Shown here in pieces: positions 1 through 32,745 of a stretch of DNA of 32,745 bases (position 1 is the stretch's first letter; each line of letters starts with the position of its first letter). The stretch is from Moorena sp. SIO3I8. GTDB taxonomy: Bacteria > Cyanobacteriota > Cyanobacteriia > Cyanobacteriales > Coleofasciculaceae. The notes under the pieces are model-generated. The model was not told the origin of the DNA. It saw only the letters and a list, made by a program, of their open reading frames with translations, and did no database searches. The stretch is from contig NZ_JAAHHW010000079.1 of the NCBI RefSeq assembly GCF_010692325.1, positions 1-32,745 of the forward strand, written 5' to 3'. Position numbers and translations under genes: made by a program.

Positions 1-2576
1 TTGCCCATGAAATTTTGCTTTATTCTTGGGATAAATTAAACCGCTGGATTGAACAAGAAAAAGAAGCGATCATCCTCAAAAACTGGCTAACTGGTGAAAC
101 AATGCGATGGCAAGCAATTTGTTCACACGATAAATCTAAAGCCAAGCAAGAACTCTTAAAAGGCTCTCAACTAGAGCGAGTTGTAGAATTTAGAAAGAAA
201 GATGCTTTTCAAGATATTGGTGGCTTAAAACCAGAAGAAAATGACTTTATTGATGCTAGTATGATAGAAATTGAGCGTCTAGAAACAGAAAAAAAAGCTC
301 GCAGGCGGCGTGATATTCTAACGGCCTGGGTAATTGCTGGTAGTTTCCTACTAGCAGCAATCATTAGCACTGGATTTTGGCTGAGGACTGAGGAACAGAA
401 GAAACGGGCGGAACTCAATCTGGCCGATTCCCTTGCTCGCAATTCTTTATCCCTATTTAATCAAGGAAAAGAATTGGATGCTTTCTTAGAATCAATTCGG
501 GCTGGAAAAATCCTGCAAGAAAACAAAGCAACTGATCCAGAGGTGATCGGTTCCTTGATAACAAATATTTACGAGGGCAGCGAACGTAACCGTTTGCATG
601 GGCATGAGGCCGATGTCAATAGTGTTAGTTTTAGCCCTGATGGTACACTCTTAGCTACCGGAAGTAATGATAAGACTGTCAAACTTTGGAATGTGGAAAC
701 CGGAACAGAAATATATACCTTCCGAGGGCATAATGACAGAGTTAATAGCGTCAGTTTTAGCCCTGATGGTACAGTCTTAGCTACTGGTAGTTCGGACACT
801 ACTATTAAACTCTGGAATGTGGAAACCGGAACAGAAAGACACACCTTCCGGGGGCATGATGCCTCAGTCAATAGCGTCAGTTTTAGCCCTGATGGTACAC
901 TTTTAGCTACTGGTAATTCGGACGCTACTATTAAACTCTGGAATGTGGAAACCGGAACAGAAAGACACACCCTCCGGGGGCATAATGCCTCAGTCAATAG
1001 CGTCAGTTTTAGTCCTGATGGTACACTTTTAGCTACTGGTAGTTCGGACACTACTATTAAACTCTGGAATGTGGAAACCGGAACAGAAAGACACACCCTC
1101 CGGGGGCATAATGCCTCAGTCAATAGCGTCAGTTTTAGTCCTGATAGTAAGATTTTAGTTTCTTGTAGTTCTAGTGCCGGGGCTGGTGGCTTGGGTGCTA
1201 TCTATGGTAATGCAATCAAACGTTGGAATGTAGAAACCGGATCAGAAATTAGCGCCCTCCAAGGGCATGATGACTATATCAATGACGTAAGTTTTAGCCC
1301 CGACGGCAAATTCTTGGCTTCTGGCAGTTGGGACAATACAATTAAACTCTGGAAACTTCGGAATGGAGACCTAGAAGAAATCCGTATCCTCCGGGGACAT
1401 AATGACGGAATCAATAGTATTAGCTTTAGCCCCGACGGCAAATTCTTGGCTTCTGGCAGTTGGGACAAAAGCATCAAACTCTGGAAGTTAGATAAAGAGA
1501 AAGAAATCCTTACCCTCAAAGGGCACCATAACTCAGTCAGGAGCCTCAGTTTTAGTCCCAACAGCAAATTATTGGCGACCGGCAGTATTGATAAAACTAT
1601 CAAACTGTGGAATGTGGAAATGGGTAAAGAAATCCTTACCCTCAAAGGACATAAAGATTTGGTCGATAGTGTTAGTTTTAGTCCCGACAGCAAATTCTTG
1701 GCTTCTGGCAGTTGGGACAGTACTATCAAACTTTGGAATTTACAGACAGGAGCAGAAATTCTCACTCTCAACGGGCATAATGGCTCAGTCTATACCGTAA
1801 TTTTTAGCCCCGACGGCAAGACCTTGGCAAGTAGCGGTGGGGACAATTTATTTATTATTGACAGTGGGGAAAATAGATTGGCTTTTGACAATGGTAACTT
1901 GACTTCTGACAGTGCTGACAACACCATTAAACTTTGGGATGTAAATACAGGGAGAGAAATCAGTACCCTCGAAGGACATGATAACTCAGTCCATAGGATG
2001 AGTTTTAGTCCAAATGGTAAGATCTTAGTAACCAATAGTTTTGACAACACCATTAAACTTTGGGATGTAAATACAGGGAGAGAAATCAGTACCCTCGAAG
2101 GACATGAACGCTCGGTTTTTAATGTCAGTTTTAGTCCAGATGGTAAGACCATAGCCACGAGTAGTGTTGATAACACCATTAACATTATTAAATTTTGGGA
2201 TGTAGATACAGGGAGAGAAATCAGTACCCTCGAAGGACATGAACGCTCGGTTTTTAATGTCAGTTTTAGTCCAGATAACAAGGTCTTGGCAAGCAGAGGC
2301 AGTCAGGGTTTGACAATCAAACTCTGGAATTTAGAAACTAGACAAAAAATCCATACCCTTAACGTAGATGATGATTTAGTCTATAGCCTCAGTATTAGCC
2401 CCGATGGCAAGTTCTTAGCTGCTGGCGGTAAGTACAGCACTATCAAACTGTGGAATATAGACTTAGACTTTTTAATGGAGCGCAGTTGCGATTGGGTACG
2501 CCATTATTTGCAGCATAATCCAAATATCAGGAAGGAAGATAGAGGCTTATGCGAGCGTATTGGTACTCAGAAATAA
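1..2576 (+). CDS. STAND ATPase-type WD40 protein, C-terminal part (5' end outside window)
   Basis: The reading frame is already open at base 3 (A-H-E-I-L-L-Y-S-W, like the AHEALLxxW motif after the ATPase domain of NACHT/STAND proteins), so the N-terminal sensor/ATPase part lies upstream and the TTG at 15 is not the start. About 100 residues after that TTG comes one membrane segment (ILTAWVIAGSFLLAAIISTG). From about residue 195 there are 14 WD repeats (GH...SFSPDG...TIKLW), enough for two seven-bladed propellers. It ends with the LMERSCDWVRHYL-type tail usual in cyanobacterial WD40 STAND proteins. Family knowledge: such proteins are signal-sensing or conflict-related scaffolds; the input of this one cannot be read. 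Repeats 5 and 10 carry insertions, and repeat 14 lacks the GH pair. Confidence 0.9.
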   Translation, partial: AHEILLYSWDKLNRWIEQEKEAIILKNWLTGETMRWQAICSHDKSKAKQELLKGSQLERVVEFRKKDAFQDIGGLKPEENDFIDASMIEIERLETEKKARRRRDILTAWVIAGSFLLAAIISTGFWLRTEEQKKRAELNLADSLARNSLSLFNQGKELDAFLESIRAGKILQENKATDPEVIGSLITNIYEGSERNRLHGHEADVNSVSFSPDGTLLATGSNDKTVKLWNVETGTEIYTFRGHNDRVNSVSFSPDGTVLATGSSDTTIKLWNVETGTERHTFRGHDASVNSVSFSPDGTLLATGNSDATIKLWNVETGTERHTLRGHNASVNSVSFSPDGTLLATGSSDTTIKLWNVETGTERHTLRGHNASVNSVSFSPDSKILVSCSSSAGAGGLGAIYGNAIKRWNVETGSEISALQGHDDYINDVSFSPDGKFLASGSWDNTIKLWKLRNGDLEEIRILRGHNDGINSISFSPDGKFLASGSWDKSIKLWKLDKEKEILTLKGHHNSVRSLSFSPNSKLLATGSIDKTIKLWNVEMGKEILTLKGHKDLVDSVSFSPDSKFLASGSWDSTIKLWNLQTGAEILTLNGHNGSVYTVIFSPDGKTLASSGGDNLFIIDSGENRLAFDNGNLTSDSADNTIKLWDVNTGREISTLEGHDNSVHRMSFSPNGKILVTNSFDNTIKLWDVNTGREISTLEGHERSVFNVSFSPDGKTIATSSVDNTINIIKFWDVDTGREISTLEGHERSVFNVSFSPDNKVLASRGSQGLTIKLWNLETRQKIHTLNVDDDLVYSLSISPDGKFLAAGGKYSTIKLWNIDLDFLMERSCDWVRHYLQHNPNIRKEDRGLCERIGTQK
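678..1130 (+). repeat. Near-identical 126-bp WD-repeat units
   Basis: Within the WD40 gene the stretch starting ACTATTAAACTCTGGAATGT recurs at 801, 927 and 1053 with an exact 126-bp period and only a few substitutions. A second near-identical pair lies around 2036-2276. Near-identity at DNA level implies recent unit duplication or gene conversion, as in repeat proteins under selection to change specificity. Confidence 0.85.
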
Positions 2577-2914
2577 AGTAGCGTAGAAACAGAATTAATG
2601 ACGTTGCTGACTGTGCCTGAAAAATTATGCTCTTTAACTAACAATTTTTTTTTAATACGGCTTCTGAACCAGTTTTCTAGATCTGCAATCACGGAAACTG
2701 GTTCAGTTATCCCAAATCCTGTTCCCACACCCCCCCTTATCCGCATAGCCATAGATTCCTGGCATACAAAGATTTGGTCGATTTTTATAAAGGGGTTTTG
2801 ACAAACGGATTTGGGATGAGCCCTCAACTTGTGCTGTTCAAAGCGGTCTTCTTCATAGCACCAAACGGTTTCATACTTATGGGGTAAAATAACTAAATCG
2901 CCTAACCGATTCAA
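2567..2914 (-). CDS. Hypothetical protein, possibly a remnant
   Basis: A 115-codon leftward frame with a TTG start, overlapping the end of the WD40 gene by 10 bases tail to tail. The first 60 residues have ordinary protein composition (LVILPHKYETVWCYEEDRFE, then HKLRAHPKSVCQNP), while the rest looks less protein-like. The frame stays open upstream of the TTG only to a TAA seven codons away, and there is no Shine-Dalgarno sequence. I do not recognise a family. It could be the decayed end of a formerly larger gene. Confidence 0.3.
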   Translation of the reverse strand: MNRLGDLVILPHKYETVWCYEEDRFEQHKLRAHPKSVCQNPFIKIDQIFVCQESMAMRIRGGVGTGFGITEPVSVIADLENWFRSRIKKKLLVKEHNFSGTVSNVINSVSTLLYF

Positions 2915-3323
2915 TAATAGTGCTATAAAGGGTGGTAATTAGAAATAGGGGAGCGTACGCATATAACCTGCACTTTCGTGGTTGGCTATTTGTCTAATCA
3001 GGCTCTGAGATTGTGACTCAAAGTCACGACTCAATACACCTATTACACCCATAAAGCTCATTGTTGAGCAATTGCTTCTCCCATTATTTTCTGGCATCGT
3101 TGCGGAAGAGAAATAACAAAAAAATGATTCTATTACCGTGAACTGGGGTTACCGGGACAAAAAAAATTCATCCCTTGAAACTGGGACTCAGTTGTCTTTT
3201 TCGTTTTCCGGAACACGTCAAACAACTCAATAAGTTGTTGCCACCTGAAGCTCTTTTCAATCCTAGTACGTAGATTAAATCAACTCAGAGCAAGCCGGTT
3301 GTTGCCTTCCGGAAAACGTTGTA
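2915..3323. other. Intergenic stretch without a recognised gene
   Basis: Holds a small perfect hairpin (GTGACT at 3013-3018, AGTCAC at 3022-3027), an inverted repeat AACAACT/AGTTGTT around 3220-3240, and two TTTTCCGGAA sites (3204-3213 and, inverted, 3307-3316) annotated separately. No convincing coding frame was seen. Confidence 0.6.
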
Positions 3324-3728
3324 CTAGCCCTCGTAGACTACAGAGTCAAGATCATACAGTTTTCGACCGTTACTAGTTCGAGTGGACTTGATCTTGCCAG
3401 CGGACTCCCAGTTTCTTAAAGTGCGGTCTGTAACCCCTAATGCGATCACAGCTTCCTTAGTTTTAACTAGGCCACTCGCTTGTCTGTTTTCCGGAAGTTT
3501 ATCAGGGTTGATCATTCGTTTAAGACCTCCTGTAAGTGAATCGAGATCGAATCGACGCACCCCGTTTTGAGTTTTGTGCATCTTGATCGTACCCTCTTGT
3601 TCCATGTGCTCCAGCATTTTCATGGGGATTTCTAGGATCCAACAAGCTTCCTTGGGCGTTACTAGTCGCATATTTAACTGTTTCGATTACTGTTTAGTCA
3701 CATTAGCAATCTAGCTAGTTTTCCGGAA
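3204..3728. repeat. Four TTTTCCGGAA sites around the tandem-HTH gene
   Basis: The 11-mer GTTTTCCGGAA occurs at 3203-3213, inverted at 3307-3317 (with one flanking base), inside the gene at 3486-3496, and upstream of its start at 3718-3728. I noticed no other copy in the window. The confinement to this one regulator gene suggests that they are its binding sites, by analogy with the differently spelled sites around its paralogue at 26475-26834. Confidence 0.7.
3324..3671 (-). CDS. Tandem MerR/excisionase-like HTH DNA-binding protein
   Basis: 115 residues made of two copies of a winged-helix module of the MerR/excisionase/IS607-resolvase N-terminal type. Copy 1 is residues 1-46 (TPKEACWILEIPMKMLEHM then NGVRRFDLDS); copy 2 is about 67-112 (TKEAVIALGVTDRTLRNWE then NGRKLYDLDS). 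It is clearly paralogous to the protein at 26475-26834, sharing NGVRRFDLDS exactly. No catalytic domain is attached. Four TTTTCCGGAA sites surround it, one within the gene and one about 50 bases upstream of the ATG, so autoregulation or a centromere-binding (partition) role are the obvious hypotheses; neither is proven. It is divergently oriented to the gene at 3839. Confidence 0.75.
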   Translation of the reverse strand: MRLVTPKEACWILEIPMKMLEHMEQEGTIKMHKTQNGVRRFDLDSLTGGLKRMINPDKLPENRQASGLVKTKEAVIALGVTDRTLRNWESAGKIKSTRTSNGRKLYDLDSVVYEG

Positions 3729-3776
3729 AGCATCAAGCCACTTGATAGGTCTTAAGACTTGCGGCAAGATCAAAAA

Positions 3777-3811
3777 GCGATCGCTCCCTCCAGAACCAAG
3801 AGAGCGATCGC
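3777..3811. repeat. HIP1 hairpin between divergent genes
   Basis: GCGATCGCTC (3777-3786) pairs perfectly with GAGCGATCGC (3802-3811) across a 15-base loop. It sits in the 5' leader side of the gene at 3839; there is no T-run, so a terminator role is unlikely. Confidence 0.6.
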
Positions 3812-3838
3812 AAGACCTCAAATATAAATAATTTTGTC

Positions 3839-4462
3839 GTGCGTTACATCTGCTACGAAAAACAACCAAAACCGCTATCTTGCCTTAATCCAGAGGTAGG
3901 AGCGATTGCTGTTACCTACCTGCACGGGACAGACAGCCCGAGCGACGACTGTCAGCTACTGAAATACCGCAAGAAGATCAAATTAGATGAATGGGATACC
4001 ATTTACTTCGTTAACTTTTTCCCAGAAGAGGCCATTCGGACACTTCTAGAGAGCGGAGTGTGTGTCCGCATCTCTACCTCAGCAGTAGAGGAGTACCCTG
4101 GAATTATCGCCACAAAGACCAACGAGTCTTTCACTGTCGAAACGGTAAAGCTGGTCGATGGGGAGCTAACCAGAGATGATTGTACCCGTGGATTCGATCA
4201 ACTGTTCTTCGCTCGGAAAGCTCCAGAGATGATAGCTGCCTGCCGAAGGAGCAGGGCTAAGCACAAATACAGTCTTGATCAAGGCATCAACGAGTACTTT
4301 AACGATGGGATTGATGCAGTACTCAAAGGTGTGGACTTTGAGGGAGGTATCAGGGCATATGCAGATTTACTCGAATCAATCAACGGGGGAGGGAATTGCT
4401 TCATGCCTTCCGTTTTTGTGGGTACCGTGGGGTTGATGCACGCCAAGGGGATCGATCGCTAA
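3839..4462 (+). CDS. Hypothetical protein, faint DHH-phosphoesterase-like features
   Basis: 207 residues with a GTG start and no clear Shine-Dalgarno sequence. The N-terminus MRYICYEKQP, a later hydrophobic strand ending in an acid position (EWDTIYFVNFFPEEAIRTLL), and an ISTSA segment faintly resemble the start of DHH-type phosphoesterases of phages. However, the defining DHH motif is not visible, so I do not assign that function. The protein is soluble, with no signal peptide. It is divergent from the tandem-HTH gene and convergent with the next gene, with a HIP1 hairpin as shared terminator. Confidence 0.6.
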   Translation: MRYICYEKQPKPLSCLNPEVGAIAVTYLHGTDSPSDDCQLLKYRKKIKLDEWDTIYFVNFFPEEAIRTLLESGVCVRISTSAVEEYPGIIATKTNESFTVETVKLVDGELTRDDCTRGFDQLFFARKAPEMIAACRRSRAKHKYSLDQGINEYFNDGIDAVLKGVDFEGGIRAYADLLESINGGGNCFMPSVFVGTVGLMHAKGIDR

Positions 4463-4511
4463 CCAGAGACTGCACAGAATCGCGCAAATGTCCGGACACC
4501 TTCGCAGAGCA

Positions 4512-4534
4512 AGCGATCGCCTTTGGCGATCGCT
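4512..4534. terminator. Bidirectional HIP1-derived terminator hairpin
   Basis: AGCGATCGCC (4512-4521), loop TTT, GGCGATCGCT (4525-4534): a perfect 10-bp stem made of two HIP1 octamers between the ends of two convergent genes, overlapping the first base of the TGA stop of the leftward gene. The T-run on the right is short (CAACTTTT). Confidence 0.6.
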
Positions 4535-5109
4535 CAACTTTTCCATTCTCCAATTCCATGCCACAGGACATCAATTATCCTGTGCATTGAACCCGCTTCT
4601 GGAATGAATTCAAAAACAATATGGCTGCGCATCAGGTCTATGCCTCCACTTTCGTTAAGAAGCTCTCCAGACTTCTCAACATAATCCTTTCCGATTCTCC
4701 AAGAGTCTTCTCTGCAAATGTCAGAATCCTCTATAAGAAGAGCGACTCCTAAGTACAAGTCAAGCCTGCCAGAGTCAACCTGGTCTATTTCCTGAAGACC
4801 CTGTAATCGTTCGATTTCTTGATACATGCTTTTCTGTAAAGCTTCTTGTTTCGTGGTTATATAAAAATCAAAGTTACCGATTCCATTCGTGTGGTAATAC
4901 TCTCTCATCTCTGAGAAATTATAGAAAGATCCATCTTCTAGAACTACTTCTTCTAGTTGTGTAATTATCCTGTCATAACTTTCTATGGCTTGTTTCCTCT
5001 CCTGTTCTAATAATAGCAACTTTTCCATCTCGTCTGGTGGAAGAAAACTTCTGCTTTTATTATTTGAGTCCAATCTATTGATTTCTGAAATAAAATTACG
5101 TTTCGCCAT
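4534..5109 (-). CDS. Hypothetical soluble protein
   Basis: 191 residues with an ATG start, MAKRNFISEINRLDSNNKSR. A helical, charged N-terminal half (about residues 26-55, rich in E, K, Q, probably a short coiled coil) precedes a mixed region ending GIGEWKS. There are no membrane segments and no motif I can name. Upstream (5141-5192) are inverted GTATCAT/ATGATAC half-sites that could be an operator. It is convergent with the gene at 3839. Confidence 0.6.
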   Translation of the reverse strand: MAKRNFISEINRLDSNNKSRSFLPPDEMEKLLLLEQERKQAIESYDRIITQLEEVVLEDGSFYNFSEMREYYHTNGIGNFDFYITTKQEALQKSMYQEIERLQGLQEIDQVDSGRLDLYLGVALLIEDSDICREDSWRIGKDYVEKSGELLNESGGIDLMRSHIVFEFIPEAGSMHRIIDVLWHGIGEWKS

Positions 5110-5272
5110 GTCTTGATAGTATTTAAAACATCTGATTTTTTTATCATACCATTGGCAAATGATACGGAATCCATGACCTAGTTTTGTATCATCCTACCGA
5201 GGTACTATCAAAAAGGACTGCTCAAGTTTTCCCTTTGCAAAGAACAAGCGTGGGTACCCAGGAGTTCCATCA

Positions 5273-5401
5273 ATGAAGAGCTTCCGAAGCCCTCAGGAAG
5301 CTTTAAAAGGCACGACAAAGGCAAACATTAGCCAAAACCACCTTGGAGCCGTTGACCCGGCTCTAAGGCTTTCTTTGAGGCATTCCTGTCTCATCCATTG
5401 A
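5273..5401 (+). CDS. Possible small protein (42 aa)
   Basis: ATG at 5273 with GGAG at 5261-5264 (8-base spacing), running to TGA at 5399-5401. It begins MKSFRSPQEALKGTTKANIS; mildly basic, no membrane segment. Found only by reading the frame. A strong hairpin (5341-5368) lies inside its 3' half, so the stretch may equally be a non-coding RNA. Confidence 0.3.
   Translation: MKSFRSPQEALKGTTKANISQNHLGAVDPALRLSLRHSCLIH
5341..5376 (+). terminator. Hairpin with T-rich tail
   Basis: CCTTGGAGCCG (5341-5351) pairs with CGGCTCTAAGG (5358-5368) with one mismatch and a 6-base loop, followed by CTTTCTTT. It is a terminator-like structure on the plus strand without a well supported gene in front of it. 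Confidence 0.4.
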
Positions 5402-5516
5402 CACTCCCTAGTACCAGCGACCGACACACAACCACCCTCCAACAGTACTGGGAAAGAGTGATCTAATCCTGGGTCTGTGTAGTTGGTCTATAGCGATCGC
5501 TTAAGCTGATCTTCCA

Positions 5517-5566
5517 TGTGTCTATACCGGGAGTATATATATATATTTATACCGACCATAGACACA
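5517..5566. repeat. TGTGTCTAT inverted repeat flanking a TA tract
   Basis: TGTGTCTAT (5517-5525) and its exact complement ATAGACACA (5558-5566) flank a run of alternating T and A (about 5534-5546). Their GTGTCT/AGACAC core recurs in the direct repeats just to the right. Confidence 0.75.
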
Positions 5567-5654
5567 TTTTTGTCCACATTAAGCTACCAATTTATAGTTT
5601 TCATTCCCATTGGACGGTGAAAATGGCTGACCACAGGTAAAGAGTGGAGAAAAC

Positions 5655-5795
5655 GTGTCTGCTACTGACTCGAGTGTGTCTACTACATATTTGAACCATA
5701 GACACGAGTTAGCTTGAAGGCGTGATCTCTGTCTAGGAAAAGTGCATACTACTGAATCGAGTGTGTCTGCCACATGTTTGAATCATAGACACCGC
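5655..5795. repeat. Two 54-bp direct repeats carrying GTGTCT...AGACAC
   Basis: Copies at 5655-5708 and 5742-5795, start to start 87 bp, about 80% identical by eye. Each holds an inverted GTGTCT (5676-5681; 5763-5768) and AGACAC (5700-5705; 5787-5792) pair 18 bases apart. With 5517-5566 this makes three related inverted repeats within 280 bp. Confidence 0.75.
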
Positions 5796-5820
5796 ATGGT
5801 CAATTGGCCTCGCCAAGCTT

Positions 5821-5863
5821 TTAAAAAGGGCAACCCACCTCCGGATCGATGGAGATGGGTTGC
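5821..5863 (-). terminator. Rho-independent terminator, minus strand
   Basis: Read leftward: a 13-bp stem (5851-5863 with 5830-5842, one G-T wobble), 8-base loop, then CCTTTTTAA (5829-5821). The best terminator of this region. It implies a leftward transcript ending here, either read-through from the giant gene or a short RNA starting downstream of it. Confidence 0.75.
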
Positions 5864-5980
5864 GGAGCTGGAGTAGCCCCCAGGGGTGTTGTCGGGGGCG
5901 CAGCTTTAATAGTAACAGAGAATTTACGCACCTCATTTGACTGAAAGACGTTATCTTTTTAGCCAATCTCTTAGGAGTGT

Positions 5981-6030
5981 TAAACTGATAGCGATCGCTA
6001 GGTAGTCGATAAGTGATCGCTATCAGTTTA
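5981..6030 (-). terminator. 19-bp inverted repeat after the giant gene
   Basis: Arms 5981-5999 and 6012-6030 are complementary except for one base and include a HIP1 octamer; the loop is 12 bases. It begins 13 bases past the stop of the 1418-residue gene, so it probably protects or ends that transcript, although no T-run follows. Confidence 0.6.
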
Positions 6031-6043
6031 AAGTCAGGTAAAA

Positions 6044-9000
6044 TTAAGAAATCTTTGGCTTCATTGAATTGATGGCTGACTGCTTAAATAAAGGGAGACT
6101 CTTTAGTGCTTGCTCCCATCCGTGCATAGTCCTGAGATCTACATTGTTTTCTTCTAATCTAGAGATAAGCATTCTTCTGATACTTGAGAAAGATTCAGGT
6201 GGAACAAAAGTCCTAATCTGGTTATCGAATTTTGCCTTAAGCCTATCTATGGCCGGTTGAGCGCATTCAATTTCCATAATTTCTTCATTCCATATATAAA
6301 TATCAAGTTCAGCATCTGTTAAATCTTTGATTTCGTCTGAAATCTCCTGCTGATGCTCTTTGTCTAAGCACTCCATATACCTTTCAAGTCGTTGTGATAT
6401 TGTCATCTCAAGTCGATCTGCTGTTAACCTTTCCCATATCTCAACTGGAGGAGTTCGAGCGATCAAATCTTGCTGATGGAAGTAGTAAAGATTTATCATT
6501 TCTCCAGTTCCATCATAATTGAACGGTGCCATTACCACAGGCCATTTCTCTTTGGGAGATTTTACATTAGAATATTTTGTATCTGCATTTTGCAAAGATT
6601 CTAAAGCAAGGCGTAACTCATTGTTTTTTGCTTCTATTTCTTTTAGTTTTATCTCAGCAAGTAGTCTTGCTTGCTCTTTCTCTTCTGCCTGTATGCGCAA
6701 TTGAATATTGTCCATCTTAAGATCCTCTATTTCTAGTTTCATTGCGCTTAACTGAGAAATCAAAGCTGCCTTCTCTGACTTCAATTTATCTATCTCTGCG
6801 GTGTTTACAGGTTGAGATGACCTTTGACTCAATACAGTTTTCCTCCCAACCTGAGGAGGATTAGCAACCAATACTTCTACGCAGCCAGGATGGTAGACAA
6901 CCCGACGACCACCTTTTTGCTTGACCAGGACTGTGCCATCTTCAGCGATCGCTTTCTGGCCAACTCCCCAATATTTGTAACTTTTACCATTTCCATTCGT
7001 GATGGTCAGGCGCTGATGCAGCCCCAGGTCTGCTAAAACTTTAGTTAATGCATTGGCGGTGATGTCTGTGCGCTCTAGGGCATCATTGGTCTGCTCTAGT
7101 AACTCTTTAGCGGTTAGGTAGACTACTGCCAACTTTTCTGCCAACTCATCGCAAACCGTATTTAACCACTGATTACCGCGCCGCAGGAACCGACCAGGGG
7201 GAAGGACGATCCATTTCCTGCCTTCCTTCTTTTGATATCCTATCTCAGCTAATGCGCGGTTCAGGTCAGCAACTTTTGCGCAAAAATTAGACCCAGACTC
7301 CTTTAATTTGTCATTTACTATCTCTACCATCTGCTTCAGGCTTAGGTAGTACCCCTCCTCTGCTGGATTGGTTGCAGGCTGCTGACCGTTGGTAGTCTGG
7401 AAAACTTCAGTGGCTACTGTCTCAACAGTTAGTTCAGCCACTGGGTTTATTTCCGGCTCAGTTACTGCTTCAGCTACTGGATTTGAAATCGGTTCAGTTA
7501 CTGCTTCAGCCACTGAGGTTGATACAGGCTCAGTTACTGTTTTGACGTCTATAGCCTCTACAGATGGTGCAGTTTTGTCATTTTTTAGCCATTGAACAAA
7601 CAAGTCTCTGTATTCGGGATGGAGTCTCGCATTGTCCCCATCAGGCCAGATAACGGCCTCTATCCCTTCGTTCCCAAATATCGATCGGCGAAGAGCCATA
7701 GCGCGATCTGTCCCATTGAACCTTTTGAACACTCCATCATCATCGATGTCGAAGTCATCCATCAGATCTTCTAGATCGAAATAGGACCATTGCATTTTTT
7801 GCGCAGATTCCTCCCCCCACTTAACGAAGCGATCGCTTAATGCAGGATGAAGGAATGGGTTGTTTCGATCTATCCAGTTGATCACATCACCTGCCTCTAT
7901 GCCACTTACCGACTCAATAGTTAGCTGAGATTGAAGTCCTGCCTGAGAGGTGGAGAAAGCTAAGAACTGCTCTCTGGTTAACCCACTAGCTGATAGCACA
8001 TCTTTCAGACGCACGTAGCTAGGCTCTTGCTCTGCTGTTGCCTCCTCCTTTGTTTCTTCAGGGAATGGCAATAACTCCGAGCCTGCAACGGTTTCAGCAA
8101 TTCCAGCTGTCGGCTCAGATTGGGAATTTGGAACTGGGATAACTACTGATTCGGAATCCAAAACTGAGCCAGTTAGACTTATTCCTTCTGAGGAGTTACG
8201 CATCCTCCAAAGCTTCTCTTCCAAGTTTTTTATGACAATTTTCTTTTCTTCAATTTCTTTTTTTGCTACTTCCATAAGTTCTGGAGCGACTGCGATCGCT
8301 TCTAACAACTCAGTCCTCAGATCCGCATTTTCTGGATTAGTCAAGTCATCTCCGGTTATGTCCCATATTTTTTTCTTTTTGTCAGGAATTACTTCTGTTT
8401 CGATGAAAGGCACTTCCTCCTCAGCCTCTACCTCTGCTACAGGCTCATGACTTTGATCTGCCGCAGGTAAAGCTACTCGAACGGCTAATAGCTGGCTTGA
8501 ATCATTCTTGGGTGGTTCTGGGACATCGGAAGTGAATGGGGGACTTTCGCGCCAGTGAGATGTTTTAGTCTCAGGATCGTAAACTCCCATTTTTTCCGTT
8601 TGCCAAAGCACAATCAGGTTTTTGTACTCAGGATGCAGTAGCGCGTTCTCACCTTTAGTCCAAGCAATGGCTTCACTCCCTTCGCTCTCAATTATCTTTT
8701 TCCGCAGAGCGATCGCTTGCTCCGTGCTTTCAAACCATTGGAACTGTTCCGGAGTGAATCCAAGCATATATCGAAGTTCTGCGAGTTCGGAATATACTGG
8801 CTTCTGTTCTGTCTCGGATGGGGGCTGAACTTCAGTCGTGGCAACATTCTTGACTACCTCAACTTCCTCATCGAATGAGGAGATCGCCTCTACTTTCTCG
8901 GTCGATAGGGCTACAGACGGATACTCAGAAAACAGTTGGGATTTCAGATAATCGACAAAGCATTCCCACAATTTCAGATGAACTAGTGCGCCTGTGGGAG

Positions 9001-10300
9001 AGGTGGAGAGTATGAGTTGGTCTGCTTTTAGACCTTCTTTTTCAGCGATCGCTTCCCTCTTCTGTGCGTAAGCCGAATCCGAAATAAAGCTCTCAAAAAC
9101 TTCTTTTGTCGTTTTGTACTGCTTAACGAGATCGCCCAGAGGGAAGTACTGATCTATTCCAGGCTCGGAACCAGGAACAACGTGGTCGTTTTCTTCGATC
9201 TGCGGCTTGGTTTTTGTTGCTAGATAGGTGGATTGAGGTTCTTTCTCTAGCCGCGTTTGAGCCTCTTTTGCCTCAGGTTTTTGCGCGGTCGGATTTTGAT
9301 CTATTTCACTCTTTTGTTCCGAGGCAGGCTTTGTTATTGCAACTTTGGCAACCTGAGGCAGTACACGAGTCTTAGCCCACTCTCCAAACCGCTCAACTAG
9401 ATCAATGTGAATCAAAGACCCACCTTTAATGGTTGATCTCTCTTTGCGCTCAACCAAGGAAGCGATCGCTGGCTTTATTGATGGATCGGCCAGAAAGTTT
9501 TTTACCATCTGTTCGCTTGTACCATACTTCTCAAGTACAGTGACCAAAGGAACGTAATTCTCTTTTTCTCTTTGCTCTTTAGCCTGAATCCCCTCTTCAT
9601 ACGCTGAAGCGATCGCTGGGTGGCACCATAGCATGTTCTTCCGAGGGGTTATGTATGGCCTAACGCCCTGGCTGATCAAGTCTTTGATTAACTTCGGAGC
9701 ATAATCTCGAACGGTGGATTTGAATTTACCACGAAAACTGAGGTCTTCTGCGATCGCTTCTAAATCCAACCCTTCCGATAGTAATTGAACTTTACTGTGG
9801 CATAGGTACTCCTCTGAAACTAATCGGTAGAGGTCGGGTACTTCAGGATAAGAATCCTGCTGCTCTTCTTCTAGATCCTCAGGTTCACCTTCTTCTGTCT
9901 GACTTTCTAGGTTATCTTCTGAAGTCTCAACCTCTTTTTGGCTTTCCTCTGGGTTTTCCTCTGACTTAGGAGACTTAGTTAAATCCCACCCCTCAACTAC
10001 CAAAGGTTGATCGGTAATAGACAACCAGCATTCCCCAAAGGCTACAAGCAAATCTTTGTCCCCAACGATTTTCAAAGGCTTGTTGGCCATTAAAGGGACA
10101 GAAACAATATCTGATAAGTCTGCATCTTGAAGTAGGTTGTGGCGAGATTTTACCCCATCAAATAGTTCTTTTCGTTCCGAGTCGGTAACCCATATCCTTA
10201 GCTTTCTGATTTGATCGTAAGAGAATGCGCTGATATCAAGTAATACAAAATTACTAACTGCTTCGGGAACAGAGGTGCTATTGCTATTTTGGATTGTCAT
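6044..10300 (-). CDS. Giant protein with six KilA-N-like modules, HTH-like region and coiled coil
   Basis: 1418 residues. Divergent modules recur at about 157-238, 249-311, 385-455, 503-570, 761-832 and 840-905. Most open with Y-x-x-L...G-x-x-x-E-x-x-x-x-F and all close with a variant of HPxLxxxFxxW (e.g. LLHPEYKNLIVLW, FLHPALSDRFVKW, RLHPEYRDLFVQW). This is the ending typical of KilA-N/APSES DNA-binding domains (family knowledge; my match is by eye). Acidic or low-complexity linkers separate them, with a repeated V-A-E-A-V-T-E-P tract at 923-960. Residues 985-1145 hold two winged-HTH-like stretches, 1168-1240 is a coiled coil, and 1250-1418 is an unknown C-terminal domain. The ATG at 10300 has only a weak upstream signal. 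It is last in the leftward block. A DNA-organising, antirepressor-like or replication-scaffold role is inference. Confidence 0.75.
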   Translation of the reverse strand: MTIQNSNSTSVPEAVSNFVLLDISAFSYDQIRKLRIWVTDSERKELFDGVKSRHNLLQDADLSDIVSVPLMANKPLKIVGDKDLLVAFGECWLSITDQPLVVEGWDLTKSPKSEENPEESQKEVETSEDNLESQTEEGEPEDLEEEQQDSYPEVPDLYRLVSEEYLCHSKVQLLSEGLDLEAIAEDLSFRGKFKSTVRDYAPKLIKDLISQGVRPYITPRKNMLWCHPAIASAYEEGIQAKEQREKENYVPLVTVLEKYGTSEQMVKNFLADPSIKPAIASLVERKERSTIKGGSLIHIDLVERFGEWAKTRVLPQVAKVAITKPASEQKSEIDQNPTAQKPEAKEAQTRLEKEPQSTYLATKTKPQIEENDHVVPGSEPGIDQYFPLGDLVKQYKTTKEVFESFISDSAYAQKREAIAEKEGLKADQLILSTSPTGALVHLKLWECFVDYLKSQLFSEYPSVALSTEKVEAISSFDEEVEVVKNVATTEVQPPSETEQKPVYSELAELRYMLGFTPEQFQWFESTEQAIALRKKIIESEGSEAIAWTKGENALLHPEYKNLIVLWQTEKMGVYDPETKTSHWRESPPFTSDVPEPPKNDSSQLLAVRVALPAADQSHEPVAEVEAEEEVPFIETEVIPDKKKKIWDITGDDLTNPENADLRTELLEAIAVAPELMEVAKKEIEEKKIVIKNLEEKLWRMRNSSEGISLTGSVLDSESVVIPVPNSQSEPTAGIAETVAGSELLPFPEETKEEATAEQEPSYVRLKDVLSASGLTREQFLAFSTSQAGLQSQLTIESVSGIEAGDVINWIDRNNPFLHPALSDRFVKWGEESAQKMQWSYFDLEDLMDDFDIDDDGVFKRFNGTDRAMALRRSIFGNEGIEAVIWPDGDNARLHPEYRDLFVQWLKNDKTAPSVEAIDVKTVTEPVSTSVAEAVTEPISNPVAEAVTEPEINPVAELTVETVATEVFQTTNGQQPATNPAEEGYYLSLKQMVEIVNDKLKESGSNFCAKVADLNRALAEIGYQKKEGRKWIVLPPGRFLRRGNQWLNTVCDELAEKLAVVYLTAKELLEQTNDALERTDITANALTKVLADLGLHQRLTITNGNGKSYKYWGVGQKAIAEDGTVLVKQKGGRRVVYHPGCVEVLVANPPQVGRKTVLSQRSSQPVNTAEIDKLKSEKAALISQLSAMKLEIEDLKMDNIQLRIQAEEKEQARLLAEIKLKEIEAKNNELRLALESLQNADTKYSNVKSPKEKWPVVMAPFNYDGTGEMINLYYFHQQDLIARTPPVEIWERLTADRLEMTISQRLERYMECLDKEHQQEISDEIKDLTDAELDIYIWNEEIMEIECAQPAIDRLKAKFDNQIRTFVPPESFSSIRRMLISRLEENNVDLRTMHGWEQALKSLPLFKQSAINSMKPKIS
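9518..9538 (-). repeat. 21-bp TVLEKYGT-coding repeat copy inside giant gene
   Basis: Read on the minus strand: GTACTTGAG, three variable bases, TATGGTACA. It matches the copies at 19155-19175, 19290-19310 and 19323-19343 and encodes V-L-E-K-Y-G-T at the start of KilA-N-like module 2. The ends TGTAC/GTACA are inverted, so it could also be a protein-binding site. Confidence 0.75.
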
Positions 10301-10340
10301 AGAGAGAATGGGGGTTGTTTCAGTGACTCTTTCGAGTCTT

Positions 10341-10379
10341 AGCGGTGCGGGGTGTCAGGTTAATTTTCCCCGCGCCGCT
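10341..10379. terminator. GC-rich hairpin ahead of the giant gene
   Basis: AGCGGTGCGGGG (10341-10352) pairs with CCCCGCGCCGCT (10368-10379) with one mismatch and a 15-base loop. It lies in the leader of the giant gene, so it could end helicase transcripts or attenuate the giant gene. A second small stem GACTC/GAGTC follows at 10325-10338. Confidence 0.5.
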
Positions 10380-10397
10380 TTCTCAATGATAAAACGT

Positions 10398-10434
10398 CAT
10401 TTCGTCAACGTCAAGAAAATGACGAAATGTTTTT
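10398..10434. terminator. Hairpin overlapping the helicase stop codon
   Basis: CATTTCGTC (10398-10406) and GACGAAATG (10421-10429) form a perfect 9-bp stem. It is followed by TTTTT on the plus strand and by ACGTTTT on the minus strand. The helicase stop (10411-10413) sits in its loop. Confidence 0.5.
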
Positions 10435-12048
10435 CGTACTTGAACTGTCAAGTACAGTCATCGTTGTCAGTGGACTTTTTTTTTGATCCTCAGCCCAAAC
10501 TTGAGCATCACGCCACGCATAATTGCTCCAGCCAGGCTTGTAGCCTAGCTTCTGGGCGACAATCTTCCAATCACCTATCCCAAATTCTGCCCCTTTAGAG
10601 CGTTTAACCAGCTCGTGCCAAACCCAATACTTCTCGTAGCCTTTTTTCCGTTGGGTAGCGATCGCTTTATTGATTAACGGTAAAAACTCCGGATTACTTT
10701 TTGCCGTTAACTCTTTGATTTGAATTTCCATCTCATCCTCTTCTGGAAGCAGACCGGTGGGTTCCTCTGCCACTTTTGATCCAGACTTCAGTTCCAGTAC
10801 TGATTTGCAGTTTGGACAGGTGACTTCGTAGATGGGGACTCCATCATCGACTCTCACTGGCCTACTCAGTTCATGAGGAAGCGCGCGGAAGCAGTGTTCA
10901 CATGATTTACATTTAATAGCGTGATCGTCTCCTTTCAGGGATTTGGGAGAAAGGGACCACTCTACTTTTTCATCAGGTAGTCCGTGCCTGCTCCAGTTTT
11001 CGGTATGGTCGATGAGCACCACATACTCCTTCCCAGGAAAAGGTCTCAGTCCACGTCCCCACATTTGCTTGTCCAACACCAAGGAACAGGTTGGACGACA
11101 GACCTGAACGGCTTCTATCGAGCAAATATCCAGCCCTTCTAAAAATAAGCCACAGTTGGTTAAAACGGTAATTTCGCCCCTTTCAAAAGCTTCCAAAGCC
11201 TCCTCTCGTTCTTTCTCTGGACTCTCTCCATCAAGGTGTTTTGCCACCACTCCATTTTTGTTAAATTCGTCAGCGATCGCTTGAGAATGCAGTACCCCTA
11301 CAGCAAAAACGATAGTTTTTTTGTCTTTTGCGTATTTACTCCAAGTTGGGTAGACCTGCTGAACCATCCTCATCGCCTGCATCTGTAGCTGTTGCTGGTT
11401 GTAATCCCCTCCAGCTTGGCTAATTCTAGTGGTGTCGATAGGAACTGCTCCGAACATCTTAAAACTACTCAGGTGCCCTTTCTGTATTAATTCCGAGACT
11501 GAAATCCCCTCAACCAGAACGTCAAAGTGATCGGTGAACCCCTGCCCATCATTGCGGTGGGGAGTAGCCGAAACTCCTAGAATGTAGGCATTAGGGAAAG
11601 CTTCCATCACTTTTGTATAGCTCTTAGTGATGGCGTGGTGAGATTCATCGATTATGATCAGAGCTGGAGTAAAGCCTGTCTTTCGTCTAGCCAATGTCTG
11701 GACAGATGCGATCTGGATGCGGTGATGTGGTTCCGGCGGGATTCCAGCTTTAATGTACCCTACACCTTCTCCGGTGATACGTTGAATTTTGTCCCCAGCC
11801 TGCACTACTAACTCTTTCCGATGCGCCATTATTAGAACGTTGACATTTTGATCCGTGAAATACTTGGCAATTGCGGCAAAAGTAACAGTTTTTCCTCCTG
11901 CGGTAGGAAGCTGTGCCATCACTCGACGGTGACCCTTCTTCCATTCACTGAATATTTTTTCGACGAGATCGTGTTGATAATCGCGTAAAACAAATCCATC
12001 ACATAGTTCAGGAGAGAAGTGTTGTTGAATATCGATAGACTGTGTCAT
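10411..12048 (-). CDS. SF2 DEAD/DEAH-box helicase with zinc finger
   Basis: 545 residues. Superfamily 2 motifs are intact: Q-like LRDYQ (21-25), motif I LPTAGGKT (47-54), motif II IIIDESHH (131-138), motif III SATPHR (160-165), and motif VI QMWGRGLRP (328-336). A CxxCxxC...CxxC zinc site follows (CKSCEHC 380-386, CPNC 411-414), then a helical C-terminal domain (YEKYWVWHELVKRS, NYAWRDAQVWAEDQ) of the kind seen in DEAD-box proteins of phages and mobile elements. The expected activity is ATP-dependent unwinding or remodelling of DNA or RNA. The ATG at 12048 lies 85 bases after the small acidic gene; the giant KilA-N gene follows. Near its C-terminus, T-V-L-D is encoded by a perfect palindrome (10436-10455). 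Confidence 0.9.
   Translation of the reverse strand: MTQSIDIQQHFSPELCDGFVLRDYQHDLVEKIFSEWKKGHRRVMAQLPTAGGKTVTFAAIAKYFTDQNVNVLIMAHRKELVVQAGDKIQRITGEGVGYIKAGIPPEPHHRIQIASVQTLARRKTGFTPALIIIDESHHAITKSYTKVMEAFPNAYILGVSATPHRNDGQGFTDHFDVLVEGISVSELIQKGHLSSFKMFGAVPIDTTRISQAGGDYNQQQLQMQAMRMVQQVYPTWSKYAKDKKTIVFAVGVLHSQAIADEFNKNGVVAKHLDGESPEKEREEALEAFERGEITVLTNCGLFLEGLDICSIEAVQVCRPTCSLVLDKQMWGRGLRPFPGKEYVVLIDHTENWSRHGLPDEKVEWSLSPKSLKGDDHAIKCKSCEHCFRALPHELSRPVRVDDGVPIYEVTCPNCKSVLELKSGSKVAEEPTGLLPEEDEMEIQIKELTAKSNPEFLPLINKAIATQRKKGYEKYWVWHELVKRSKGAEFGIGDWKIVAQKLGYKPGWSNYAWRDAQVWAEDQKKSPLTTMTVLDSSSTKNISSFS
10436..10455. repeat. Perfect GTACTTGA palindrome in helicase 3' end
   Basis: GTACTTGA, four bases, TCAAGTAC. 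The left arm equals the first eight bases of the 21-bp repeat found in the replication and giant genes, and here again the codons read T-V-L-D. It may be a complete operator of which the others are half-sites. Confidence 0.6.
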
Positions 12049-12133
12049 GATAAAAACCTGGATTAGTTGTCATTTAAAAGTTACTGATTCTAAAGCGATC
12101 GTTCTGAAAAGCGATCGCTATTTATTTGCTGGA

Positions 12134-12424
12134 CTAAAAATATCTCAAAGAAATTTCGTGCTTCTCTCCACACTTCGACCTCCATTGATGAGTTATTACT
12201 ATCGGATCTTCTGGTGCCCAGATACAGCAAAGAACACTGTTTGGATCTGGGACATCTTCCTCTAGGATCCAGTCAGCGAAATCTTGACTTCGGGTTACGC
12301 CCATCATTTTTTCCCAATCTTCTTCCACCAGTACAGCTTGATAAAAGTCATCGGACTGGCTGTCAACAATTTCAAGAACATCTTCTAGGTCTGAATAATC
12401 AATCATTTCTTTGTCTCTCAACAT
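12134..12424 (-). CDS. Small acidic hypothetical protein
   Basis: Up to 96 residues; an internal ATG at 12406 gives 90 (MIDYSDLEDVLEIVDSQSDD) and may be the true start, since GAGAGACAAAGAA precedes it. Strongly acidic first half, tryptophan-rich middle and end (EDWEKMMG, DFADWILEE, CIWAPEDP). No family recognised. It lies between the ATPase-HNH and helicase genes in the same direction, so it is probably co-transcribed; an acidic accessory or inhibitor protein is only a guess. Confidence 0.6.
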   Translation of the reverse strand: MLRDKEMIDYSDLEDVLEIVDSQSDDFYQAVLVEEDWEKMMGVTRSQDFADWILEEDVPDPNSVLCCIWAPEDPIVITHQWRSKCGEKHEISLRYF

Positions 12425-12433
12425 TTTCGTCTG

Positions 12434-12463
12434 TAAGCGATTGGCCGTAGGCCACGCTAAGCG
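12434..12463. repeat. Short dispersed palindromic repeat of cyanobacterial type
   Basis: TAAGCGATTGGCCGTAGGCC then ACGCTAAGCG, with the inner TGGCC/GGCCA stem. Elements of this look (AAGCG plus GC-rich centre) are dispersed in cyanobacterial genomes. It fills the gap between two genes of the block. Confidence 0.5.
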
Positions 12464-12470
12464 AACGTTT

Positions 12471-14666
12471 TTAAGTGTTTTGGGTCAAATAATTGAGTCC
12501 CAGTTTTAGCCTTTTCGTAAAACCTTCGACTTGATAAGAGTTCCAGATATTCTTTGAATCTTCTTCCCATGTCTCAGGACTGTGGGCATCATCATGGCAA
12601 GAAGGGCACAACGGGAACATATTGACTCCTGGATCATCTTCCTCTCCCAAATAGACTGTTCGATGGATCTCTATGTTTTTTGCCTGCTTTTGGCATAGAC
12701 AACATTTTGAGTTAGTGAGTTGAATTGTCGCCAACTCTTTATATTCCCGGCTGGGGTAAGAAACCGCCCCATCTTCTTTAATGAATGCCTGCCCTTTGTA
12801 TCTGGAAAATTTAGACCCAATTTCTGGATTAAAACATTCCAGATAAGTAGAAAGTATATTGATGAATCTTTTTCTATTTTCTGTTGTAGCCAAATCCAAG
12901 GACAGAGAGAAAGACCAAAGATCAGTGCAGCCGCTTTCTTCTAGTTCTCTTGCTATATTGTCCATTTTTGAGTTGGGCATTTTTTTTTGAGCCAAAGATG
13001 CTTGTTGTTGCCCTGAGGGGATTGAACCCAGAGGATTAGCTCTGACTGGAGGCAGGTCAGCCGCGCTACCTAGATCACACCACTGTTCCTCAAATTGAAA
13101 AATCCTTTCTGTCTCAGTTGCTGAAACATCAGTGGGGACTTCAACTGTTACCGCACTTTTGAAGTTATTGGCCATTTGCTGAACTACCCCTTTATTGAAG
13201 GTGATCTTCTTCCCATTCCTAGTCTTTAAAAACTTCCCTTTATTTACACTGCAAATAATAGGAATCATCTTTTTTGCTCTAGCATTTACACAGGGAAAAA
13301 ATGACGAAGCTGCATACCCAGGGGACAAAACATGAATCGCTCCACCACTCTTGACTCCAACACCTGTTAATCTCCCAATCAGATCCGAGAGGAGTTGCAA
13401 TACAGGGATTGTTAATTTACTCCTTTCTCCGCTTTTATCAGCAGAAAGTTCTATTTCATCCCAGACCAATATGCAATCTATACGTTGCATAAACACCATT
13501 TGCTGGAAAGTCCTTAATAGGTTCAGGGTCTCGTTGATAATTTGACACAACGACTTTTGATCTAGCAAAGAAATATCTACTTCGACTTTTCTAGAATCAG
13601 GAACATGATCCCACCTTCCATCCTTGTCTAAAGCCTGAGCAAACCAATTGACATAGAAAACAAGAATACCTTCCTCTGCTTTTCTCTTCGTAGTTTCAGC
13701 TAACAGCAAAGTCTTTCCGCTTTGTTGTCCTCCCGCCACATAGCAACAAGTAGAATCTACTAAATCTTGAAATATCTGATAGCCAGTCCTGGAAGGCAAG
13801 AAGCCCTGCTGATAGTTTGAAGCTAACCCTTGGACGACAGGATTAGAAGATGGAGACTGGTAGTTAGAGTGAGTATTTCTGACAAGATGATGAGCAACAG
13901 GAGGGGATTCTATCTCTTGTTGGAGTAAGTCATTAGTCTTTGATAACCTACGAGATTGAGGTAGTGAATGGGGTGAGTGCGGGTATATTTCCCTGGTCAC
14001 AGGAGAAAGTTGAGAGCTTATCGAATCTAGAATGTCGTAATAATCAGATTCTTGTTTGTCTAGGTCATAAAACAGCTCAGTTATCATCAACCTATAAGCA
14101 TCAAAGCGTTCTTCGTAACTCTCAAAACCGGTGTCTTTAATCTCTGGGGAAATACTCTCAAGATAGAAGGCTATAGCTTTTCTGTTTTCTTCTACAAAAA
14201 CAGCCTCAAAAGCCTCCTCAGGAGAAAGGTACTCAGCTGCTACTTCTAGACTGGTTTTAGTCTCATTAGTTCTAACTGGCCGACCCAGGCTGTCTACAGT
14301 AGACTCCGTCAGTGAGCCATTTTTCTCTCTGTCATTTTCCTCTTGTCCCCTGTGTTTTGTTATTTTGTCATTTAATCTTGAAATATCGGACATTGTTAAA
14401 GCATAAAGTCTTAATTTTCCAGTTACTCCAAAGTCGGTAAACATGCATCCGCTTAATGTTACCAAGCCGCCAAGAAGAGATAAAATGCCCAAAGGAGGAA
14501 CAACTGGAACCGTTATTGCACTCCCTATTAGTCCAAACAATCCTAAGGAAGTTGAGACCCACAACCTAGTCTTTTCATCATTTCCTTTGTCCCCTAGAAT
14601 ATCTAATCGTTCTGTTAGCCATTTATTTGGTCTTTTTAGTTTACTGATGCTAGGATAGTCAGACAT
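12471..14666 (-). CDS. Membrane-anchored P-loop ATPase fused to C-terminal HNH nuclease
   Basis: 731 residues. Two adjacent membrane segments (about 36-54 and 57-77) form an N-terminal hairpin anchor, leaving the rest cytoplasmic. A variable, charged linker (100-290) follows. The ATPase core has Walker A GGQQSGKT (312-319) and Walker B CILVWDE (398-404) with a following SPGYAASSFF segment. The C-terminus is a compact HNH nuclease: CCLC (655-658), EIHR (666-669), FPLCPSCHDDAH (684-695), all zinc and catalytic positions present. Shine-Dalgarno AGGAG lies 7 bases before the ATG. A terminator upstream (14689-14725) gives it a separate transcript start from the membrane genes. I know no named family with TM pair, P-loop and HNH in this order; a DNA-processing, transfer or defence role is inference. 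Confidence 0.85.
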   Translation of the reverse strand: MSDYPSISKLKRPNKWLTERLDILGDKGNDEKTRLWVSTSLGLFGLIGSAITVPVVPPLGILSLLGGLVTLSGCMFTDFGVTGKLRLYALTMSDISRLNDKITKHRGQEENDREKNGSLTESTVDSLGRPVRTNETKTSLEVAAEYLSPEEAFEAVFVEENRKAIAFYLESISPEIKDTGFESYEERFDAYRLMITELFYDLDKQESDYYDILDSISSQLSPVTREIYPHSPHSLPQSRRLSKTNDLLQQEIESPPVAHHLVRNTHSNYQSPSSNPVVQGLASNYQQGFLPSRTGYQIFQDLVDSTCCYVAGGQQSGKTLLLAETTKRKAEEGILVFYVNWFAQALDKDGRWDHVPDSRKVEVDISLLDQKSLCQIINETLNLLRTFQQMVFMQRIDCILVWDEIELSADKSGERSKLTIPVLQLLSDLIGRLTGVGVKSGGAIHVLSPGYAASSFFPCVNARAKKMIPIICSVNKGKFLKTRNGKKITFNKGVVQQMANNFKSAVTVEVPTDVSATETERIFQFEEQWCDLGSAADLPPVRANPLGSIPSGQQQASLAQKKMPNSKMDNIARELEESGCTDLWSFSLSLDLATTENRKRFINILSTYLECFNPEIGSKFSRYKGQAFIKEDGAVSYPSREYKELATIQLTNSKCCLCQKQAKNIEIHRTVYLGEEDDPGVNMFPLCPSCHDDAHSPETWEEDSKNIWNSYQVEGFTKRLKLGLNYLTQNT

Positions 14667-14688
14667 AACGTACTCCTTTTATTAATGG

Positions 14689-14725
14689 AAAAGACCTCGG
14701 GACTTATTACGAGGTCTTTTTTGTT
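14689..14725. terminator. Terminator between membrane-protein gene and ATPase-HNH gene
   Basis: AAAAGACCTCG (14689-14699) pairs perfectly with CGAGGTCTTTT (14710-14720), with A/T runs on both sides, so it works in either direction. It closes the leftward transcript of the genes at 17253-14736. Confidence 0.8.
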
Positions 14726-14735
14726 TTTGCTAAGG

Positions 14736-15470
14736 TTATCGACGAGGTGCTTGGCCTACAGCTTCTGCTTCACCTAGAGAAAGTAGGAAAAGGCGTGCTC
14801 CAGCTGCGATCGCTATAACACTAATAATGTTGTATCCAGTGAGAAGGAGGCTATCCCCTAACCCCATTCCTGGCTGAAAAGTAGGGCGCTCCATGAAGGT
14901 TAAAGAGAACTCAACCAGGAAACAAAAAGCTCCGAGAGCCATGACCATGAAACGTTGCAGGCCATTTGAATCTTTAGACCGAGGGTTTAACCAAAGACCC
15001 AGGAATAGCCCTTGATTTAGGTTGCAAATCCCCATAGCAAGGAAGGCTATAAATAGCATCCAAAGATTTACTTTAAAATTCAAAGGGTTGTATCCCATCC
15101 ACCCAATCCAGCTACTCCCACCAGGAGTAGGAATGAGCCCGGATTCCTTAGACAGAATAATGTAGAAATTATCGATCGAGATAAGAGTGAAATAGACCCA
15201 CTGAGCTGTCCCAAACAGGACTTTAGATTCAGGAGACATTACCAGTTTGTGCAGCGTTACTCCTACAGCAGCGGCGGCGGTGGCAGCAAAGCTAAAAGTA
15301 ACATCAAGAACTTTCTGAATAGCTCCTAAGAATTTGATAGGGCTCTTGGTCTTTGCCTTGTAGTTGTAAGTAGCTGAATAATCAGAAGCGTAAGCCGAAG
15401 CCGATTCCTCTGTGTGATATTGAGGAGTAACGTTTCTCTGTTTCCTGTGATTACGAGAAGATCTTGACAT
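14736..15470 (-). CDS. Polytopic inner-membrane protein, unknown function
   Basis: 244 residues. A basic, hydrophilic N-terminus (1-50, many S, R, Y) is followed by about five membrane segments at 54-76, 86-106, 135-161, 173-192 and 207-231. There is no transporter or secretion signature I can name. Its ATG overlaps the stop of the preceding gene by one base (TAATG), which means translational coupling with that anchored protein, so the two probably form a membrane complex. The membrane-anchored ATPase-HNH follows after a terminator. The overall picture recalls membrane modules of DNA-transfer systems, but no VirB/Tra homologue is evident. Confidence 0.75.
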   Translation of the reverse strand: MSRSSRNHRKQRNVTPQYHTEESASAYASDYSATYNYKAKTKSPIKFLGAIQKVLDVTFSFAATAAAAVGVTLHKLVMSPESKVLFGTAQWVYFTLISIDNFYIILSKESGLIPTPGGSSWIGWMGYNPLNFKVNLWMLFIAFLAMGICNLNQGLFLGLWLNPRSKDSNGLQRFMVMALGAFCFLVEFSLTFMERPTFQPGMGLGDSLLLTGYNIISVIAIAAGARLFLLSLGEAEAVGQAPRR

Positions 15471-15997
15471 TATTTTTTACTTTTGTTGTAGTTTCCACAC
15501 GCTGCGCTGGCATAATCAGCTTCCATTTGGTTGTCACTGCCCTTAAAAAGGAAAGCGGTCTTTAGTTTCTCTATGTCCTGGTAGTCATTTCCACTGAACA
15601 CCCGAGCAGAGATCACCCCAATACAGATATGGGGGTCTGAATCATCCAGTACATATTGCTCTCTGGTCTTTGACTTGGCTAGCCGTCGCTTCGTCCCATT
15701 GCTGCTGTAATCTACACTTGGGCGGATTCTGGTTCTGTCTGAATAGATATAGCCAGGAATATATACGGCGAGGCGAGGTTTAACTATGTGATTGGCAGCT
15801 CGTGCGTCAGCGATCGCTCGGTCGTTCTCTATCCGGCTAACCTTAGCTTTAGTGTGGCGGGTCTCATCGTGTTGAGCGGTCAATAACTCCCACTCTGACT
15901 TAGCATTACATCCCCAAAAGATGAGAGAGGGAAGGAGGGTTAGGACTGATATTGTATTGATCACCCTAAGGGCTGGTTTATTGCTTCTAGGTTTCAT
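15470..15997 (-). CDS. Membrane-anchored or lipoprotein-like exported protein
   Basis: 175 residues from the ATG at 15997. The N-terminus is basic then hydrophobic (MKPRSNKPALR, VINTISVLTLLPSLIFWG) and ends at Cys30. This resembles a lipoprotein signal, but the residues before the cysteine (F-W-G) are not the classic lipobox, so an uncleaved anchor is possible. The remainder is hydrophilic and extracytoplasmic, with four further cysteines or short motifs (HICIGVISARVF, ASAACGNY). The frame extends upstream to a TTG at 16054, but a terminator hairpin at 16024-16042 lies in that extension, so I prefer the ATG. Coupled to the polytopic protein by a one-base overlap. Confidence 0.7.
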   Translation of the reverse strand: MKPRSNKPALRVINTISVLTLLPSLIFWGCNAKSEWELLTAQHDETRHTKAKVSRIENDRAIADARAANHIVKPRLAVYIPGYIYSDRTRIRPSVDYSSNGTKRRLAKSKTREQYVLDDSDPHICIGVISARVFSGNDYQDIEKLKTAFLFKGSDNQMEADYASAACGNYNKSKK

Positions 15998-16015
15998 GTC
16001 TTCTTGTGATTGGGA

Positions 16016-16042
16016 ACAAAAATCCCCAGTCTTTGACTGGGG
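16016..16042 (-). terminator. Minus-strand terminator after the 240-aa gene
   Basis: Read leftward: CCCCAGTC, loop AAA, GACTGGGG, then ATTTTTG. A perfect 8-bp stem with a T-run nine bases past the stop at 16051. It also decides the start of the next gene. Confidence 0.7.
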
Positions 16043-16050
16043 CAGGAAGG

Positions 16051-16773
16051 TCAATCTATTACCTCAGCTTCAAGTTCGTCTAACCACGCTGTAGCGGCTG
16101 CAACGGCATCGTAGTTGCGCCGTGCTGTTTGCTGCTGTTCTACCAAAGTCACCCGTTTGGCGTCAGCCTTCCGTCGGTCAGATCGCCGTTGTTGTAGACT
16201 TTGAGTGTAGTCCTTCAGTTGGGATTCGACCGGAGTGATGTGGTAGTTGAGGCTTTTCTGAGTTACAGCATCTGACACCTGCTGGTTGTCTTCGCGAGAC
16301 TGCTGGTCTAGCTGTCGTAGTTCGTTGAAAAACGCAATCCGGTTATTTACTTTTTGGTTGATATACCCCTGCTTAAATGCATTGTCTTCGAGATTAGCTA
16401 GATCTACGCCATCCATCACCGCATCATCGATCCGGCTAACTATGATTTCTACTGGAAAATTATCAATCCCCGCCAGCTGCAACTCTTGCTGAACTAGGGT
16501 CATCGCTTGATCCTTCACCTCTTTGGTTGTTAACGCCCCACCTTTAGTAGAAGGTTCAGATTTTGAGGTGCTGGCAGCGATCGCTTTGTTAATGCTGTTG
16601 TCAACAAATTCACATCCTTTCTCCATCGCCTCCAATAATTCAATGGGGATTTCGTTGTTCCCTTGGGCAAATCCCGCAGACAAAAGCAGACGAGTGGCAT
16701 CCTCTTCTGTGTTTCCGTATTCACCTGTTAAGGTTTCGATTGCTTCGTTCCAGGTCATTGTGTTGTCTGACAT
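16051..16773 (-). CDS. Hypothetical soluble protein with coiled coil
   Basis: 240 residues; GGAG ten bases before the ATG. The N-terminal 60 residues are acidic and helical (WNEAIETLTGEYGNTEEDAT). The middle (70-140) carries T-K-E-V-K-D-Q-A-M-T-L-V-Q-Q-E-L and similar helices. The C-terminal third (about 150-235) is a charged coiled coil rich in Q and R (DYTQSLQQRRSDRRKADAKR). No enzyme motif and no membrane segment. It follows the HTH gene by 15 bases, so it shares that transcript. An adaptor or structural partner role is a guess. Confidence 0.7.
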   Translation of the reverse strand: MSDNTMTWNEAIETLTGEYGNTEEDATRLLLSAGFAQGNNEIPIELLEAMEKGCEFVDNSINKAIAASTSKSEPSTKGGALTTKEVKDQAMTLVQQELQLAGIDNFPVEIIVSRIDDAVMDGVDLANLEDNAFKQGYINQKVNNRIAFFNELRQLDQQSREDNQQVSDAVTQKSLNYHITPVESQLKDYTQSLQQRRSDRRKADAKRVTLVEQQQTARRNYDAVAAATAWLDELEAEVID

Positions 16774-16788
16774 TTTAAGTGACTCCGT

Positions 16789-17253
16789 TTATGGTTGTTG
16801 GTAATTTCTGAAAAAATTGGCATCAAAGAATTTGAGCAAAAGAGCCAGATGCCGAGAAGTCGATGAGTAACTGTAGTCGTTGTTTTTGCGCAACAAGGAA
16901 ATAAGGTAGAAGACAAAAACCTGATAAAGGGTAAAACCTATATACCTCCTTCCTAGTTGTCTTTTTTGTCGGCGGTAAAAGTTCAATTCGATGACAAGTG
17001 GAATTTTTTCGCTGCCACTTTGGGGAGCGTTAACGATTTGCCTGTGCCATCTGTTGACGGTTTTTTCGCAAAGTCCCAGGTTCTCCTTCATTTCTTTTTT
17101 TGTTGGTTTCCTAGACCATTTGTGGGAGAAGAACTTCCTCAAAGCTTGCAGTCTGACGTCTTCAGGAACAGACGCCTCAAAGCACTCAGTTAACCCATTC
17201 ACTTCGGACACTTGGTGTCTGGCGAGATGGGACGGTTGGTGTACTATTGCCAT
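16789..17253 (-). CDS. HTH protein with C-terminal hydrophobic helix, head of the leftward block
   Basis: 154 residues from the ATG at 17253 (a GTG at 17271 would add six). A helix-turn-helix spans about 48-73 (RKPTKKEMKENLGLCEKTVN then RWHRQIV). Residues 104-121 (YIGFTLYQVFVFYLISLL) are hydrophobic enough to be a membrane helix flanked by K/R, so it could be a membrane-tethered DNA-binding protein. The inverted repeat GACACTTGGTGTC lies inside its own 5' coding end (17207-17219), and a sister copy lies 280 bases upstream (17499-17511), suggesting autorepression. No family recognised. Confidence 0.65.
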   Translation of the reverse strand: MAIVHQPSHLARHQVSEVNGLTECFEASVPEDVRLQALRKFFSHKWSRKPTKKEMKENLGLCEKTVNRWHRQIVNAPQSGSEKIPLVIELNFYRRQKRQLGRRYIGFTLYQVFVFYLISLLRKNNDYSYSSTSRHLALLLKFFDANFFRNYQQP

Positions 17254-17512
17254 GTATTTAACTGAACACACGCAAGGTTTTCATGTCTCAAGCGACACTA
17301 TGATAAGGCTGTCTATTGAGATTTAGTTTTAACAAGACTATTTTGTGGATTTTAAACAGTCCCTATAAATAGTCCTCAAATAGCTTTCAAGAGACTCCCT
17401 AAAAGGCTGATCACCCTCTTTTTTTAGAAGGATATGGCTACCTTCGATTTGAGTTCGGACAGTTAGTGGCTAAACTTCTTGAGTCTGATTCCTGATTAGA
17501 CACTTGATGTCT
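17206..17512. promoter_or_regulatory. Two operator-like inverted repeats GACACTTGRTGTC
   Basis: GGACACTTGGTGTCT at 17206-17220 and AGACACTTGATGTCT at 17498-17512 share an inverted GACA/TGTC core with a 5-base centre. They bracket the start of the HTH gene, as expected for an autoregulator's binding sites. Confidence 0.55.
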
Positions 17513-17628
17513 GAACTGGAAGACAGGACTGTTGTTGTCCAAACTAGTTGGATTTAACTATAAGGAAAACTAACATTTGGCGTATATCGAGATTAGACAG
17601 GATTAGTCTGCTCTACATGTAGTCAACA

Positions 17629-17698
17629 GTGTCCTAACTCGAAAGTAAGGGTGTCCGTTCTCAGTTAAGGCGTGTCCGTTCTCATCTGGAGGGTGTCC
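17629..17698 (+). repeat. Four GTGTCC iterons with 21-22-bp period
   Basis: GTGTCC starts at 17629, 17651, 17672 and 17693 (spacings 22, 21, 21). The middle two extend to GTGTCCGTTCTC. The period of two helical turns puts all copies on one face of the DNA, as in iterons of plasmid origins or cooperative operators. Confidence 0.7.
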
Positions 17699-17938
17699 CA
17701 ACTGGCAAGCTAATGGGCTGTTAGTCTCTTTATTACTAGTAGAAAAGCTGTTTAGTAGTGAAGCCAAAGGTCGTTACTCCCTCGTCACTATAGACTTTCA
17801 ACTATTAATCGATACACAATCAGCCATGTAGCGATCGCGCAAGATAGGTCCCTGAGCAGCAGTAGTAATTGCGTACTAATCACGAGATTTTCTAGATTTC
17901 TCATTTGTCAAAATATTAGGTTTTCTAGGTACTGTGGC

Positions 17939-18027
17939 GACCTAGAAGCAGTGATAATAGTTCTAGGTCTAGCGATTTCTGGACCCTAAAGCGGGCAGTC
18001 GGTTTGGTTTTGAGCTGCTCGCTTTTT
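17939..18027 (+). ncRNA. Structured RNA candidate ending in a terminator
   Basis: GACCTAGAA (17939-17947) pairs perfectly with TTCTAGGTC (17961-17969). Then AGCGGGCAG (17990-17998) pairs with CTGCTCGCT (18015-18023, one G-U wobble), followed by TTTTTCTTT. No coding frame precedes the terminator on this strand, which favours a short RNA; a convincing promoter was not found. Confidence 0.4.
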
Positions 18028-18041
18028 CTTTCCATATTTGT

Positions 18042-18070
18042 ATAGTAGCGAATAGGTTTGTCGTTGTCAA
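18042..18070 (-). promoter_or_regulatory. Leftward sigma-70-type promoter
   Basis: On the minus strand TTGACA (18070-18065), a 17-base spacer, TACTAT (18047-18042). It points toward the leftward block, 790 bases before its first ATG, giving a long leader that crosses the iterons. Confidence 0.5.
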
Positions 18071-18074
18071 GTAT

Positions 18075-18103
18075 TTTACAAAAACATTTTTACAAGCTAG
18101 TAT
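18075..18103 (+). promoter_or_regulatory. Rightward promoter of the XRE gene
   Basis: TTTACA (18075-18080), 17 bases, TAGTAT (18098-18103); TATAAA at 18101 is an alternative -10. It overlaps the divergent leftward promoter head to head, the layout of a repressor switch. Confidence 0.4.
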
Positions 18104-18141
18104 AAAAGGATTAAAGGAGTATATAACTGAAATCAAGATCA

Positions 18142-18402
18142 ATGGAAGACCAAGCTCTCTACATCACATATCGAGTCCCTGTCAAAGGATTAAGACAAAA
18201 GATTAAAGAAGCCAGACTCGCTCAAAAGAAAAGAGTGGCTCCGTTAGCTGCTGAAGCAGGCATCAATAAAGCCTCTTGGTACGGAATCGAATCTGGAGCA
18301 ATAACAAGCATCACCTCAACCACTCTTAAGTCGGTAGAGAGAGCACTGGGAGTGAATCTAGAGGTAGAGGCTTGTTGCGGCAAAGGAAAAACTCCTCATT
18401 GA
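18142..18402 (+). CDS. XRE-family HTH repressor
   Basis: 86 residues from the ATG at 18142. A lambda-Cro/XRE-type helix-turn-helix runs from about residue 14 to 70: LRQKIKEARLAQKKRVAPLA, then AGINKASWYGIESG and LKSVERALGV. It has no catalytic or dimerisation extension. The best Shine-Dalgarno (AGGAG 18115-18119) is 22 bases from this ATG but 7 bases from an in-frame CTG at 18127, which would add MKSRS; a rare start codon is therefore possible. By position it probably controls the leftward promoter beside its own. Confidence 0.85.
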   Translation: MEDQALYITYRVPVKGLRQKIKEARLAQKKRVAPLAAEAGINKASWYGIESGAITSITSTTLKSVERALGVNLEVEACCGKGKTPH

Positions 18403-18621
18403 CACTCCCCGGTCTAAAAACAAAGCGATCGCTTCCTAATACATTAAGTTGCCTTAGGGTTTGCTGGTCAGAATCTGATTTCTAAGAAGCAATTTTGTTC
18501 TTTATCATTTATGAGAGATCGCTTAACGCAAACTGCCTTTGAAGTAAAAAATAAATTTTTACCTTAAAGTAGCGAAAACCGAAGCATGTCAAAGTAAGCG
18601 ATCGCTTACCTTTAATTTCTC

Positions 18622-18650
18622 TTGACAATTAGGGATTTTCGTGCTTTAAT
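18622..18650 (+). promoter_or_regulatory. Strong sigma-70-type promoter
   Basis: TTGACA (18622-18627), exactly 17 bases, TTTAAT (18645-18650). It is one of the two best promoters in the window by eye. The start point would be near 18657, where the first leader hairpin begins. Confidence 0.7.
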
Positions 18651-18656
18651 TAACCA

Positions 18657-18768
18657 GGAAGCAGATACTGGCAATTGCTGCCTTCCGGGGTCAAGTCAAC
18701 ATTGGATATCCCAACAAAGATGATCCCAGAACGATAATTCCCCCGCGCCTCTTACAAAGACCGGGGGA
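18657..18768 (+). ncRNA. Structured leader with occluded ribosome-binding site
   Basis: A 5' hairpin (GGAAGCAG 18657-18664 with CTGCCTTCC 18678-18686, one bulge), and a second hairpin TCCCCCG (18739-18745) with CGGGGGA (18762-18768) that buries the GGGGGAG ribosome site of the ORF at 18776. It could be a translational switch or a small RNA; no known riboswitch class was recognised. Confidence 0.45.
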
Positions 18769-18775
18769 GTGCCAA

Positions 18776-18886
18776 ATGAAGCCACCAACTTCTTTTGGTT
18801 TCGTTGAATTGCTGACAGTCATCATTTTTTCCGAATTGACTGTAACTCTGTCGAATCTCGAATCTAAACAAACAAAAAATCAATAG
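18776..18886 (+). CDS. 36-aa ORF with pilin-like hydrophobic core
   Basis: ATG at 18776 six bases after GGGGGAG; stop TAG at 18884-18886. The peptide starts MKPPTSFGFVELLTVIIFSE. The segment G-F-V-E-L-L-T-V-I-I recalls the type IV prepilin cleavage site and N-helix, but the conserved Glu falls two residues early and the pilin body is absent. It may be a leader peptide, small membrane protein or gene fragment. Confidence 0.45.
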   Translation: MKPPTSFGFVELLTVIIFSELTVTLSNLESKQTKNQ

Positions 18887-19154
18887 TAAATAGGCAGCCC
18901 TCGCTAGTTTAAGAAAAAAGGTAATTGCGTTTTTTTCCAGATAATGACAAGGTATAACCCCCTTGCCCCAGGTAAAGCCTTAAGTGATTATCGAGTATCT
19001 TCCCATAATACTAGATATTACTAAGAAGCACAACCCAATCCGGATTAAAGTAAGCGATCGCTTAAGAAAACAGGCAGTCCTTAGCTGACAACTAGTTCTG
19101 CCTCAAAACGAAACAACAAACGACCAAAAATATCAAGTTCCAGATAAAATCACC

Positions 19155-19343
19155 GTACTTGACGGTTATGGTACATACTCTAGAACTCATCAAGGGAAAG
19201 ATATAAACCCTAATTCAGAACAACTCACTGACCGGATCAGAATTTAAACCTAGGAGAGAGACATGAACCGTAATTCAGAACAACTCACCGTACTTGACAA
19301 ATATGGTACAGACCAAGCCACTGTACTTGACACTTATGGTACA
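19155..19343 (+). repeat. Three 21-bp repeats coding V-L-D-x-Y-G-T
   Basis: GTACTTGAC, three variable bases, TATGGTACA at 19155-19175 (non-coding), 19290-19310 and 19323-19343 (within the replication gene). A fourth copy is in the giant gene (9518-9538) and a partial one at 30563 (GTACTTGACATTTATACTGC). The outer TGTAC/GTACA bases are inverted. Confidence 0.8.
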
Positions 19344-22300
19344 TCCATGATGTTAACGAACCAGAGTCAATCTGTCAACAACAAAAAGACAAAAAGTCCT
19401 GTAGACTCTCCAATCCTAACACAGCTAAGCGTTGGCGCAGCCTCTGCGCAGCAGAATCGCTTGCCGTCAGATAATCTAAAAGAGTTAATTTCAAAGGCTT
19501 ATAGCGAATCCCATATTTTTCGTCAGGAAGAGTTTCGTGATGTTCGGAGAGTAGTAGAGGGTCGGGTAAAGCTGCGACAGACTCACGGTCTAATGACCGG
19601 AACAGTGGCGGAAGTAGTGAAGGAAGAGTTTGGGTATCTAGACAGGCATGTGTTGAAGCCTCAAGCTAGCCCTCTGTATTCCCCTTGGTACTATGAGGCA
19701 TTAGAAGAAGAACCTGAGTTTGACCAATCAATAGACCTAAGGCATTGGGAAGAGTGGACAGTTGGCTCTGGGGTAGATCCAGAACTAACAGCCCTGTGGG
19801 TGCAGAGTGGAGAGGGGAGAGAGCTTCTTTCTCGGGTTCTAATGCCATTACAGTACAAAAAGCGAGATGAATTAAGCAAAGACGAATACAGGCAGACATT
19901 TAAGCCTCTTAACTCTATTGCCAAGAGTCGATTTCACTTCACCAGAGGAGACAATGGGACTTCTGATTGCTGGGGGTTGGTTAAACCCGACGCCCCTCGG
20001 AGTAAAGACAATAAGAAGATCAAGTACGAATCGACTAGGGGGGTTCCCTCTGGCCTTCTTCAACCTCCTGTGCCGACTAAGCTAGCTCGGGAAATAGCGA
20101 CCAAGAATGGAGAGACAGCTGAAAGAATAGAGAAAATCACTCAAGAGAATTTTTGGGATTGGGTTAAAACTAATGCCCAAAGGTTATGCCTAGAGATTGT
20201 AGTAGTAGAGGGATCAAAAAAAGCAGCCGCTTTGATCACCGCTGGCCATATAGCGATCGCTATACCTGGTATTTGGAACGCTACGGACAAAGACATCAAA
20301 AATTACCCAAATGGAGAAGGTGGAGCAAAGCAATATGTTAATCACTACCTAAAAGCACCATTAAGAAGCTTGTTGGGATGTGGGTGTGATGTTCTAGTTT
20401 GGTTTGACTTTGATAAAGGATCTAAGTCTAAACAAAGGAACTTGAAAGCCGCCAGACGTCTTGCCTCAGCTATCCGTGCAGAAGATCGAGACAGCCAGTT
20501 AGATAAGTCAGTCAAAACTATAAGAGATCGAAAGATAACCATAGCTGAAGGTGATCCTGAGTTAGGGAAAGGGGCGGATGACATTTGGGTCCGTCCAGAT
20601 GGGGCAGAGAAGTTAGCTGAGGTAAGGTCTAAGGCTAAGAAATATAGATCTGTAGATCCTACTCTTTACCGAAGGTTGGAGACCACCCCAAACTTTAGCT
20701 ACAAACAAAGATACTGTCGGCCTATCCCTACTAAATTTGGGCAGGATAATTACCGTGGGGAAAAACTTATTGCTGTCAAAGCTCCGAAGGGGTCTGGGAA
20801 AACAACTCAGTCTAGTTCTTACGTGAAAAATTTGATATGTCTTTTGCACCAAGTGGGAAAAGAAGAATGGCAAAAGCTTAAAGTTCTTCTAATTGGGCAC
20901 AGACGTAGCCTTCTAAGATCTATCTGCAATGCTTTCAATGAGACTATCAGGAAGAAAGAGTTAGGATTTGAGTCTTCCGTAGAAAAAAAAGAAGAAATAG
21001 AGTATCTAAAACTTATCTTAAACAGTTTTGAAGCTGCCTTTGTCTACGACATAACGGACACAAAAAATCTTCCAGACTGTCATGCGATAGGAATCTGCCC
21101 AGAGTCATTACGGCCACAGTCTCAAAGCCAATTTGATCCAGAAGAATGGAAAGACGCCATAGTTATTATTGATGAATGCGAGCAAGTAATGGAGCATCTG
21201 AACCATTCAAGTACGCTAGAAGGGAAGCAGCCTAGTATCTTTTCTAATCTGGCTACAGTATTAAGAAATGCTTCAAAAATAGTCATTGCCGACGCTGATT
21301 TATCTGACTTAGGGTTGAAATTTTATAAAACGTTAGCTGAAGTGTCTAATGCTTATCTGTCAGTCAATAATTACAAATTTAGTGGAAAAGCAGCTTTCGA
21401 TGTTTATCCACTTCCCAGTGAAGGAGCTATTGTAAACAGACTAGAGCATGAAGTGTCTAGAGGGAATCGAGTCCTTTGTCTTCTTTCTGGCCAAAAAGAC
21501 ACTTCTACGTTTGGTACTACGGTTCAATCAATGTACGCTGCTTCGTTGGAGAAATTAGAAGAAGCGTGGGGTCGTCCTCTCAACATATTAAGGATAGACT
21601 CCGAAACCTTGGCCACAATGAATTCAAAAGCCATTGAGGCAATGGCAAATATGCACAACCCACAGTGGTGGTGGCAATGGGACATCGTCTTTGTTAGTCC
21701 CAGCCTTGAGACAGGAGTGGACATGAAGCTCCCTGGCGTTTTTTCTTGTGTATTAGGGCTATTCAACGGCTCTCAAACAGACAAAGGGGTTTGCCAATTT
21801 TTAGGGAGGCTTAGAGACCCTATCCCTCGTTACATATTTTGCAAAAAAGTAGGGTTAGGAGTGATTGGCTATGGTGCTCTGTTTCCTTCTCAATATAGAC
21901 AGTCTCAAAGATTTCAAACAAAGAACAATTCAAATATAATAGTAAGTTGCGCTAATGAAATCATAAACAGCCGGGTGGATGAGATTGAAGAGGAATACCT
22001 TGAAGACTCTCGGCCACATTACTATGAGATACTCTTAGACATTGCCAGCAAACTGGCAGTACGTATTAACGCTGGGAAGTACGAATACGACGTCAATATT
22101 TTAAATGGTTTAGCGGCAGAAGGACATCGGGTACATTTGGATCATCAGTGGGCAGAAGATGATCAATCAAATAAAGACAAAAAGAAAGAATGTGCCGTGT
22201 TCAAAGAGGAGGTAGTATTGCCGTGGGTCGTCAAGAGGATTGGTGCCGCCTCAGACATAACAGAAGAACAAGCGATCGCTATGGGGAAAAGTTTTTCTCT

Positions 22301-23324
22301 CTCCCCTGAACAGAGGGATCAAATAGATAAGTATTATATTCAGAGCATCTACGGGAGTCTAACGATAGACACTCTGGTGGCTTATCGAAAAAAACTGCAT
22401 CAAAACTTTAAGAGGGGGTTTGATCTTTTATTTAATTCAACTGAAGACAAGCAGTTGCGGGTTGATGTTGCAGCTCTTCAGTATTACCAGAACCACCCAA
22501 TGGCTTGGTACAACACCAACAAACACATGAAGGAGTCGCACTATGATGTGCTGGAAGATATTGGCTTTGTTTCGTTGGTAACGTTTTTGATAGAGAATCC
22601 TACTTATCAATTAAAAAACAGCGATCCAATGTTACTGGACTTAAAACAAAAAGTAAAAGCCTACAGAGTCCGATTAGATTGCCTTGGCTTTGCCAGTTTA
22701 AATAGCAATGAGAGTAGGAAGGGAGAGAAAACCCCGATAGCGATTGTAAAGGCACTTCTTCGATGGATAGGACTTCGGCTGAAAAATGTAGGAAGAGAAG
22801 GAACTGGACAAAGAGATTATCTTTATGTGTTGCATGAAGATGATCTAAATCTTTTCAATGACTTTTGCAAATTGAGAGCAGAAAAAGTTATTAAGAAGAA
22901 AGCTTCTATAGCAGAATATAAAGCAAAACTGAAAGATCGTGAAATTGCCACTCAAGCTAGAAAGGCTAAAGCTAAAGAACAAGCTGCGGCAGCCTTTGGG
23001 TCTTCCGATGCGCTGTGGGGGAAGTCAAACAACGATTCTACTCCCAACGACTATCCCTTCATTCATCCGGCCATCGTTAAGTTAAGAGAGCAGATGGAAC
23101 ATTGTCCTATCTCCCAGTTGAAAGAGCATTTAAAGCATTTTCTAAATAACGAAAAAATTGCTTCCCATTGGGAAGGTCTGTATGCGACTTCTAGCTATGG
23201 TTTGCGGAAAGTAGTAGATGAGGTAATGAATGAGCATCCTGTGCTACCTTTGGTCTCTAAATTAATCAAACAGGCCATCGTTCAGACCCCAAATCCGACA
23301 CATCTCCATCCACTTCTTCAATAG
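19263..23324 (+). CDS. CyRepA1-like plasmid replication protein (primase-helicase)
   Basis: 1353 residues; AGGAG six bases before the ATG. A DUF3854/TOPRIM-like primase region lies at about 300-450, with VVEGSKKAAAL (313-323) and WFDFDKGSK (380-388) as metal-binding acids. A helicase follows: Walker A APKGSGKTT (507-515), Walker B VIIDECEQ (634-641), motif V-like SPSLETGVD (812-820) and motif VI-like QFLGRLRD (845-852). The C-terminal 450 residues are helical and unassigned. This is the organisation of the cyanobacterial CyRepA1 replication proteins (family knowledge), which mark plasmids and related elements. The unusual N-terminus repeats T-V-L-D-x-Y-G-T twice. Residues 55-68 are encoded by an inserted palindromic repeat. 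Its leader contains a strong promoter and structured RNA. Confidence 0.85.
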   Translation: MNRNSEQLTVLDKYGTDQATVLDTYGTSMMLTNQSQSVNNKKTKSPVDSPILTQLSVGAASAQQNRLPSDNLKELISKAYSESHIFRQEEFRDVRRVVEGRVKLRQTHGLMTGTVAEVVKEEFGYLDRHVLKPQASPLYSPWYYEALEEEPEFDQSIDLRHWEEWTVGSGVDPELTALWVQSGEGRELLSRVLMPLQYKKRDELSKDEYRQTFKPLNSIAKSRFHFTRGDNGTSDCWGLVKPDAPRSKDNKKIKYESTRGVPSGLLQPPVPTKLAREIATKNGETAERIEKITQENFWDWVKTNAQRLCLEIVVVEGSKKAAALITAGHIAIAIPGIWNATDKDIKNYPNGEGGAKQYVNHYLKAPLRSLLGCGCDVLVWFDFDKGSKSKQRNLKAARRLASAIRAEDRDSQLDKSVKTIRDRKITIAEGDPELGKGADDIWVRPDGAEKLAEVRSKAKKYRSVDPTLYRRLETTPNFSYKQRYCRPIPTKFGQDNYRGEKLIAVKAPKGSGKTTQSSSYVKNLICLLHQVGKEEWQKLKVLLIGHRRSLLRSICNAFNETIRKKELGFESSVEKKEEIEYLKLILNSFEAAFVYDITDTKNLPDCHAIGICPESLRPQSQSQFDPEEWKDAIVIIDECEQVMEHLNHSSTLEGKQPSIFSNLATVLRNASKIVIADADLSDLGLKFYKTLAEVSNAYLSVNNYKFSGKAAFDVYPLPSEGAIVNRLEHEVSRGNRVLCLLSGQKDTSTFGTTVQSMYAASLEKLEEAWGRPLNILRIDSETLATMNSKAIEAMANMHNPQWWWQWDIVFVSPSLETGVDMKLPGVFSCVLGLFNGSQTDKGVCQFLGRLRDPIPRYIFCKKVGLGVIGYGALFPSQYRQSQRFQTKNNSNIIVSCANEIINSRVDEIEEEYLEDSRPHYYEILLDIASKLAVRINAGKYEYDVNILNGLAAEGHRVHLDHQWAEDDQSNKDKKKECAVFKEEVVLPWVVKRIGAASDITEEQAIAMGKSFSLSPEQRDQIDKYYIQSIYGSLTIDTLVAYRKKLHQNFKRGFDLLFNSTEDKQLRVDVAALQYYQNHPMAWYNTNKHMKESHYDVLEDIGFVSLVTFLIENPTYQLKNSDPMLLDLKQKVKAYRVRLDCLGFASLNSNESRKGEKTPIAIVKALLRWIGLRLKNVGREGTGQRDYLYVLHEDDLNLFNDFCKLRAEKVIKKKASIAEYKAKLKDREIATQARKAKAKEQAAAAFGSSDALWGKSNNDSTPNDYPFIHPAIVKLREQMEHCPISQLKEHLKHFLNNEKIASHWEGLYATSSYGLRKVVDEVMNEHPVLPLVSKLIKQAIVQTPNPTHLHPLLQ
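19426..19463 (+). repeat. Cyanobacterial palindromic repeat inside the replication gene
   Basis: An AAGCG (19427-19431) and CGCTT (19458-19462) pair with a GC-rich imperfect palindrome between (GTTGGCGCAGCCTCTGCGCA). It adds the residues LSVGAASAQQNRLP without breaking the frame, in a linker before the first conserved region. Confidence 0.55.
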
Positions 23325-23992
23325 CCATTAGGCATTAACAACTAAATAATTTCAGATTCCCCACCTCGGTCAACCCAGTGGGTCTTTTAGCTGGTCTTTT
23401 CCTATAGCGATCGCTTAGAACCACAAATCAACTTAGCCTCGTTCTACTCTTAACAGAAAATTTAAATTAATTGAAGATGACTTAAATAACTTAAATACCT
23501 TAAACAGCGTATTGTTAACGTCTAAAATTCTAAAGTTAAAAGATTTTAAATCAAGACGAAAAGAGATCCAACCTTTCTCCATTTTTTAAGGGTGTTGTGG
23601 TGGTGGCTGTGGTAATGGCTTTGGTAGTAACGGTGGTTGTAGGTTTGGTCTGGCTGTGGAAGTGGTATCAGTGGCAGTAGCAGTGGCTGTGGCTGTGGTT
23701 GTGGTTGTGGCTGTGGCTTCGCTTCCAAGCATTTGTGGATCAGTGGAAGCGATCGCTGTATGCAGGGGAAAGTGGCTGTGGTGGTGGTAGTAGTGGTAGT
23801 GGTTTTGGCAATGTCCAGTGGGTTCCGAGAACCTCTCTCGATATCTCAAAAGCGATCGCGATGCCACTGAATTTGAAGCAATGGGAAAACGTTCTTGAGC
23901 CTTACTCCCACTCGTTTTAATGAGGTTCTCAAATACTCTCAATACCTAAGATAAGCTAGAGGGAAACTTTTAAAGTCCCCCAAGGTTCACCT
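23325..23992. other. Spacer after replication gene, with GT-rich tract
   Basis: A/T-rich first part (23325-23580, including AACTTAAATAACTTAAATAC-like repeats), then the GT-rich tract 23592-23815. A leftward 118-codon frame over this tract is low-complexity (poly T-A, P-Q, H) and not believed. Confidence 0.6.
23592..23815 (+). repeat. GTGG/TGTGGC low-complexity tract
   Basis: Iterations of GTGG, TGTGGC and TGTGGT, strongly strand-biased to G and T (for example GGCTGTGGCTGTGGTTGTGG around 23688-23705). It interrupts at a HIP1 site (23749-23756) and resumes. Possible roles: recombination hot spot, replication pause or G-rich structure. A 30-residue hydrophobic frame starting at a GTG near 23599 and ending at the TAG near 23680 exists but is composition-driven. 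Confidence 0.6.
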
Positions 23993-24472
23993 ATGACTCG
24001 TAACAAGCTACAGAAAGTGACAGTAGTGGCCTATGCATTAGAGCACAGTAACTCTGAAGCGTCAAAACACTTTAACGTCCCCTACAAGACCGTCTATCGT
24101 TGGGTTAGAGAACATGGAGATAGCATTGAGCTTCAAGAACAAGTGGAGATAACCCAAGATGACCCTACACCGTTGTGGCTTCAAAGAACTACCATTACCT
24201 TGGGGTTGGCGATCGAAGCTTTGAATCAAAGAATAGAAAATGATAACCTAAAAACTTTGCCAGAAGTCCAAGCTTTCAAGGCTTTGACTCAGCTAGTGAA
24301 AGAATTGCATTCGATCAGGCAAGATTCCGCTTTGCTGCTCGACCTAAATGGAATCATTGCCGAAGGAAATCTCCGCAGTAAAAAACTGGGAGAACCCATG
24401 ACTCCACTCAAGGATGTGACCGAACAAGCCCTTAGTGGCATGACTGAAGAACAGCGATCGCTTACTTGTTAA
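23993..24472 (+). CDS. HTH protein, possible small terminase subunit
   Basis: 159 residues; CAAGG upstream of the ATG. The N-terminal homeodomain-like HTH (about 4-38: VTVVAYALEHSNSEASKHFN, then VPYKTVYRWVREHG) is followed by a helical, probably oligomerising region (60-110) and an extended tail. HTH plus helical oligomerisation domain is the small-terminase plan, and a TerL gene lies 380 bases away. However, the two genes converge rather than form an operon, so a transposase-type or regulatory HTH protein remains possible. Confidence 0.6.
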   Translation: MTRNKLQKVTVVAYALEHSNSEASKHFNVPYKTVYRWVREHGDSIELQEQVEITQDDPTPLWLQRTTITLGLAIEALNQRIENDNLKTLPEVQAFKALTQLVKELHSIRQDSALLLDLNGIIAEGNLRSKKLGEPMTPLKDVTEQALSGMTEEQRSLTC

Positions 24473-24508
24473 GTATTTATACTAGATTCAGGCATACCCT
24501 GTAGCACG

Positions 24509-24577
24509 TAGACCCTGTTCCGCGTTCCACAGAAGCAAACGAGTTTTCAATGCTTCCAGCTTATGCGACAGGGTCTA
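24509..24577. repeat. 10-bp inverted repeat with nested stem
   Basis: TAGACCCTGT (24509-24518) and ACAGGGTCTA (24568-24577) are exact complements enclosing a nested GAAGCA/TGCTTC stem. The ACAGGGT core is the same as in the iteron array to the right. Confidence 0.7.
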
Positions 24578-24668
24578 GCCATACCTCTGGTCACGTTGAT
24601 TTTAAATGTTTTAATCCAAAATGTATTTATGCTGTAAATTAACTAATCAGCGGTTTTACGCGGAAATT

Positions 24669-24727
24669 TTAAAATACACCCCGGCCTCACGTAGTATTAT
24701 GTACGCCTGACCGGGGCGTAAATTTTA
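24669..24727. terminator. Bidirectional terminator between convergent genes
   Basis: AAAATACACCCCGG (24671-24684) pairs with CCGGGGCGTAAATTTT (24711-24726) with small mismatches. The GC stem is flanked by A/T runs on both sides, suitable for both the rightward TerS-like and leftward TerL transcripts. Confidence 0.55.
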
Positions 24728-24744
24728 GATGGGTGCGTAATTTT

Positions 24745-24848
24745 CTGTGCGACACGGTACTTTTCTTCTGTGCAACAGGGTTTGAATTTCTGCGGAACAC
24801 CGTAGTTATCTTCTGTGAGACAGGGTTTGATTTTCTGCGGAACACCCC
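24745..24848 (+). repeat. Five-iteron array beside the terminase gene
   Basis: Copies of CTGYGNRACASSGT start at 24745, 24768, 24790, 24813 and 24835, spacings 23, 22, 23, 22. Two spellings alternate: CTGTGNRACAGGGT and CTGCGGAACACC, so the higher-order unit is 45 bp. The array ends 2 bases before the TerL stop codon. Candidate for a packaging (pac/cos-like) or replication/partition site. Confidence 0.75.
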
Positions 24849-24850
24849 CT

Positions 24851-26359
24851 TTAAGGTTGGGAATGGATGCTAAGCCAGTGCGCTTGAGAAATTAACAGCT
24901 GTCCGCCCACTGGAATAGGGTATATGTCATGACACAGGTAACGCAAGCAGTCAGCTAGATGCGATCGCTTAATATCGGACTTGTCTATTTTTCCCTTGTC
25001 ATCAAACTTCAAACTTTCCAAGTCTTTTATCAGTTCCTTACAGTTTGGGTGAATAAGCAGCCTGTCATTATGAAAAAGGTTGTTGGTTGAGTGAATGGAA
25101 TCCAGCACTGATGGATTAACTTCTTGCCAATGCCGTCGCCACTCGATATCAAGAGACCTGAGTTTCTTCTTCACGATTCCCCAGTTTGTGACCTTGCTGT
25201 TAGCTGTCCGCTGCTTACCTGAAGCATCCCCATGGAGGTGCAAAGGGAAAACGCCTTGCTGCTGCTTTGCCCATTTCAAGACTTCGTTGGCCAGCTCGAA
25301 CGTGTCACTGTCCATTAAGTACCACTCCTTAATAATAAAAACGCAATCGCCAGATTTCTGAGCAGCGATCGCTGTAGCTGGGGAGTGGTTAAAATCAAAT
25401 GACAAATGTAACGGAAGTCCAGAGCAAACTCCAATACCTCCATCTATGTGAAGCGATCGCTTAAAGTACCTAAATATTCTGCCAATGGTTGTGGCCACGT
25501 ACTCTCCCCGTAGTTCTAGGGCAATTAGTTCAGGGGTGTAGCTAGCTTCCAGCTGTTTCAGATACTGGGGATCAAGGGAAGTATTATCAGAGGTTAGGCA
25601 AGGAATGGACCAGTACATTTCTTTTCTCTCGTCCGACCTGTCTGGATCCGCGAAAGTATCATATGCCCAATTGAATGGCGTAATTCTGTTGATCGAAGAA
25701 GTTACGACAAATTGACCTGGAAGTGTTCCACGACCTCTTCCCATACGTCCAATGATTGTTTGGAAGGCCATTTCATCGGCATAGCACCATTCGTCAAACC
25801 ACCCTGTCCGAATTTCTATGCCCCGACCTCCCTGAACAGACTTGTCTGTCCCACCACCAAATTTATTGGCAGATAGCACTAGAAACTCAGCTTCGTAGAT
25901 GGTACATTGCCGCCGGGCTGCTATCATTTTTGCCGTTTGGATTGGCGAGTTTCCGTGAGGCTCTAGCGGAACTCCATAGGCTTCACAAAATTCAGCCAAA
26001 GCGGGTAAGGTAGACGTCTCCAGTTGCCCATATTCATTGGCCGATATCAGCCCTCTGGATTTTGGGTCTAGTCTGGCACGGTGACAGCAGTACCATGCGC
26101 CAGCTCGTGATTTGCCCGAACCGATTCCTCCCCTAAGGTGTAATCCAAAAAAACCGGCATTAGATTTGACCGCTTTTACAAAATCGGTCTGACCTCCGGG
26201 CATTGGCGCAAAATCGTCCAATGTAGCGATCGCTTTGGGTCGTTTTTGGGAACTCAATTCGATGATTTTAGCCACCTCGTCGCGTTTTAACTTGTTTATA
26301 TAGGAGGTTGCAATGCTCACAGTAATGTGTCCGCCAGTCCGACCTTTCCAGTTTGCCAC
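24851..26359 (-). CDS. terL: Phage-type terminase large subunit
   Basis: 502 residues with a GTG start. The ATPase domain has Walker A GGIGSGKS (77-84) and a Walker B-like WFDE (187-190). The RNase H-like nuclease domain has its acid positions in SFDFN (320-324), HGDAS (376-380) and HLADCLRYL (467-475). Length and motif order fit TerL, the motor that cuts and packages DNA into procapsids. No capsid, portal or protease gene lies nearby, so either structural genes are outside the window, or the element uses another phage's capsid, or the protein has been recruited to another job. It converges on the TerS-like gene and iteron array. Confidence 0.85.
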   Translation of the reverse strand: MANWKGRTGGHITVSIATSYINKLKRDEVAKIIELSSQKRPKAIATLDDFAPMPGGQTDFVKAVKSNAGFFGLHLRGGIGSGKSRAGAWYCCHRARLDPKSRGLISANEYGQLETSTLPALAEFCEAYGVPLEPHGNSPIQTAKMIAARRQCTIYEAEFLVLSANKFGGGTDKSVQGGRGIEIRTGWFDEWCYADEMAFQTIIGRMGRGRGTLPGQFVVTSSINRITPFNWAYDTFADPDRSDERKEMYWSIPCLTSDNTSLDPQYLKQLEASYTPELIALELRGEYVATTIGRIFRYFKRSLHIDGGIGVCSGLPLHLSFDFNHSPATAIAAQKSGDCVFIIKEWYLMDSDTFELANEVLKWAKQQQGVFPLHLHGDASGKQRTANSKVTNWGIVKKKLRSLDIEWRRHWQEVNPSVLDSIHSTNNLFHNDRLLIHPNCKELIKDLESLKFDDKGKIDKSDIKRSHLADCLRYLCHDIYPIPVGGQLLISQAHWLSIHSQP

Positions 26360-26407
26360 CAGGTACCGGACACCGTCTAGTTAGTTTGATCCGCGAGAAG
26401 CCCACAA

Positions 26408-26455
26408 CTTCTTCAACCTTATAAAACACTACAACGTTTGATAAGGTTGAAGAAG
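26408..26455. promoter_or_regulatory. 20-bp-arm palindrome upstream of tandem-HTH gene
   Basis: CTTCTTCAACCTTATAAAAC (26408-26427) and its complement (26436-26455, one mismatch) around an 8-base centre. Each arm contains the AACCTTATMAAAC core that recurs at 26825-26920. It lies 19 bases before the ATG at 26475 and 48 bases upstream of the terL start, so it could control both divergent genes. Confidence 0.8.
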
Positions 26456-26474
26456 AGTAATCAGAACTAAGTAA

Positions 26475-26834
26475 ATGAGATTAAGAACTCCTAAGCTTGC
26501 GTGCAAGGAACTCAAAATTTCCCTCAAGACTCTAGAGTACTTGCACGAGCAGGGCATCATCGAGGCCGTTGTCACTTCCAACGGGGTTAGGCGATTCGAC
26601 CTGGACTCGATCGCTAGCAAAAAGAACAAAAGTAGGTTGGCAAATTTACCACCAGCACTCGATCCTTACAGACCCCACTGGGTTACTCCCAAGCAAGCTA
26701 GGGAAATTCTTGGGGTTAGCAACCCTACTCTGATCTCTTGGGAGAAGCAGGGCAAGATTTTATGCAGGCGAATGCCCAACAACTACAGAGTCTATGATGT
26801 CAACAGCCTGCGCTTTGACGAAGAAACCTTATAA
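26475..26834 (+). CDS. Tandem MerR/excisionase-like HTH regulator, paralogue of 3324-3671
   Basis: 119 residues in two winged-HTH copies: 1-46 (TPKLACKELKISLKTLEYLH, NGVRRFDLDS) and about 70-115 (TPKQAREILGVSNPTLISWE, YRVYDVNSLRF). The first copy is closest to that of the left paralogue. No catalytic domain. It is surrounded by its own motif family: a palindrome upstream, one copy overlapping its stop codon, one weaker copy, and one inside the spacer of the promoter at 26900. This makes repression of that promoter the simplest reading. It is divergent from terL. Confidence 0.8.
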   Translation: MRLRTPKLACKELKISLKTLEYLHEQGIIEAVVTSNGVRRFDLDSIASKKNKSRLANLPPALDPYRPHWVTPKQAREILGVSNPTLISWEKQGKILCRRMPNNYRVYDVNSLRFDEETL

Positions 26835-26920
26835 AATGTTGCTCTATATAGACTGTAGCGAAATCCATAAACTGCTTATAAAATAGTTATCCGAAGGACT
26901 TGACACAACCTTATAAAACG
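26825..26920 (+). repeat. Three AACCTTATAAAA-type operator copies
   Basis: AACCTTATAAAAT at 26825-26837 (including the gene's TAA stop), GCTTATAAAAT at 26874-26884 and AACCTTATAAAAC at 26907-26919. With the upstream palindrome this gives five half-sites in 510 bases. I saw none near the paralogous gene at 3324, which has TTTTCCGGAA sites instead. Confidence 0.75.
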
Positions 26921-26929
26921 AGGTATGAT
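26900..26929 (+). promoter_or_regulatory. Promoter with operator in its spacer
   Basis: TTGACA (26900-26905), 18 bases containing AACCTTATAAAAC, then TATGAT (26924-26929). A protein on that site would block polymerase directly. It drives the gene pair at 27012; the leader holds a HIP1 hairpin (AGCGATCGC 26946-26954, GCGATCGCT 26970-26978). Confidence 0.7.
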
Positions 26930-27011
26930 AAAAGTGTAATCAAAAAGCGATCGCCACCAGTCAAAAACAGCGATCGCTTGATGAAACCCAAAGTGTCATT
27001 GAGTCTAGTAA

Positions 27012-27461
27012 ATGATAAATAAAAACAAATCAGTTCTGCAATCTGAACTGTCGGTATTCTTGAAAAGCCCGAAAGGGAAGATATACGCATCCACTAAAGC
27101 GTGCGCCGCTTTGGTGCATACTGACTCCGCAAATGTCCGGACGTTTGCAGAAAACGCTGGGGTAGAGCCTCAAGTGCAGATCAATGTGCATTTAGCGGAA
27201 GACATCATAACCGTGGGTCTCTTCGATGAAAAATTTTTACTGAATCTATTACGAGAGTGTAAAGTCGAAACTGCTCCAGAATTAGACGATTCGGTTCTAT
27301 TGTCCTACCTGTACTTCTCCTCCGGGTTTAACTCAAAAATAGTGGATCTTGTGTTCAACCATCAGCCAGCGGAAGTTGACAGTGACTCCACCCCAGGTTG
27401 TGACAGTGGCATCACCATTGCTGATATTGAACTGATTTCCCAGACAGAGGTAGAAGATTGA
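27012..27461 (+). CDS. Possible antirepressor-like regulatory protein
   Basis: 149 residues. An HTH-like N-terminal stretch (KGKIYASTKACAALVHTDSA, then NVRTFAENAG) is followed by GLFDEKFLLNLLRECKV and an acidic tail. The arrangement (a residue run introducing 'K-x-Y-A-S', a short HTH, then a second small domain) resembles antirepressor-like proteins of cyanobacterial phages and plasmids, but the match is from memory and weak. First gene behind the operator-controlled promoter; its TGA overlaps the next ATG by one base. Confidence 0.6.
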   Translation: MINKNKSVLQSELSVFLKSPKGKIYASTKACAALVHTDSANVRTFAENAGVEPQVQINVHLAEDIITVGLFDEKFLLNLLRECKVETAPELDDSVLLSYLYFSSGFNSKIVDLVFNHQPAEVDSDSTPGCDSGITIADIELISQTEVED

Positions 27462-27760
27462 TGGGACGCAAGCAGAAGCCTCAAGCCACAGTAGTTTCAA
27501 AGTCCAAACGATCCACTCACCATAGTGGAACTCTCGCCAAGCGTTCTGGTCAATCCAGCAAATCTAGTAACAGAGCTGGAGAATACGCAGTTGAGGGTCA
27601 GCCGTATGGTGATATCATACCTGCTTCCTCTGGGCTGCGAGAAACAGTGCGAACGAGAACCCAAGAAGACGGTCACAACGCCCTAGCTCCTGAACGGCAA
27701 TCAAAATGTGAAGCAACAGTCAAATCAATCGGCTTCTTTGGCCGACGAGTCAAGAGATAG
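27461..27760 (+). CDS. Small basic, disordered hypothetical protein
   Basis: 99 residues from the ATG at 27461, which overlaps the previous stop (TGATG), so it is translationally coupled. Basic and serine-rich, low-complexity N-terminus (KSKRSTHHSGTLAKRSGQSS), few hydrophobic residues, ending GFFGRRVKR. Probably disordered, perhaps nucleic-acid binding. No family recognised. Confidence 0.6.
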   Translation: MGRKQKPQATVVSKSKRSTHHSGTLAKRSGQSSKSSNRAGEYAVEGQPYGDIIPASSGLRETVRTRTQEDGHNALAPERQSKCEATVKSIGFFGRRVKR

Positions 27761-27821
27761 GAGAGGCGTTCCGATGAAGAATGCCTAACACTTAAACTCA
27801 TCATCAACTCAACTAAACCAT

Positions 27822-28352
27822 ATGTTTCTGCCTAAGCTAACTTACGTTGTTCGATTTAAATTCTCACCTGAACATAACCACTTCATTCTAAAAGTTGGAC
27901 TTTCTGACCCTCACACCTTGCCTTATAAGATGACAGCATGGCGAATGCACGCCCGAGATCATTATGGATTTAAAAGCGTCGAGCTTGTAGCTATGGGACA
28001 GCCAAAAGCTGTAAGACTAGTAAGAAAAAATTTTGATAATTACCTTATTGATGGTTGCATTGAAAGTCATGGAAGAGCTGACTGGTATACAGCAAAAAAA
28101 CAAGCCGGTCTAGAAGAACTGAAGGAAATCATCAAAACGGTTAACCTTATGGAATCTCCTCCATCATACGAATTTCCTGTGAAGGTTTTCACTTGGAGTG
28201 TTCTCTTAAGTGTGATTGCCGCTCTATTGGTTTCTTCTGGATATAAGTTTGGTTTTAAAAATGGCCTAAAGCAAAAAGTTAATAGCTTGTATTTAAAGGG
28301 TGAAATTTTCCCTGAATTCGGATCAAAGCCCCGCCAAAATACTTTTCGTTAA
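27822..28352 (+). CDS. GIY-YIG/MUG113-like domain with C-terminal membrane helix
   Basis: 176 residues. YVVRF (8-12), KVGLSD (24-29), arginines at 41 and 45, and ADWYTAKKQAGLEELKEII (86-104) follow the order of the T5orf172/MUG113 branch of GIY-YIG nucleases (Y-V-x-R ... K-I-G-x-S ... R ... E-W-F). The glutamate expected near KAVRLVRKNF (62-71) is not apparent, so catalysis may be lost. Residues 121-141 (KVFTWSVLLSVIAALLVSSG) form a membrane helix, followed by a basic tail. A membrane-tethered form of this domain is unusual. Weak Shine-Dalgarno; a terminator follows at 28419-28460. Confidence 0.6.
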   Translation: MFLPKLTYVVRFKFSPEHNHFILKVGLSDPHTLPYKMTAWRMHARDHYGFKSVELVAMGQPKAVRLVRKNFDNYLIDGCIESHGRADWYTAKKQAGLEELKEIIKTVNLMESPPSYEFPVKVFTWSVLLSVIAALLVSSGYKFGFKNGLKQKVNSLYLKGEIFPEFGSKPRQNTFR

Positions 28353-28526
28353 ACTTAGGCAAACACCAGGATTCCGGCTAGACGTAATGCTAGGGAAGCT
28401 ACTATAAAGTGCAATGCTTGACTCCAAAGTTCTGTATGAGCTTTTGGAGTCAGAATTTTTCCTTATTTAATCTAATTACCGAAATGGTGATTTCCCAGAA
28501 GTTGTTGATCTGGAGTAGAAAAGAGT
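28353..28526. other. Short spacer with terminator
   Basis: Holds the terminator at 28419-28460 and otherwise nothing recognised. The following small ORF begins at 28527. Confidence 0.5.
28419..28460 (+). terminator. Rho-independent terminator after GIY-YIG-like gene
   Basis: TGACTCCAAA (28419-28428) pairs perfectly with TTTGGAGTCA (28443-28452), then GAATTTTT. Confidence 0.8.
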
Positions 28527-28673
28527 ATGAAAAGCAAATCCATTCCAGTGCCAGTCTATTGCGATCCTAATTTTGTCAGCACTAAGACTGATAATCAAGT
28601 GACCGCTGAAATCACAAACTGGTCACAATTGCAGCCAAAGCCAAAAAGCTTAAAGCGCAAAAACAACGAATAA
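28527..28673 (+). CDS. Small hypothetical protein (48 aa)
   Basis: ATG at 28527 with GGAG 11 bases upstream, stop TAA at 28671-28673. Begins MKSKSIPVPVYCDPNFVS and ends in a basic tail (KPKSLKRKNNE). Hydrophilic, no family recognised. It follows a terminator, so it needs its own promoter. Supported only by frame, ribosome site and plausible composition. Confidence 0.4.
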   Translation: MKSKSIPVPVYCDPNFVSTKTDNQVTAEITNWSQLQPKPKSLKRKNNE

Positions 28674-28696
28674 TCTCTAACTTAAGCGATCGCTTA

Positions 28697-28723
28697 ACAG
28701 AAAGGCGATCGCTGTCTTTCTGT
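28697..28723. repeat. Inverted repeat with HIP1 loop
   Basis: CAGAAAG and CTTTCTG form the stem around a HIP1-containing loop, ahead of the gene at 28742. There is no T-run, so it is either a processing or regulatory stem in the leader. Confidence 0.4.
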
Positions 28724-28741
28724 AAATGTTAAAACGAAAAA

Positions 28742-29161
28742 ATGAAAACCTATTTGTTTACCAATGGCAAGAGTCTAATGATCCGCGCATGTACGGAGAA
28801 TCGGTTGGAGTATGCTCGACATTTTTTCTCTTCTGAGTGCGGATGCCCTGTCACCTTAATTGGCAGTGGTCCTAAGGAACTGGCAGAAGATTGCTTCAGA
28901 GATCATTATCAAAATTGGTGGTGGCACGGAATGTACAGTTTCGCTCCCGGTATGCTTCGCAAGTTTGCGCCAACCCACCATGAATACGCGATCGCTATAG
29001 CCAAGATCAAAGCAACCAGTGCTCGGATTAAATGCCACGGAATTGTCTCAAAAGCTACTTCCAAGGTTCGTGCAGCCGTGAATGAAGTGGCTTGGATTTT
29101 GGGATCAGAAAACGATTCGGTGGATTGCTATGAGGAAGATTATTTTGATGAGGAGGCGTAA
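28742..29161 (+). CDS. Hypothetical protein
   Basis: 139 residues from ATG at 28742. N-terminus MKTYLFTNGKSLMIRACTEN, a tryptophan-rich centre (NWWWHGMYSF), a helical alanine/lysine-rich part (about 83-115) and an acidic end (DCYEEDYFDEEA). No membrane segment or known motif. Its last codons contain the GAGGAGG ribosome site of the next gene, so the two are coupled. Confidence 0.65.
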   Translation: MKTYLFTNGKSLMIRACTENRLEYARHFFSSECGCPVTLIGSGPKELAEDCFRDHYQNWWWHGMYSFAPGMLRKFAPTHHEYAIAIAKIKATSARIKCHGIVSKATSKVRAAVNEVAWILGSENDSVDCYEEDYFDEEA

Positions 29162-29162
29162 A

Positions 29163-29768
29163 ATGAATGACCCTATCTTTGTGTGGAAGCAAGACTTTAT
29201 CTTAGAAACCCGGAAGGTTGTCAATCTAGAACAAGCTCAAGAGGAAACAGAAGGCAGTGAATTGGAGGAGTGGGAAGATGTTCCACACGAAATCATCAGA
29301 GAAAACGTCACTCTATCCTGTTACACCAGAAATGAGATAGAAGTGTTCAAGCCAGATTTATTCCCACCTGAGCGTAAAGGCTGGAAAAGGTTTGTCTACT
29401 ACCTTAATGTCGATCAACTTCTGTCAATAACTTACGGCAGCGATAGTGACATCAATGAAAAGCTCAAGCCAACCTATGGGTACTATGAAAGTTCCAAAGG
29501 TCTCCCGATTTTTGTGCGAATGTGGACAATTGAGCAAGCCATAGATTTTATCTTTGAGGATTGGGAGAACAAAGAGCGAATCAAGCTTGCGTCCCATGAG
29601 ATAGGGTTAAAAGGGCTTCATGGGGTTTGCGATGAAGCATTTCAAAGCTTCCATGAGGAACAGATTCGGAAGATAAAAGCTAGAACTGAACAAAACCAGA
29701 AAGAGATCCGTCTAATCCAAGAGAGAAACGATAGACTAAGAAAGTCCATTCGTTCTCAGTTTAACTAG
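29163..29768 (+). CDS. Hypothetical protein with C-terminal coiled coil
   Basis: 201 residues. I choose ATG 29163 because GAGGAGG lies just before it and the upstream extension to 29082 would read through the previous gene's 3' end. Acidic N-terminal third (LEQAQEETEGSELEEWEDVP), a globular middle with aromatic runs (WKRFVYYLNVDQLLSITYGS), and a charged coiled coil at about 160-198. Function unknown. Confidence 0.65.
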   Translation: MNDPIFVWKQDFILETRKVVNLEQAQEETEGSELEEWEDVPHEIIRENVTLSCYTRNEIEVFKPDLFPPERKGWKRFVYYLNVDQLLSITYGSDSDINEKLKPTYGYYESSKGLPIFVRMWTIEQAIDFIFEDWENKERIKLASHEIGLKGLHGVCDEAFQSFHEEQIRKIKARTEQNQKEIRLIQERNDRLRKSIRSQFN

Positions 29769-29785
29769 CATTAGTATCGACAAAT

Positions 29786-29812
29786 GGGGACAAAAGAGAG
29801 GTATTTGTCCCC
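29786..29812. repeat. 9-bp perfect inverted repeat
   Basis: GGGGACAAA (29786-29794) and TTTGTCCCC (29804-29812) in the 61-base gap between two genes. It lacks a T-run; it may be an operator for the next gene or a weak terminator. Confidence 0.5.
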
Positions 29813-29829
29813 GTAAGATAAACCAATAA

Positions 29830-30288
29830 ATGTACCAAGAGCATATCATGTTTGCCACCAAAGAACAGTTAGCCGCAGTCAAAGTTAAACCATCCGTGCG
29901 CCTTTGGCAAATCAATGGCGGTGAGTATCAAACCTTGCTAATGGACAAAAACCTGTTGTTCATAGAGGAAGAACATGGCTTTGATGAAGACTATTTTTGG
30001 AAAGAGGTACGCGAAGAGCTTAAGACAGCCACTGGTGCCTTAGAGCTAATTAATGGCTTCTTATTTTGCAATTTTGCGAAAAATGAGTATGTCTATGTCA
30101 CTGGCGATAAGTGGGATGAACGAGTCCAAAACCACTTAATAGAAAATGGGGCAATCACAGTGGTTTCGCCAAAAGCTAAGACGTTCGATCTAACTAGTAG
30201 TTCTGCTTCTTCAAACTCCTCTAAACCTGCTAACAAGTCCAGTAAATATAAGCGTCCGGGAGCACGCAAAAAGTCTAAGCGAAAGTAA
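29830..30288 (+). CDS. Hypothetical protein with disordered basic tail
   Basis: Up to 152 residues; a second ATG at 29848 has AAGAG six bases before it and may be the real start (MFATKEQLAAVKVKPSVRLW, 146 aa). Globular first 110 residues (GFDEDYFWKEVREELKTATG), then a Ser/Asn/Lys-rich, strongly basic tail (GARKKSKRK). Unknown function; the tail suggests nucleic-acid contact. Followed by a terminator. Confidence 0.6.
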   Translation: MYQEHIMFATKEQLAAVKVKPSVRLWQINGGEYQTLLMDKNLLFIEEEHGFDEDYFWKEVREELKTATGALELINGFLFCNFAKNEYVYVTGDKWDERVQNHLIENGAITVVSPKAKTFDLTSSSASSNSSKPANKSSKYKRPGARKKSKRK

Positions 30289-30341
30289 CCATTAAAGTGT
30301 TAAGCTTGAACGAGGAAAAATTACTGTTACTGATCTGTCTG

Positions 30342-30376
30342 CCCGCCAAGTTTTGGTGGGTTGTTCTTTATCTTTT
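30342..30376 (+). terminator. Rho-independent terminator
   Basis: CCCGCCAA (30342-30349), loop GTT, TTGGTGGG (30353-30360; one G-U wobble), followed by TTGTTCTTTATCTTTTT. Ends the preceding gene. Confidence 0.8.
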
Positions 30377-30428
30377 TGAGACGGCAAAAATAACGATGAT
30401 ATTATGTGTCTGCGACGATAAAATGCCG

Positions 30429-30478
30429 TATAATTATTGATAAGCAACCACGCCGATCCGGAAGAAGGTGTGGTTGCT
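30429..30478 (+). promoter_or_regulatory. -10 element and leader hairpin of the next gene
   Basis: A perfect TATAAT (30429-30434) without a good -35 (GTGTCT 17 bases before). The leader then folds AGCAACCAC (30443-30451) with GTGGTTGCT (30470-30478), loop 18 bases, 30 bases before the ATG. Confidence 0.45.
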
Positions 30479-30508
30479 AAATAAACGTTAGTTTCTTAAC
30501 CTAATATC

Positions 30509-31147
30509 ATGACAGATATATTGACTGTTCGCAAATCAACCCTTGAACTTCCCCAGGGTGTTGTACTTGACATTTATACTGCGGACGAAATAGACGAGTT
30601 TGGTCGGTGGGTTAATTATCTCAGTGGCCGTGGCTTAGCTGACTCAGTAAAAGTAACAGAATTCATGGTGCGTGCAAAACGCATGTCTAAAGCTCTAAAA
30701 GCTAAGCTAGGCAAGGATTTCATGGTGCGTGCAGGTCGCTTTGAATTGAGCAAGAATCGGTACAGTGATGTAACCTTGTGGCGCTTCAAGCACGCATCCA
30801 AGTTTTGGGTTTATCAAAACTCCCAAGGGAATGAAGACGCTGGGTTAATACTAGAAGTACTTGCAGATGTTAATTTGCAAATTATGTCAGATGAAGCTTT
30901 TGGTCGTGGCTATGAACCTGGGAAAGCTCAAGAACTTGTTCGCAAATACGAGCAGGAAAATCAGCAACTTAAAAATCAATTACAGCAGGCTAAGAAAACA
31001 ATCAAAGGACAAGAGGAAGAACTGCGTGAAGCGATGGATAATTACGATGTTCAACAGGGCTTGCAAGACGAATATGATCGCCAACTTCGTGATGCTGGCA
31101 TTGACCCTTGGAAGATTCCAGGACATTCTCAAGAACCACCTTTCTAG
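30509..31147 (+). CDS. Hypothetical protein with coiled coil
   Basis: 212 residues. N-terminal 130 residues look globular (TADEIDEFGRWVNYLSGRGL, WRFKHASKFWVYQ). Residues about 135-185 are a coiled coil (KYEQENQQLKNQLQQAKKTI). The end is proline-rich (PWKIPGHSQEPPF). The codons for V-V-L-D-I-Y-T contain a partial copy of the 21-bp GTACTTGAC repeat (30563). It has the globular-plus-coil look of phage regulatory proteins but no nameable domain. Confidence 0.65.
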   Translation: MTDILTVRKSTLELPQGVVLDIYTADEIDEFGRWVNYLSGRGLADSVKVTEFMVRAKRMSKALKAKLGKDFMVRAGRFELSKNRYSDVTLWRFKHASKFWVYQNSQGNEDAGLILEVLADVNLQIMSDEAFGRGYEPGKAQELVRKYEQENQQLKNQLQQAKKTIKGQEEELREAMDNYDVQQGLQDEYDRQLRDAGIDPWKIPGHSQEPPF

Positions 31148-31617
31148 CATTTGATCTATCAACTCGTTCCATCCATCTGCCCTGGCAGCCGCTGGGGCTT
31201 TTTTTTGGGAAGTTTTGGTAGTACAGCGGAAAGCTATACTTTTTTGGTGATCGCTCTTTTCGATGGTCGGAGCGATCGCTTTATCATCAATGGGGTTTTT
31301 CTGGCACCCAAAAGGGTGCGAATAGTGTTCGTACCCTTTCGCTACACTTAGGATTCATCAAATGTTTTTTGTTACTTTTGGCGACATCAAAAAGACGACA
31401 AAAATCAAAGATGAGGTAACCCAGACGTGTCACAGACCCAAGATATTAAGTTGACTTACGATGTAGATATACAGCGTACTTTTCATTATTTCCTAATAGG
31501 ATGAAAAAAGATAACAAAAAGTCTTCTAAGTTCCTGTAATCGGGATTAGCAGTATTACAAAATTGCCTCTAATTCCCTTTAAAATTAACTATTTATTCTG
31601 GGGGGGCGACATGAGAG
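31148..31617. other. Spacer before the IS
   Basis: Contains the terminator at 31179-31206, a HIP1 stem (GATCGCTC / GAGCGATC, near 31250-31280), a GCACCC-AAAA-GGGTGC hairpin (31304-31319) and then about 280 bases of A/T-rich sequence with nothing recognised. Confidence 0.6.
31179..31206 (+). terminator. Terminator after the 212-aa gene
   Basis: GCCC (31179-31182) with GGGC (31195-31198) around a CAG/CTG inner stem, then a run of eight T. Confidence 0.65.
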
Positions 31618-32745
31618 CTAAAAAGTAGACTGTATAAGCTTCATAGCTCTCATACCTCGTAAATAATTATCGAGCTTATGACGACTTAAACGCATTAACT
31701 TATCAACTAATTCCCAACATTGCTCCATAAAATTAATCCATTTTTGAGCATACATTCCAATATAAAAATTACTATGTCTTTTAGTTGATCGCCCATATTC
31801 TTTGACTCTAGCTACATAGTTCTGAACTCCTTTTTTATTAATTTTTTCTCCCTGAATAGTTGCAATAAAGTAAGCAAAAGAGATTATAATAACTAAAGAT
31901 ATAAAGCGTTCGCCGACAACATTACTGCCTTCCATATTATATCCACCGCTTTTATAATCTCGGAACATCTCCTCAATATCAAAACGTTTTTTATAAGCGG
32001 ATATTGCCTCAGATACTTCGCTCATATTTGTTAGAATAAACCAACCTTCTTTTGTTACTGAATTTCGATAACTTTTCTTCCATTTACAGGCAATACTAAA
32101 TCCTGATACTTGTTTAGTTTTGGTGACTTTAACCTTTTCAAAAAATAACGAAATTCCCGGTTTCAATCCCGAGTTTTTCAAGGAAATCCACCCCTGATTT
32201 TTGAGCTCAATTTGCTCGTTTTCTCTAAGTCTTAAACAAAACTTAAAACCTTGTTTATCTAGCCACTCAGCCAATTTAACTGAACAAAATTCCCGGTCAC
32301 CCAAAATGACAACATCATAGCCATCAAATAGCCCTATAATAGTTGATATTATTTGTTTTTGCTCTGAAAAATTACTTGAACCAAGTTTTGAAAGAAGTTC
32401 AAAATAAATTGGGATTGCTCGATTTTTATAAATTAGACTAATCATCAATAAATTTTTGTCCTTCCAATTAGTTCTATCGATAGCTAAATAGATTATTTTC
32501 TCTTTAGGAAATGTTTGATTTATCCATTCTTTAATAATTGGAAACCACAAATATTTGACATCAAATACTGGCAAAGACAAAAATCTCTGTAGTTTTTTAC
32601 GTCGTGATTGAAATTGAATGGGTAAAGGGAGTGACTCTGCGATTTTTTCAAGTTTTATATTTTTGGTGTCTTGTATAATTATTATTATAAGGTAAAAAAA
32701 CAATAATTGAGATTCACAAAGTAGATTTTTTAGATGTTTTTGATA
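31600..32745 (-). mobile_element. IS4-family insertion sequence, truncated by window end
   Basis: The transposase gene runs off the right edge. The left boundary is probably close to the run of seven G at 31600-31606, just past the transposase stop, but the inverted repeat cannot be confirmed without the other end. No target duplication can be scored. Confidence 0.6.
31618..32745 (-). CDS. IS4-family DDE transposase (5' end outside window)
   Basis: The frame is open to the window edge (Y-Q-K-H-L-K-N-L-L-C-E-S-Q before the TTG at 32703), so only the first few residues are missing. Counting from that TTG, the catalytic acids lie in LAIDRTNWK (D76), ILGDREFCS (D136) and the Y-(2)-R-(3)-E-(6)-K signature Y237, R240, E244, K251, the hallmark of IS4-family transposases. 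The N-terminal LPLPIQFQSRRKKLQRFL is also typical. The frame is intact, so the element may be active. The gene is visibly more A/T-rich than its neighbours, as for an independent arrival. Confidence 0.92.
   Translation of the reverse strand, partial: YQKHLKNLLCESQLLFFYLIIIIIQDTKNIKLEKIAESLPLPIQFQSRRKKLQRFLSLPVFDVKYLWFPIIKEWINQTFPKEKIIYLAIDRTNWKDKNLLMISLIYKNRAIPIYFELLSKLGSSNFSEQKQIISTIIGLFDGYDVVILGDREFCSVKLAEWLDKQGFKFCLRLRENEQIELKNQGWISLKNSGLKPGISLFFEKVKVTKTKQVSGFSIACKWKKSYRNSVTKEGWFILTNMSEVSEAISAYKKRFDIEEMFRDYKSGGYNMEGSNVVGERFISLVIIISFAYFIATIQGEKINKKGVQNYVARVKEYGRSTKRHSNFYIGMYAQKWINFMEQCWELVDKLMRLSRHKLDNYLRGMRAMKLIQSTF

Follow-up and report, generated by a model that had tools for sequence, protein, structure and literature searches.

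Results

A plasmid replication gene and a divergent operon

The window analysed here, 32,745 nucleotides of the Moorena sp. SIO3I8 genome (8.0 Mb in 510 contigs), is the whole of contig C488. It carries a gene for a CyRepA1-family plasmid replication protein (19263–23324, plus strand; NCBIfam NF042913, 280.2 bits for a cut-off of 200), and from this gene content the contig is most likely a plasmid. Its ends were compared and do not overlap. Two kinds of repeat, one of 33 bases with copies 88% alike and one of 23 bases (87%), flank the start of the replication gene (19141–19298). This gene and that of an 86-aa helix-turn-helix (HTH) protein (18142–18402, plus strand; Pfam HTH_3, 5.8e-7) are divergent from a series of leftward genes. 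The original prediction, made from the letters of the sequence, described eight such genes with coupled starts. The eight ORFs, A to H, are indeed found at 6044–17271 on the minus strand, with the junctions described: C and D share a single base at 15470, and 15 bases (16774–16788) separate A from B. B and C overlap by 4 bases.

The rest of the contig is heterogeneous. A long ORF with WD40 repeats (3–2576, plus strand) runs open off the contig start. A gene resembling terminase large subunits (24851–26359, minus strand; Pfam Terminase_6N, 1.6e-12) is present on this plasmid-type contig, and the Pfam scan revealed no phage structural genes among the other ORFs of the window. A MerR-like gene adjoins that of a 207-aa protein at 3324–4462, and a pair with about 80% identity lies on a plasmid of Moorena producens (L007, 9372–10602). 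Because this identity far exceeds that of the operon proteins of the same two replicons, the pair is, judging from its sequence, a recent exchange between them.

Five genes form the conserved core

Genes A to E make up an operon running from 17271 down to 12471 on the minus strand. The order A-B-C-D-E recurs at five further loci, on four contigs of this genome (C21, C412, C466, and C502, the last also designated L008) and on the 35.5-kb Moorena producens plasmid, which is typed as non-mobilizable. E has one relative on each, those of its own genome being 30–31% identical. When the window proteins were compared by BLAST with these five loci, E matched in all five, A in four, B and D in three each, and C in two; the remaining assignments of A to D rest on position, size, and alignment, and are weakest in C412, where an extra ORF sits between B and C. 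The 86-aa HTH protein has BLAST relatives at four of the five loci. One of the contigs, C21, is circular (127-base end overlap); C502 and C466 have no such overlap.

The gene facing the operon across the divergent region varies. It encodes CyRepA1 in the window and in the Moorena producens plasmid, a DUF3854 protein related to CyRepA1 in C21, a DUF3987 protein in C466, and in C502 a protein that matches HTH_36 weakly (3.7e-5, slightly below the cut-off); in C412, genes for a DnaB-type helicase and for a methylase lie upstream instead. Hence, even though the window shares its replication gene with CyRepA1 plasmids, the operon is not tied to this family, since it also lies opposite DUF3987 or weak HTH_36-type genes. 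Beyond these loci, window-type E had no match outside its HNH part when 147 further genomes of the order were searched, and none in a further search of genome contigs, and window-type B gave, across 291 genomes, its own genome and a single weak partial match; these are lower bounds, as the profile search scores only few candidates per genome.

The three downstream genes behave differently. A search of 107 stretches, the window among them, gave no relative of F (12134–12424, minus strand), an ORF of 96 aa that is not conserved. G (10411–12048, minus strand) encodes a 545-aa SF2 helicase, as originally proposed (Pfam ResIII, 3.2e-27); it is RadD-like, scoring 128.9 bits against NCBIfam RadD, under the equivalog cut-off of 720. 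Among the 107 stretches its relatives occur in five other records (L010, L043, L151, L184, and L134); L043 and L151 seem to represent a single contig. H (6044–10300, minus strand), of 1418 aa, has a relative in L010 only. This is the one of the five other A-E loci where both genes recur, at 50.8% (G) and up to 62% (H) identity; in C502 the contig stops 2.1 kb behind E, which leaves their absence there uncertain. The predicted giant repeat array of H stands in part: leave-one-out profiles recover repeats 3 to 6 (E-value 0.002 or better) and not 1 and 2. Its assignment to KilA-N is not supported. H gave no KilA-N match at E-values up to 1; two of its pieces, its L010 relative, and a piece of that relative gave none at E-values up to 5; and a direct profile comparison, into which a single KilA-N sequence was entered, reached 0.6%. 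The conserved core, as far as sequence comparison goes, is thus of five genes and not eight, since A to E are kept together while G and H recur at one other locus and F at none; G and H are, by their distribution, optional companions of the operon.

The region upstream of A

A promoter-like TTGACA/TACTAT followed by a two-hairpin leader (17918–18071, minus strand) precedes the operon. The arrangement, with TTGACA/TAnTAT, is common to five plasmid-type contigs: the window, C21, C466, C502, and the Moorena producens plasmid. The five leaders fold better than shuffled sequences (z between −2.4 and −3.7), and both sides have changed in 3 of the 22 hairpin pairs. At the DNA level the leader is 76–78% identical to its C466 copy, whereas the E proteins are merely 25–33% identical to that of the window. 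A covariance model of the leader gave nine matches in 40 sources, of which five are strong and all lie before A; the other four are weak (E-values 0.05 to 0.89), the weakest being the one at the expected site of C412 (0.89). The leader corresponds to no Rfam family, and a search of 19 further genomes of the taxonomic family did not find it. A third segment, CCTAGA, could pair alternatively, and the minimum-energy fold of the window leader uses this pairing; the leader could possibly act by attenuation.

Between leader and A lie repeats that vary from plasmid to plasmid. In the window, four GTGTCC sites spaced by 22, 21, and 21 bases (17629–17698) form a candidate array for binding by A, and 17190–17720 holds 5 of the 13 GGACAC/GTGTCC sites found in the window; L010 has an exact 40-base repeat pair. 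A general repeat score was compared with background stretches at five of the six window-type loci, C21 being the exception. In L010 none of 185 background stretches scored as high, an extreme value; the score is moderate in L007 (29/388), L008 (35/183), and L013 (23/173), and not significant upstream of A in the window (122/310).

Gene A (16789–17271, minus strand) encodes 160 aa from a GTG at 17271, or 154 aa from an ATG at 17253. It contains an HTH-like segment without an HTH match in Pfam, and its sequence suggests that it binds DNA. The product of B (16051–16773, minus strand; 240 aa) is free of hydrophobic segments and might be an adaptor. Neither A nor B has an actin match in Pfam.

A membrane-bound ATPase with a nuclease-like domain

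The largest core protein, E (12471–14666, minus strand; 731 aa), has the features of the membrane ATPase-nuclease that had been predicted: a hydrophobic hairpin at the N-terminus, an ATPase with a P-loop, and an HNH pattern at the C-terminus. The hydrophobic region spans residues 35–77, and a low-confidence model places helices at 13–52 and 57–82. The P-loop ATPase residues are K318, D403, and E404. In an alignment of 24 sequences, some of them included by gene position, the Walker A lysine K318 and the Walker B E404 are invariant and D403 nearly so.

The superfamily of this ATPase emerges through its relatives. Taken alone, the E protein of the window has no profile similarity to FtsK, HerA, or TcpA (1.7% in profile comparison). 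The profile of window-type E matches that of Nostoc-type E at 97.6% (195 columns), and the latter matches FtsK at 94.9% (153 columns). The controls gave 0.1–1.5% for CyRepA1 and ParM, 16–22% for the RadD-like helicase, and 8–31% for VirD4-type coupling proteins. Within the family, the HerA domain DUF87 is matched in 4 of 24 members and FtsK in 5 of 24, and the PDB sequences that match the family profile include HerA (1.1e-4), TcpA (3.7e-3), and FtsK (0.02). These chained comparisons place the E family in the FtsK-HerA superfamily of DNA pumps.

TcpA of pCW3 is, besides a sequence match, the first row of the fold comparison of E, at noise level, and E has its membrane segments ahead of the ATPase, as do TcpA/VirD4 coupling proteins. 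C-D-E might then be a coupling device of this type, handing a relaxase-bound strand to the type IV secretion system of another element. This reading is improbable: E resembles VirD4-type proteins only weakly (7.7% and 31.2% in the controls above), the Pfam scan found no relaxase among the 27 ORFs of the window, and the Moorena producens plasmid is typed as non-mobilizable. A further difference from TcpA is that no mating channel was seen in the window.

The HNH pattern (CxxC, His, Asn, CxxCH) is complete in five of six aligned E proteins, with weak PHROG HNH matches (0.003 and 0.013). In C502 (L008, 2132–4348) the ATPase residues are kept and both HNH histidines are lost. At L122 and L124, E is directly followed by another ORF that matches the E-type ATPase. 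HerA-nuclease pairs function in defence, and a membrane ATPase-nuclease with a companion helicase might attack incoming phage or plasmid DNA; the HNH domain, the resemblance of G to the helicase parts of restriction enzymes, and the weak PADLOC matches of the E relatives at L036 and L042 (mad8, 0.042 and 3.6e-4) are compatible with such a role. We nevertheless regard it as very improbable, given that the operon adjoins replication or ParM genes, that the HNH pattern is lost in C502 and gives no match in the E proteins of ParM-type loci, and that PADLOC has no match for A to F or H of the window and matches only helicase stretches in G.

Two membrane proteins

Between the front genes and E are two proteins with no useful match in Pfam, NCBIfam, or PHROGs. 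C (15470–16054, minus strand) has at most 194 aa, counted from a TTG start; an internal ATG fits better. Its N-terminal hydrophobic stretch (28–49) agrees with the exported or anchored protein of the original prediction. C144 and C186 are nearly invariant across 26 sequences. As a predicted signal-anchored protein, C would lie outside the inner membrane. D (14736–15470, minus strand; 244 aa) was expected to have five transmembrane segments and is modelled with five long helices (43–76, 80–107, 136–161, 170–194, and 204–239; mean pLDDT 77.3, pTM 0.62). The model has no significant fold match. S98, D100, and R195 are invariant in a 34-sequence alignment.

C-D-E with exchangeable front ends on cyanobacterial plasmids

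A profile of E searched against 386 genomes of the phylum, with few candidates scored per genome, matches at least 12, its own included; ten belong to one other family and one to another order. In the loci thus recovered, C-D-E keep the same order, behind a gene for an actin-like ParM and small genes. A Nostoc-type E matches 67 plasmid records, and the 60 matches listed are annotated as hypothetical protein or unannotated; 13 of the 60, from Planktothrix, Annamia, and Pseudanabaena, match in the ATPase part only and may not be carriers of C-D-E. Searching named genomes with the conserved N-terminal portion of E brought up 112 relatives; 80 loci were retained, all bearing names of heterocyst-forming genera. 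Where at least 1.5 kb of upstream sequence was available, D stands before E in 64 of 69 named loci, and C before D in 63 of 69. The arrangement also held as a prediction: in plasmid pTCL26-01_F, where E begins at base 1 of the circular record, ParM, C, and D stand in order at the record end (profile E-values 1.9e-95, 2.2e-45, and 2.9e-98). In the 13-kb plasmid of Tolypothrix PCC 7910 (L059), a copy of the C-D-E locus has ParM, D, and E broken into pieces. Co-occurrence in a kept order, which had been proposed as a test for all eight genes, thus extends to A-E and to a wider C-D-E set and leaves out F, G, and H; single scattered homologues, the outcome that would have spoken against a system, were not what we found for A-E or C-D-E.

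Two kinds of genes precede C-D-E. ParM lies upstream in 24 of the 54 named loci with over 5.2 kb of upstream sequence, and an A-like and a B-like gene stand before C in 12 of the 80 loci. With the genes of these 12 Nostocales loci chosen by size and position, the A proteins match A of the window at 89.9% (1.7e-6, 63 columns) and the B proteins match B weakly (19%, 1.2e-3), unrelated pairings in the same comparison staying below 1%. In 9 of 13 Nostocales A-B loci, no stretch is richer in repeats than the 600 bases before A; many of these loci are close relatives, and in some of them the 12-base repeat is in frame with a longer A, so that these may possibly be coding repeats; at ParM-type loci the upstream stretch is the most repeat-rich in 2 of 21.

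This organisation recalls ParMRC partition systems, in that a ParM-family actin fronts many C-D-E operons and that repeats precede the first gene in the window; it departs from them in that the window has A and B and no actin match. The genes could accordingly serve partition only: A and B, or ParM with its small partners, would be a segregation unit, and C-D-E would tether plasmids at the membrane or clear them from the closing septum at division, with no transfer to other cells. Partition remains a serious rival because ParM or A-B precedes C-D-E, A-B occupying the position of ParM with repeats before A, and the operon's divergence from unrelated replication-type families (CyRepA1, DUF3987, and the weak HTH_36 match) is in its favour. 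We know of no ParM partition system that requires a membrane ATPase, and mobilizable or conjugative plasmids are over-represented among D carriers, in sets that overlap and hold near-identical strains. On balance, partition alone seems somewhat unlikely.

The typing by MOB-suite behind the last argument classes 41 of 52 D-bearing plasmids as mobilizable or conjugative, against 27 of 50 ParA plasmids (Fisher p 0.011), 18 of 36 plasmids with a primase-type Rep (p 0.006), and 56 of 155 CyRepA1 plasmids (p 1e-7). Since the sets overlap and include near-identical strains, and the p-values are uncorrected, the link between D carriage and mobility typing is only suggestive; with E in place of D the count is 43 of 67, no different from ParA (p 0.34). 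The 52 D records come from Nostocales genera and Allocoleopsis; among those of CyRepA1 are 10 from Synechococcus and 8 from Synechocystis. A distribution restricted to filamentous hosts, for which we assumed the cell shapes of these genera, was considered and set aside: the D and E queries were Nostoc sequences, which biases the comparison.

Discussion

A proposed membrane machine for plasmid DNA

The reading we favour, to which we give about an even chance, is that A-E is an operon of the plasmid backbone encoding a DNA-translocation machine in the membrane that is recruited to its own plasmid and serves its transfer or inheritance. E, an FtsK-HerA-type ATPase, would be anchored in the inner membrane through its N-terminal hairpin; D, with its five membrane helices, and C, anchored and with a domain that is probably periplasmic, would build a membrane complex around it. 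A would bind sites before its own operon and, together with B, bring the plasmid to the pump, a task that ParM and small proteins would take over on other plasmids. The pump would drive plasmid DNA, probably double-stranded, through the membrane or septum towards a daughter cell or a neighbour, and at the pump the HNH domain would cut or process the DNA.

Two described systems come close to this architecture. First, plasmid transfer in Streptomyces uses TraB with Spd proteins, one of which, SpdB2, is an integral membrane protein with a reported TraB interaction, and the TraB translocase itself recognises plasmid repeats (PMC4170104). The likeness to A-E lies in a plasmid-borne FtsK-type translocase with small membrane proteins and recognition repeats of its own, and in proteins that are highly diverse from plasmid to plasmid (PMC4170104). 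The differences are that E carries a C-terminal HNH domain and that recognition of the plasmid seems to be delegated to A and B or to ParM. C and D are set beside the Spd proteins by description, their Pfam scans having given no useful match. Second, the TdtA protein of Thermus transjugation is presented as a membrane-associated ATPase of the FtsK-HerA type that pushes DNA out together with a nuclease (PMC5365140). A membrane ATPase of this type works there with a nuclease on a mobile element, as we propose for E (PMC5365140). Unlike in E, the nuclease is a separate protein: TdtA is partnered by a NurA-like protein and by a type IIG enzyme.

A more specific form of the transfer hypothesis is that C-D-E is a relaxase-independent pump moving double-stranded plasmid DNA between neighbouring cells of the filament, with ParM or A and B choosing the cargo. 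We hold this to be rather unlikely as it stands. The authors of the Streptomyces study note that transfer and inheritance may not be separable in the mycelium (PMC4170104). By analogy, the two functions may be inseparable in filamentous hosts.

The original prediction of an undescribed system for handling DNA is reasonable for C and D, which lack useful matches, and for the operon, of which we found no description in titles or abstract openings of the open-access literature; it has to be narrowed for the ATPase, which falls within the FtsK-HerA pumps. The pump superfamily is known; our searches turned up no name for the operon, for its partner proteins, or for its exchangeable front ends. What many cyanobacterial plasmids carry under the annotation of hypothetical proteins is a pump of the FtsK-HerA type with two unnamed membrane proteins, adjoining a replication gene. 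A survey of 424 cyanobacterial plasmids found relaxases in about 12% and called the other 374 (88%) likely immobile under the current model (PMC8600333). The operon is a concrete candidate for the inheritance or the spread of some plasmids. If C-D-E did pump DNA between cells, it would be a cyanobacterial counterpart of TraB/Spd spreading in the Streptomyces mycelium and would account for the movement of plasmids without relaxases.
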